Shown here: piece by piece, positions 1 to 53,407 of the stretch
How positions within the stretch are numbered: position 1 is the stretch's first letter
Layout of the letters: each line of letters begins with the position of its first letter
NCBI GenBank assembly: GCA_027858735.1
Contig: JAQICC010000370.1
Location: 1-53,407, forward strand
Length of the DNA: 53,407 nucleotides
From: Salinivirgaceae bacterium
Lineage (GTDB): Bacteria; Bacteroidota; Bacteroidia; Bacteroidales; SZUA-534
Direction: 5' to 3'
Notes under the pieces: model-generated
What the model was told of the DNA's origin: nothing
The model's input: the letters and a program-made list of their open reading frames with translations, nothing else
The model's database searches: none
Made by a program: the position numbers and the translations under genes

Positions 1-60
1 TACTCAAAATGTGAAAACCAACAATTCCTAGGTCAGCCTGTCCCGTACCGGAGGTCGGGA

Positions 61-116
61 GGGTTATACCTAAGTAAAGCGCCTCTTCACTTTGTTCGAA
101 TCGCTCAACTTAGGTT
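61..116. repeat. 56-bp palindromic intergenic repeat, copy 1
   Basis: These 56 bases are identical, in the same orientation, to 23425-23480. The unit carries an 8-bp inverted repeat (ACCTAAGT at 68-75, ACTTAGGT at 108-115) and a 4-bp inner stem (AGCG/CGCT), so it can fold as a stem-loop. It lies just past the stop codon of the leftward CPBP protease gene. It looks like a REP-like or terminator-like dispersed element. The identity is seen directly; the role is inferred. Confidence 0.75.
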
Positions 117-125
117 AAACATTTA

Positions 126-938
126 TTATAAAGTTATGTTTCGTTTCTGCGCTTTGAAATAATTATCAAGTATAAGGTATATTGCGTAGCAAACCAAAAC
201 GCAAATAACTAATAGCGATATGTAATAGCTTAGGTTTCCAATAACATCGTAAAAAGTAATGCTTATATCTTCGTACTTTTTTGCAAGATAAAAGCTAAAT
301 GAATTATTTATAAAATGAATGAAAATACCTGGCCAAATCGATTTCGTTTTCCAGTAAATCCACCCAATAGCAATGCCAATTGAAAAGGCTGCAACAAACT
401 GCCATGGGTTTAGGTGTGCAATACCAAATATAACCGATGATAGAATTATGGCCTTTGTGGGATTATATTTTTCAAGAAATTTCTTGAGAATAACCCCCCT
501 GAAAATTAATTCTTCCAATATAGGAGCTGCAATGCCAAGAGTTAAATATCCCGCCCAATTTAATTGAACCATCTCTTCAAATATGGCTCTAACAAAGTCG
601 GGCATAGGAATTAGACTTACAACAGCTTCCATAATAATAGCCATAGCTATTATTACCGGCAGCAATAGTAGGTATACTGTAAAATTTACTCCTTTTGTAT
701 CGAACGATGAAACGCTCCACCATTTTTGTGCAATAATAAGTACTACCCCAAACGATATCGTGTAGCTAAAAAAAATTGCCCATTCATTAATAAAGGGTAT
801 AAGCTTTCCGGCCATTTGAACTATCGGACCAATAATAACAGATATTAATCCGGCAATAACAATAAGTATAAGTGCATGACCAAAGCCAGGTAGGTTTATT
901 CTATTGTTATTTATTGTTTCAGAATTTATAGAATCCAT
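126..938 (-). CDS. CPBP family intramembrane metalloprotease
   Basis: This 270-residue polytopic membrane protein has the three conserved blocks of the CPBP (CAAX-protease and bacteriocin-processing, Abi) family: EELIFRG with E142, E143 and R147; FGIAH with H175; and HFINN with H208 and N212. These residues form the membrane-embedded metal site in the family. Members cleave substrates inside the membrane, but the bacterial substrates are mostly unknown. It is the last gene of a leftward run, with only one base between it and the M28 peptidase gene upstream, so the two are almost certainly co-transcribed. The neighbours (M28 and NfeD proteases) suggest a membrane or envelope proteolysis operon. 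The family call is firm, the substrate is unknown. Confidence 0.9.
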   Translation of the reverse strand: MDSINSETINNNRINLPGFGHALILIVIAGLISVIIGPIVQMAGKLIPFINEWAIFFSYTISFGVVLIIAQKWWSVSSFDTKGVNFTVYLLLLPVIIAMAIIMEAVVSLIPMPDFVRAIFEEMVQLNWAGYLTLGIAAPILEELIFRGVILKKFLEKYNPTKAIILSSVIFGIAHLNPWQFVAAFSIGIAIGWIYWKTKSIWPGIFIHFINNSFSFYLAKKYEDISITFYDVIGNLSYYISLLVICVLVCYAIYLILDNYFKAQKRNITL

Positions 939-939
939 T

Positions 940-2724
940 TTACAGTTGAATTAAAAGAACTTTCTTTTTATTGTTACGCTCAATTTCGACAATAGCTGTT
1001 GTTCCTGGTTTAAGTTTTGAAAGTCGAAGCATGTAATCGTAAATATTGCTAACCGATACTCCATTTATTGCAGTTATTATATCACCTTTTATAATGCCTC
1101 CTTTTTCGGCTGGTCCATCTTTGCGAACTCCATCAATACCAAGTCCGTTTTTTTGAATGCCTGAAAAGTCAGGAATAATGCCAAGGGTTACTTTTAACCT
1201 GTTACCTTGCCCCCCTTTTGTAGGACTACCTGTTGATTTAAAGCTTAGCGTATCGGTATTTGTAGCCAAACTTAAAATAACTGAGGCTGCATAATCAAGA
1301 ATCTCCTGTTCTTTTTTAGAATCAATTTTGCTTAAATCGTCAAACGGGGTGTGATAATCTTCATGGGCATTGGTTGAGAAAAACAATACTGGAATATTCT
1401 CGGAATAAAAAGGCGCATGATCTGAAGGGCCGTAGCCATTAGGTGTATGATTTATGGCGAAGTTGGTTTCAGCTAAGCTTAATAAAGAATCAAATTCTGC
1501 AGCAGTTCCTGTTCCACCAATAGTAATGCCAATAGTATCATGTTTTAAACGGCCAATCATATCGAAATTAAGCATAGCAATAATTTTTTCTTTCTCAACA
1601 GGCAAATTTTCTACAAAATATTTCGACCCTAACATTCCCATTTCTTCACCGTCAAAAGCTACGAAAATAATGTTTTTTTGCAGAGTGTCGGCTTTTGCTG
1701 ACAAGTAGCCTGCCAATTCAATTATGCCTGCTACACCTGAAGCATTATCGTCGGCTCCATTATGAACAGCAATCGTATCGGGCATTCTTGAGCTTACCCC
1801 GGTTCCTCCCATTCCTAAATGATCGTAATGAGCTCCAATTACAATGAATTGATCGGAAGGAGTGATTGAATTTAATGTAAACACAACATTACGGGCAGTG
1901 GCTAAATTTTGAACAACATCGGTTTTAGCTTTCACCAATGTTTCGGAACGAATAACAACCGATTTTTTTTGCTTTATTATATTCTGTTCAAGATCTTCAA
2001 TCGTGGCTGCACCATTTAAAATTATATTTGCCACACTTCGCGTTATGCTAATAACTGGCAACCCCGCATTGCTAAGATTTTGGTTGTAGGTTAATTGAGC
2101 GGTATTATCTTTCTTCGAGGTGTTTACGCCGTTTACAAAAAGTACCCCTAAAGCTCCCTTATCCTTTGCAATGGTAGCTTTTGCTCTATCACTTGCAAAC
2201 GGAATAAATTCACTCTCCATATTTTCCGGTTCCGGGTCTTCACGCAATATCATTACCCATTTATCGGCAACATCAATCATGGCATAATCGTTCCATTTCA
2301 GATTATCCGATTCTATTTCAAATCCATATCCAATAAAAGCTACTTTACCTTCAACCTCGGCATTAGCAGAAAAGGCTAAGGGTATAAAATCGGTTTGCGT
2401 GGCCAGAGAGTCGTTACCAATGGTTAAGTAATTTTCTGAGCCTAGAGAACAACCTGTCACGACCTTAAAATTTTGATAACCTTGTTCCAAAATAGGGGCT
2501 AGGCCATAGTCGTTAAGTATTTCATGAATATATTCCCCCGACAATATTCCGCCATCACTTGCAGGATATCGTCCCCGAAGGCTATCGGATGCTAAATACG
2601 CAATGTGATTATTGATTTCAGATGCTGTTACTTGCGGGTTTCGTTGTGTTTTTGTTTGGCAGCTTGAAAAAGCAAGAGCAGCTATGCTTATGCTATAAAC
2701 TAAAATTTTGCGGTAGTTTATCAT
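940..2724 (-). CDS. M28 family zinc peptidase lipoprotein with PA and PDZ domains
   Basis: This 594-residue protein has a lipoprotein signal (hydrophobic stretch, then SSC at about residues 21-23), so it should be membrane-anchored outside the cytoplasm. A PA-like insert covers roughly residues 115-250. The M28 catalytic domain follows, with the expected zinc ligands and acid: GAHYDHLG, GADDNASG, DGEEMG, NFDMIGR and SDHAPF. The last ~90 residues form a PDZ domain (GLGIDGV, GGIIKGD, INGV). Family members are aminopeptidases or related exopeptidases; the PA and PDZ modules would shape substrate access. The gene is 50 bases downstream of the NfeD-type protease gene and one base upstream of the CPBP gene. 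The exact substrate cannot be told. Confidence 0.92.
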   Translation of the reverse strand: MINYRKILVYSISIAALAFSSCQTKTQRNPQVTASEINNHIAYLASDSLRGRYPASDGGILSGEYIHEILNDYGLAPILEQGYQNFKVVTGCSLGSENYLTIGNDSLATQTDFIPLAFSANAEVEGKVAFIGYGFEIESDNLKWNDYAMIDVADKWVMILREDPEPENMESEFIPFASDRAKATIAKDKGALGVLFVNGVNTSKKDNTAQLTYNQNLSNAGLPVISITRSVANIILNGAATIEDLEQNIIKQKKSVVIRSETLVKAKTDVVQNLATARNVVFTLNSITPSDQFIVIGAHYDHLGMGGTGVSSRMPDTIAVHNGADDNASGVAGIIELAGYLSAKADTLQKNIIFVAFDGEEMGMLGSKYFVENLPVEKEKIIAMLNFDMIGRLKHDTIGITIGGTGTAAEFDSLLSLAETNFAINHTPNGYGPSDHAPFYSENIPVLFFSTNAHEDYHTPFDDLSKIDSKKEQEILDYAASVILSLATNTDTLSFKSTGSPTKGGQGNRLKVTLGIIPDFSGIQKNGLGIDGVRKDGPAEKGGIIKGDIITAINGVSVSNIYDYMLRLSKLKPGTTAIVEIERNNKKKVLLIQL

Positions 2725-2774
2725 TATTATGCAGTATAGGTTTTTAATATTTAAAGTTTTTTTTAAGTATATAG

Positions 2775-4193
2775 CTATGTATTATCAGTGTTGTTAGTAT
2801 TTTCAGTTTTTATTACATATATCTGGCTGGTTTCGTATTTTGTAACCTTTACCGAAGTTCCTTTTTCAATATATCCAAACTGTGCTTTTGCATCATGAGG
2901 TTCGCCCTCAATAATAACAGTGCCAGAGGGACGTAAAATGGTTTCGGCAATGCCTATTTTCCCAACTAAATTATGCAAGTTTTCAACACTTGAGTACCCC
3001 TCATTTGTGGGTTGTGAGGTTTTTAAAGTTATTTTACGCCCAATAAAACTTGAGGCAAACATACGTTGGCTTAAAAGTATTGAACCAATTAATGAAACAA
3101 ACAATGAGCCCAAAACCAAGAGTAAGGAACGAAATAGCAATCCAGCAAAGGCATCAATTCCCTCGGCTTCAAAATGAAATGTATCTACCATAGCCAAACT
3201 CAGCCCAACTACCGCTAAGGTAATTCCTGAAATGCCGGCTACTCCAAAACCGGGTATGGCAAATATTTCAACTCCAATGAGTAATAAGCCAGTAATAAAT
3301 AGGGCAATTTCCCAATTCTCAGCAATTCCTTCTAAATATAAAGGAGCAAAATATAAAATAGCGGCTAATACAGCTGCCCCTAATGGGAAACCTATGCCAG
3401 GTGTCTGAAGTTCAAAATAGAGGCCTCCGAATATTACCATTATTAATAAGCTTTGAAATACCGGATTTACCAAAAGACCCATAGCCTTTTCTAATGGTGG
3501 TGGATTGTATTCAATGATAACACTTGGATTCAAAGCTTCTTTTTCAATCAATTCTTTAATATTATCAACAATGCCTTCACAAAAACCATATTTAATAGCC
3601 TCATTGGTTGTAAAAGTTATCACTTTGCCAGTGTCGCTAATACCTTTAACATAAAGATCAGCATCAACCATAGCCTCAGCAATTGCAGGGTTTCGTTTCC
3701 ATTTGTAGGTGGTATCGGTGCTATTTATAATAGTGTCTTTTCCTTGAGCCTCGGCAGTTGCTCGCATGGTACTTCGCATATAGCTTTGGTATTTATCGGG
3801 CATTTGTTCACCCGTTTGATTAACTACGGTAGCTGCTCCAATATTGGCGCCCGGACGCATGAAAATTTTATCGCAAGCAACTGAAATTAATGCTCCGGCC
3901 GATGCTGCATTATTATCGATAAATACATAAACAGGTATGTCGCTATTTAAAATTTTTGTCCGAATAGAATCGGCAGAAACAACCATTCCTCCGTAAGTAT
4001 TCATATGAATAAGTACCAGATCAGCCTCAATTTCGTTTGCCTTTTCAAAGGCTTTTTGAGTTTTTCGCCATAAGGCAGGAGCCACATTCTCTTTCATGTC
4101 GAATTTTAGGATAATCGTAGTATCTTGTTGTTGAGCATTGCTCTCACTGAACAGGATTCCGAGTAGAATAAATACAAATAGTAATTTTTTCAT
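2775..4193 (-). CDS. NfeD-family membrane-bound serine protease (ClpP class)
   Basis: This 472-residue protein starts with a signal peptide ending near SNA (residues 18-20). A ClpP-fold protease domain follows, with the MNTYGG block (64-69) and the nucleophile motif NNAASAG, where S98 is the expected nucleophile; K134 is a candidate for the catalytic lysine of the Ser-Lys dyad. Four or so membrane segments lie at about 245-375, and a C-terminal NfeD OB-fold soluble domain at about 400-465. This is the long NfeD architecture, whose archaeal relative cleaves the stomatin C-terminus. No stomatin/SPFH gene is adjacent here. It lies 21 bases downstream of the EI24-like gene and is likely in the same operon. 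Confidence 0.9.
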   Translation of the reverse strand: MKKLLFVFILLGILFSESNAQQQDTTIILKFDMKENVAPALWRKTQKAFEKANEIEADLVLIHMNTYGGMVVSADSIRTKILNSDIPVYVFIDNNAASAGALISVACDKIFMRPGANIGAATVVNQTGEQMPDKYQSYMRSTMRATAEAQGKDTIINSTDTTYKWKRNPAIAEAMVDADLYVKGISDTGKVITFTTNEAIKYGFCEGIVDNIKELIEKEALNPSVIIEYNPPPLEKAMGLLVNPVFQSLLIMVIFGGLYFELQTPGIGFPLGAAVLAAILYFAPLYLEGIAENWEIALFITGLLLIGVEIFAIPGFGVAGISGITLAVVGLSLAMVDTFHFEAEGIDAFAGLLFRSLLLVLGSLFVSLIGSILLSQRMFASSFIGRKITLKTSQPTNEGYSSVENLHNLVGKIGIAETILRPSGTVIIEGEPHDAKAQFGYIEKGTSVKVTKYETSQIYVIKTENTNNTDNT

Positions 4194-4214
4194 TTTTTTG
4201 AATCTTTATCAAAT

Positions 4215-5015
4215 TTAAATATGGGCAAATTGAGAATCTATTTTTTTTAGTTCTGGAATTTCGTTCATTGCCATGGTTGCACCCACCGTCGCTATAATTG
4301 CAACAAAGCCGCCTAAAAAAGGAATAAATAAGCTTATCGAAAATAACATACCATTGGCAATAGCCATTCCCTTGTTTCTTTTCACAAATAGAATACTTTC
4401 CTTAACTTTTAATCGCTTTCTTTCACAAGTATAATCCATGAAGGAAAAACCATAAAAATACGATGAAGCTATAAAAAGAAAAATCCCGGCTAACGGTCCT
4501 GAAATAATATTTAATACCGGTATAAAAGTGGCTACTATAACAAGAATTGTTATGCCTAATTCAAGGAGTAAATTTCGTAATGCTATGAGAATGCCCCTCC
4601 AAATATCTTTTGCAAATTGTTTCCATTCAAAGGGGTAATTCGTAGCGTTTATAATTTGATCGGTACGTTCCGAAAGCCATGCAAACAGGGGAGAAAGTAT
4701 AATTAGAATGATATATCCACTAAAGTAGGCAAATATAAAAAAGAACAGTATTTGAATCAGAAATTTAGCAATCCAAGAAAGAATACCCGGTAGTTTTTGC
4801 AAAAAATTAGAATCGCCATTGTATTCAAGCCATCTGGTAATATAGTTACTCACAATATCACCTAAGTGATCCATGTAAGTAAAACCGCCAGCGTAAATTA
4901 TTATGTATAATATTAGTGGGATAAGAAATGTCCAAGCTAGTTTATTTTTGAAGATGAAAGGTATTGCTTTAAAAAAGCTACTAAACCCGGTTGAAAATCC
5001 ATTAAATGTGCTCAC
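4215..5015 (-). CDS. EI24/CysZ-like membrane protein
   Basis: This 266-residue protein has about six hydrophobic segments and the look of the EI24 domain family (Etoposide-induced 2.4/CysZ fold): an N-terminal amphipathic stretch ending in a helix pair, a central LSPLFAWLSERTD block, and a final pair of helices. The bacterial CysZ branch transports sulfate, but no cysteine synthesis gene is near, so transport of sulfate is not supported by context. It is the first gene of the leftward run ending in the CPBP protease. A match to the Bacteroidota -7 box lies about 80 bases upstream on the minus strand. Confidence 0.75.
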   Translation of the reverse strand: MSTFNGFSTGFSSFFKAIPFIFKNKLAWTFLIPLILYIIIYAGGFTYMDHLGDIVSNYITRWLEYNGDSNFLQKLPGILSWIAKFLIQILFFFIFAYFSGYIILIILSPLFAWLSERTDQIINATNYPFEWKQFAKDIWRGILIALRNLLLELGITILVIVATFIPVLNIISGPLAGIFLFIASSYFYGFSFMDYTCERKRLKVKESILFVKRNKGMAIANGMLFSISLFIPFLGGFVAIIATVGATMAMNEIPELKKIDSQFAHI

Positions 5016-5094
5016 TATTTAACCTTTGTTGTTTGAGCTACTAAAGTTAAGTATTGTTGTGGATTATGCAATAGTTTATTTGTTTTGAAACAAG

Positions 5095-5102
5095 CAAAAA
5101 TA
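5095..5102 (-). promoter_or_regulatory. -7 promoter box for the EI24-like operon
   Basis: On the minus strand this reads TATTTTTG, matching the Bacteroidota consensus TAnnTTTG. Transcription would start near 5088, about 70 bases before the EI24-like start codon. No clear -33 box was seen. Confidence 0.4.
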
Positions 5103-5116
5103 TAAGTAATCAGATA

Positions 5117-5124
5117 TATATTTG
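5117..5124 (+). promoter_or_regulatory. -7 promoter box for the family 2-like glycosyltransferase
   Basis: The plus strand reads TATATTTG, an exact match to TAnnTTTG, about 95 bases before the ATG at 5220. It is only 14 bases from the divergent minus-strand box at 5095-5102, so the two promoters would overlap. Confidence 0.45.
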
Positions 5125-5219
5125 ACAATATTTAGAAATGGCAACAAAGAGTCTAATTAAACAAGTTTTCGAATAAATAATATTAAATTACTTTTGAGGT
5201 TCTAAAAAAAATAAATGCA

Positions 5220-6086
5220 ATGAAAGTAACAGGATTTTCCTTTATACGCAATGGACAAAAGTATGACTACCCATTTATTGAGGCAATAAAATCGGTATTA
5301 CCCATTTGTGATGAATTTGTTGTAGCGGTGGGTAAAAGCGAAGATGATACTCTTGAGTTAGTTAAAAGTATTGACCCAAAAGTACGAATAGTTGAAACCG
5401 AATGGGATGATAAATTGAGAGAAGGAGGTTTTGTTTTGGCAGCAGAAACTGATAAGGCATTTCAAGCTATTGGTGATGATTCTGATTGGTGCTTTTATAT
5501 TCAGGGCGACGAGCTTATTCATGAAAAGTATTTAGATGCTGTTATTCATGACATGAAAAAGTGGAAGAACGATCCTAAGGTGGACGGTTTACTTTTTAAT
5601 TACAAGCATTTTTATGGATCGTACGATTATATTGGTTCAGCAGCAAGTTGGTACGCAAATGAAATAAGGGTGATTAAAAATGATAAAACCATATATTCCT
5701 TTCGTGATGCCCAAGGATTTAAAAAAGGGGATAACCAAATGCTTAGGGTGAAACCTATTGATGCTTATATTTATCATTACGGTTGGGTACGTGACCCAAG
5801 AGCCATGCAAAAAAAGCAGGTCGACTTTCACAAGCTTTGGTACGACGATAATTGGGTAGATAAAAACATAGTCAAAGCCGATGAATTTGATTATTCAGTA
5901 ATAAATGCCTTGGAGTTTTTTAAAGGGACTCACCCACAAGTAATGCAAAACAGAATTGAAAAATGCAACTGGAAGTTTGATCATGATATTTCAATGAATA
6001 AACTATCAGCAAAAGATAAGTTCAAGAAATTTGCCAAGAAATATCTTGGTATTACATTAGGATACAAAAATTATAAACTAACATAG
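5220..6086 (+). CDS. Family 2-like glycosyltransferase
   Basis: This 288-residue cytoplasmic protein begins with a GT-A-type fold: a beta strand and loop (FSFIRNG), a region resembling nucleotide-sugar binding (VVAVGKSEDDT), and an acidic metal-binding motif IQGDE at about residue 97. Proteins of this type are annotated as family 2 glycosyltransferases in Bacteroidota and usually sit in surface polysaccharide loci. The gene is the only plus-strand gene in an otherwise leftward glycosyltransferase block. Its TAG stop (6084-6086) directly abuts the TAA stop of the convergent family 25 gene. The donor and acceptor sugars cannot be predicted. Confidence 0.75.
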   Translation: MKVTGFSFIRNGQKYDYPFIEAIKSVLPICDEFVVAVGKSEDDTLELVKSIDPKVRIVETEWDDKLREGGFVLAAETDKAFQAIGDDSDWCFYIQGDELIHEKYLDAVIHDMKKWKNDPKVDGLLFNYKHFYGSYDYIGSAASWYANEIRVIKNDKTIYSFRDAQGFKKGDNQMLRVKPIDAYIYHYGWVRDPRAMQKKQVDFHKLWYDDNWVDKNIVKADEFDYSVINALEFFKGTHPQVMQNRIEKCNWKFDHDISMNKLSAKDKFKKFAKKYLGITLGYKNYKLT

Positions 6087-6803
6087 TTAGTTCTGAACAG
6101 GAGACCAGCGTTTTTTAATTTTTCCTTGCAAAAAGTAAATTAGCCTTCTAAACCATCCTAGTTTTTTGTTATCAATAAGCGATGGCATTTTTCCATTGTG
6201 GCTCGCTTGTTCAGCAATAGTTGGGTGCGACCAATAAATATTTATTAAATCATTTTCTGAAAGATCGTTATGATACCAATCAATAATGCGATGGCATTTG
6301 TTGGTTTCTATATCATTTATTAAACTATTGACAAACTCAATATCAACAAGATACGCTCCAGCACATCGGCCAACTTTTTTCTTGTATAGAATTTCATCTT
6401 TCACCAACTCTTGTTTGTGAACGTAGGCATGATTCGATTTTTCAAGAGATATAATAAAATTTGAAAGATTCTTTTCTCTTATTTCAATCATTATTTTAGA
6501 AAGAACTTCATTGAAATTTGAACTTAAAAGAATATCATCTTCAAAAATAAGTCCATATTCAGAGCCGCTTTTTAATAATTCTTCACAAGCATAAATATGC
6601 TTTAGCGTGCACGATTGACCGGCGGCAATTTCTTTATAGTTATCGGCAAAGTATTTATCTAAATGCTCAGGTGTAATATCTTCCTTATTTCCGTCAAGTA
6701 TAAATTCAAAATCAATATTGAACTTTTTAAGGTGAGTTTTTATGTGCTCTTCTCGCTCTTTCTGTCCCCTTACATGGATAACATATACCTTTAAATCATT
6801 CAT
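6087..6803 (-). CDS. Glycosyltransferase family 25, paralogue 1
   Basis: This 238-residue protein has the family 25 (LPS core-type) pattern: an N-terminal VYVIHVRGQKEREEHI block, a DGN loop, CTLKHI, and the FEDDI metal-binding motif at about residues 88-92. Relatives add galactose or glucose to lipooligosaccharide in Gram-negative bacteria. It is roughly half identical to the next gene upstream (6963-7679) over its full length, including a shared C-terminal tail with YFLQGKIKKRW, so the two are a tandem duplication. A promoter box lies just upstream. The linkage formed is unknown. Confidence 0.88.
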   Translation of the reverse strand: MNDLKVYVIHVRGQKEREEHIKTHLKKFNIDFEFILDGNKEDITPEHLDKYFADNYKEIAAGQSCTLKHIYACEELLKSGSEYGLIFEDDILLSSNFNEVLSKIMIEIREKNLSNFIISLEKSNHAYVHKQELVKDEILYKKKVGRCAGAYLVDIEFVNSLINDIETNKCHRIIDWYHNDLSENDLINIYWSHPTIAEQASHNGKMPSLIDNKKLGWFRRLIYFLQGKIKKRWSPVQN

Positions 6804-6824
6804 TTAATTTTCTATTAGGTAACA

Positions 6825-6832
6825 CAAATATA
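6825..6832 (-). promoter_or_regulatory. -7 promoter box for family 25 paralogue 1
   Basis: On the minus strand this reads TATATTTG, an exact match to TAnnTTTG, about 22 bases from the start codon at 6803. The gene therefore probably has its own promoter. Confidence 0.45.
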
Positions 6833-6962
6833 AAAAACAATATTTCGATTTCTAAAATTAAATCGGTACTTTTTACTTGGTTTAATTTAACGATAATTTA
6901 ACGAAAAAGATGAGTGATCAAAATGATGGATTTATTAGTTTGGGTAGTTAGCAATCTATACA

Positions 6963-7679
6963 TTAGTGGTGCATTGGAGCCCAGCGTTTTTTAATTTTTC
7001 CCTGAAGAAAGTAAATAATACGGCGAAAGTTACCTGTTTTTTTGTCATCTAAAAGAGAACCTAATTTTCCATTGTGACTGGCCTGTTCTGCAATATGAGG
7101 ATTTGACCAAAATATATTAATTCCTTTGTTATCTGACATGTTGTTATGGAGCCAGTCAATCTGTAGATTACACTTATTATTTTGTATTTCTGCAATTATG
7201 TTTTTTGCACCTTCATAATCAATAAGATAGGCACCGGCACATCTGCTGGTTTCTTTTTTATATAGAATTTGATTATTAATAAGTTCGTTCTTCTTTATAT
7301 ATGCATGATTCGTATTTTCTAAAGAAACGATGTAGTTAGCTAAACCTCGATTTTCAATTTCAAGTAAAATTTGTTCGATTATTTGAATGAAATTCGATTT
7401 TAATATGATGTCATCTTCAAATATCAAGACTTTGTCAATGTTTCTTTTAAGGATTTGTTCGTAAGCAATAATGTGTTTTAATGAGCATGAAGTGGTTGCT
7501 GAAATAGTATGCATTTTTCCATCAAAATACTTATCAAGCCTTTGTTCAGTAATATCTTCAATATTACCATCAAGAATAAATTCAGCTTCTAAATTAAATT
7601 TACTTAGCTCATTATTAATGTGCTCCGCTCTTTGCTTATCGCCTTTAACATGAATAACGAATATTTGTAACCCTAGCAT
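6963..7679 (-). CDS. Glycosyltransferase family 25, paralogue 2
   Basis: This gene encodes a 238-residue family 25 glycosyltransferase with the IFVIHVKGDKQRAEHI opening, CSLKHI and the FEDDI motif. An open frame reaches 51 bases further upstream (to 7730), but I chose the ATG at 7679. That start gives the same N-terminus and length as its tandem paralogue, and a Bacteroidota -7 box at 7699-7706 would fall inside the longer reading. The tandem copies differ throughout, so the duplication is not recent. It probably modifies the lipopolysaccharide or another surface glycan; sugar specificity is unknown. Confidence 0.87.
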   Translation of the reverse strand: MLGLQIFVIHVKGDKQRAEHINNELSKFNLEAEFILDGNIEDITEQRLDKYFDGKMHTISATTSCSLKHIIAYEQILKRNIDKVLIFEDDIILKSNFIQIIEQILLEIENRGLANYIVSLENTNHAYIKKNELINNQILYKKETSRCAGAYLIDYEGAKNIIAEIQNNKCNLQIDWLHNNMSDNKGINIFWSNPHIAEQASHNGKLGSLLDDKKTGNFRRIIYFLQGKIKKRWAPMHH

Positions 7680-7698
7680 CCTATTTTTTTTGAGAGTG

Positions 7699-7706
7699 CA
7701 AATATA
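7699..7706 (-). promoter_or_regulatory. -7 promoter box deciding the start of family 25 paralogue 2
   Basis: On the minus strand this reads TATATTTG followed by C, a full match to TAnnTTTGY. Transcription would begin near 7690, about 11 bases before the ATG at 7679. This argues against the longer reading from 7730. Confidence 0.45.
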
Positions 7707-7770
7707 TAAAACAAAACTGCTAATTCCCACTTGAAATTTAGGTTATTAGCTAAATATTGTTGGTATTCCT

Positions 7771-8880
7771 TTAATTTATGGGCTGGTTTTTACCAAGAAT
7801 ACAATATTCGAATTCGGTAATTCTATCTTTAATATCAAAACGATCGTGCACGCTTTGTAAACCTGCTTTTCCCATTTCAAGTCTTAAATTTTCGTTTTCA
7901 ATAAGCTCTTGAGTTTTATTGGCAAAACTTTCTATGTCGGCAAAATCAACCAGAAAACCAGTTTTGTTTTGGCTTATTATTTCAGGGTTGCTTGAAATAT
8001 TAAATGCAACAACAGGTTTTTCTTTCGCCAATGCTTCCACAATTACATAGCCAAAACCTTCCCATTCCGATGACAATAGAAATATATCAATGCTATTGTT
8101 GAATGCTTCCATATCATCAACAAAACCCAATAAAATGACTTGTTTTTGTAGGTTGTATTCTGTAATTTTCAATTCAAGTTCGCTTTGCAACTCTCCGGTT
8201 CCGGCAATAAATAGGGTGAAATTAATATGGCGTTTTTCTAAAATACGGGCTACTTCAATTAAATGCTGTTGCCCTTTCTGAAGAGTTAGTCGCCCGGCAT
8301 TACCAAGTATTATGCCTTTTCCCTTTTCTTTTATTTCTGGTAATATTTGTGATGACTTTGATTTTGAGTTGCCAATTTCAATACCATGGTAAATCCGGGC
8401 AACTTTTGAATCATCAATTTGCTTTTTTAAATTTTGTAGAACTTTGTTTTTGGTAGCATCAGAGTTAACAGCAACGTGGGTTATCATTTTATTAAACATC
8501 AGCCTATTTACCAAGCTATTTTTAATAACAGCGGCTAAACCTCGTAAATAAACGATGTTTTTAACTCTGGCAAGCATGGCTGAATAGCTACCAAGTTTAG
8601 CATCCTGCGATGTTGAAAATATAATAGTATCAATATTATTTTTTTTGTAGAAACGAATAAGCTTTAAAAGCTTAATTGGATTCAAAAATGATAAACTCCC
8701 AGCACTTGTATGAAAACATTTTAAGCCAAGTTTGTTTGCTTTTTCTGTAATTACAGCATTTTTATTAGATGCAAGCCATACATTGTAGCCTTTTTTTTCA
8801 AACTCAATAGCATATTCCAAGTGGAGTTTTTCTCCGCCTCCCCAAAATTTTATAGTGTTGAAATAACAAACATTCTTCAT
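7771..8880 (-). CDS. Glycosyltransferase family 4 (GT-B fold)
   Basis: This 369-residue protein has the two-Rossmann-domain architecture of GT4. The N-terminal half carries the acceptor side with FWGGGEKLHLEYA at the start. The C-terminal half carries the donor-binding signatures: NAGRLTLQKGQQHLI, LLGFVDD, and the retaining-enzyme motif SSEWEGFGYVIVEALA with the conserved EX7E pair. GT4 enzymes transfer hexoses to lipopolysaccharide, capsule and teichoic-type polymers. It lies 91 bases upstream of the family 25 genes on the same strand and is likely part of the same glycan assembly block. Substrate is not predictable. Confidence 0.9.
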   Translation of the reverse strand: MKNVCYFNTIKFWGGGEKLHLEYAIEFEKKGYNVWLASNKNAVITEKANKLGLKCFHTSAGSLSFLNPIKLLKLIRFYKKNNIDTIIFSTSQDAKLGSYSAMLARVKNIVYLRGLAAVIKNSLVNRLMFNKMITHVAVNSDATKNKVLQNLKKQIDDSKVARIYHGIEIGNSKSKSSQILPEIKEKGKGIILGNAGRLTLQKGQQHLIEVARILEKRHINFTLFIAGTGELQSELELKITEYNLQKQVILLGFVDDMEAFNNSIDIFLLSSEWEGFGYVIVEALAKEKPVVAFNISSNPEIISQNKTGFLVDFADIESFANKTQELIENENLRLEMGKAGLQSVHDRFDIKDRITEFEYCILGKNQPIN

Positions 8881-8952
8881 TTATTTACAATTTAAACTAA
8901 ATTCAATTAAGCTAGGTATTGCATGCAGAATAATACCTCATTCCAAGCGTTA

Positions 8953-8960
8953 CAAATGTA
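8953..8960 (-). promoter_or_regulatory. -7 promoter box for the GT4 gene
   Basis: On the minus strand this reads TACATTTG, matching TAnnTTTG. It would give a leader of about 65 bases before the start codon at 8880. It is divergent from the purB promoter at 9020-9027. Confidence 0.4.
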
Positions 8961-9019
8961 TTATATTTTATTTGCTGATAAAATGATAATAAATATTCAA
9001 GCTTGCGTTAAATATTTTC

Positions 9020-9027
9020 TATTTTTG
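9020..9027 (+). promoter_or_regulatory. -7 promoter box for purB, with a leader hairpin
   Basis: The plus strand reads TATTTTTG followed by C, a full TAnnTTTGY match. The transcript would have a leader of about 80 bases before the ATG at 9117. The leader contains a 6-bp hairpin, CCCGAA at 9077-9082 and TTCGGG at 9086-9091. Confidence 0.45.
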
Positions 9028-9116
9028 CAGAAATTATATGTACTATACAAGAGATAAATTTTCTCAATATTTAATTCCCGAATTATTCGGGTTAATCTAA
9101 TTAAGAGTTTGATTAT

Positions 9117-10463
9117 ATGAATTTACAAGATTTAACAGCTGTTTCACCTATTGATGGAAGATATCGTTCAAAGATTGAAGAATTAGATATGTATTTTTCT
9201 GAGTATGGTCTAATTAAATACCGTGTTTTGGTTGAAATTGAATACTTTATAGCATTATGCGAAATACCTTTAAAGCCACTTGAAGATTTTGATAAAGGAT
9301 TATATCCACAACTACGCGATATTTATAAAAGCTTTTCGCTTGACGATGCAAAACGCGTTAAAGAAATAGAAGCCGTTACCAACCACGATGTTAAAGCGGT
9401 AGAATACTTTATTAGAGAAAAATTCGATGACTTAAAATTAGTTGAATGTAAAGAATTTATTCACTTCGGATTAACATCTCAAGATATTAATAATACAGCT
9501 ATTCCATATTCGTTACGCGATGCTATTCAAGAAGTTTTTTATCCGCTTTTAGAAGAAGTAATTGAAATATTAGCCAGTTTAGCCGATCAATGGCGTGATA
9601 TTACATTATTGGCACGTACCCATGGGCAACCAGCATCGCCAACCCGCTTAGGTAAAGAGATTATGGTGTTTGTAGAGCGTTTAGATAAGCAATTAAATAT
9701 GCTTAAAGGAGTACCATGTTCTGCCAAATTTGGGGGAGCAACAGGTAACTTTAATGCCCATCAGGTAGCATTTCCAGATATTGATTGGGTTGAATTTGCT
9801 AACGATTTTGTAAAAAATTCACTTAATTTAGAACGTTTACAAACCACAACGCAAATTTCGCATTACGATGATATGGCTGCCATATTTGACAACCTTCGCC
9901 GAATTAATACCATAATGATTGACTTAGATCGCGATATGTGGATCTACATTTCAATGGACTATTTTAAGCAGCAAATAAAAAAGGGTGAAGTCGGTTCATC
10001 GGCCATGCCTCATAAAGTGAATCCAATTGATTTTGAAAACTCAGAAGGTAACCTTGGAATCGCCAATGCAATTTATGATTATCTGTCAAATAAACTTCCT
10101 GTTTCTCGTTTACAGCGTGACTTAACCGATTCTACGGTATTGCGTAATATTGGTGTTCCAATGGCGCATAGCATTATTGCACTTAAATCGCTGAAAAAAG
10201 GGTTAGGTAAATTATTATTGAACGAAGATAAAATTAAAGCTGACCTTAATGCCAACTGGGCAGTTGTTGCCGAGGCAATTCAAACCATTCTTCGTCGCGA
10301 ACAGTATCCAAACCCATACGAAGCATTAAAAGAATTAACCCGTACAAACACTCATATTAATAAGGAGTCAATTCACGAGTTTATTCAAACGCTTAATGTT
10401 TCCGATGAGATTAAAGCTGAGCTTATGAAAATCACCCCATTTAATTATACAGGAATTTATTAA
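9117..10463 (+). CDS. purB: Adenylosuccinate lyase
   Basis: This 448-residue enzyme splits SAICAR to AICAR and adenylosuccinate to AMP, both releasing fumarate, in purine synthesis in the cytoplasm. The fumarase/aspartase superfamily signature SSAMPHKVNPIDFENSEGN is present at about residues 294-312, with the catalytic serine in the SS pair (S294/S295). The THGQPASPT block follows the family pattern, with H169 as a catalytic histidine. The opening LTAVSPIDGRYRSK and the length match the long E. coli-type PurB, not the shorter Bacillus type. It is followed after 12 bases by an ABC exporter gene, so an unrelated envelope gene probably shares its transcript. Confidence 0.97.
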   Translation: MNLQDLTAVSPIDGRYRSKIEELDMYFSEYGLIKYRVLVEIEYFIALCEIPLKPLEDFDKGLYPQLRDIYKSFSLDDAKRVKEIEAVTNHDVKAVEYFIREKFDDLKLVECKEFIHFGLTSQDINNTAIPYSLRDAIQEVFYPLLEEVIEILASLADQWRDITLLARTHGQPASPTRLGKEIMVFVERLDKQLNMLKGVPCSAKFGGATGNFNAHQVAFPDIDWVEFANDFVKNSLNLERLQTTTQISHYDDMAAIFDNLRRINTIMIDLDRDMWIYISMDYFKQQIKKGEVGSSAMPHKVNPIDFENSEGNLGIANAIYDYLSNKLPVSRLQRDLTDSTVLRNIGVPMAHSIIALKSLKKGLGKLLLNEDKIKADLNANWAVVAEAIQTILRREQYPNPYEALKELTRTNTHINKESIHEFIQTLNVSDEIKAELMKITPFNYTGIY

Positions 10464-10475
10464 TTATAAGAAATC

Positions 10476-12299
10476 TTGAAAGGACTATCCCGAATTCTAA
10501 AATACGTATTTCCGCTATATACGAAAAATGCAGTTATTTATCTTGTATTCAATATAATATCGGTTGTATTCAGCCTTTTTTCCATTGTAATGATCATTCC
10601 CTTTTTGGATGTTCTTTTTGGAAATCAGAATTTAGTGACAGTGAAGCCGATATTTGAATTTAATCAGGAAGCCATATCTGCTTATTTTAATTTTTATTTA
10701 AGCAAAGTTGTTCTTGAATTTGGTCCATCACGAGGTTTAATGTTTATAATGGCATTTGTAGTAACAACTACCTTTTTTAAAGCCTCTTTTTTTTATTTGG
10801 CAAAATATTTCATGGTTCCTGTAAATGTTGGGGTAGTCCGCGACATAAGGGATAATATGTATAATAAAATATTAAAACTTCCTTTATCGTATTATTCTAA
10901 TGAGCGCAAAGGGGATATAATTTCACGAATGACTAGCGATATTAGTGAAATTGAACTTTCGGTTGTTAGGTCAGTTGAAGTGCTATTAAAAGAACCGGTT
11001 ACTATACTGTTGTATTTAGGTTTTTTAGTTTACTTGAGTCCGGAGTTATCAATATTTGTACTATTAATGTTCCCAATTTCTGGAGCAATTATTGGTAAAA
11101 TTGGAGGAACTCTTCGTAAAAGCTCAAATAGGGCACAAACTATTCTTGGTGATTTAATTAGCCGCATTGAAGAAACATTAGGGGGACTTCGAATAATTAA
11201 AGCATTTAATGCTCACAACAAATCAAATGAGCGTTTTCAGGAAGTAAACCATGAGTATTCAAATATAATGATTCGAATGTGGCGACGTCGCGATTTGGCA
11301 GTACCCCTAAGCGAATTTTTAGGAATACTTACCGTTGCCATTGTGCTATGGTATGGGGGAATTATTGTTCTTGGAGGCAAGGGAGATCTTACTTCTGAGT
11401 CTTTAATAGCCTATTTAGCAGTTTTTTCACAAATAATAGCACCTGCAAAAGCCTTTACCAATGCTTTTTACAATATCCAAAAAGGTTTAGCAGCATCCGA
11501 CAGAATAAATAAAGTTCTTGATGCTGAAATAAATATTCAGGATAAACCCAATGCTATTGATATTGAGGGTTTTAACTCGGAAATAGCGTATGATAATTTA
11601 TATTTTAAATACAAAGACGATTTTGTAATTAATGGAATTGATTTAAAGATAAAAAAGGGACAAACCGTTGCATTAGTGGGGCAGTCGGGATCAGGAAAAA
11701 CAACAATGGTTGATTTACTTCCACGTTTTTATGATGTTACAAAAGGTTCAATAACCATTGATGGCATTGATATTCGTGATGTCAGGGTCGATAAACTTCG
11801 TGGTTTAATGGGTATTGTAAATCAAGAAAGTATTTTGTTTAACGATACCATTTTTAACAACATAGCCTTTGGTGTTGAGAATGCAACAATGGAACAAGTT
11901 ATTGAAGCCGCCAAAATTGCCAATGCCCATAGTTTTATTTTAGAAACCCCCTATGGATACGAAACCAATATTGGTGATCGTGGAGGAAATCTTTCAGGGG
12001 GTCAGCGACAGCGCTTAAGTATTGCAAGAGCCGTATTAGCCAATCCATCAATAATGATTTTTGATGAGGCCACATCGGCTTTAGATACAGAATCGGAAAA
12101 ATTGGTTCAGGATTCATTGAATCGCTTAATGGAAAACCGCACCTCAATTGTTATAGCTCACCGTTTATCAACGGTTATTCATGCCGATGTAATTTGTGTT
12201 ATGTATGAAGGGAAAATAGTGGAGCAGGGTAACCATCCAGAACTAATTGAGCAAGACGGATATTATAAAAAACTGCATGATGCACAAGCTTTTGCCTAA
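10476..12299 (+). CDS. MsbA-type ABC exporter (fused permease and ATPase)
   Basis: This 607-residue half-transporter has six membrane helices in its first ~330 residues and a C-terminal ATPase. The ATPase has Walker A (GQSGSGKTT, about 402-410), signature LSGGQRQR, Walker B IMIFDEATSALD and the switch histidine in AHRLS. It would act as a homodimer. In this setting, beside glycosyltransferases, a lipid A-core or lipid-linked glycan flippase role like MsbA is likely, but the family also exports drugs and peptides. The start is a TTG at 10476; the first ATG in frame lies well inside the first membrane region, so TTG is preferred. Confidence 0.9.
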   Translation: MKGLSRILKYVFPLYTKNAVIYLVFNIISVVFSLFSIVMIIPFLDVLFGNQNLVTVKPIFEFNQEAISAYFNFYLSKVVLEFGPSRGLMFIMAFVVTTTFFKASFFYLAKYFMVPVNVGVVRDIRDNMYNKILKLPLSYYSNERKGDIISRMTSDISEIELSVVRSVEVLLKEPVTILLYLGFLVYLSPELSIFVLLMFPISGAIIGKIGGTLRKSSNRAQTILGDLISRIEETLGGLRIIKAFNAHNKSNERFQEVNHEYSNIMIRMWRRRDLAVPLSEFLGILTVAIVLWYGGIIVLGGKGDLTSESLIAYLAVFSQIIAPAKAFTNAFYNIQKGLAASDRINKVLDAEINIQDKPNAIDIEGFNSEIAYDNLYFKYKDDFVINGIDLKIKKGQTVALVGQSGSGKTTMVDLLPRFYDVTKGSITIDGIDIRDVRVDKLRGLMGIVNQESILFNDTIFNNIAFGVENATMEQVIEAAKIANAHSFILETPYGYETNIGDRGGNLSGGQRQRLSIARAVLANPSIMIFDEATSALDTESEKLVQDSLNRLMENRTSIVIAHRLSTVIHADVICVMYEGKIVEQGNHPELIEQDGYYKKLHDAQAFA

Positions 12300-12312
12300 A
12301 TATTAAATTGAA

Positions 12313-13893
12313 ATGGAAAAGATAAAACACTATTACGCTCAAAATCCATTAAAAAGCATATTAATACTAGCCTTTGTCGTACGATTTATTGCGGTAGTTT
12401 TTTCGCAGGGATATGGTTTTCATGATGATCATTTTTTGGTAATTGAAGCAGCACAGTCATGGATTGAGAAAAACAATTGGAATGATTGGTTGCCAAGTGT
12501 ACAAAAACAAATTGATCCCGATGTTGAGGCTATTCCACAAGGCCATAGTTTAGTTTATGCAGGGGTACATTATGTGTTTTTTGTTGTAATGGAGTTTTTT
12601 GGTTTACAGAACCCGAAAGCTAAAATGTTTTTAATAAGACTTATTCATGCGCTATTTTCATTGCTAATTGTATCGTATGGATATAAAATTGCAAAACATT
12701 ATGCAAATGAAAAAGTAGCCAAGCAAGTAGGCTTAATTCTTGCACTGCTATGGGTAATGCCCTTTTTAAGTGTTCATAATTTGGTCGAAATTGTATGTAT
12801 TCCTTTTATAATGTGGGGATTATGGTTGCTCATAAAAAACGAAGATAAAGAACCATTATTTAAGGCCTATTTTTGGGCAGGTTTAATTATGTCTTTAGCT
12901 ATATCTATACGGTTTCAAACTGTATTAATAGTAGGTGGTTCAGGTTTAATTTTATTGGTGCAAAAAAGGTGGAAAGCAACCATCGCCTTTGGTATTGGAG
13001 CTTTACTAAGCTTCGTATTATTACAGTCGGTTATTGATTATTATATTTGGGGTAGACCTTTTGCTGAATTTGCTGAATATGTACGCTATAACTTGCAGGC
13101 AAAAAATGAATATGGTCATAATGTATGGTATATGTATACCACAGTTCTTGGAGGTTTAGTAATTCCACCATTAAGTATTTTTCTTTTTGTAGGTTGGTTT
13201 CTAGTACTTAAAAAGCATCCCCTGTTATTTTGGCCGTCATTTTTGTTTTTTGCTTTCCATAATTATTTTCCTAATAAGCAAGAACGATTTATTCTACCCA
13301 TTTTACCATTATTTATACTGGCGGGTGTAATTGGTTGGTGGATGTACATGGATAAATCTGTTTTTTGGACAAAAAACAAAAAACTGTTTAAACCCGTAAT
13401 GGTTATTTTTTGGGTTCTTAACTTTATGGTACTCCCAGTATTTTCTACAACTTACTCTAAAAAATCACGATGCGAAACAATGGCTTATTTAGGTAAGCAA
13501 GATGATGCAAAATGTGTCATTATTGAAGAATCGGTAAGGACAGGAACTACGAAGATGCCTATGTTTTATGGTGCTAAAAACATTCAATTATACCAATTAG
13601 ATAGGTATAACCTCGAAGATTCCGTTCATTATTTAAAACCACGATTTATAAAGACACACGAAGATACCATAACTTCACCTCAGGAAATAAAGTACAATAA
13701 TTGGGCACAGCCTGAATATGTTGCTTTTATAAATGAAAAAAACATTGATGAACGAGTGGAGAAAATGAAAGTATATTATCCAAACTTGGAGTATTCTACT
13801 ACTATAAAACCAAGTTATATTGATTTGTTAATGAGAGCCTTAACGCCGTCAAACAATAATCAACTGGTTTTTATATATAAAGTGAACAATTAG
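12313..13893 (+). CDS. GT22/Alg9-like membrane glycosyltransferase
   Basis: This 526-residue protein has many membrane segments and looks like a GT-C enzyme that uses a polyprenyl-phosphate sugar. A first-loop acidic motif, FHDDHF, lies near residues 37-42. The segment NKQERFILPILP at about 321-332 matches the HKE-R-F-x-x-P signature of the GT22 family (Alg9, PIG-B), and this is why I prefer GT22 over GT39. The C-terminal ~140 residues are soluble and probably extracytoplasmic. It follows the ABC exporter by 13 bases. A role in decorating a lipid-linked glycan or lipid A core is inferred. The sugar is unknown. Confidence 0.72.
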   Translation: MEKIKHYYAQNPLKSILILAFVVRFIAVVFSQGYGFHDDHFLVIEAAQSWIEKNNWNDWLPSVQKQIDPDVEAIPQGHSLVYAGVHYVFFVVMEFFGLQNPKAKMFLIRLIHALFSLLIVSYGYKIAKHYANEKVAKQVGLILALLWVMPFLSVHNLVEIVCIPFIMWGLWLLIKNEDKEPLFKAYFWAGLIMSLAISIRFQTVLIVGGSGLILLVQKRWKATIAFGIGALLSFVLLQSVIDYYIWGRPFAEFAEYVRYNLQAKNEYGHNVWYMYTTVLGGLVIPPLSIFLFVGWFLVLKKHPLLFWPSFLFFAFHNYFPNKQERFILPILPLFILAGVIGWWMYMDKSVFWTKNKKLFKPVMVIFWVLNFMVLPVFSTTYSKKSRCETMAYLGKQDDAKCVIIEESVRTGTTKMPMFYGAKNIQLYQLDRYNLEDSVHYLKPRFIKTHEDTITSPQEIKYNNWAQPEYVAFINEKNIDERVEKMKVYYPNLEYSTTIKPSYIDLLMRALTPSNNNQLVFIYKVNN

Positions 13894-13985
13894 AACAAAT
13901 GTTGGTTACCTTATAAATTATACATATTATTATAAATTATTGAAAAATTGTCTTATTTTTAACCTCCATATTAAAAAGTGATACC

Positions 13986-14579
13986 TTGAATACTGAAAAC
14001 GTTGATACAATGAGTGCTGATATAAATTTTATAAAATCTGTTTTATCATTGCATGATGAGATGGCTAGTAATGGTTTTTCATTGGTTTATGAAGGCGAGT
14101 TTAGCCATGAAGTAATGAAAATGTTTACTGCCATGGCCGAGCGAGATATGGATAAATCGAACGAAGAAAAATCTGTTAAGCGTAAAGTTTTTCATGTAAT
14201 GGTTGAATGCCTGCAGAATATGACAAAGCATTCTGATGATCAGGACGATGAAGAAAAAGTTGGAAATGGATTGTTTATTGTTGGAAAGAAAGATGATATT
14301 TGGAATGTAATTACGGCCAATAAAATCAAAAACGAAAAAATTGAAGATCTTAAAAGTTCTATCGACTATATTAACTCTTTAGGCAAAGACGAATTGAATG
14401 CCCTTTATAAAAAGCAAATTCGTGAGGGGTCTCTTTCTGATAAAGGTGGTGCCGGATTAGGTTTAATAGATGTTGCTCGTAAAACAGGACGAAAACTTGA
14501 CTATCAGTTTTTGCCGCTTGAAGACAAGAAGAACTTTTTCTTCCTGTTGAAAGTAAGAATAAGTTCAAAAACAGAATAA
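13986..14579 (+). CDS. SiaB-type protein kinase (DUF6272, GHKL ATPase fold)
   Basis: This 197-residue protein resembles SiaB family kinases. It has an N-box-like segment (VECLQNMTKH, about 76-85) and a glycine-rich G2-like box (GGAGLGLIDVA, about 155-165), as in histidine-kinase-like ATPases. In Pseudomonas, SiaB phosphorylates the SiaC protein, which activates the diguanylate cyclase SiaD, while phosphatase SiaA reverses it. None of the partners is present here. I kept the TTG at 13986; an ATG at 14010 is an alternative that removes eight residues. A hairpin terminator follows directly, so it closes the purB-side gene run, though 92 bases separate it from the GT22 gene. Confidence 0.72.
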   Translation: MNTENVDTMSADINFIKSVLSLHDEMASNGFSLVYEGEFSHEVMKMFTAMAERDMDKSNEEKSVKRKVFHVMVECLQNMTKHSDDQDDEEKVGNGLFIVGKKDDIWNVITANKIKNEKIEDLKSSIDYINSLGKDELNALYKKQIREGSLSDKGGAGLGLIDVARKTGRKLDYQFLPLEDKKNFFFLLKVRISSKTE

Positions 14580-14585
14580 ATATTT

Positions 14586-14610
14586 AAAGCCGCCATTTGC
14601 GGTTTTTTTT
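14586..14610 (+). terminator. Intrinsic terminator after the SiaB-type gene
   Basis: A stem AAAGCCGC (14586-14593) pairs with GCGG plus the following Ts, with loop CATTT, and runs into eight Ts. It starts six bases after the stop codon. Confidence 0.75.
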
Positions 14611-14675
14611 ATACTTAAAAATACTTAGAGTTCATTTTCTTTAGAGTTGTAGATGTAGCATCATAATATTGTTAG

Positions 14676-14683
14676 TAATTTTG
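14676..14683 (+). promoter_or_regulatory. -7 promoter box and structured leader of the GH3 gene
   Basis: The plus strand reads TAATTTTG, matching TAnnTTTG, about 140 bases before the ATG at 14822. The leader between holds a 10-bp perfect inverted repeat (14718-14727 with 14760-14769) and a second hairpin at 14775-14793 (GTCTGCC, loop TACTA, GGCGGGC, with wobble pairs). The leader may regulate translation, but this is inference. Confidence 0.4.
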
Positions 14684-14821
14684 CGCATTCGTATTTACTC
14701 TTAAATTTTGATTATGAAATATCCATGCAATAAAGCTTACACAAACACGAAATGTTTATCATGGATATTCCCTGTCTGCCTACTAGGCGGGCACCTGACC
14801 TTAAAATAAAATTACAAACCG

Positions 14822-17005
14822 ATGAAAGCTATTCTATCCCTTACATTTATTTCCTTCTTTATTTTATTAATAGGCTGTTCAACCCAGTCTGAAAAAGTTG
14901 ATGTTGAGCAAGAAATAGAAGCAATTCTAAAACAGCTAACTCTAAAAGAGAAGGTGGATTTATGTCACGCACAATCAAAATTTAGCACAAAAGGAGTTGC
15001 TCGACTTGGTATACCTGAAATTTGGATGTCTGATGGTCCTCATGGGGTAAGAGCAGAAATCGCATGGGATAGTTGGGATCAGCTAGGGTGGACTAATGAT
15101 TCTTGTACAGCATTTCCAGCCTTAACTTGTTTAGCCGCGAGCTTCAATGAAAAGCTTTCATATAAATACGGAAAAGCTATTGGAGAAGAAGCCAGATATA
15201 GAAAAAAGGAAGTTCTTTTAGCTCCCGGAATAAATATATATAGAACACCATTAAATGGGCGAAATTTTGAATATATGGGCGAAGATCCATATTTAGCTTC
15301 AAAAATGGTAGTGCCCTATGTGAAGGGTGTTCAGGGAAATGGAGTTGCCGCCTGTGTAAAACATTTTGCATTAAATAATCAGGAAAAATGGCGAGGGCAT
15401 ATTAATGTGAATATTAGTGAACGTGCATTGCGTGAAATTTACCTACCTGCTCATAAAGCTTCAGTTATTGAGGGTGGAGCATGGGCAATTATGGGTGCTT
15501 ATAATAAATTTAGAGGTCAACATTGCTGTCATAATGAAGAGTTAAATAATAAAATACTAAAAGGTGAATGGGGATTTGATGGTGTGGTAATTTCAGATTG
15601 GGGAGGAGTTCATGATACGAAAGAAGCTGCTCTTTATGGAATGGATATGGAAATGGGTACCTGGACTGACGGACTCCATAAAACAAAATACAATGCTTAT
15701 GATAACTATCATCTTGCAATGCCGTTTTATGAAAAAATTAAAAATGGTGAAATTGATGAAAGTGTTGTAGATGATAAGGTGAGAAGAATTCTAAGATTAA
15801 TGTACCGGACTTGCTTAAATAAAGAACGACCACTAGGTTCATTTGCCACTCAAGAACATTTTAATACTGCAAGGGAAATAGCTCAGGAAGGAATTGTGTT
15901 GTTGAAGAACGAGAATAACTTTTTTCCAATCAATCCTGAAGCAAAATTAAAAATTGCCGTAATAGGCCATAATGCAACTCACCCAATGACAATTGGAGGA
16001 GGATCATCGGAATTAAAAACGCATCATGAAATATCACCTCTAGAAGGTATAAAGGCTCGATTTAAAAATGCTGAAATATTATATTCTATGGGATATTCAG
16101 CTGGTATTGGCAAGTGGTGGACCGAATTGCCCTCACCTTATAATGCCGATTCTCTTAAAACGGAGGCACTAAAAGTGGCAAAAGAAGCCGATTTGGTGCT
16201 TTTTATTGGTGGTCTTAATAAGAATCTACATCAAGACTCAGAAGGAACCGATAGAAAATCGCTAAACTTATCATATGGGCAAGATGAACTAATTGAAGAA
16301 CTAAATAAGGTCAATGAAAAGGTAGGTGTAATATTGGTAACTGGAAATGCTGTTGCTATGCCATGGATAAATCAAGTTGACGCTGTTTTGCAAACTTGGT
16401 ATTTAGGCAGCGAAGCAGGTAATGCAATAGCCGATGTAATTTCAGGTGATGTAAATCCTTCAGGTAAACTACCATTTACTTTCCCTGTAAGGTTAGAAGA
16501 TAATGGAGCTATATCCTTCGGAGAATTATCATACCCAGGCGATAGTATTAATCAATATTATAAAGAAGATATTTATGTAGGCTATCGGTGGCACGAAACT
16601 AAAAATATAAAACCACTTTTTGCATTTGGGTTTGGCCTATCGTATAGTGATTTTGAAATTAAAGAAAGCAAAATATCTAAAAAACAATTCAGTTCTGGAG
16701 AAAAGTTAATCGTAAATTGTACGGTAAGTAATACGGGAACTATTGACGGTGCAGAAGTGGTTCAGGTTTATATTGGGAAAGTAAATTCGAAAGTTGACCG
16801 AGCCGTAAAAGAATTAAAGGGTTTTAAAAAGGTGTTTGTTAAAGGCAATAATGATGAATTGGTATCTGTAACAATAGATATTGATGAATTGGCTTTTTGG
16901 AATGAAGAAATTGATGGATGGGAACTTGAAAAAGGAGAATATTTTATAGCTATAGGAAATTCATCGGATAATATTTCAACCCAAATACCTTTTGAAGTAA
17001 ACTAG
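14822..17005 (+). CDS. Glycoside hydrolase family 3 lipoprotein
   Basis: This 727-residue protein has a lipoprotein signal (IGC at residues 17-19), so it acts in the periplasm or at the membrane. The N-terminal TIM-barrel GH3 domain has MSDGPHGVR, NFEYMGEDP and KHFALNNQE. The catalytic nucleophile is expected at D259 in VISDWGG. A GH3 C-terminal domain (around 375-580) and a fibronectin-like domain (about 640-720, VQVYIG) complete the standard architecture. The family covers beta-glucosidases, beta-xylosidases and some arabinosidases. It stands between the housekeeping genes and the pectin locus with its own promoter and terminator, so its link to pectin is only positional. Confidence 0.92.
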   Translation: MKAILSLTFISFFILLIGCSTQSEKVDVEQEIEAILKQLTLKEKVDLCHAQSKFSTKGVARLGIPEIWMSDGPHGVRAEIAWDSWDQLGWTNDSCTAFPALTCLAASFNEKLSYKYGKAIGEEARYRKKEVLLAPGINIYRTPLNGRNFEYMGEDPYLASKMVVPYVKGVQGNGVAACVKHFALNNQEKWRGHINVNISERALREIYLPAHKASVIEGGAWAIMGAYNKFRGQHCCHNEELNNKILKGEWGFDGVVISDWGGVHDTKEAALYGMDMEMGTWTDGLHKTKYNAYDNYHLAMPFYEKIKNGEIDESVVDDKVRRILRLMYRTCLNKERPLGSFATQEHFNTAREIAQEGIVLLKNENNFFPINPEAKLKIAVIGHNATHPMTIGGGSSELKTHHEISPLEGIKARFKNAEILYSMGYSAGIGKWWTELPSPYNADSLKTEALKVAKEADLVLFIGGLNKNLHQDSEGTDRKSLNLSYGQDELIEELNKVNEKVGVILVTGNAVAMPWINQVDAVLQTWYLGSEAGNAIADVISGDVNPSGKLPFTFPVRLEDNGAISFGELSYPGDSINQYYKEDIYVGYRWHETKNIKPLFAFGFGLSYSDFEIKESKISKKQFSSGEKLIVNCTVSNTGTIDGAEVVQVYIGKVNSKVDRAVKELKGFKKVFVKGNNDELVSVTIDIDELAFWNEEIDGWELEKGEYFIAIGNSSDNISTQIPFEVN

Positions 17006-17034
17006 TTTTTTAAAAATATATTATATTGAATTTG

Positions 17035-17068
17035 AGCCATCTTGGGATACAAGATGGCTTTGCTTTTG
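17035..17068 (+). terminator. Intrinsic terminator after the GH3 gene
   Basis: A perfect 10-bp stem (AGCCATCTTG at 17035-17044 and its complement at 17050-17059) with loop GGATA runs into TTGCTTTT. Confidence 0.8.
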
Positions 17069-17298
17069 AATATAAAACGATTGTTAATTGTCAAAGCCGA
17101 TATATAATATAATCAATTCAGAATTTTATTTATAAATTTTTTCAGTTATCATAAACATAATAATATTCAGAGAGCTGTTGTTTTTATATTTAAAACGCCA
17201 TCTGTAAAAGCAAAATTAATCAACGTTCAGTAAATTAAATAATTACTAATGGTAAATGCTCTAGTGTTGAGTCAAGTGTAAACTGACGGGTATGAAGT

Positions 17299-17325
17299 TC
17301 TCTCTCTCTCTCTCTCTCTCTCTCT
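17299..17325. repeat. (TC)13 dinucleotide microsatellite
   Basis: Thirteen TC units plus a trailing T run without interruption. The tract is intergenic, about 590 bases before uxaE and upstream of its likely promoter, so slippage would not change a reading frame. Confidence 0.95.
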
Positions 17326-17392
17326 GCCCTTTGGGCATCTCTCCCAGGAGAGAATAAGTTTAAGCGGAAAATATCTTTCCCTGGGGGAAGTG

Positions 17393-17695
17393 CTAATGCC
17401 ATTTACTTAAGGTTTTAGCATATTAATTCCTCCATCGACTTTCAAACACGACTTGTTCCGAATTTATTTCGGAAGGCTCCCAAGAGCCTGCTTACCTTTA
17501 GGTAAGGAAGACCTACTCCGATTAGGCTTTACAACAACTATATAATTTAATTTGAAGATCGAAATTTCACATTACCATCAAACTTTACAACAGAGACAAA
17601 GCTCCCTATGGGGGAGTTGCCTGCCTGAACTATTCGAGCAGGTTCGAAAGACTGAGGAGGAATATTCGATCAAAAGCTTAAGTAAATGGCATTAG
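17393..17695. repeat. 303-bp element bounded by 24-bp inverted repeats
   Basis: The arms at 17393-17416 and 17672-17695 are reverse complements with one mismatch in 24. Inside are a hairpin TTCCGAA/TTCGGAA (17456-17462 and 17468-17474), a CTTACC/GGTAAG hairpin near 17490-17505, and a GGGGGAG-type segment near 17610. There is no open frame for a transposase. This could be a MITE-like or palindromic repeat element. No target-site duplication is evident. Confidence 0.65.
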
Positions 17696-17812
17696 GTAAA
17701 TGAGACGTTAATCATCTCTATTTGGTATTTTATCACCCCCTTTTGGTACAGCTATCTCCTCAATCATGAATTTTTATCTAAGCTCTTGGTTTAACTAATT
17801 GATATTTTTGAA

Positions 17813-17820
17813 TACCAATA
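17813..17820 (+). promoter_or_regulatory. -7 promoter box for uxaE, with a leader hairpin
   Basis: The plus strand reads TATTTTTG, matching TAnnTTTG, about 90 bases before the ATG at 17911. The leader carries a perfect 7-bp hairpin (ATTCTTA at 17845-17851, TAAGAAT at 17855-17861). Confidence 0.4.
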
Positions 17821-17910
17821 ATACGCAGGCAATATGTTAGGCTTATTCTTAAGGTAAGAATATTATTAGATGGTGTAAATACTGAAATAAAATAAATAAA
17901 ATAAGATATC

Positions 17911-19155
17911 ATGTTAATAGAAAAATATTCATTTGGAACTGGTGATCGCTTTGGGAAAGAAGGGAAAGCACAATTAGCAGCAATTCAGGAAATTAATAAA
18001 TTAGGATTTAATGTTGTTCCGGTTTGGAATAAAAGCTACCGAGAGCATACAATTGTTAAAACAACGCAAACTTCAGTTGCTAATGAGGCCTCCGAGGCTG
18101 TTAAAGCCAATGCATATGATGGTAATTATTATGTAGATGCCGATCATATTAGCATGGCTATTGTAGATCAGTTTGTTGATTTTAGCAATTTTTTTACCAT
18201 TGATGTGGCGCATTTTATTGGTCAAAAAGCTAATGACACAGAAAAGATTGCATTTATTAAGAATCATGCTAAATACATTGGCGAATTTTTAATACCTGGT
18301 ATTGATGAAAAATTTGATGTAAGCGAAGAATTTTTGGGGGTAGTAGCCGATAATTATCTTAATGCAATTAAAGAGGTGAAAACCATTTACGATCATATTG
18401 TATCAAAAATAGGTGCTGATAATTTTATACCTGAAGTATCGATGGATGAGTGTGAAATAGCCCAGTCACCGTTAGAATTATTTTTTATTTTGGCAGAATT
18501 AAAGCGTTTGGGTGTTGAAGTTCAGACTATTGCACCAAAATTTACGGGGTTATTTGCAAAAGGTGTAGATTATATTGGCGATGTTGATCTTTTTGCCTTA
18601 GAGTTTGAACAAGATGTAGCTGTAACGCTGTTTGCTATAAAAGAATTAGGTTTGCCAACTAGCCTAAAATTGAGTGTGCATAGTGGAAGCGATAAATTTG
18701 GTATTTATCCAGCTATGAGAAAGGCCATTACTAAATTAGATGCAGGTATTCACGTAAAAACTGCCGGAACCACATGGTTAGAAGAAGTAATTGGGTTAGC
18801 TCAAGGGGGGGGAGAAGGTTTAGTCATTGCCAAAGAAATATATGCAAAGTCGATGGCTCGATTCGATGAACTAACAGAACCATATGCAACGGTTTTGGAT
18901 ATTAAAAAAGCTGATTTGCCTTCAATTGATCAAGTAAATTCATGGACTAGTAAACAGTTTTCTGATGCTTTAACACACAACCAGACATGTGCTGATTATA
19001 ATTCTAGTTTTAGACAACTCATTCATGTGGGATATAAAATTGTGGTTGAAATGGGTGATAGGTATATGGTCGCTCTAGATATATATCGTGATATTATAGA
19101 AAAGAATGTTACATACAATATACTCCAACGACATCTGAAATTACTCTTCGTTTGA
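17911..19155 (+). CDS. uxaE: Tagaturonate/fructuronate epimerase (UxaE family)
   Basis: This 414-residue cytoplasmic protein matches the UxaE family, which interconverts D-tagaturonate and D-fructuronate, so that galacturonate and glucuronate degradation can share steps. Shared blocks with the Thermotoga enzyme, from memory, include GTGDRFG at the start, DADHI, EVSMDE with a following SP pair, LKLSVHSGSDKF, HVKTAGT and RQLIHVGY. The conserved acidic and histidine residues in DADHI and HSGSDK are likely metal ligands. Compared with the Thermotoga protein of about 480 residues, it lacks an N-terminal stretch of about 80 residues. Its own promoter and a strong terminator frame it as a single-gene unit upstream of the HTCS regulator. 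Confidence 0.83.
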   Translation: MLIEKYSFGTGDRFGKEGKAQLAAIQEINKLGFNVVPVWNKSYREHTIVKTTQTSVANEASEAVKANAYDGNYYVDADHISMAIVDQFVDFSNFFTIDVAHFIGQKANDTEKIAFIKNHAKYIGEFLIPGIDEKFDVSEEFLGVVADNYLNAIKEVKTIYDHIVSKIGADNFIPEVSMDECEIAQSPLELFFILAELKRLGVEVQTIAPKFTGLFAKGVDYIGDVDLFALEFEQDVAVTLFAIKELGLPTSLKLSVHSGSDKFGIYPAMRKAITKLDAGIHVKTAGTTWLEEVIGLAQGGGEGLVIAKEIYAKSMARFDELTEPYATVLDIKKADLPSIDQVNSWTSKQFSDALTHNQTCADYNSSFRQLIHVGYKIVVEMGDRYMVALDIYRDIIEKNVTYNILQRHLKLLFV

Positions 19156-19167
19156 GTGATTTATTCT

Positions 19168-19202
19168 GAGGCTTTTGATTTTTTTTCAAAAGCCTCTTTT
19201 AA
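19168..19202 (+). terminator. Intrinsic terminator after uxaE
   Basis: A perfect 11-bp stem (GAGGCTTTTGA at 19168-19178, TCAAAAGCCTC at 19186-19196) is followed by TTTTAATT. Confidence 0.85.
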
Positions 19203-19221
19203 TTAGCACTCTATAGGCTTA

Positions 19222-19229
19222 TAAATTTG
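19222..19229 (+). promoter_or_regulatory. -7 promoter box for the HTCS gene
   Basis: The plus strand reads TAAATTTG followed by T, matching TAnnTTTGY. Transcription would start near 19236, about 20 bases before the ATG at 19255. Confidence 0.45.
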
Positions 19230-19254
19230 TATATTGTTGTTTTGAGTTTTTGCT

Positions 19255-22200
19255 ATGATTAAGATTACATATGTTTTTTTATTTTTAACCTTTTTACTGT
19301 CTAGACATGTAAATGGACAAATACAAAACTCTCTATTTAAGAATTATATGGTACAAGATGGCCTTGTTGATGAAAAAATTCATTGCGTTTTTCAAGATTC
19401 AAAAGGCTGGATATGGGTTGGAACCGATTATGGTGTTTCAAAATTTGATGGCTATGAGTTTATTCAACTGAATTTGAACGATTCAATTAGTGCTATTCTT
19501 GCTAAATCGTTAGTGCGCAATATATTTGAAGATTCACACGGAAACATCTGGATAGGGAGCGACATAGAAGGGGTTTTTCAATACATATCAAGTGAATATA
19601 AACTTGTTCAGCATTTGAAGGGAAGATCGGTTTGGGATTTTTACGAAAGCGAATCGAATAAACTTTTGGTTGCGACTACTGATGGTTTATTTTCTTTAGA
19701 CACTAAAAATTCTGCAACTAATCTAATTGTAAATAAAAAAATCAATGATTTGACCAGCGATTTTATTCGTAAAATTTATGTTGATAATACCAAAAGGATA
19801 TGGTTAGGAACCGATAATGGCATTACTGTTCTAAATTCCGATTATACTTTATATAAGAAATATTTGGTAGGAGACAATTATGCGGTCCTTGAAAACGAAG
19901 TTTGGGATATTTTTTTGGATGATGAAAACCAAATTTGGGTAGGTACTTATTTGGGTGGGGTAAAACAATATAATGAAAGTTCTGATTCGTTTACCAATTT
20001 TACATTAAATGTAAATAATGATAGATCCCATACCGTGCGCACTATTATTCAAGATAAAAATGGCGATATATGGTTTGGAACCAGAGGCGGACTTTACAGT
20101 TTTGATTATGCCACATGTAAAATCCGATTCTATGAAGAGGATATTCAGGACGATAACAGTCTTGTGCATAACTCGGTACTCGCCTTGCTAATAGATAAAA
20201 AGGGGGATCTTTGGGTTGGTACACGAAATGGTTTGAGTTATCTGAATTTTAATAATATAGCCTTTGGATACATTTCAGCTAATAGTTCACAAAGAATGCA
20301 CCTTAACAATAGTGAAGTTTATGAACTATGGGAAGATAATCAGAAACAACTTTGGATAGGTACCGAAAGTGGCGGTGTAAATATTTATAATCCTAAAACT
20401 AATAGTATAAAGTATTTAACGGAAACAAATGGATTGTCAAACAACTGTATTAAGGCAATTTCGCCGGATGGTCTCGGAAATGTATTAATTGGCACTTATC
20501 TGGGTGGATTAAATCAGTACAATCCAATTACAGGTCGAAACAAAATTTTCAAGAATGATCCGAATGATTCTACTACTATAAGCGACGATGCAGTTTGGTT
20601 AATTTTTACCGATAGCCATGGTAGGATATGGGTAGCAACTTCAAAAGGGGCCGATGTTTTTGATCCGATAAGTGGGACATTTCAACGTAAAGGAAAGAAA
20701 TTCAAGTTAGGCTGGGTGGATACCATACATGAGGATAACGAGGGTAACTTCTGGATTTTCTCTACAGACAAAAATATTTTAACCTGTGTGCATCCTGATG
20801 AAAGCTTGGATGAATATACTATTGAATCACGCTCTTTATGCAATGATAATCTAGGTAATGTGTGGATTGGTTCTTTAGGAGAAGGACTTATAAAGTTTAA
20901 TTTAAAATTAAATACTTTCGATACATTTACCGTTGATAGCGGCTTGTGCAGTAATGTGATTTTAGGGGTGGTTAATGTTAATAACACACATCTCTGGATT
21001 AGCACTAACAATGGTTTGTCAAGGTTTAACTTGGCTACAAACCAGTTTAAAAATTTTTATGGTACAAACGGTTTAATAAATTCTAAGTTTAATTATGGAG
21101 CTTACGATATAATATCCGATAATATATTAGTATTTGGAGGGAACCGAGGAGTCGATTTTGTTTTTTTAGATAAGCTAAAAGACAATAACTACATTCCTCC
21201 TATTGCAATTACTGGTTTTCGAATTTTTAATAAGATGGCAATCGTAAATCACAATAAAAAATCAGTTTTAAACAATTTTATTGATGAAACGGAGGCTATT
21301 GTATTGCCATACTTTCAGAATATGATCTCGTTCTCCTTTTCATCGCTTGATTATTCCACACCACAGAAAAACAAATATAAATACATGTTGCAAGGTTTCG
21401 ACAAAGACTGGAATGATATTGGTGCGAACCGAAGTGCAAATTACACAAATCTCGATCATGGCGATTATGTTTTTAAGGTAGTAGGGAGCAATTCAGATGG
21501 TATATTTAATACAGAAGGAACTGAATTGAAAATTACCATATTGCCGCCTTTTTGGAAAACTATTTGGTTTCGGTTGTTGATGTTACTTGCAATATTGTTT
21601 CTATTTTATATTGTTTATCTGGTTATTATAAACCGAGAAAGGCTTAAGAATCAACTGTTTCTTGAACGTCAATCGGCTCGAAAGTTTCAAGAGTTAGATA
21701 GACTAAAGCACCAGTTTTTTATGAATATTTCGCATGAAATAAAAACACCATTGTCGTTAATAACCGGACCATTAAACCAGTTGCTTTCCAACAAAATTAT
21801 TGATGATAAAAATCAAGGTTTACTTGCAATTATTAATCGTAATACAACCAATTTAAGTAAATTGGTAAGTCAATTACTTGACTACAGAAAATTGGAAACA
21901 GGTAATTTAAAACTGAATTTGAAAAAAGGTAATCTTGTAGTATTTGTAGAAGAAATCGTAAATTCTTTTTCCAATATTGCTTCAGAAAAAATGGTTACGC
22001 TTAATTTTCAGATTTTTCAGAAGTCTTTATTTTTATCATTTGATGAAGATAAAATAGAAAAAATATTAAATAATTTAATATCAAATGCTATCAAATATAC
22101 GCTTGATGGAGGAAATATAACCGTTAGTTTGTCTCAGGTTTTATCAAGCGAAATTGAAGAAAATAATACCTATTTACCTTCTTTCGATCCTGAAAAAAGC

Positions 22201-23310
22201 CAGCATGATAGTTATGTAAAGCTAACAGTGGCCGATACGGGTGTAGGTATACCTAGTGAACAGATAACTAGGGTTTTTGATCGTTTTAGAAGAATAGACA
22301 ATAAGGATACTACCAGCTCATCGGGTGTGGGGATTGGTTTGGCTTTAACGAAAGAGCTAATAAAGTTACATAATGGCTTTATTAAGGTTAAAAGTAAGAT
22401 GAAAAAGGGATCGAAATTTACCGTACTCATTCCGAATATAAATATTGAAGAGGATGTCTCAGATCAAGAGAAGAGGATTATCGAGAAGGATCAGGGTGAG
22501 GAAATTAACACCGTAGAAAGTGACATAAAAAATAGCAACCAGCCATATTTGCTAATAGTTGATGATAACCCAGATATACGAGAATTTATTAAGACGTATT
22601 TTGAGCCAGAGTACAAGATATTTCAAGCTCGAAATGGAAAAGAAGGTTGGGAGTTGGCTTTAGAGCAGGTACCCGATATTATAATTGCCGATGTTATGAT
22701 GCCGATAATGAATGGAAATGATCTTTGTCGGAAACTTAAAGGAAACGAATGCACGTCACATATACCAATTCTTATGCTTACGGCATTATCTTCAGCCGAT
22801 CATCAAATTGCTGGAATTGATTCAGGTGCCGATGATTACCTTACAAAACCGTTTGATGTTGGATTGCTAAAAGCTAAAACAGATAATATTTTAGCTATAC
22901 GTAAGTCTTTAAGAGATAAATACAGCAAAGAAATTTTGCTTAAACCTCGCGATATAGTATTAGCAAATCCCGATGAAAAATTTATAAAAAAGTTGGTTCA
23001 AATAGTTGAAAAGAATATTGCAAAAAGTGAATTTGATGTCGACATGATGGCTAAAAGCTTAGGGGTTAGTCGAACACAGCTGTTTAGAAAAATAAATGCC
23101 CTTACTAATATGACACCCAAAGAGCTTGTGCGCGACATTCGCTTAAAACGAGCAGCTCAACTTTTAACACAAGATGTATTAAATATTAATGAAATAGCCA
23201 TCGAAGTAGGAATAAGTGATATTTCATATTTTCGAAAATTATTTAAAGAAAAATATGGCATGAATGCATCGAAATATCAAAAACAAGAAAAGAATAATGG
23301 GAGTTATTAA
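19255..23310 (+). CDS. Hybrid two-component system regulator (HTCS) of the pectin locus
   Basis: This 1351-residue protein joins sensor, kinase and transcription factor in one chain. A signal peptide (about 1-21) is followed by a periplasmic sensor of repeated Reg_prop beta-propeller motifs (IWVGTDYG, IWIGSD, LWVGTRNG and others) to about 690 and a Y_Y_Y domain (about 700-755). A membrane helix lies at about 766-786. The histidine kinase has NISHEIKTPL with H827, then an ATPase domain with DTGVGIP and GVGIGLAL. A receiver domain has D1146 in IIADVMMP, and an AraC-type DNA-binding domain closes the protein. HTCS proteins sense oligosaccharides in the periplasm and activate the adjacent susCD locus, here probably a pectin fragment. 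Confidence 0.96.
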   Translation: MIKITYVFLFLTFLLSRHVNGQIQNSLFKNYMVQDGLVDEKIHCVFQDSKGWIWVGTDYGVSKFDGYEFIQLNLNDSISAILAKSLVRNIFEDSHGNIWIGSDIEGVFQYISSEYKLVQHLKGRSVWDFYESESNKLLVATTDGLFSLDTKNSATNLIVNKKINDLTSDFIRKIYVDNTKRIWLGTDNGITVLNSDYTLYKKYLVGDNYAVLENEVWDIFLDDENQIWVGTYLGGVKQYNESSDSFTNFTLNVNNDRSHTVRTIIQDKNGDIWFGTRGGLYSFDYATCKIRFYEEDIQDDNSLVHNSVLALLIDKKGDLWVGTRNGLSYLNFNNIAFGYISANSSQRMHLNNSEVYELWEDNQKQLWIGTESGGVNIYNPKTNSIKYLTETNGLSNNCIKAISPDGLGNVLIGTYLGGLNQYNPITGRNKIFKNDPNDSTTISDDAVWLIFTDSHGRIWVATSKGADVFDPISGTFQRKGKKFKLGWVDTIHEDNEGNFWIFSTDKNILTCVHPDESLDEYTIESRSLCNDNLGNVWIGSLGEGLIKFNLKLNTFDTFTVDSGLCSNVILGVVNVNNTHLWISTNNGLSRFNLATNQFKNFYGTNGLINSKFNYGAYDIISDNILVFGGNRGVDFVFLDKLKDNNYIPPIAITGFRIFNKMAIVNHNKKSVLNNFIDETEAIVLPYFQNMISFSFSSLDYSTPQKNKYKYMLQGFDKDWNDIGANRSANYTNLDHGDYVFKVVGSNSDGIFNTEGTELKITILPPFWKTIWFRLLMLLAILFLFYIVYLVIINRERLKNQLFLERQSARKFQELDRLKHQFFMNISHEIKTPLSLITGPLNQLLSNKIIDDKNQGLLAIINRNTTNLSKLVSQLLDYRKLETGNLKLNLKKGNLVVFVEEIVNSFSNIASEKMVTLNFQIFQKSLFLSFDEDKIEKILNNLISNAIKYTLDGGNITVSLSQVLSSEIEENNTYLPSFDPEKSQHDSYVKLTVADTGVGIPSEQITRVFDRFRRIDNKDTTSSSGVGIGLALTKELIKLHNGFIKVKSKMKKGSKFTVLIPNINIEEDVSDQEKRIIEKDQGEEINTVESDIKNSNQPYLLIVDDNPDIREFIKTYFEPEYKIFQARNGKEGWELALEQVPDIIIADVMMPIMNGNDLCRKLKGNECTSHIPILMLTALSSADHQIAGIDSGADDYLTKPFDVGLLKAKTDNILAIRKSLRDKYSKEILLKPRDIVLANPDEKFIKKLVQIVEKNIAKSEFDVDMMAKSLGVSRTQLFRKINALTNMTPKELVRDIRLKRAAQLLTQDVLNINEIAIEVGISDISYFRKLFKEKYGMNASKYQKQEKNNGSY

Positions 23311-23342
23311 GCTCAGTTTTTTCAATAAAAGTAATACCCAAA

Positions 23343-23423
23343 TTGAGCGATTACGCTCAATCGATGTAGGAAATGTAAGCTTTTCACCTCACCTATTCGG
23401 TGAAAAACAACATTTCCTGCATC
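23343..23423. repeat. Compound palindrome: hairpin plus 61-base nested stem-loop
   Basis: First comes a perfect 7-bp hairpin (TTGAGCG at 23343-23349, CGCTCAA at 23354-23360). Next, a 14-bp stem with one mismatch (23363-23376 with 23410-23423) encloses a second perfect 8-bp stem (TTTTCACC at 23381-23388, GGTGAAAA at 23399-23406). It is 32 bases after the HTCS stop codon, so it may also end that transcript. Confidence 0.7.
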
Positions 23424-23424
23424 G

Positions 23425-23480
23425 GGGTTATACCTAAGTAAAGCGCCTCTTCACTTTGTTCGAATCGCTCAACTTAGGTT
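23425..23480. repeat. 56-bp palindromic intergenic repeat, copy 2
   Basis: These bases are identical to 61-116 in the same orientation, with the same inverted ends. Similarity stops at both edges except for short scattered matches, which marks a discrete unit. Confidence 0.75.
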
Positions 23481-24022
23481 TAAGTTATAGGTTAAAACTT
23501 CCGAAATAGTTTCGGAATAAGCTTTGCAACCTGTTTGCCGATAAGGCTTTATTGCAGTTACTTTAGTTTCTATAAATTCTAATTTTGAATATCGATTAAC
23601 GAATAATGATTTTAAAAGTGTTCTGCGATTGCTTAATTACCATTATTTCAAAATTCTTAAATCGTTAATCGGTGTTCATTATTCAATTATTTTTAAAGGG
23701 AATTTCATTCTTTGCTTTGTTAAAACTATGGATTTTCAATCTATAGTGGTTTATTTTATATCGAACTGAGGCTAATATATATCTTTTGATAGCGACTAAA
23801 GTGTCAATTATTTACGAATGGGAAGGTTTGGATATTAGGCTGGAAGCCTTACTTAATTTAACCCAAGGCAACTTGGTTGTCCGTCAGACAGGCGATTGGG
23901 GTAAATGTAACAGATAACAAATCGCTCTGAAGGACAAATCATAAGAGATTTAAGTCTAATTTTTTATTGAGTTAACTTATATTTAAGCAGCACTTTCTGA
24001 CAAGAGTTATTTTATTTGCAAT

Positions 24023-24131
24023 GAGGGTGTCTAAAAAGAATGTAAAACAGTAAACAAAAATTGTTTTTGTGTTATTCTGTGTAGCAACTTCTAAAAATTA
24101 TAGCTTTGCACAAAGAGTTTTAGTCACCCTC
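24023..24131. mobile_element. 109-bp MITE-like element with 14-bp terminal inverted repeats
   Basis: The ends GAGGGTGTCTAAAA (24023-24036) and TTTTAGTCACCCTC (24118-24131) are reverse complements with one mismatch. The terminal sequence is of a kind seen at ends of IS1182-like elements, from memory and unverified. The interior has no transposase and includes a small AACAAAAA/TTTTTGT-type stem. No clear target-site duplication was found. It may be a non-autonomous element that landed upstream of the susC promoter. Confidence 0.5.
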
Positions 24132-24486
24132 TTGAAATGACTATATTTTCGGTGCGAAAGGAAATCATATCTTCACCTTTGGTTCGCATGACTAATAAAA
24201 ACACTCCATATACTAAGGTATTGCATTTATGCTTATGCGTTACGGAATTATTAGTGAATAACTAATATGAAAAATCTTAAAAGTTGTATGATTATAGAGG
24301 GATTTAAGAAATAATTAATTTATAAAGTAAAATTATTCTTAAAGCTTGTATGGTGCAGTAAGCTAAATATATAAGTGTTTTTTACGACACTTAATTACCT
24401 TCTTTATGGAACTTTTATGCCCTTATGTGGTACAATTTTCCCTGCAATCGAGAACTTCTCTTAAAGCCTTTTTATTGCCTGCTACT

Positions 24487-24494
24487 TAAATTTG
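24487..24494 (+). promoter_or_regulatory. -7 promoter box for the susC operon
   Basis: The plus strand reads TAAATTTG followed by T, matching TAnnTTTGY. Transcription would begin near 24501, about 30 bases before the small 34-codon frame and 155 before susC. Confidence 0.45.
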
Positions 24495-24530
24495 TACGAA
24501 AAGGTTTACATAATATTAAAACAACACATA

Positions 24531-24635
24531 ATGGTTGAAACGGAAAAAAGAATAAAATTCTATAAATACTTTATAATACTTGGATTAATTGGCATAGCCA
24601 TAGCACTTGTGTTATTGTTTGATTCATTATTATAA
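24531..24635 (+). CDS. Possible 34-residue single-pass membrane peptide
   Basis: This short frame encodes 34 residues: a charged N-terminus (METK-type residues, KRIKFYKYF), then a hydrophobic run IILGLIGIAIALVLLF that would cross the membrane once, and a short tail. It starts about 30 bases after a good promoter box and ends 21 bases before the susC ATG, so it would be the first gene of the susCD transcript. The pattern of charge then hydrophobicity is unlike random AT-rich sequence but short enough to arise by chance. I recognise no family. A leader-peptide role or a small partner of the transporter is speculative. Confidence 0.45.
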   Translation: MVETEKRIKFYKYFIILGLIGIAIALVLLFDSLL

Positions 24636-24656
24636 ACAGCTAACAAATATTTAACT

Positions 24657-27632
24657 ATGATAAATTTGTATTTAAACTCAAAAAGAAAACTAAAGCTAAT
24701 TGCTTTGGGTTTATTTGTTTTGTGTGCCCCGCAATTAATGGCACAAATAAACATTACAGGACAGGTTAAATCCGGTTCAGATAACCTGCCTTTGCCAGGT
24801 GTGAATATTATTATTAAAGGTACAACCACAGGTACTTTAAGTGATCTCGACGGTAACTATCAATTAAGTGTTCCTAATAGCGAAAGCATAATTGTTTTTT
24901 CAATGATGGGATTACTTACGGAAGAGTTTGCGGTTGGAAATCAATCAGTAATTAACATGGTAATGATCGAAGATTTGATTGGCCTTGACGAAGTAGTTGT
25001 TGTAGGGTATGGTACCATGAGAAAAAGTGATCTAACTGGTTCCATTGTAACAATGAAAGAAGATCAGATGAGCGAAACCAAATCGAACAATGTTTTAGAA
25101 TCGTTACAAGGTAAAGCTGCGGGTGTTGATATTCAACGTGAAAGCGGACGAACCGGCGAGGGTGTTGACATACTTATTCGTGGTAGCCGTTCTTTAAATG
25201 CATCAAATGAACCTTTGATTATAGTTGATGGAATTCCATATGGTAGTACAATAGATATTGATCAAAATGATATCGCTTCTATTGAAATACTTAAGGATGT
25301 ATCATCTACTGCTATTTATGGTTCACGTGGTGCAAATGGTGTTATTTTAATTACAACAAAAAAAGGCAGTAGTAAAGAATCAAAAATAACCTTTAGTTCA
25401 TATTATGGTATAACCGAACCTTTTCAAACAGTTCCGGTGTTTAATCGAGCCGATTATATTAAAGCTAAAATTGATGCCAACCGTAGTATTGAAGATTGGG
25501 ATGCCGAACCTGTTTTAGAAAATGTGTTTCCGGGTGAAGAATTAGCCGGATATAACAATGGTACAGAAACTGATTGGCAAGATTTGGTAACTCAATTAGG
25601 AACACGCAAAAACTACCATATTGGTTTTATGGGAGGCAACGACAAAACTATTTTTAACACATCGGTAACCTATTATAACGAAGAGGGTGTTGTATTAGCC
25701 GATAATTATAAACGTTTCACTTATAAGTTAAACTTAGAGAGTAAAATTAACGATTACATTACAGTAGGCGGGTCATCCATATTAACATTCAAAGATAGAG
25801 ATGGGCGTGGGCCACGCTATATTGATGCAGTTTTACAATCACCCATAAGTGAAGCATACGATTCTGCAGGTAATTATAAATTTCAACCAAACTTTGCTAA
25901 CCCACGGAAAAGCCCATTGGCTCAAACCTATGATCAGGAAAACGATCGTACAACGCGTCTTTTTAATACATTCTTCGCCCAAATTAATATAATGAACAAT
26001 CTTTCGTTCCGAACAAATATTGGTGTTGATATGGATTTTAATCGCAAAGGTTATATGTATCCAAAAAAATCAGAGGATGAAGGCTATTCTGAATCGGGAA
26101 CCGATTTTAATCATGATTTGGCCTATACTTGGACAAATTTATTGAACTATTCACAAGAGATAGATATTCACAACTTTGGTGTAACTTTAGGTCAAGAGGC
26201 ACATTATAGTCGCGAAGAAACTTATGGACTTTATGGTCAGAGTCAGGATTATGAAAGAAGTTTATGGTATAATTTATCTACCAATAAAGATCCCAAAAAT
26301 CTCTCTAGTAATTTAGTAGAACAATCCTTACTCTCTTTCTTTGGTAGAATAAATTATAATTACAATAATAAATACTTGTTAAATTTTACCGGTAGGTACG
26401 ATGGAGCTTCACAACTGTCTGAAGGAAATAAATGGGATTTCTTTCCATCGGCGAGTGCTGCCTGGCGAATGACCAGGGAAGATTTTATGGCAGCTGTGCC
26501 GCAAATCAACGATCTAAAAGTACGCGCCGGTATTGGGGTGTCAGGTAATTCAGCTGTTGATCCTTATGGTACATCAGCAGCCTTAAATGTTTTACCACTA
26601 TATACTCAATTTGGTGATCCGGGATTGGAATCTACCTATTTTGGATACCGCCCTGATCAATTGTCGAGCAAGACATTAAAATGGGAGACAACAAGATCTA
26701 CTAATATTGGATTCGATATAGGTTTATTTGGAAATAGGATTGTTTCAAATGTCGATGTTTTTTGGTCGCATACTTATGATCTTCTATTAGCAGATAAATT
26801 ACCATTGTCATCAGGTTTCTTTAATATTATGACGAATGCCGGAGAAACAAAAAGTAGTGGTGTTGAATTAAACTTATCTACAGTAAATATTGATAAGGGT
26901 GGATTTAAATGGACATCAACCATAACATTCTCTAAAATCAAAGATGAGATTGTTGCTCTAACATCTGGTATTACAAGAGATGTTGGTAACAAATGGTTCG
27001 TAGGACATCCGTTAAATGTAGAATTTGATTATGAAATGGATGGTATTTGGCAAATGGATGAAGCAGAAGAAGCTGCTTTATGGGGAAGCCAAGTGGGATA
27101 TATTAAAGCTAAAAATACCAATGCCGATGACACTATTAATACTGATGATAGAATAATTCTGGGTCAAGCTGATCCTAAATGGACAGGAAGTTTATCAAAT
27201 ACTTTTAGTTATAAAGGGTTTGATTTAACAGTTAGTATGTATGCACGCATGGGACAAATGATTGATGCTGATGCATATGCCTTTGACCCAAGGATGTATG
27301 ATAACCAAATAAAATTTGACTATTGGACACCTAATAATCCAACAAATGACTATCCTCGTTTAAATGCAGCAGAAGCTGAGATGAATTACGAATATGTTTT
27401 ACGCTATAGAGACGGGTCGTTTGTTAAACTTAAAAACTTAACATTAGGCTATACGTTACCGACTAGTTTTGTTGCAAAAGCTAAAATGTCAAAAGCAAGG
27501 GTTTACTTTAGTTCTAATAATCCATTTATATTATATACAAAACTTGATAAGGGTATTGATCCTGAGAACGGTGGTTCTTATAACTGGCCTCTTGCCCGCA
27601 CCTTTATTTTTGGTGTAAATGTTGAATTCTAA
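24657..27632 (+). CDS. SusC-type TonB-dependent oligosaccharide transporter
   Basis: This 991-residue outer-membrane protein has a signal peptide (ending near LMA, about 26-28), then a CarboxypepD_reg-like domain (about 31-105, LPGVNIIIKGTTTGTLSDLDG). The SusC-specific TonB-box region follows (LDEVVVVGYGTMRKSDLTGS), then a plug domain (IRGSRSLNASNEPLIIVDG, IEILKDVSSTAIYGSRGANG) and a long beta-barrel ending in a terminal phenylalanine (VNVEF). It would import pectic oligosaccharides using TonB energy with its lid, the SusD protein encoded 13 bases downstream. Control by the upstream HTCS is expected from the locus layout. Confidence 0.95.
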   Translation: MINLYLNSKRKLKLIALGLFVLCAPQLMAQINITGQVKSGSDNLPLPGVNIIIKGTTTGTLSDLDGNYQLSVPNSESIIVFSMMGLLTEEFAVGNQSVINMVMIEDLIGLDEVVVVGYGTMRKSDLTGSIVTMKEDQMSETKSNNVLESLQGKAAGVDIQRESGRTGEGVDILIRGSRSLNASNEPLIIVDGIPYGSTIDIDQNDIASIEILKDVSSTAIYGSRGANGVILITTKKGSSKESKITFSSYYGITEPFQTVPVFNRADYIKAKIDANRSIEDWDAEPVLENVFPGEELAGYNNGTETDWQDLVTQLGTRKNYHIGFMGGNDKTIFNTSVTYYNEEGVVLADNYKRFTYKLNLESKINDYITVGGSSILTFKDRDGRGPRYIDAVLQSPISEAYDSAGNYKFQPNFANPRKSPLAQTYDQENDRTTRLFNTFFAQINIMNNLSFRTNIGVDMDFNRKGYMYPKKSEDEGYSESGTDFNHDLAYTWTNLLNYSQEIDIHNFGVTLGQEAHYSREETYGLYGQSQDYERSLWYNLSTNKDPKNLSSNLVEQSLLSFFGRINYNYNNKYLLNFTGRYDGASQLSEGNKWDFFPSASAAWRMTREDFMAAVPQINDLKVRAGIGVSGNSAVDPYGTSAALNVLPLYTQFGDPGLESTYFGYRPDQLSSKTLKWETTRSTNIGFDIGLFGNRIVSNVDVFWSHTYDLLLADKLPLSSGFFNIMTNAGETKSSGVELNLSTVNIDKGGFKWTSTITFSKIKDEIVALTSGITRDVGNKWFVGHPLNVEFDYEMDGIWQMDEAEEAALWGSQVGYIKAKNTNADDTINTDDRIILGQADPKWTGSLSNTFSYKGFDLTVSMYARMGQMIDADAYAFDPRMYDNQIKFDYWTPNNPTNDYPRLNAAEAEMNYEYVLRYRDGSFVKLKNLTLGYTLPTSFVAKAKMSKARVYFSSNNPFILYTKLDKGIDPENGGSYNWPLARTFIFGVNVEF

Positions 27633-27645
27633 AAAACTTATTAAT

Positions 27646-29550
27646 ATGAAAAAGATACTATTTTTTGTAATTATTGTAACATTTTCTTCTATTTCGTGTA
27701 CTGATTATTTAGAAGAAGATTATGTGAGTGGCGAAAACTCGGCTACCATTACCAAAACCGAAATGGGTATGGAGCAATTAGTAGCAGCTTCATACATTGG
27801 CCTAAGAGTTTGGTATGGTAAAGAAAATCAATGGGACTTAACCGAGTCGGGTACTGATTTATATACACGTGGTTTGGATAACCGCTCAGGAGGTTTCTGT
27901 ACTTATTCAGGTTGGGTAGGTGAAGAGCAAAATCGTATGGCTGCAATGTGGTACGAACTTTATGCAGCATTAAATACATGTAATTTAGCATTACGTGAAA
28001 TTGATGCAGCTCCATATGAAGATCCAGCATTACAACTAAACAGGAAAGGTGAATTGCAGTTTTTAAGAGCTCATTATTTATGGTTAATTGTTGAAAACTG
28101 GGGATCGGTACATTTTACGCTGGAACCTGTTGAAGAAGCTGTGCATACAGCAAATCGTACTTCAATAGAAACGTTCTATAACCAAATATTTATTGATTTG
28201 GAAGCAGCTTTAGATAATGTACCTGTTGATGCTGAATATGGACGCATAACAGAAGCTGTAACAAAAGCGTTCTTAGCCAGAACACATTTAATGTGGGCAA
28301 GTTATAACAAAACAGGTTTAACTATTCAAGGAACAGAGTTTGTTGCTGTTGATGCAGCTACAAGTCAGGAGCATTATGAAAATGCATTAGAATATGCCAA
28401 TGATGTTATAAACAACTATTCGTATAGTTTAGTTGCTGATTGGAAACAAATTTGGGGTATTGATTATATCAAAAATAATGAAGTTGTATGGGCCACTATT
28501 TATTCTAGTCATGCTGATTATACAACTTCAAACCTGGTAGACCCTTGGGATTTAGCTGAATCTGATTCTGATGATGATTTAGAAGATTTATTGTATGATA
28601 ACGCATATGCCATTCAGCGTGAAGGTGGACACCAAGGACATCTTATGTGGGAGATTCGCTACGAGAACTTAAGTTGGGGTATGGTACGCGATTTGGAAAA
28701 TGGCCGTGGGTTTCAGCGTTGGATGCCGACCAAATTTTTTATCGATTTATATGATGAAAATGTTGACCAACGTTTTTTTGGGTCGTTTAAAAATGTTTGG
28801 TATGCCAATTTACCCGAAGAAAATATTCCAAAATGGAAACCCTGGATGTATGTTGATGGAGAGAAAATTGATTTGCCACAAGAAAAATGGGCTAAACCAA
28901 TGTTCCAATCAGGCGATACGTGTATTTATTTTTCAAAAACACCTGTTCCTTCAAACTTGAAAGCTAAATTCGATCCAAATGATTTATATAGCTTCCATAG
29001 AGAAAAAGGCTACATAATTATTGATATTAATGATATGTATAATGCTGATGGATCGCCAAATGATGTGGGCATCAACAGACAATACTATTACCCAATTACC
29101 AAGAAATATGAAGATTCAACTCGTGCTGAGTTAGCACAGGCATATAGTAAACGCGATGCTTTTGTTATACGTATTTCTGAATTATATCTGATTGCAGCAG
29201 AGGCAGCTTTAGAAACTGGAGATGCAGGAACTTCATACAATTATTTATTGGAGCTTGCGAATAACAGAGCAATTAATGGCGATGGAGCTGCAATGCTTGC
29301 AGGTTATAATGTGAATTCTTCAGCCGATGTTGATATTGATTTTTTACTTGATGAACGTGCCAGAGAATTGGCTACTGAAGGATTACGTTTTTGGGATTTA
29401 AAACGTACCGGAAAATTAGTGGAAAGAGTTCAAAAATATAACCATGATGCAAATGCAATCAAAGATTTTCATGCACTGCGTTTTATACCACAAGAACAGC
29501 TTGATGCTGTTAGAAACATCGATGAATTCATACAAAATCCTGGATATTAA
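27646..29550 (+). CDS. SusD-type glycan-binding lipoprotein (RagB/SusD family)
   Basis: The protein of 634 residues has a lipoprotein signal ending in ISC at about residues 15-17, typical of a surface lipoprotein, followed by TDYLEEDY. The SusD fold is seen in helical repeat segments (FLRAHYLWLIVENWG, ALEYANDVINNY) and the C-terminal RARELATEGLRFWDLKRTGKLVERV block. I chose the ATG at 27646, not an upstream in-frame ATG at 27619. The upstream start overlaps susC and would place nine residues in front of the signal peptide. Its partner is the SusC protein, and binding of pectic oligomers is inferred from the enzymes that follow. Confidence 0.93.
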   Translation: MKKILFFVIIVTFSSISCTDYLEEDYVSGENSATITKTEMGMEQLVAASYIGLRVWYGKENQWDLTESGTDLYTRGLDNRSGGFCTYSGWVGEEQNRMAAMWYELYAALNTCNLALREIDAAPYEDPALQLNRKGELQFLRAHYLWLIVENWGSVHFTLEPVEEAVHTANRTSIETFYNQIFIDLEAALDNVPVDAEYGRITEAVTKAFLARTHLMWASYNKTGLTIQGTEFVAVDAATSQEHYENALEYANDVINNYSYSLVADWKQIWGIDYIKNNEVVWATIYSSHADYTTSNLVDPWDLAESDSDDDLEDLLYDNAYAIQREGGHQGHLMWEIRYENLSWGMVRDLENGRGFQRWMPTKFFIDLYDENVDQRFFGSFKNVWYANLPEENIPKWKPWMYVDGEKIDLPQEKWAKPMFQSGDTCIYFSKTPVPSNLKAKFDPNDLYSFHREKGYIIIDINDMYNADGSPNDVGINRQYYYPITKKYEDSTRAELAQAYSKRDAFVIRISELYLIAAEAALETGDAGTSYNYLLELANNRAINGDGAAMLAGYNVNSSADVDIDFLLDERARELATEGLRFWDLKRTGKLVERVQKYNHDANAIKDFHALRFIPQEQLDAVRNIDEFIQNPGY

Positions 29551-29606
29551 TACAATACAAAGATTTTTATATAAATATTTATTTTGTTTAACTAATATTA
29601 TTAATT

Positions 29607-32600
29607 ATGAAAAAAAGTTTTTTACTATTAATTGCACTCGTTTTAACTGGTGTCATGACGGTAGGAGCGCAAACCTTTTCTCAGGTCACATCGACTTTGA
29701 ATTTAGGTTCGGTTCTATACATGACAAATGGCTCTGCCGACAGTGATGGAGTGTTGTTTGATCAAAAAGTGATTGATGACCTTACTGAAGCTGGTTATGA
29801 TCTAACACAAGGTTATCCTGGTGAGGGTGGAGTTATTTCTGTTCCAGAGCTAAATGCTTATGACCTAGTTGTAATAGGCCGTAATACAGGTAGTGGTGAT
29901 TTTAAATTGAAAGACGATTGGGCTGAAGTTGAAGCCCCTGTATTAACCTTATCTGGATACATTGTTCGTAATAGTCGTTTGAATATTGTGAATTCAGGTT
30001 CGTTAAAACGTGAAGTCGATTCTGCTATGATTTCTAACAAAGACAGAATTACAAAAGCAAAAATTTCAAATGCTGATGATTTTGTATTCAACGGTATTCC
30101 TGTTGTTGATGGCAAAATGGATTACATGACTTGGTTCTATGATTACCTTCTTGTAAATGTTGATACATTCGAAGCTACAAGTAATGGTAAAGTACTTGCA
30201 TCTATTGTTGATGCTGAGAATTCTACTGCTGAGGGTTGTGTGTTAATGGCACGTTGGGAAGCTGGAAAAGAAACTTATGAAGGTTCAGGAACTACTCCTA
30301 AAGGATATCGTTCGTACATGCAAATTGGTGCTGACGATAAAGTTACTCCTAAAACCATAAATTATGCCCAGTATACCGATGCTTCGTTCCAATTGCTATG
30401 TAATGAAATGAATTTCTTAATTCATACTAGCAAAGATGTGCAATATTTTGTAAATGAAGGCAATGTTGACGCTGATAGTAAATTATTGGATCAACAAGTA
30501 CTTGATGATTTAGCAGCTGCTGGTTACACGAATGTAACTAAAACTTATCCTGGCGAAGCTGGTGCAATAAGTCCTGTAGAATTAAGTCAGTCTGATTTAA
30601 TTGTTGTTGGACGTAACGTGGGTAGTGGTGATTTTAAATTGAAAGATGATTGGGCTAAAATTGAAGCTCCAGTATTATTCTTATCTGGATACATCGTTCG
30701 TAATAGCCGACTTAATATTGTTAATTCAGGTTCTTTAAAACGCGAAGTTGATTCTGCAAGTGTTGATAACAAAGATAGAATTACAAAAGCGTTAATTGCT
30801 GAAGCTGCTGATCCAGCCTTTACAGGTGTAAAAATGGATGGTGGTAAAATGGATTACATGACTTGGTTCTATGATTATCTTCTTGTAAACGTTGATACAT
30901 TTAATGCTACAAGCAATGGTAAAATATTGGCATCGATAGTTGATGCTGAGAAATCTGCAGCTGAAGGTTGTGTTTTAATGGCACGTTGGGAAGCTGGTGT
31001 AGAAACTTATGAAGGTTCTGGAACCACTTCTGCTGGATATCGTTCTTATTTGCAAATGGGTGCTGATGATAAAGCAACACCGGTTAAAAATTACAACTAT
31101 TCACAGTATACCGATGCTTCGTTTAAGCTATTAATTAACGAAATGTCGTACTTAACTAGTACATATTCAGCTCCAACAGTTGAAATTTCGAAAGATGCTA
31201 CATTAGCTTCAATTACTGTTAGTGCAGGTACTTTAACTCCAGATTTTGCTGCTGATAATTTAAATTATACTGTAGAGTTAGCAGAAGGAACAACTGAAGT
31301 CCCTACTGTTACTGCTGTAGCTATAAATGAATTTGCTACAGTTGAACAAACTGATGCTGAGACCGTACCAGGTAACACTGTTATAAGAGTGACAGCTCAA
31401 GATGAAGCAACTTTAATAACGTATATTGTTTCGTTTACAGTAGCTGGTGGTGACCCAGAAGACGTTGTTGAACCAGGTACTGGTACACTTGATTTGGCTG
31501 TAATGAGTGCTACAGATGGTGATACATTAATTCTTGCAAATGGTGGACAGTACGATATCCTTAGCCCATTAGCTATTGATAAAAAACTTACCATTATTGC
31601 TGAAGAAATTCCTGCATTACCTGCATTAGAGAATATGCCTATTATTTCAAACATGTTCTTATCTACGCAAGTATTTGGGTTAAAAACTAATTGCGACTTA
31701 ACACTAATTGGTATTAATGTTGATGCACTAGGTGGTTCATTTATTTTCGATCCAATGCAAGATTCAAATCAAGTTGTTAACTTATATGTTAACCGTTGTA
31801 GATTGCATAATACAACCAACGATATCTTTAATGATGATGGTTCAGCAACCAACAATATTACTTTAGGTAAATTGTGGGTGCGTAATACATTTGTTTATGA
31901 TAATGGTTCAGGTCATGGTTTCTACACTAAAAATATGGTATCAAACGGTTCTGATTGGAAGTTTGAAAACATTACTATGTGGAATCTTGGACAGCAATTT
32001 AACTGGGCCAGAGCACTTGGTGGCGATCAAACTCAAAAAATTGTTTACGATCACATTACAGGTCATAACCTTTCAACATCATCTGATAATAAAGAGTTAT
32101 TTGGTAATGATGAAAAAACAGGTGGGGCAGATGAGCTTCCTGCAAAAGCGAATATGGCTATTGAGTTCAAAAACAATATTATGAGTACTCAAGGGGGTAC
32201 AAATGAAGCTAGCTTAATATTCAAGAACACTGATGGTAACCATGAAGTTACTATAAATAACAACGTTCTTTTCGCTGTTAAGCCTATGGCTAATCTTGGT
32301 ACCATAACTGAGGCTGATAATATGATAGATGTTGATCCTCAATTTGCTGATGCTGATAACCTAGATTTTACAATTGGTAACGCTGATTTATATACAGCTG
32401 CTGACGATGGAAAAATTATAGGTGCAGTTTACTGGCATCCTGATTTTGTTGATGACTTCAATGATGTTACCAGCATAAAAGACCTAAAAGGTAGTAACGC
32501 AGCTCTTGCTGTTTCCGTTTATCCAAATCCGTTCAACAATGAAATTAAATTTTCAACTGAACTTACAACTAAAGGCGAATTAACTTTAAGAATTCTTAAT

Positions 32601-32756
32601 GTTAACGGTCAAGAGGTTAGTAGGGTAGCATTGGGAACAGTAAATGCAGGTATGCATAGCTTTACTCATAATACAAGCGATCTTAAATCAGGTATTTACT
32701 TATATCAATTGATTTCAAAAGATTTAGTGGGTACAGGTAAAATTGTGAAACAATAG
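29607..32756 (+). CDS. Large T9SS-secreted protein: tandem duplicated domain, beta-sandwich, beta-helix-like domain
   Basis: This 1049-residue protein has a signal peptide (ending near VGA, 19-21). Two copies of a ~235-residue domain (about 35-272 and 278-514) follow, very similar to each other, including shared blocks KREVDSA, DYMTWFYDYLLVNVDTF and EGCVLMARWEAG. Then comes a cadherin-like beta-sandwich (about 525-625). A region of about 640-960 looks like the DUF4957/DUF5123 pectate-lyase-like right-handed helix often found in pectin loci. A T9SS sorting tail (VSVYPNPF through KSGIYLYQL) closes it. Placed directly after susD, where SusE-like surface glycan-binding proteins usually sit, it is most likely a pectin-binding protein or an unrecognised lyase. 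Confidence 0.75.
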   Translation: MKKSFLLLIALVLTGVMTVGAQTFSQVTSTLNLGSVLYMTNGSADSDGVLFDQKVIDDLTEAGYDLTQGYPGEGGVISVPELNAYDLVVIGRNTGSGDFKLKDDWAEVEAPVLTLSGYIVRNSRLNIVNSGSLKREVDSAMISNKDRITKAKISNADDFVFNGIPVVDGKMDYMTWFYDYLLVNVDTFEATSNGKVLASIVDAENSTAEGCVLMARWEAGKETYEGSGTTPKGYRSYMQIGADDKVTPKTINYAQYTDASFQLLCNEMNFLIHTSKDVQYFVNEGNVDADSKLLDQQVLDDLAAAGYTNVTKTYPGEAGAISPVELSQSDLIVVGRNVGSGDFKLKDDWAKIEAPVLFLSGYIVRNSRLNIVNSGSLKREVDSASVDNKDRITKALIAEAADPAFTGVKMDGGKMDYMTWFYDYLLVNVDTFNATSNGKILASIVDAEKSAAEGCVLMARWEAGVETYEGSGTTSAGYRSYLQMGADDKATPVKNYNYSQYTDASFKLLINEMSYLTSTYSAPTVEISKDATLASITVSAGTLTPDFAADNLNYTVELAEGTTEVPTVTAVAINEFATVEQTDAETVPGNTVIRVTAQDEATLITYIVSFTVAGGDPEDVVEPGTGTLDLAVMSATDGDTLILANGGQYDILSPLAIDKKLTIIAEEIPALPALENMPIISNMFLSTQVFGLKTNCDLTLIGINVDALGGSFIFDPMQDSNQVVNLYVNRCRLHNTTNDIFNDDGSATNNITLGKLWVRNTFVYDNGSGHGFYTKNMVSNGSDWKFENITMWNLGQQFNWARALGGDQTQKIVYDHITGHNLSTSSDNKELFGNDEKTGGADELPAKANMAIEFKNNIMSTQGGTNEASLIFKNTDGNHEVTINNNVLFAVKPMANLGTITEADNMIDVDPQFADADNLDFTIGNADLYTAADDGKIIGAVYWHPDFVDDFNDVTSIKDLKGSNAALAVSVYPNPFNNEIKFSTELTTKGELTLRILNVNGQEVSRVALGTVNAGMHSFTHNTSDLKSGIYLYQLISKDLVGTGKIVKQ
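29709..31150 (+). repeat. Two in-gene copies of a ~715-bp domain repeat
   Basis: Copies at about 29709-30424 and 30439-31150 encode the duplicated domain. Stretches of near-identical DNA (for example around 30116-30175 and 30846-30905) show that the copies are recent or kept alike by gene conversion. Confidence 0.8.
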
Positions 32757-32783
32757 TAATTGATTTAGTTTAATAATAGTTTT

Positions 32784-32836
32784 AAAGGGCTTTCGTAAAG
32801 GCAGTAGGCATAATCGCCTTGTGAAAGCCCTTTTTT
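32784..32836 (+). terminator. Intrinsic terminator after the T9SS protein gene
   Basis: A perfect 11-bp stem (AAAGGGCTTTC at 32784-32794, GAAAGCCCTTT at 32823-32833) ends in a run of six Ts. The 28-base interior can form a smaller AAGGC/GCCTT stem. It separates susC-susD-T9SS protein from the enzyme genes. Confidence 0.85.
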
Positions 32837-32866
32837 AAAACATCCACTTTAAAGTTATTTACCCAA

Positions 32867-34294
32867 ATGAAACACTTTATCTATTTATTTTTTTTAGTAT
32901 TTTTTGCTTGTCAAAATTCAAATACCAAGGTAAATAATTTAGCAGATGATAATGGGCTACTTGAGAACCCATGGGAATACATGGACTCAATTTTAAATGT
33001 TATTCAGCCAATTATTTTTCCAGATACGGTTTTTAATATTAGCTATTTTGGTGCGGTTGGCGATGGTAAAACTGATTGTAGCGAAGCCATTAAAAATGCT
33101 ATTGTAGCATGTCATGATGCTGGTGGGGGTAAAGTGGAAATTGATTCAGGTAGCTGGCTCACGGGACCAATAAAACTTAAAAGTAACGTAAATCTTCATA
33201 TCAACGAAGGTGCAACGGTGTTGTTTACCACCGATAAAAGTAAATATTTACCCAATGTTCATACGCGGTTCGAAGGAATGGAATGTATGAACTATTCTCC
33301 TCTAATTTATGCTTATAAACAAAGCAATATAGCCATCACCGGAAAAGGTAAAATTGATGGTCAGGGTGAAGTATGGTGGCATTGGAAAGGACAAAGATTT
33401 AAGTCGGTTGACCAGGAATCTACTACAAATTTAGATGAATCTCAAAATGATGATGTAGCATTGCTAACACAAATGGTTGAGGATAATATGCCTTTAGAAC
33501 AAAGAGTATTTGGCGAAGGTCATTATTTAAGATCGAGTTTTATTCAACCCTATTTATGTACGAATGTACTTATTGAAGGAATTACCATTGTAAGAGCACC
33601 TATGTGGATTATACATCCGGTGCTAAGCGAAAATGTTACGGTTCGTAAGGTGAAAATTGAATCGCTAGGACCAAATAATGACGGCTGCGACCCAGAGTGT
33701 TGCACCAATGTTTTAATTGATAGTTGCTATTTTAATACAGGCGACGATTGTATTGCCATTAAATCAGGAAGAAATAACGATGGAAGACGTGTTGGTGTTC
33801 CTAGTAAAAATATAATTGTTCAGAATTGCATGATGGTTGAAGGCCATGGAGGTGTGGTTATGGGAAGTGAAATTTCCGGTAACGTATCGCATGTTTTTGT
33901 CAAGAATTGTATAATGGACAGTCCCAATTTAGAAAGAGCCATTCGAATAAAATCAAACACTTTAAGAGGTGGAACAGTAGAGCATATCTACGTTAGAGAT
34001 ATTGAAGTTAAACAGGTTAAAGAGGCTGTACTTAAAATTAATATGCATTATGGTATTTATGCTCAAAGTACCGGAAATAATATTCCTATAGTTCGAAATG
34101 TTTATATGGAAAATGTAAATAGTCAAAAAAGCAAATACGGTTATTGGATTAAAGGAATTGAAAATCATCCGGTTAGTGGTATTTATTTGAAGAATTGTTC
34201 ATTTAATAATGTTGATGAAAAATATTTTTCTGAAAATGCTGGAGAAGTAAGCATGAATCGAGTAAAAATAAATGAAGAATATATAAGTAATTAA
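32867..34294 (+). CDS. Polygalacturonase, glycoside hydrolase family 28
   Basis: This 475-residue lipoprotein (FFAC at about 12-15) hydrolyses galacturonan chains. It has a right-handed beta-helix and the four GH28 blocks: NND with D272 (family usually NTD), GDD with D293 and D294, GHGG with H327, and RIK (R360-K362). The opening FGAVGDGKTDCSEAI is typical of family members with the pectate-lyase-like N-cap. A lipoprotein anchor suggests periplasmic or surface action on imported oligomers. The gene follows a terminator after the susCD-side transcript and is followed after 70 bases by GH105, so it probably heads its own operon. Exo versus endo action cannot be told. Confidence 0.93.
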   Translation: MKHFIYLFFLVFFACQNSNTKVNNLADDNGLLENPWEYMDSILNVIQPIIFPDTVFNISYFGAVGDGKTDCSEAIKNAIVACHDAGGGKVEIDSGSWLTGPIKLKSNVNLHINEGATVLFTTDKSKYLPNVHTRFEGMECMNYSPLIYAYKQSNIAITGKGKIDGQGEVWWHWKGQRFKSVDQESTTNLDESQNDDVALLTQMVEDNMPLEQRVFGEGHYLRSSFIQPYLCTNVLIEGITIVRAPMWIIHPVLSENVTVRKVKIESLGPNNDGCDPECCTNVLIDSCYFNTGDDCIAIKSGRNNDGRRVGVPSKNIIVQNCMMVEGHGGVVMGSEISGNVSHVFVKNCIMDSPNLERAIRIKSNTLRGGTVEHIYVRDIEVKQVKEAVLKINMHYGIYAQSTGNNIPIVRNVYMENVNSQKSKYGYWIKGIENHPVSGIYLKNCSFNNVDEKYFSENAGEVSMNRVKINEEYISN

Positions 34295-34364
34295 TTGAAG
34301 ATTAAAGAAACCTTTAATAATAAAGGTACTTATATAATAGTACTGTAATACAAAAATATTTAAA

Positions 34365-35582
34365 ATGAAAAAGTTCATATGCATTTTGTTTGCATTTATA
34401 ATACTAGCAATAGCTTGTAATCCTACAGTGAAAAATAATAAACAGGCATCTGTACCCTTTAATGACAAAATAGATTATTCTATTTTAATGGGTGAAACCT
34501 TGCTAAAAAATTATCCTGATTTATGGAAGATTGAAGATAGAAAAGAACCCAAATGGAGTTATACTTATGGGTTAGTTTGCTTGTCGATGCTAAAACTTTG
34601 GGAAGAGACCGGAAATGAAATGTACTATAATTATGCCAAGGCTTATGCCGATGCATTAATTGATGAAAATGGAAACATAAGAACTTATGTAAGAGAGGAT
34701 TATAATATTGATAAAATTAATTCAGGTAATATTTTATTTACTCTTTATAATAAAACGGGTGATAATCGCTATAAAATCGCCATGAACTCGCTAAGAAGTC
34801 AACTAAAAGAACATCCTCAGACAGAGATGGGTGGTTTTTGGCATAAACAACGCTACCCGCATCAAATGTGGTTAGATGGGGTTTATATGGGGGCTCCATT
34901 TTACACACAATATGCCCAAGTAAATAATGAAACTGAAAGTTTTAATGAAATTGCATCCTGGATAAAGAACGTGGCACAAGTAACCCATGACGAAAAAACC
35001 GGATTGTTATATCATGCATGGGACGAATCGAAAGATCAAGCATGGTCGGATAAAGAGACGGGTTGTTCTCCAAATTTTTGGGGTCGCGCTATGGGATGGT
35101 ATGTAATGGCTTTGGTTGATGTATTAGATTATTTTCCAAAAGATCATTCAGATTATAATGAGATTGTAAATATTACGAAAAACCTTGCAGCTGCCATTAT
35201 TAAATATCAGGATGCAGAAACGGGTACTTGGTATCAGGTTTTAGACCAAGGCAAGCGTGAAGGTAACTATTTGGAAGGATCGGCTAGCGCAATGTTTTCA
35301 TATTTTCTTTTAAAGGCAATAAACAAGGGCTATATCGATAAAGAAACCTATTTAAGTGCTGCCATTAAAGCCTACCAAGGCATGGTGGCAACCTTAGTAA
35401 AAGTTGCCAGCGATTCAACTTTAATAATTTCGCCTGTATGTGCAGTCGCTGGCTTGGGCGGTAATCCATATCGCGATGGTAGTTACGAATATTATGTGAA
35501 TGAACAATTGCGCGATAATGATCCTAAAGCTGTAGGACCCTTTATTATGGCGGGAATAGAATATAAAAGATTAGCAAAGTAG
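34365..35582 (+). CDS. Unsaturated glucuronyl/galacturonyl hydrolase, family GH105
   Basis: This 405-residue protein has a lipoprotein signal (IACN at about 16-19) and an (alpha/alpha)6 barrel. The catalytic aspartate is expected at D171 in MWLDGVYMG, with HAWDES and FWGRAMGWYVMALVD as further conserved blocks, and GTWYQVLD, EGSASAMFSY near the C-terminal half. GH105 enzymes remove the unsaturated uronic acid left at the end of oligomers by pectate or rhamnogalacturonan lyases, releasing 5-keto-4-deoxyuronate. This fits the two lyases just downstream. A hairpin terminator follows it. Confidence 0.93.
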   Translation: MKKFICILFAFIILAIACNPTVKNNKQASVPFNDKIDYSILMGETLLKNYPDLWKIEDRKEPKWSYTYGLVCLSMLKLWEETGNEMYYNYAKAYADALIDENGNIRTYVREDYNIDKINSGNILFTLYNKTGDNRYKIAMNSLRSQLKEHPQTEMGGFWHKQRYPHQMWLDGVYMGAPFYTQYAQVNNETESFNEIASWIKNVAQVTHDEKTGLLYHAWDESKDQAWSDKETGCSPNFWGRAMGWYVMALVDVLDYFPKDHSDYNEIVNITKNLAAAIIKYQDAETGTWYQVLDQGKREGNYLEGSASAMFSYFLLKAINKGYIDKETYLSAAIKAYQGMVATLVKVASDSTLIISPVCAVAGLGGNPYRDGSYEYYVNEQLRDNDPKAVGPFIMAGIEYKRLAK

Positions 35583-35623
35583 TGTAGTTAGTTAATATAT
35601 AGTAGTTAGTAGTTAGTAGTTTT

Positions 35624-35664
35624 AAAGAAATCTCAAAGCTCACAAGCCTTTGGGGTTTCTTTTG
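35624..35664 (+). terminator. Hairpin terminator after the GH105 gene
   Basis: Bases 35624-35638 pair with 35648-35663 in a ~15-bp stem that includes G-T wobbles, followed by TTTTGTTTGG. Short TAGTTAG repeats precede it at about 35587-35620. Confidence 0.7.
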
Positions 35665-35690
35665 TTTGGTTTTCTAAAGTTGATTTTTTT

Positions 35691-38204
35691 ATGATACATA
35701 GAAGCATTTTATTTCTAAGTTTTCTTATACTCAGTATTGGTATAAGTCATTCGCAAGTAATTTTTGAAGCTGAGGATGCGGAATATTCTTCAGGGAAAAC
35801 AGATAACAAACATGCCGGATTTACAGGCGATGGTTTTGTTGATACCGAAAATACTATGAATGAATGGATAGAGTGGACTATTTATTCATATAAAGAGGTG
35901 AAAGATTCTGTTAGCTTTCGGTATGCTTTGGGTAAAGAGGAAAATAGAGCCATGCAGGTTTATATAAATGGAACCTTAACAGACACCATTGATTTTGATT
36001 TCACCACAGAATTTACAAATTATATTTACAAATCGACTTTAGGAAATATTGTAGAAGGAGTAAATACCATAAAACTTGTAAGCATTACAGAAAATGGGGC
36101 TCCAAATCTAGATCATTTAACGGTAAAAACTGATATTGGTCGTTATTTTAAAATCACTTCAACGATTGCAGGTTCAGGCACGGTTACAATTACACCAGAG
36201 ACTGACTCAATTAAATACGGTACACGGGTAACTCTGCTTGCCAATAATAACCCAGGTTATACCTTCAATAATTGGTCGGGTAATATTGATAATGTAAAAA
36301 ATCCTTTGAGTTTTACAGTTGATAATAATTATTCCATTACTGCAAATTTTATAAATAGTATTCCGGCGTTCCCGGGTGCTGAAGGTTTTGCAGCTAAAAC
36401 CACGGGTGGCAGAGGGGGAGCTGTTTACGAAGTTACCAACCTTAACAATTCTGGGGCAGGAAGCTTACGTGATGCGATCCAAAAGTCGGGCAACCGAACC
36501 ATAGTTTTTAGAGTATCGGGTACTATTGAGTTAGAATCAAGTCTGTCCGTTAATAATGGTAACCTTACCATTGCAGGTCAAACCGCTCCAGGCGATGGAA
36601 TAACATTGTCGGGCTTTACGCTTAAAGTAAATGCCGATAATGTAATTATTCGTTACATTCGATCAAGACTGGGTGATAAAAAACTGGCGCAAGACGATGC
36701 AATGAATGGGTACAATAATTCAAATATAATAATTGATCATTGCAGTTTGGGTTGGTCAGTTGATGAAGTAACCTCGTTTTACGATAACCGGAAATTTACG
36801 ATGCAATATTGTATGGTAAGTGAAGGCCTGTATAATTCGGTTCACGATAAAGGACCCCATAGTTATGGCGGTATTTGGGGCGGAAAAGGGGCTACTTTTC
36901 ATCATAACCTATTGGCTCATAATGTAAGTCGTAATCCTCGTTTCTGTGGTACACGTTATTCTAATCAGCCAGAACTTGAATTAATTGATTTTAGAAATAA
37001 TGTAATTTTTAATTGGGGTAAAAATAGCATATATGGTGCCGAAGGTGGAAGCTATAACCTGGTAAATAATTATTATAAATATGGTCCTGCTACTTCGTCA
37101 GATGTTAGAAGTAGAATTATTGCACCAAATGCTGATGATGGTTCAAATGAGCAGTCAGCAGGTGTTTGGGGAGTGTTTTATGTTGGTGGTAATTTTGTTG
37201 ATGGCAGTGAAACTGTAACTGAAAGTAATTGGGCAGGTGTTCATGCTTCAGGTGTTGCGTTAAGTACAATAAAGTCGGAAACTGAGTTTACCGTAGATAG
37301 CGTAACTACGCATTCGGCTAAAGTAGCATATGAACATGTTTTAGCCCAAGCAGGTGCTGTACTTCCGTTTAGAGATGAGGTTGATTCAAGGATTATTCAA
37401 GAAACACTGATGAGAAAAGTAACTTTTGGAGATACTTTTGGTGCGGGAATGGGAATTATTGATTCGCAGGAAAGTGTGGGAGGTTGGCCAGAACTTAGAA
37501 GTACAACTCCTCCAGTAGATGCCGATAAAGACGGAATGCCTGATGAATGGGAGTTGCAAAACAACCTTAATCCCAATGATGCGGAAGACCGAAATGGAGA
37601 TGCAAATGGCGATGGATATACGAACCTTGAAAACTATTTAAACGGGCTTGTTGCTGATTATACTTATTTAATCAGACCCATAAATTTTGAAGCTGAATTG
37701 ATTAACAACCAAGAGGTAGATTTAAATTGGACTGACGTTGTTGAAAATGAAGATGCCTTTTTGTTGGAAAGAAAAGAAGGTAATTCGGCATATGAAGAAA
37801 TCGCTAATTTACCGGCGAATACTACAAATTATAAGGACGCCGTAACCAATCCAGCTGTATATAGCTATCGATTACGTGCTGTAAATACAAAAGACTCTTC
37901 ATTTTATACCGATTCAGTAGCTATAACAATTGTTACAGATATCGATAAACAACAGGCTAATAATTCAATAGTGGTATATCCTAATCCATTTTCAAGTTCT
38001 ATAAATATTGAATTTGACCAAAATACACTTATGGTTACCCAAATAAAACTTATTGATTTGATAGGAAATAAACTTTGGGTTCAAAATAACATAACTCAAA
38101 ATGGAACTGCAATTAATGTTGAAAATTTACATGAAGGAATATATTTTATTATAATATTAACACCAATAGATACCTATGTGAAAAAAATAATAAAGAATAA
38201 TTAA
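35691..38204 (+). CDS. Multidomain pectate lyase (PL1-type) with CBM and T9SS tail
   Basis: This 837-residue secreted protein has a signal peptide (ending near SHS, 19-21). A CBM6/35-like carbohydrate-binding module (about 23-148, FEAEDAEYSSG) and a bacterial beta-repeat module (about 152-220, NPGYTFNNWSG) follow. The PL1-type lyase domain (about 224-610) begins FPGAEGFAAKTTGGRGG and includes TIAGQTAPGDG, VIIRYIRSR and NPRFCGTRY. Next come a calcium-binding thrombospondin-3-like segment (DADKDGMPDEWELQ), a fibronectin-like domain and a T9SS tail (VYPNPFSSS). It cleaves galacturonan by beta-elimination outside the cell. T9SS would deliver it to the surface. Whether it prefers methylated pectin is unknown. 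Confidence 0.9.
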   Translation: MIHRSILFLSFLILSIGISHSQVIFEAEDAEYSSGKTDNKHAGFTGDGFVDTENTMNEWIEWTIYSYKEVKDSVSFRYALGKEENRAMQVYINGTLTDTIDFDFTTEFTNYIYKSTLGNIVEGVNTIKLVSITENGAPNLDHLTVKTDIGRYFKITSTIAGSGTVTITPETDSIKYGTRVTLLANNNPGYTFNNWSGNIDNVKNPLSFTVDNNYSITANFINSIPAFPGAEGFAAKTTGGRGGAVYEVTNLNNSGAGSLRDAIQKSGNRTIVFRVSGTIELESSLSVNNGNLTIAGQTAPGDGITLSGFTLKVNADNVIIRYIRSRLGDKKLAQDDAMNGYNNSNIIIDHCSLGWSVDEVTSFYDNRKFTMQYCMVSEGLYNSVHDKGPHSYGGIWGGKGATFHHNLLAHNVSRNPRFCGTRYSNQPELELIDFRNNVIFNWGKNSIYGAEGGSYNLVNNYYKYGPATSSDVRSRIIAPNADDGSNEQSAGVWGVFYVGGNFVDGSETVTESNWAGVHASGVALSTIKSETEFTVDSVTTHSAKVAYEHVLAQAGAVLPFRDEVDSRIIQETLMRKVTFGDTFGAGMGIIDSQESVGGWPELRSTTPPVDADKDGMPDEWELQNNLNPNDAEDRNGDANGDGYTNLENYLNGLVADYTYLIRPINFEAELINNQEVDLNWTDVVENEDAFLLERKEGNSAYEEIANLPANTTNYKDAVTNPAVYSYRLRAVNTKDSSFYTDSVAITIVTDIDKQQANNSIVVYPNPFSSSINIEFDQNTLMVTQIKLIDLIGNKLWVQNNITQNGTAINVENLHEGIYFIIILTPIDTYVKKIIKNN

Positions 38205-38301
38205 GATGAGTTTACCTGCTTTTTGTTAATTTACTATTTGGTAGCTAGAATAATTAGAACTAATATTCTGATTTTTAATACTAAAATATAGAAAACCTTT
38301 T

Positions 38302-39414
38302 ATGAAATCCGCTCTTCTATTATTAATTGTACTTACAGCAGCTGTTGTTTTTGCTCAAAGCAAAAAGCAAGATGAATCAGCCGACTACCTTAATTTCAGC
38401 TGGAAAAAAGTGGCTACTAAAATGCAGCCAGAATGGTATGCTACAAATGAAGCAAAATTGGTGGCAGAAAATGTATTGCTATGCCAAAAGGATATTGGCG
38501 GTTGGGCAAAAAATGAACCCTACCATCATATATATTCCGAAACAGAGAAAGAGCAGTTCCAACAAAGTAAAGCTGAAATTGGAGGTACTTTCGACAATGG
38601 AGCAACCATAAGAGAATTACGTTTTCTAGCTAAATTACACTTAAATTTTAATGATAATAAGTATAAAAAAGCTTTTAAAAAAGGGCTCGATTATATTTTT
38701 ATGTCCCAATATAAAAATGGAGGTTGGCCTCAGTTTTACCCTGTTCGGAAGGGAGAAAGTGTGACTTATTCAGCACATATAACCTATAACGATAATGCAA
38801 TGATAAACATTATGTGGTTTCTGAAGGACATAACTAGTGATAACCCTGAATTTGCTTCGTTTCAGTTTAATGAAGAATTTAAAGCGCGGGCTCAAAATGC
38901 ATTTAATAATGGAATTCAATGCATTCTTAAAACACAAATTATAGTACATGGAATACCAACTGTTTGGTGCGCCCAGCATAACGAAATAACTTTGGCTCCA
39001 GCCAAAGCACGAAAATATGAATTAGCCTCATTTAGTGGTTCCGAATCGGTAGGGTTAGTACATTTTTTAATGAGTTTGGATAATCCTTCTGTTGCAATTG
39101 TATCTTCTGTAAATGGTGCAATTCAATGGTTCGAAGGTCACAAAATTGAGGGTATAACACGTGTAAAAAAACTGAATGAGTATGAGCAAATGGATTTGGT
39201 AGTAGTACCAGATAGAAATGCTTCCCCATTATGGGCTCGTTTTTATGATTTACAAACAGGGAAACCATTTTTTTGCGATCGTGATGGAATAAAGAAAAAT
39301 ACCTTGGCTGAAATTAGCTATGAGCGACGAAACGGTTATCGTTGGTATACCAATTCTCCTTCTAAAATATTAGAAAATCAGTCAGAATGGATGAAAAAAT
39401 ATAATATTAATTAA
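38302..39414 (+). CDS. Pectate lyase, polysaccharide lyase family 10
   Basis: This 370-residue protein has a signal peptide (ending near FAQ, 17-19) and no sorting tail, so it probably works in the periplasm. PL10 hallmarks are present: DIGGWAKN, NGGWPQFYP, ITYNDNAMIN with the expected catalytic aspartate, GIPTVWCAQHNE and the ASFSGSES block. The fold is an (alpha/alpha)3 barrel. PL10 enzymes cleave unesterified polygalacturonate by beta-elimination with calcium. With the PL1 lyase upstream and GH105 it forms a lyase route in this locus. It is followed after 34 bases by the CE12 esterase gene. Confidence 0.93.
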   Translation: MKSALLLLIVLTAAVVFAQSKKQDESADYLNFSWKKVATKMQPEWYATNEAKLVAENVLLCQKDIGGWAKNEPYHHIYSETEKEQFQQSKAEIGGTFDNGATIRELRFLAKLHLNFNDNKYKKAFKKGLDYIFMSQYKNGGWPQFYPVRKGESVTYSAHITYNDNAMINIMWFLKDITSDNPEFASFQFNEEFKARAQNAFNNGIQCILKTQIIVHGIPTVWCAQHNEITLAPAKARKYELASFSGSESVGLVHFLMSLDNPSVAIVSSVNGAIQWFEGHKIEGITRVKKLNEYEQMDLVVVPDRNASPLWARFYDLQTGKPFFCDRDGIKKNTLAEISYERRNGYRWYTNSPSKILENQSEWMKKYNIN

Positions 39415-39448
39415 TTTCTAGCAATACACAAAATTAACAAGTTCACTA

Positions 39449-40186
39449 ATGAAGTCTTTTTCTAAAATTATTGTTATAAGTTTTTTATTGCTGGCAACAG
39501 TAAGTTGCAAAAAAACACCTGTTTTGTACATGATAGGTGATTCTACAATGGCCAATAAAGAAAAAATGTACTTACCAGAACGTGGTTGGGGGCAGCTTTT
39601 ACCTCAGTTTTTTACTAATGGAATAATTGTTGAAAACCATGCAAAAAATGGAAGAAGTACACGCTCATTTATCTATGAAGGTAGATGGGATTCTGTTTGC
39701 AATAAATTGCAGTCAGGTGATTTTGTTCTAATGCAATTTGGTCATAACGATGGTAGTGAAAAGAAAATAGGAAGGCATGCTACTCCTGAAGAATACGAAT
39801 ACAACTTGCGCAAATTCATACACGAAACAAAACAAAAAAGAGCATTTCCAATTCTAGCAACTCCAGTTGCCCGTCGTCGTTTCGATGAAAATAGCATGTT
39901 TTACGATACCCATGGGGTATACCCCGATGTTGTGCGGAAAATTGCAAAAGAAACAAATGTACCTCTTCTTGAGATGCATACTTTAAGTATTGATCTTTTT
40001 ACACAACTGGGTGAAGAAGAAACAAAAAAAATATTTCTTCATATAGCCCCAAATGTATACGATTCATTACCTGAAGGCAAGATCGATGATACTCATTTTT
40101 CAGAATTTGGAGCTATGGAAATTGATAAACTTGCAGTGATTGAAATAAAAAATAAAGTGCCGGAATTGGCTAAATATTTAAAATAA
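39449..40186 (+). CDS. Rhamnogalacturonan acetylesterase-like SGNH hydrolase, family CE12
   Basis: This 245-residue lipoprotein (VSC at about 18-20) is an SGNH-fold esterase. Block I is IGDSTMANK with nucleophile S32, block II is around NGRSTRSF, block III is QFGHND, and block V is DDTHFSE with D213 and H216. Length and blocks match CE12, which removes acetyl groups from rhamnogalacturonan or pectin and exposes the backbone to other enzymes. Its stop codon shares a base with the ATG of the GH43 gene (TAATG at 40184-40188), a sign of translational coupling. Confidence 0.9.
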   Translation: MKSFSKIIVISFLLLATVSCKKTPVLYMIGDSTMANKEKMYLPERGWGQLLPQFFTNGIIVENHAKNGRSTRSFIYEGRWDSVCNKLQSGDFVLMQFGHNDGSEKKIGRHATPEEYEYNLRKFIHETKQKRAFPILATPVARRRFDENSMFYDTHGVYPDVVRKIAKETNVPLLEMHTLSIDLFTQLGEEETKKIFLHIAPNVYDSLPEGKIDDTHFSEFGAMEIDKLAVIEIKNKVPELAKYLK

Positions 40187-41793
40187 TGAATCTATTGAAG
40201 CCTATTTTTTTTATAATAGTTTTTATACTGTTGCTTATTGGTTGTTCACAAAAAAGTAGCAATAATTCAGTAAGTGAAATTATAACTTATACAAATCCCA
40301 TTTTGCATCTCGATTATTCCGATCCTGATGTGGTACAAGTAGGTTCAAAATATTACATGACCGCTTCAAGTTTTAACTGCATTCCGGGTTTACCTCTATT
40401 GGAGTCTGAAAATTTGGTGGATTGGGAACTTATTGGATACGCCATTAAGCAACTGGAGCCCGATTCTGTATTTTCAAAACCACAACATGGTAATGGTGTT
40501 TGGGCACCTGCCATTCGTTACCATAACAACATGTTTTACATTTATTATGGCGATCCTGATTTTGGAATATTTGTAGTTACAGCCAAAGATATTCATGGCC
40601 CATGGAGTAAGCCTTTGTTAGTAAAAGACGGTAAAGGTTGGATTGACCCTTGTCCGTTTTGGGACGAGGATGGAACAGCTTGGTTGGTACATGCTTGGGC
40701 TGGTAGTCGTGCAGGAGTTAAAAGTACGCTTACGCTTCATAAAATGAGTGCCGATGGAAGAGAATTGCTTGATAATGGAATTATTGTTTTTGATGGACAT
40801 CATGAGCATAAAACCGTTGAGGGGCCAAAAATGTACAAACGAAATAATTACTACTATATTTTCGCACCTGCTGGTGGAGTTACTGAAGGTTGGCAATTGG
40901 CTTTGCGTTCAAAAAATGTAACAGGGCCGTATGAAGTTGAAAAAGTACTTGATCAAGGAGCTACAAACATTAACGGCCCACATCAAGGAGCATGGGTTGA
41001 TGCATTTGATGGCAGTTCTTGGTTTTTCCATTTTCAGGATAAAGGAGCTTTTGGACGAATAGTGCATCTGCAACCCATGGAGTGGATAAATGATTGGCCA
41101 GTAATTGGCAAAGATACTGATGGCGACGGTATTGGTGAACCTGTTTTACAGAACGAAATAGTTATTCAGAATGCACGTAGGCAACAAATAAGCGACAGCT
41201 ATTCCGATGAATTCAATACTCCCGATTTAAATTTGAACTGGCAATGGCACGCCAATCCAAAGGCAAAATGGGGGGCTCCTACAGCACATTTGGGTTACTT
41301 GAGATTAAACGCCATACCGTTTGCTGAAAGAAATAGTTTATGGGGTGTTCCTAATTTATTGATGCAGAAATTTCCTTCCAATAACTTTATTGCCACAACA
41401 AAAATTGACATCTTTTTACATGAAGAAGGTGATTTGGCGGGCTTGCTAATAATGGGCTATGATTATGCCTATTTGGCTATTGAAAAGCACAATGATGTAA
41501 ATACGCTTGTTTACAGAACTTGCAGTGCTTCTGATAAAGGGGGCAAGGAAAATACAATTCTCAACATACCTTGGAATGATTCTACGGTGTACTTTAAGAC
41601 AAAAGTGGACAGTATGGGTAATTGTCAGTATAGCTATAGTGCTAATGACGAAAACTACACCACAATTCCAGAATCATTTCTGGCTTTACCGGGGAAATGG
41701 ATAGGTGCAAAAGTGGGACTTTTCTGCATAAGCGATACCCATACTAATGATGCAGGATATATAAATGTAGACTGGTTTCGGTTTGGTAATTAA
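40186..41793 (+). CDS. Glycoside hydrolase family 43 lipoprotein with beta-sandwich C-terminus
   Basis: This 535-residue lipoprotein (IGC at 18-20) has a five-bladed propeller GH43 domain (about 35-320). The three carboxylates are expected at D46 (DPDV), D154 (GWIDP) and E212 (EGPK). A C-terminal concanavalin-like domain (about 335-535) is typical of beta-xylosidase-type GH43 members. The family covers arabinofuranosidases, xylosidases and exo-galactanases; in this pectin locus, removal of arabinose or xylose side chains is most likely. It overlaps the CE12 stop by one base and continues the same operon into the DUF4861-like gene. The subfamily cannot be fixed by eye. Confidence 0.9.
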   Translation: MNLLKPIFFIIVFILLLIGCSQKSSNNSVSEIITYTNPILHLDYSDPDVVQVGSKYYMTASSFNCIPGLPLLESENLVDWELIGYAIKQLEPDSVFSKPQHGNGVWAPAIRYHNNMFYIYYGDPDFGIFVVTAKDIHGPWSKPLLVKDGKGWIDPCPFWDEDGTAWLVHAWAGSRAGVKSTLTLHKMSADGRELLDNGIIVFDGHHEHKTVEGPKMYKRNNYYYIFAPAGGVTEGWQLALRSKNVTGPYEVEKVLDQGATNINGPHQGAWVDAFDGSSWFFHFQDKGAFGRIVHLQPMEWINDWPVIGKDTDGDGIGEPVLQNEIVIQNARRQQISDSYSDEFNTPDLNLNWQWHANPKAKWGAPTAHLGYLRLNAIPFAERNSLWGVPNLLMQKFPSNNFIATTKIDIFLHEEGDLAGLLIMGYDYAYLAIEKHNDVNTLVYRTCSASDKGGKENTILNIPWNDSTVYFKTKVDSMGNCQYSYSANDENYTTIPESFLALPGKWIGAKVGLFCISDTHTNDAGYINVDWFRFGN

Positions 41794-41833
41794 TGCAGTA
41801 GTAATTAAGTATTCTAAATAAATAAAAATAAAA

Positions 41834-42700
41834 ATGAAAAAGTTTATATTAATTTTTTCGGCTATTATAACAGTCAATGCGCATTGTCAAAATATGACTG
41901 ACATTAGTTTAAAATGGAAAGATAGTGTTAACCAAGAATCCGTTATTGAATCGGAAACAGGGAATCTGTATAAAAAAGTTGAACACCACGGACCTGCTGT
42001 TGAAAACGAATGGATGGGTTTACGTTTATATTTCGATCACAAAGTATCCATTGATGTATATAACAAAACACGCCCTGGACTTGAGTTGGAAGCCGCAGCA
42101 TGGTATCCAACCGTAGAACAGCAAAAAGAAGGTTGGGGGGCCGATTTATATAAGGTAGGTTCTACTGTGGGTTTAGGTGGCGTTAGGTTATGGGACTATG
42201 AAAAGAATGAGCAAGTGCTGCTCGATCCGGTAAAAAATCGCAGAGCCCGTGTACGTAAAGAAGCCAATACTTCATACATGGAAATGTTATCAGAGGGTGT
42301 GGCTTACATGGGCGATACCATTGATGTGCTGGTTCGTGTTACCGTATTTTCAGGCATTCGTGAAGCTAAAGTAGAGGCTTTTGCCTTTAGTAGCAAACCG
42401 GTTCGTTTTTATACCGGTATCAACTATCACGATTCAACCCAAACAAAACAAACCGATAATTTTATTTGCTCGTGGGGAATTCATCCGGAAGATGTTGCCG
42501 CATTCCGTTTCAATATTGGTGCTGCAATATTATTTAACCCCAATGATTTTGAAAAAATTCAAAAATCAGAAAAGCAATACGAATTGATTTCAAAACCTAC
42601 CAAATATATTGAAACATGGATTACTTCAGCCTGCGAAAAAGAAGTGGGATTGAATTCTTATGATGCTTTTGTAAAGTACATTGAAACAATTAAAAAATAG
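41834..42700 (+). CDS. DUF4861-like secreted protein
   Basis: This 288-residue protein has a signal peptide (ending around NAHC, 14-18). It resembles DUF4861, a family found in pectin and related polysaccharide loci of Bacteroidota with no settled activity. Visible blocks are NEWMGLRLYFDHK, GWGADLYKVGSTVGLGG and VRLWDYEKNEQV. It is shorter than DUF4861 proteins I remember (roughly 400 residues), so it may be a compact branch. It lies between the GH43 and the CE8-like genes with short spacing and is probably co-expressed. A role in lyase-product processing or in de-esterification is possible, but nothing in the sequence shows it. Confidence 0.6.
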   Translation: MKKFILIFSAIITVNAHCQNMTDISLKWKDSVNQESVIESETGNLYKKVEHHGPAVENEWMGLRLYFDHKVSIDVYNKTRPGLELEAAAWYPTVEQQKEGWGADLYKVGSTVGLGGVRLWDYEKNEQVLLDPVKNRRARVRKEANTSYMEMLSEGVAYMGDTIDVLVRVTVFSGIREAKVEAFAFSSKPVRFYTGINYHDSTQTKQTDNFICSWGIHPEDVAAFRFNIGAAILFNPNDFEKIQKSEKQYELISKPTKYIETWITSACEKEVGLNSYDAFVKYIETIKK

Positions 42701-42704
42701 TGAT

Positions 42705-43943
42705 TTGAAGAAGGCTTTTTTTTTTCTGCTATTTGTTTGCAACATATTAATTGTTGAAGGAAACGAAGTAAGCGACACGCTTTTTGTATCAAAAAATAGC
42801 ACTGTCGATTTTCCTACTATTGCCGATGCTATTGCATCATTGCCTATGTATTGCTATCATCGTGTAGTAATTTATGTAAGAAATGGTAGCTATAACGAGA
42901 AAATTAAGATAGACAGAGATTATATTAGTCTTATTGGTGAAAGTCGGGAAAATACGCGGATTGAGTTTAATCAGTTGCGCGAAAATTGGGTCAACAATAA
43001 AGATGATATTGGACCGGCTGTTGTAAATATTTATGCCGATGATATTGTAATAAAAAACCTTACCATTGAAAACACCCAACCTGAAATTGGTCCACATGCC
43101 TTTGCTATATACGGAACAGGTACCCGAACCATATTAAAAAACTGTACGGTGTTAAGCAAGGGAGGCGATACAGTATCGCTGTGGGACTACAAAACCGGAA
43201 TGTATTATCATGATTCGTGCCACTTTCAAGGAGCAGTTGATTTTGTTTGCCCTAGAGGATGGTGTTTTATTTCGAACTCAACATTTTATGAAGTAAAAAA
43301 TACAGCAGCCATTTGGCATGCTGCGCCAGCCGACCAGAAGCAGAAGTTTGTACTGCAAAATTGTGATTTTCAAGGAGCTGATAGCTTTTATTTGGCGAGG
43401 CATCATTACGAAGCCCAATTTTATTTTTTAAATTGTTCGTTCCCCAATTTAATGCAAAATAAAAGTATTGAGCATGTAGTGTATAAAGATAAGCCTGAAA
43501 AAAACAGACCCTATATATATGGCGATCGCTATTATTTCTATAAGTGCTCGCGCACCGGAGGTTCTTATTCATGGTTTGCTGATAATCTTGAAAACTGGCC
43601 TGATTCAGTAACACCAAACATCATTACTCCCCAATGGACTTTCGATGGAAAATGGAATCCAACCGATACGACAATGCTTGAAGTATTAAAAAAAGAAGTG
43701 CATGAAAACTCAATATTTCTTTGGTTTAGCGAGCTGGTTATGCCTGTTGGAAATGTTGTGATAGAAACTGAATCGGGCAAACAAGTAAAATACTTTTTAG
43801 GAAGTGGGCGCGATAGACTTGAGTTTAAAACAGCTGATACGCTTACCCTTGAAGAAATAAATAAACCCATGAAAATTATTAGTGGAAAAATCCGGAATAT
43901 TCAAGCAAGTGTTCAACCACGATTTTTAGCTCAGCCATTTTAA
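42705..43943 (+). CDS. CE8-like pectinesterase with altered active-site glutamines
   Basis: This 412-residue protein starts at a TTG four bases after the preceding stop; that start gives a clean signal peptide (MKKAFFFLLF onwards). A TTG at 42681 would add eight residues and overlap the previous gene. It is a beta-helix of the CE8 type. Numbering from the longer form, the aspartate pair is kept (D163 in GGDTV, D187 in AVDFV) and an LARHH segment at about 238-242 (R240) replaces LGRPW. The two oxyanion glutamines of classic pectin methylesterases are changed, with HAFA instead of QAVA and GGDT instead of YQDT. It may act on another ester or have lost activity. Confidence 0.75.
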   Translation: MKKAFFFLLFVCNILIVEGNEVSDTLFVSKNSTVDFPTIADAIASLPMYCYHRVVIYVRNGSYNEKIKIDRDYISLIGESRENTRIEFNQLRENWVNNKDDIGPAVVNIYADDIVIKNLTIENTQPEIGPHAFAIYGTGTRTILKNCTVLSKGGDTVSLWDYKTGMYYHDSCHFQGAVDFVCPRGWCFISNSTFYEVKNTAAIWHAAPADQKQKFVLQNCDFQGADSFYLARHHYEAQFYFLNCSFPNLMQNKSIEHVVYKDKPEKNRPYIYGDRYYFYKCSRTGGSYSWFADNLENWPDSVTPNIITPQWTFDGKWNPTDTTMLEVLKKEVHENSIFLWFSELVMPVGNVVIETESGKQVKYFLGSGRDRLEFKTADTLTLEEINKPMKIISGKIRNIQASVQPRFLAQPF

Positions 43944-43955
43944 AATACAACTTTT

Positions 43956-46397
43956 ATGAGAAACCTTATACTTTCAATATTATTTTCTTTACTCACTTTA
44001 TTATCCAATGCTCAAGACACAGCTTCTGTTTTTTGGGAATTATCATTAAATACAACTCAAAATTTTCTTACAAACGGAGCCGTTATAGGTGAAAATCAAA
44101 GCGCTTCAGATCAATACAAGATATATGATTACGGCGGAACTTCGTTAAGTCAGAGTGCTTATGCTAAGGGTGGTGGATTTGGTTTTTGGCCAAACGAGAT
44201 GGCGGAGAATCAAAGTCGTTATTGCGAATTTAAAGCATCTCCTCGCAATGGTGTTTCATTCCAATTAACTGAAGTTTCTTTGCGGGTAGGTGGCAAAGGC
44301 TCAAATAAAATTATGGTTAATATTTTTTATTCAACCGACAATTTTGAATCAAGAACAGCTATCGCTGAAAACATTGTGCTACCGCTTGATGAGCTGAAAG
44401 ATATACATATTGATTTGTCCGATAAAAATATTGAGGTTGAAGAACAGAAACCTGTGAGTCTGCGTGTTTATCCTTGGTTATTCGGAGGTATTGATGGCGA
44501 TGCGTATTTTAATATTCGCGATGTTGAGTTAGTGGGACTAATTGAAGGCGTAGTTATTCCTGATTTGCCTCAGGTTCAAACGCTTGGAGTTGATGAAATT
44601 TCAACTCAAAGCGTGTTATTTAAAGGGAATGCCATTGATGATGGTGGGGTGGCAATAGATTCTTTAGGTGTTGTATATAGCACAATCGCGAATCCTGACA
44701 TATCAAGCTCTGTAGCCTTAGGAAATGCTCAAAAAGGTTTTTTTCAAACTAAAATTGAGGGATTGACAGTTAGCACCCGCTATTTTGCTAAAGCTTTTAT
44801 AGCAAATGGAGCAGGTATTACTTATGGTAATGAAATTGAATTTACGACTTTGGATAAGCTGTCAGTACCCGGTGTATCAACAACTAATGTCAGTCATATT
44901 AGCAATAAAGGTGCGGTTGCATATGGCCAGGTATATTTTGACGGAGGTCTTGAAGTTACTCTAACCGGATTCTGTTATAGTAAGCAAGTATCTCCAACCT
45001 TAAGCAATCTGGTTGCTAGTGAAGGTGTCGGTTTAGGTGAATACAATGCTTATTTAAACGAAGTTGAAGCCGGCCAAACTTATTATGTCAGGGCTTTTGC
45101 TGAAAATAGCGAAGGTGTTGGCTATGGTAATCAATTAGAATTCACTACTCCTGCTACATTACCCGATATAAATATAGTGGTTGATAAGAATGGGAATGGT
45201 GATTATACAAGCCTTCAAGAAGCTTTTAATTCCGTTCCATACAATTACATGGGTAATATTTATGTAAATGTGAAGAAGGGGATTTACGACGAAAAGGTTA
45301 TCCTTAAAAATGGACAAATTAATGTGCACCTCATTGGAGAATCACGGGACAGTACCATTATTCGTTGGGATGATTATTCAGGAAAAGTGGTAGACGGTGT
45401 TACTCTTGGAACTTCTACATCGCAAACCATTGCCATTGATGCCGATGATTTTATTGCGCAGAATATTAGTTTTCAGAATACATCCCAAGTCGCTCAGGCA
45501 GTAGCATTACGCGTGAAAGGCGACCGAATGATTTTTCAGTATTGTAAGCTGTTAGGTTTTCAAGATACCTATTATACCTGGGGTGTCGGTCGTGTTTACA
45601 ATGAAGATTGTTATATTGAAGGCACGGTTGACTTTATTTTTGGTAGTTCCATAGCCATATTTGAAAAATGTGAGATTAGGAGCCTTCGCAATTCACCAAT
45701 AACAGCTGCTGCAACGCCAGAAAATTATAAGTTTGGTTACGTTTTAATGAACAGTAAACTGGTTGCCGATGAAACTATTAAAGGAACTACACTAGGTCGT
45801 CCTTGGAAACCCTATGCGCAAACAGTATATATTGAAACAAAGCAAGGTAAACATATTCGACCAGAGGGTTGGTTAGAATGGAACGGAAATAATAATCACC
45901 TAACGGCTTATTATGCCGAGTATAACTGCTCAGGTGAAGGTTATGTTCCGGATATGCGTGTTGAGTGGTCGCACCAATTAACTGAGGAACAAGCCAAAGA
46001 ATATACCATTGAAAATATTTTTAACAAAAAATCGGCCTCGCCCGCATATTACTATAATTGGGTTCCTGATTTTGAACGAGTTGATGTACCATTAGATACA
46101 ATGCCAATTGATACCACTGTTGTAAGTAATTTACAGGTGCAAAGTTGCAAGGTTACCATTTATCCGAATCCAAGCAGGAGTGAAACAAATTTTAGTTATG
46201 AATTGCGAGATAATTCTTATGTGGATATGGCCATTTACACTTTGGATGGGCGTTTGGTTGAACAGCTAATTAAAGATAATCAATTGTCAGGCAAGCATAA
46301 AATTACATGGAGTCCGGCGAATACAAAATCGGGTATTTACCTGTGTAAAGTTCTAATTAATAATCAAAATATAAGTCAGCTATTACTTATAGAGTAG
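43956..46397 (+). CDS. Pectin methylesterase (CE8) with fibronectin-like modules and T9SS tail
   Basis: This 813-residue protein has a signal peptide (SNA, about 17-19), an N-terminal beta-sandwich-like module of unknown family (about 22-190), and two fibronectin-like modules (about 200-395). The CE8 catalytic domain spans about 400-700 with all classic residues: Q514 in QAVALR, Q536 and D537 in FQDTYY, D559 in VDFIFG, and R615 and W617 in LGRPWK. A T9SS tail (IYPNPSRSE to SGIYLCKVL) follows. It removes methyl esters from pectin, producing galacturonate blocks that the PL10 and GH28 enzymes can cut. Anchoring by T9SS places it at the surface. It follows the other CE8-like gene by 12 bases. 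Confidence 0.93.
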   Translation: MRNLILSILFSLLTLLSNAQDTASVFWELSLNTTQNFLTNGAVIGENQSASDQYKIYDYGGTSLSQSAYAKGGGFGFWPNEMAENQSRYCEFKASPRNGVSFQLTEVSLRVGGKGSNKIMVNIFYSTDNFESRTAIAENIVLPLDELKDIHIDLSDKNIEVEEQKPVSLRVYPWLFGGIDGDAYFNIRDVELVGLIEGVVIPDLPQVQTLGVDEISTQSVLFKGNAIDDGGVAIDSLGVVYSTIANPDISSSVALGNAQKGFFQTKIEGLTVSTRYFAKAFIANGAGITYGNEIEFTTLDKLSVPGVSTTNVSHISNKGAVAYGQVYFDGGLEVTLTGFCYSKQVSPTLSNLVASEGVGLGEYNAYLNEVEAGQTYYVRAFAENSEGVGYGNQLEFTTPATLPDINIVVDKNGNGDYTSLQEAFNSVPYNYMGNIYVNVKKGIYDEKVILKNGQINVHLIGESRDSTIIRWDDYSGKVVDGVTLGTSTSQTIAIDADDFIAQNISFQNTSQVAQAVALRVKGDRMIFQYCKLLGFQDTYYTWGVGRVYNEDCYIEGTVDFIFGSSIAIFEKCEIRSLRNSPITAAATPENYKFGYVLMNSKLVADETIKGTTLGRPWKPYAQTVYIETKQGKHIRPEGWLEWNGNNNHLTAYYAEYNCSGEGYVPDMRVEWSHQLTEEQAKEYTIENIFNKKSASPAYYYNWVPDFERVDVPLDTMPIDTTVVSNLQVQSCKVTIYPNPSRSETNFSYELRDNSYVDMAIYTLDGRLVEQLIKDNQLSGKHKITWSPANTKSGIYLCKVLINNQNISQLLLIE

Positions 46398-46427
46398 GAG
46401 CCGGGTAAAATAAAATCAATTTATGTT

Positions 46428-49121
46428 ATGTTAAGAAATAAAATAATTCTTGTTGTACTAGCAATGGTGCTAATAGGTACTAGCTTAATAGGCCAAAATG
46501 TTAGTATTAATGAATTTATGGCAGTTAATAAATCTATATTACAAGATGAGGATGGTGACTATTCTGATTGGATTGAATTGTACAATTCAGGTACAGCGAA
46601 TGTAAGTTTGAAAGGGTGGTATTTAACTGACGATAAAAATTTGCCATCAAAATGGATATTTCCGGATATTGCTATTCCTGCAAAAAATTATCTCATAGTT
46701 TATGCATCTGGAAAAGATAAATCTACTTCAGAACTTCATGCCAATTTTAAACTGAGTGGGGATGGTGAATATTTGGCATTAATGAACCCTGGGGCAAATC
46801 AAATAATATCGGAATATGAACCTGAGTATCCGGTGCAATACGCTGATATTTCTTATGGAAGTTTTAATTCTGATATAATGTATTTTGCAAATGCAACACC
46901 AGGTGCAGAGAATGTAAGAAGTTTATTTTTAGTACCTCCCATTTTTACTGTACAGCATGGGTTTTACGAAAAGGCATTTGATTTGGAGTTAATAAAATCA
47001 TCGGATGAAATAGAAATATACTATACTTTGGATGCCAGTACACCTAGCAATACCAACGGAACACTGTATTCGACTCCGATAAACATTGCAACAACAACAG
47101 TAATACGTGCAGTGTCGTACAATAGTACCAATGGTTTAAGCACTACGGTAACTTCAAGTTATATTTTTGCAGAAGATGTTAAAAGCCAATCCAATGATCA
47201 ACCTGGTTATCCAACTACTTGGTTGACTCCTATTCATGGGACAGATGATTATGATAGAATTCCTGCTAATTACGATATGAAAGCAGATTTTATTAATACA
47301 TCTGAAGTGAGTGATGTGCTTACTGAATCGTTAAAAAGTTTGCCTGTTATTTCTATCGTTACTGATATTGATAATTTATTTTCAGAAAGTACCGATCCCG
47401 ATTTAGGAGGTATTTACACCTATAATGGCGAACCCGATGGCCCCACTATAAACTTAGAATACCATTTAGGCCGGGGGTGGAAAAGAGCTGCATCTGTTGA
47501 ATATTTTAATTCTGATGAGCTTGATGGTTCTCTTGATTTTCAGGCTAACTGTGCCATAAAAATACATGGCGGGGCTACCAGAACAAGGGCGAAAACGGAG
47601 AAGCATTCTTTTAAAATAGGTTTTAAATCGGAATATGGGCCTTCAAAACTCGAAGAGAAAGTGTTTGGTAAAGGTTCTCCTAAGAAATATGATTGGCTTA
47701 TTTTACGTGGTGGATTTGCACCCCGTTTAGGGTTACAAGTGAAGGACCCATGGGCAAAGCTTACTATGCGAGATATGGGGCAGTATGCTTCATATAACAA
47801 ATTTGTACATGTATTTATTAATGGCTTGTATTGGGGTATGTACAACTTAAGTGAGCGTATGGACGAAAATTGTATGAGGGATAATTTAGGAGGCAGTGCT
47901 GACGATTACGATATTGTAAAAGATTATTATGAAGTTGAGGCCGGTGATACTAGGGCTTGGGATAAGCTGGTTGCCTACGCTAAAGACGAAATTGATGATC
48001 CTGCAAATTATCAATACTTATTAGGTAATAATTCTGATGGTACACCAAATGCAGCCTACGATAAATTACTTAATGATGAGAATTTATTGGATTACATGAT
48101 TATGAATATTTATGCAGGTACTGGCGACTGGGACCATCACAACTGGGCTGCGGCTCGTAGAAAAACAAATTCGGAAGGTTTTTATTTTTTAACTTGGGAT
48201 GCTGAAGGCGTTTTTAAAGATGTGAGTGTTGGTGATATAGTTAATAAAAGTAAGGATAACCGTCCTACAGGTGTTTTTGCAGATTTGCTTATGAATGAGC
48301 AATTTAAAAATAAATTTATTGGTAAAGTAAATATGCACTTTTTTGAAGAAGGAGCATTAACTCCCCAACCTTGTTTAGAGCGCTATGAAAAAATACTGGG
48401 GGCAATTGATAGCGCTTTGATTTGCGATCAGGCTAGATGGGTATATGATGAAAATGATATTTGGAATACAAGCTACCACGATTTCATATATGACTATTTT
48501 CCACCCAGAACGGAGCGTGTGTTTACTCAGCTTGTGAGCGAAGGTTTATATCCAATTGTTGATTTCCCTAGATTTAGTAATGGCAACAATACTTTTGCCG
48601 ATACTGTCGATCTGTTTATGAATACCAGCTCGGAAGGTGAAATATTGTACACCCTTGATGGTACCGATCCGGGTTATTTTAAACAATCTAAATCAGAATC
48701 TATTTTTGTTTATGATAACATGCCACTGCCATTGGAAATTGGAACCAATATTGTAACTGCAAGAGTAAAGCAGGATAGTCTTTGGTCGAGACTAATAACA
48801 AAGAAATTTACAGTAAAAAGTACAAGCACCACCACTTTAGCTAATCGTTTTACCGGGCCGGAAGAGAATTTACATAGCTATCCAAATCCAATTGAAAACG
48901 ATGTGCAAATTGCATTTTCGTTATTGGAACCAGCTCAAATTAGTATTCGGGTATATAATGTGTTTGGAACTGAGGTAGCTTCTGTACTGGATGAATATAT
49001 AAGTGCTAATGAGTATGCTTTAAACTGGAATGCTGGTAGCCTTTCTCCTGGAATGTATATTTGTGTTTTTGAGAATAAAACAAAGGCAACCATTAGTAAA
49101 GTGAAATTGATTAAAAAATAA
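46428..49121 (+). CDS. CotH-kinase-like T9SS-secreted protein with lamin-tail domain
   Basis: This 897-residue protein has a signal peptide (ending near LIG, 20-22). Next are a lamin-tail domain (about 25-130, SDWIELYNSG), a chitobiase-type C-terminal module (about 165-245, EIYYTLDASTPS), a CotH-type domain (about 305-650), a second chitobiase-type module (about 715-800, EILYTLDGTDPG) and a T9SS tail (SYPNPIEND). In the CotH domain, IHGGATR, WDHHNW and FLTWDAEGVF are the recognisable blocks; the aspartates are candidate metal ligands. CotH proteins phosphorylate spore-coat proteins in Bacillus. In Bacteroidota they are common but uncharacterised extracellular proteins. Its place at the end of the pectin operon is the notable point. 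Confidence 0.85.
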   Translation: MLRNKIILVVLAMVLIGTSLIGQNVSINEFMAVNKSILQDEDGDYSDWIELYNSGTANVSLKGWYLTDDKNLPSKWIFPDIAIPAKNYLIVYASGKDKSTSELHANFKLSGDGEYLALMNPGANQIISEYEPEYPVQYADISYGSFNSDIMYFANATPGAENVRSLFLVPPIFTVQHGFYEKAFDLELIKSSDEIEIYYTLDASTPSNTNGTLYSTPINIATTTVIRAVSYNSTNGLSTTVTSSYIFAEDVKSQSNDQPGYPTTWLTPIHGTDDYDRIPANYDMKADFINTSEVSDVLTESLKSLPVISIVTDIDNLFSESTDPDLGGIYTYNGEPDGPTINLEYHLGRGWKRAASVEYFNSDELDGSLDFQANCAIKIHGGATRTRAKTEKHSFKIGFKSEYGPSKLEEKVFGKGSPKKYDWLILRGGFAPRLGLQVKDPWAKLTMRDMGQYASYNKFVHVFINGLYWGMYNLSERMDENCMRDNLGGSADDYDIVKDYYEVEAGDTRAWDKLVAYAKDEIDDPANYQYLLGNNSDGTPNAAYDKLLNDENLLDYMIMNIYAGTGDWDHHNWAAARRKTNSEGFYFLTWDAEGVFKDVSVGDIVNKSKDNRPTGVFADLLMNEQFKNKFIGKVNMHFFEEGALTPQPCLERYEKILGAIDSALICDQARWVYDENDIWNTSYHDFIYDYFPPRTERVFTQLVSEGLYPIVDFPRFSNGNNTFADTVDLFMNTSSEGEILYTLDGTDPGYFKQSKSESIFVYDNMPLPLEIGTNIVTARVKQDSLWSRLITKKFTVKSTSTTTLANRFTGPEENLHSYPNPIENDVQIAFSLLEPAQISIRVYNVFGTEVASVLDEYISANEYALNWNAGSLSPGMYICVFENKTKATISKVKLIKK

Positions 49122-49135
49122 GAAAGACAGAATAA

Positions 49136-49176
49136 AATGGGTGTTCTCAATAATTTATGAGGACACCCATTTTTTA
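49136..49176. terminator. Bidirectional terminator between CotH-like gene and uxaA
   Basis: A 14-bp stem with one wobble (49136-49149 with 49157-49170) is flanked by T-rich sequence to the right (TTTTTTATA) and A-rich sequence to the left. It lies between two converging genes and could stop transcription from both. Confidence 0.75.
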
Positions 49177-49213
49177 TATAAAAGCGTTTATTTCAAATGT
49201 CTTATTTTCTAGC

Positions 49214-50701
49214 TTATAATGTTACACCCGATTTAAATAGGGCAATTTCGCGGTAGTTATATTTTTCATTATTGACTTTTGTTCCATTAGCGACATTTAT
49301 TACATAGCTAAAAAATTCTTCAGCAACATTGTCAAGCAATGCACCATCGGCAATTTTACCCGCGTTAAAATCTATCCAGTGAGGTTTGTTTTCCGCTAAA
49401 GGTGTGTTCGATGAAATCTTCATAGTAGGCACGAAGCTTCCAAAAGGCGTTCCCCTACCGGTGGTAAATAGTACCATGTGACAATGTGCAGCACCAAGGG
49501 CGGTGGCTGCTACTAAATCGTTACCCGGAGCACTTAACAAATTTAAACCTGAAGTATTTATGTGTTCACCATACTTCAGTACATCATTTACGGTAGCTTT
49601 TCCACATTTTTGTGTGCAACCTAATGATTTTTCTTCAAGTGTAGAAATTCCACCAGCTTTGTTACCAGGTGAAGGATTTTCGTATATGGGCTGCTCATTT
49701 GCAATAAAGAATTTTTTGAAATCGTTTATTAAATGTACCGTTTTATCAAAAGTGGCTTCATTTTTTGCACGACTCATTAATATGGTTTCGGCACCAAACA
49801 TTTCAGGTACTTCGGTTAATACGGATGTTCCTCCCTGGCTTACAAGTATATCGGTTAGTTTTCCAAGTAAGGGGTTGGCAGTAATACCCGACATGCCATC
49901 TGAGCCTCCACATTTTAATCCAACGCGTAATTCAGAAATCGGTACTTCTTCACGCTTATCGGCACACGTTTTATTATACAAATCACGCAATATTTTCAGG
50001 CCTTCTTCTTGTTCATCTTGCACCTTTTGTGTTACCAAAAACTTAATGCGGTTACTGTCATAATCACCCAGCATTTTTTCAAAATCATCGGGCTGATTAT
50101 TTTCGCATCCAAGCCCCAAAACCAAAACAGCGCCTGCATTTGGATGTAGCACAATATTGCGTAAAATATTCCGCGTATTTTCATGATCGTCGCCTAATTG
50201 AGAACAACCGTAGTTGTGCTTGAAAATTTCAATACCGTCAATTTCAAGTTCACCAATTTCAGCTTTTAAAGCATTTAGCATGCGCTCGCCAACACCATTT
50301 ACACAACCGACTGTTGGAACAATCCATACTTCGTTTCGAATACCTATATCGCCATTTTTTCGGCGGTATCCGTTAAAGGTTAAATTGCGTTGAGGATATG
50401 AAGCCTCAATTAAATTTTTATCGTATTTGTAATTTAATACACCATCTAAATTCGTTTTTATGTGCGTCGCATCAATATGGCAACCTGCATCAATGTCAGC
50501 TAATGCATGACCAATGGGATATCCGTATTTTATTATATTATCGCCCTTTTTAAGTGAGTTTAAGGCAAATTTATGGGCTCTGGGCACATCGGTTGCCAGT
50601 TCCACTAAATTTTGTTTTGTTTCAATTGTCATTCCCTTTTTTAGATCGGTAAGAGCAACGGCCACATTATCTGCGGCATCTATAATAATATAATTTGACA
50701 T
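49214..50701 (-). CDS. uxaA: Altronate dehydratase
   Basis: This 495-residue cytoplasmic enzyme dehydrates D-altronate to 2-keto-3-deoxygluconate in galacturonate degradation. The N-terminal SAF domain (about 10-90, VAVALTDLKKGM, HKFALNSLKKGD, IGHALADI) and the large C-terminal UxaA/GarD domain are both present. Conserved pieces include NYGCSQLGDDHENT, LGLGCENNQ, GLKCGGSDGMSG, GCTQKCGKATV and FTTGRGTPFGS. Cysteines in CGGSDG and GCTQKCG fit the iron-dependent site of the family. It is downstream of uxaB on the minus strand, with a hairpin in the 157-base gap, so it might need its own promoter or partial read-through. Confidence 0.95.
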   Translation of the reverse strand: MSNYIIIDAADNVAVALTDLKKGMTIETKQNLVELATDVPRAHKFALNSLKKGDNIIKYGYPIGHALADIDAGCHIDATHIKTNLDGVLNYKYDKNLIEASYPQRNLTFNGYRRKNGDIGIRNEVWIVPTVGCVNGVGERMLNALKAEIGELEIDGIEIFKHNYGCSQLGDDHENTRNILRNIVLHPNAGAVLVLGLGCENNQPDDFEKMLGDYDSNRIKFLVTQKVQDEQEEGLKILRDLYNKTCADKREEVPISELRVGLKCGGSDGMSGITANPLLGKLTDILVSQGGTSVLTEVPEMFGAETILMSRAKNEATFDKTVHLINDFKKFFIANEQPIYENPSPGNKAGGISTLEEKSLGCTQKCGKATVNDVLKYGEHINTSGLNLLSAPGNDLVAATALGAAHCHMVLFTTGRGTPFGSFVPTMKISSNTPLAENKPHWIDFNAGKIADGALLDNVAEEFFSYVINVANGTKVNNEKYNYREIALFKSGVTL

Positions 50702-50795
50702 GGTTTAAATATTAGATATTCATGTGATTAGCGGAAATTCAAAAAGTAAGATGAGGTTTTTGTTGATAATAAATTGTGAGCTCAAAATAAAAGAA

Positions 50796-50826
50796 ACGAA
50801 AAGAGCTGCTTTTGCAGCCTTTTCGT
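50796..50826 (-). terminator. Hairpin terminator between uxaB and uxaA
   Basis: On the minus strand a CGAAAAGGCTGC stem pairs around a short loop with one bulged base, then runs into a T-rich tail (TTTCTTTTATTTT). It is 33 bases past the uxaB stop codon. It could end most uxaB transcripts before uxaA. Confidence 0.7.
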
Positions 50827-50858
50827 AATTCAAACAATCATTATTTAACACAATTTAT

Positions 50859-52322
50859 TTATTCGACTTCAACAGAAATTAATGATTTAACTACATTTAA
50901 CATCCCTTCATTTACAATGCGGTCAAGGTAAAAAGTGGTGGCTTCGGCCAAGCCTTTAATTTTTGTTAAATCTTCGCTCCAAATCATAGTGCTGCTCAAA
51001 AATTCTGTAACCATAGCCGATAAGCCTTTAGTTTTATTTTCAACTTTTTGCCAATTAGTATTGAAAAAACTTAGAATATAATCATCATCTTTTATGTTAA
51101 TTTTTTCACCATTAATTGACCCACGATAGAAAGCCATTAACGCAGCTAATGAGACAACTAAATTAGTTGGAAGTTCATTGTTTTTAATTTGATATTCTTT
51201 AATGGTATCCAGTACGCGAGCCTTAAATTTTGAAATTGAATTTAGCGAAATACTGAGTAAAGCATGCTTTACAAACGGATTCATAAAGCGATCGATAATT
51301 TCATTGGCAAAGGCTTCCGATTCTTCCTTAGGCGAATTAAGAGCTGGAATTATTTCATTGAAAATGGTTTGGTTTATAAAAGTACCAATGTCATTATGGT
51401 CAACGGCATCGCCAACAAATTCAATTCCACTTAAATAGGCAATAGGTGCCATTACGGTATGTGGTCCGTTCAATAAACGCACTTTGCGTGTGCGGTATGG
51501 TGTTATATTGTTGGTAATTAATATATTTAAGCCTGCTTTTTCGGCTGGTAATTCATCTTTTAGCCATTCCGGTCCTTCAATAACCCATAGGTGAAAATGT
51601 TCTCCTTCAACCACTAATTTGTCATTATATCCTTCACTAGCGGTAATTTCTTTTGCGGTTTCAGGGTTGTAACCCGGCACAATTCTATCTACAAGTGTAT
51701 TGGTAAAAGTATTGGCGTTATCAATCCATAAACTGAATTCGCGTTCTAATCCCCAAAGTTCAATGAAATTTTTAATGCATTTTTTAAGTTTGTCTCCATT
51801 TCGATCAATCAATTCGCATGGTAAAACAACAAATCCTTTTTCAAGGTCGCCATTAAATGTTTTAAAGCGGTGATATAGCAATTTTGTAAGTTTGGCCGGA
51901 AACGATGCTGGGGGTTGCATATCAAACGTATCGCCATCGTAATATGTAATTCCAGCTTCGGTAGTGTTTGAAACTATAAACCTCATGTCTGGATTTTCAG
52001 CCAGTTTTAAATAATCCTCAAAATGAGTGTATGGATTAATACCCCGCGAAATTGACTTGATAAGTTGAGACTCCCTTACAGCTTCTCCATTTTTTAAACC
52101 TTTTGAAACGAGCGTATATAAACCGTCTTGTTCATTTAATAAGTCAATCATGCCACAATCAATAGGTTGAACTACCACAACGCTGCTATTAAAATCAGTT
52201 TTGTCGTTCATTTCCTGAACCATCCAATCAATAAAGGCGCGTAAAAAATTACCTTCTCCAAACTGTATAATTCGTTCAGGAGCAACAGCATTAGGGTAGT
52301 TTGTTCTGTTTAATTTTGTCAT
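50859..52322 (-). CDS. uxaB: Tagaturonate reductase
   Basis: This 487-residue enzyme reduces D-tagaturonate to D-altronate with NADH, feeding UxaA. It belongs to the polyol dehydrogenase family: the N-terminal dinucleotide-binding region opens with RIIQFGEGNFLRAFIDW (about 18-34). The C-terminal catalytic domain has the RKVRLLNGPHTVMAPIAYLSG block, in which the lysine and the N-G-x-H motif are family catalytic residues. The length and N-terminal glycine pattern match UxaB more than mannitol or fructuronate relatives, and its place beside uxaA supports that. It follows the LacI-type gene by 37 bases on the same strand, so they probably share a transcript. Confidence 0.92.
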   Translation of the reverse strand: MTKLNRTNYPNAVAPERIIQFGEGNFLRAFIDWMVQEMNDKTDFNSSVVVVQPIDCGMIDLLNEQDGLYTLVSKGLKNGEAVRESQLIKSISRGINPYTHFEDYLKLAENPDMRFIVSNTTEAGITYYDGDTFDMQPPASFPAKLTKLLYHRFKTFNGDLEKGFVVLPCELIDRNGDKLKKCIKNFIELWGLEREFSLWIDNANTFTNTLVDRIVPGYNPETAKEITASEGYNDKLVVEGEHFHLWVIEGPEWLKDELPAEKAGLNILITNNITPYRTRKVRLLNGPHTVMAPIAYLSGIEFVGDAVDHNDIGTFINQTIFNEIIPALNSPKEESEAFANEIIDRFMNPFVKHALLSISLNSISKFKARVLDTIKEYQIKNNELPTNLVVSLAALMAFYRGSINGEKINIKDDDYILSFFNTNWQKVENKTKGLSAMVTEFLSSTMIWSEDLTKIKGLAEATTFYLDRIVNEGMLNVVKSLISVEVE

Positions 52323-52359
52323 TTTATTTATTTTTTAATGTCTATATTTTTCTTAGTTA

Positions 52360-53373
52360 TTATTTCACCGATGAATCTCTTATAACTAGTTGTGTTTTCA
52401 TAATTATTTGTCTAGGAGCATGAGGGCAGGTTGATGCAATTTGCTTAATAAGCAAACGAGCGGTTTCTTGTCCCATTTCAAAAGTAGGATGCGAGATAGT
52501 TGTTAATGCGGGTTCAACAAAAATGGAATGAAATTCGTCGTTAAAACCTGTAATGGCAATATCTTCAGGTATTTTATAGCCTCGCTTTTTCACCTCCTTC
52601 ATGGCAACATAAGCTATGGTATCATTAACACAAAAAACAGCATCAGGTTTTTGAGGAGCATCTAACAATTTATTTATCGCATTTTTGGCTCCGTTTATTG
52701 ATAAGTCGCAATAAACCAAATTATTTTTATCAAAAGGTGAATTATTTTCTTCCAAAGCCTTCATATATCCATCAATACGTTCTTTAGTTATCGAAAGAAT
52801 TTGAGGTCCGGCAATATGCGCTATGTTTTTTGCTCCCGATTTAATTAAATGATTAGTAATGGTTTGAGCTGCATTGCTATTGTCAGCAATTACTGATGAA
52901 AATTCTTGCGATCGGCAAATGCGGTCGAAAAAAACCAAGGGAATATCCTTTTTGCCAATTTTGTTAAAATGTTCATCATTGTTTGTTTCTTTCGATAAAC
53001 AAACAATTAGGCCTTCTACTTTAAGCTTTAATAAATTTTCAACGCATTCTTTTTCAACTTCATAACTTTCGCGTGAGTTGGCCATAATAATGAAGTAACC
53101 TTCTTTTTTAGCATAGTTCTCAATGCCGCTAATTATTGAAGCGTAGAAGTTTTTTTCAACATTAGGAACAATTACTCCAATGGTTTTAGTGGCGGTCTCT
53201 TTTCTGATGTTTTTGTTTTCACCTATGGGGTAATTGTGTTTTTTTGCCAGTTCCCATACTTTAAGTTTAAGTGCTTTTCCAATATCCGGATGGTTTTTTA
53301 AAGCACGTGAGACAGTAGGTACTGAGATGTTTAGTTCTTTGGCAAAATCCTTAAGCGAAGGTTTTTTCTGCAT
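52360..53373 (-). CDS. LacI family transcriptional regulator
   Basis: This 337-residue protein has an N-terminal helix-turn-helix (LKDFAKELNISVPTVSRAL, about 6-24) with the hinge region just after, then a periplasmic-binding-protein-like ligand domain (TIGVIVPNVEKNFYASIISGIE, IPLVFFDRI, AITGFNDE). It probably controls uxaB and uxaA in response to a uronate or pathway intermediate. It may instead control more of the pectin locus; no operator was found by eye. A -7 promoter box lies just upstream (53396-53403). It is the first gene of the leftward run toward uxaB. Confidence 0.93.
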   Translation of the reverse strand: MQKKPSLKDFAKELNISVPTVSRALKNHPDIGKALKLKVWELAKKHNYPIGENKNIRKETATKTIGVIVPNVEKNFYASIISGIENYAKKEGYFIIMANSRESYEVEKECVENLLKLKVEGLIVCLSKETNNDEHFNKIGKKDIPLVFFDRICRSQEFSSVIADNSNAAQTITNHLIKSGAKNIAHIAGPQILSITKERIDGYMKALEENNSPFDKNNLVYCDLSINGAKNAINKLLDAPQKPDAVFCVNDTIAYVAMKEVKKRGYKIPEDIAITGFNDEFHSIFVEPALTTISHPTFEMGQETARLLIKQIASTCPHAPRQIIMKTQLVIRDSSVK

Positions 53374-53395
53374 GTGTTGGCATTTTAATAGAGTA

Positions 53396-53403
53396 CAAAT
53401 ATA
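53396..53403 (-). promoter_or_regulatory. -7 promoter box for the lacI-type gene
   Basis: On the minus strand this reads TATATTTG followed by T, a full TAnnTTTGY match, 22 bases before the start codon at 53373. The -33 region lies beyond the window edge. Confidence 0.45.
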
Positions 53404-53407
53404 ATAA

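Follow-up and report, generated by a model that had tools for sequence, protein, structure and literature searches.

At the end of a pectin utilisation operon in the window, the 53,407-nucleotide stretch of Salinivirgaceae DNA analysed here, lies a gene for a CotH-type protein. The reading that we favour, with moderate confidence, is that of a surface protein with an intact catalytic and metal pocket, which is co-expressed with the pectinases as the product of the operon's last gene. The protein would be exported by Sec and T9SS, and its core, a CotH-type protein-kinase-like domain, would be carried on LTD and Fn3/chitobiase-like modules. Most likely, it would serve as an optional surface accessory that binds or modifies the substrate, the cell surface or proteins secreted along with it. 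Its gene would have come from a large stock of CotH paralogues and been recruited in this lineage to the pectin locus. We infer that the protein is exported, that its gene is co-transcribed with the pectinases, that catalysis is retained and that the role is accessory. A special role of the protein in pectin use is not supported.

The open reading frame encodes 897 aa (Table 1), and the architecture of the original prediction, in which LTD, chitobiase-like and CotH domains are joined to a T9SS tail, was recovered with Pfam and NCBIfam. Two overlapping profiles, CHB_HEX_C_1 (residues 177-241, 55.8 bits) and Fn3_assoc (residues 189-245, 62.4 bits), both exceed their Pfam gathering cut-offs, and the CotH domain (PF08757) scores 84.8 bits (E 1e-23; cut-off 23.8). 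The type A tail also exceeds the NCBIfam profile's own cut-off, and no dockerin module was found in the Pfam scan of the protein. Because of the domain E-values and the match to CotH-fold structures, a chance match is excluded, and the CotH-type reading of the gene is confirmed as genuine and correct. The signal peptide is probably cleaved before Q23 (MLRNKIILVVLAMVLIGTSLIG followed by QN). The Gln at the likely new N-terminus fits the Q-rule of Bacteroidetes (PMC5837995). Since SprA and PorU are encoded in the source genome, T9SS export is plausible; the full set of T9SS cargo features is present, namely the Sec signal, the C-terminal type A sorting domain and a T9SS in the genome.

Table 1 Features of the pectin operon and of the CotH-type gene (residue numbers refer to the 897-aa protein)
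Feature	Position	Strand	Basis
SusC	24657..27632	+	profile match
SusD	27619..29550	+	profile match
DUF4957/DUF5123 protein with T9SS tail	29607..32756	+	profile match
GH28 polygalacturonase	32867..34294	+	Pfam
GH88/GH105 unsaturated glycuronyl hydrolase	34365..35582	+	Pfam
CBM35 + pectate lyase + T9SS tail	35691..38204	+	Pfam and structure match of middle part
PL10-type pectate lyase	38302..39414	+	Pfam, NCBIfam
GDSL esterase (probably CE12-like)	39449..40186	+	Pfam; CE12 assignment from context
GH43 with GH43_C2	40186..41793	+	Pfam
DUF4861 protein	41834..42700	+	Pfam
Pectinesterase-like (CE8-like) protein, matching profile positions 3-205 of 298	42681..43943	+	Pfam
CE8 pectinesterase with T9SS tail, 30 bp upstream of CotH gene	43956..46397	+	Pfam
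CotH-fold T9SS surface protein, 897 aa	46428..49121	+	Pfam domains, model, structure match
N-terminal Sec signal peptide MLRNKIILVVLAMVLIGTSLIG	46428..46493	+	sequence read by eye, N-terminal helix in model
Lamin Tail Domain (LTD), residues 23-128, 54.8 bits	46494..46811	+	Pfam, above gathering cut-off
Chitobiase/hexosaminidase C-terminal / Fn3-associated domain, residues 177-245	46956..47162	+	Pfam
CotH kinase-fold domain, residues 377-675	47556..48452	+	Pfam and structure match
D567 codon, equivalent of catalytic Asp228 of B. subtilis CotH (QNFDG motif of 5jd9)	48126..48128	+	conservation and profile alignment
N572 codon, aligned with Asn of the CotH catalytic loop	48141..48143	+	conservation and profile alignment
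D591 codon, equivalent of CotH Asp251 (WDxD/E motif)	48198..48200	+	conservation and profile alignment
T9SS type A sorting domain, residues 818-892	48879..49103	+	Por_Secre_tail (Pfam, 37.2 bits), NCBIfam TIGR04183
Intrinsic terminator closing the operon	49134..49173 (about)	+	hairpin and T-run, dG -23.2 kcal/mol, z -7.4

An AlphaFold model (mean pLDDT 82), built on an alignment of 29 sequences, gives the protein a CotH protein-kinase-like fold, as a prediction and not a solved structure. At the top of its PDB matches stand two entries of the CotH kinase of B. cereus, 5jda (E 1.2e-10, probability 1.00, TM by target 0.69) and 5jd9 (E 2.0e-10, TM by target 0.68), with 14% identity in the structural alignment. 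Searching the PDB with the single sequence returned no match; profile searches matched CotH. In the direct profile alignment, D567, N572, D591 and E593 fall on the motif set of 5jd9 and E476 on a conserved Glu. The Asp of QNFDG and the first Asp of WDYD lie 23 residues apart in 5jd9, the same spacing as between Asp228 and Asp251 in B. subtilis. Among the 29 relatives, which are 24-38% identical over the alignment, D591 is conserved in all, E476 in 28, and D567 and N572 in 27 each; the E593 column is Glu or Asp throughout, and R385 and K392 are kept in 25 and 22. With near-invariant columns and this alignment to 5jd9, the kinase site stood up to the inspection that the original prediction had proposed: D567, N572, D591, E593 and E476 are all retained. 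On the strength of this conservation, kinase action on proteins of the locus is possible.

The operon is a same-strand run with short gaps that starts with the SusC gene. The 30-bp gap between the CE8 and CotH genes and the strong terminator indicate that the CotH gene closes this SusCD pectin operon. The following gene lies on the opposite strand, and the predicted position at the end of the pectin enzyme train was thus upheld. Judging from this layout, the CotH gene is probably co-transcribed with the pectinases, and its GC content matches that of its neighbours. A UxaE gene at 17911 and a tagaturonate reductase gene at 50859 fit galacturonate catabolism. Two enzymes of the operon may be mentioned separately. 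The middle part of the CBM35 protein (residues 222-629), which has no Pfam match, resembles the solved pectate lyase 9buj (E 2.5e-78), and many pectin loci contain homologues of this protein at about 50% identity. The CE8-like protein aligns with no more than the initial two thirds of the pectinesterase profile, and its homologues (42-46% identity) recur in the pectin loci L115 and L117.

Conserved linkage of the CotH gene with pectin genes across relatives, as proposed originally, was not found in genomes that all come from outside the source organism's genus. No CotH gene was seen near CE8 homologues in 20 sampled stretches, nor inside any of 12 loci (11 genomes) with a related SusC and a GH28 gene (G217, G345, G167, G286, G522, G668, G483, G475 twice, G603, G637 and G446). 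A locus counted as such when a SusC homologue and a GH28 gene shared a contig and lay no more than about 30 kb apart; the positions were paired by hand. Since CotH is missing from both kinds of loci, the gene does not belong to the conserved content of pectin loci, and pectin-specific linkage was rejected. In the genome with the nearest SusC (G217, 52%), the closest CotH gene lies 66 kb from GH28, and in G631 a CotH fragment lies 2 kb from the SusC homologue, without GH28 there. Elsewhere, a CotH pair was observed on the other strand about 13 kb past the last GH28 gene of a pectin locus (G167:C1:1017070-1021432). The only other neighbouring pair of CotH and pectinase genes seen is in L170 (G073:C38:90000-108598), where CotH adjoins a PL10-like pectate lyase.

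CotH genes are common in Bacteroidota (24 of 60 sampled genomes), and their surroundings are mixed. The best relative (L071; 39% identity over the aligned stretch) has as neighbours a second CotH-LTD-T9SS protein, a GH43-CBM6-T9SS protein, GH10, GH2 and GH97. In Prevotellaceae, the CotH loci L043-L045 adjoin GH51 and two of them also GH3; the CotH gene of L039 adjoins GH2, and that of L072 lies among housekeeping genes. The source genome itself holds 13 CotH genes (one split into two matches) in mixed contexts. Four of them, the window gene included, stand in different glycan loci; of 20 contigs sampled from the same genome, 3 carry SusC, SusD or GH markers, a purely descriptive comparison over contigs of varying length. 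Of the other three, one closes a SusC-SusD-GH13 run (L059), another is flanked by GH5 and GH81-type genes (L062), and the last precedes two GH81-type genes (L067). As a conserved arrangement, the starch-locus linkage of L059 was rejected. Homologues of the GH13 are widespread; coordinates were compared in 35 genomes that have them, and a nearby CotH gene was found in two (G486, about 1.3 kb; G462, about 15 kb), while L144 and L169 add one case each. Across the phylum, glycan genes were nearby in 7 of 40 CotH loci and, according to how strict the criteria were, in about 2-5 of 20 controls, with a small marker set partly drawn from CotH neighbours. No enrichment of CotH near glycan genes is therefore claimed, and the hint of repeated recruitment in the source genome fails in both the GH13 and the 40-locus samples.

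Other features were seen in the course of these comparisons. Two Bacteroidales MAGs share a similar trio (L040, 2311-12094; L041, 848-10649) in which CotH accompanies a giant of about 1790 aa and a second protein of about 715 aa; in L040, the giant has no Pfam match and the second protein matches fasciclin. A DnaB helicase gene with intein and homing endonuclease domains is found in L072 (12534-15104). In L209 (G000:C365:1-20000), five consecutive same-strand ORFs match the hybrid two-component sensor of the window.

Several other readings must be weighed against an optional accessory. The CotH fold may act as a structural or adhesive module, that is, a pseudo-kinase scaffold or a carbohydrate or surface binder, like one of the roles proposed for the dockerin-CotH proteins of cellulosomes. 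The multidomain build with LTD and Fn3-like modules and the cell-wall binding or assembly roles speculated for cellulosomal CotH (PMC8665504, PMC12484212) speak for such a module. However, D567, N572 and D591 are near-invariant at 24-38% identity, which favours chemistry or ligand binding over bulk structure, and we consider this reading possible but doubtful. Somewhat less likely still is a passenger, a surface protein that has nothing to do with pectin and came to the operon end by happenstance. The unconserved linkage allows for a gene with no pectin role, the closest homologues lie in xylan-like, arabinoside or housekeeping surroundings, and glycan genes are not clearly more frequent at CotH loci than at control loci. 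Nevertheless, the short gap and shared terminator mean that the gene is probably induced with the pectinases, and three other CotH genes of the same genome also adjoin GH genes.

An active extracytoplasmic kinase, which would phosphorylate locus proteins or itself on the way out or once at the surface, in the manner of CotH acting on CotB and CotG, is unlikely. The catalytic residues are retained and conserved, and B. subtilis CotH is a proven kinase that is inactivated by substitution of Asp228 (D228Q) or Asp251 (PMC7821199). Against this reading, potential partners are not conserved, as judged from the CE8 and SusC+GH28 loci, and no published activity was found for any T9SS-tailed CotH. Moreover, export by Sec and T9SS takes the protein away from the ATP of the cytoplasm; none is expected beyond that compartment, and we know of no ATP supply that an exported product would meet. 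Very improbable is the wider idea that catalytically competent, T9SS-exported CotH proteins of Bacteroidota form a surface phosphorylation or transfer system for secreted glycan enzymes, repeatedly recruited to the ends of SusCD/GH loci (pectin here; the SusCD-GH13 and GH5/GH81 loci in the same genome). The absence of linkage in related pectin operons and the existence of cellulosomal counterparts make the gene look like an opportunistic recruit and not a new system, in line with the favoured reading of an optional accessory.

As it stands, the case is mainly one of sound annotation: the observation is real, is well described and concerns a protein of a kind already known. If the pocket were active outside the cell, the source of the phosphate donor would become the question, and a many-copy family of Bacteroidota would gain a testable function. 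If inactive, the gene would still show that a CotH-type surface protein can fall under the control of a pectin operon, in parallel to cellulosomal CotH.

The role of such a protein had been put forward as new for glycan use. This is contradicted by the secreted CotH proteins, some with LTD and Fn3 modules, known from clostridial and anaerobic fungal cellulosomes (PMC6083626, PMC12484212, PMC8665504, PMC4711584). C. thermocellum secretes the cellulosomal Cthe_0239 (LTD, LTD, Fn3, CotH) and CseP (CotH-dockerin) (PMC6083626), and the cseP promoter is sigma-I6-dependent, as are those of xylanase genes and a scaffoldin gene (PMC4711584). In anaerobic fungi, CotH accounts for about 20% of dockerin proteins (PMC8665504), and structural or kinase roles of cellulosomal CotH have been discussed in a review (PMC12484212). 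No T9SS-tailed CotH within a SusCD operon turned up in the literature covered, mostly outside subscription journals.

The window protein shares its fold and its catalytic Asp/Asn/Asp positions with the spore coat kinase CotH (B. subtilis; B. cereus 5jd9 and 5jda). In contrast to the latter, it adds Sec/T9SS signals, LTD and Fn3-like modules and lacks a spore and CotB/CotG partners. With Cthe_0239 and CseP, likened here by their published descriptions, it has in common a secreted LTD/Fn3/CotH architecture and plant-cell-wall degradation, but a dockerin and a cellulosome there are replaced by a T9SS tail and a SusCD locus here. CotH genes also adjoin Pel exopolysaccharide clusters (PMC7112168). 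Both they and the window gene lie beside a polysaccharide locus outside spores, although the Pel cluster is biosynthetic, with a poly-phosphate polymerase and DUF4956, whereas the window locus is degradative. The T9SS-tailed LTD-CotH proteins of other Bacteroidota, such as that of L071, are similar in architecture (up to 39% identity), but, unlike the window gene, theirs lie outside pectin operons.
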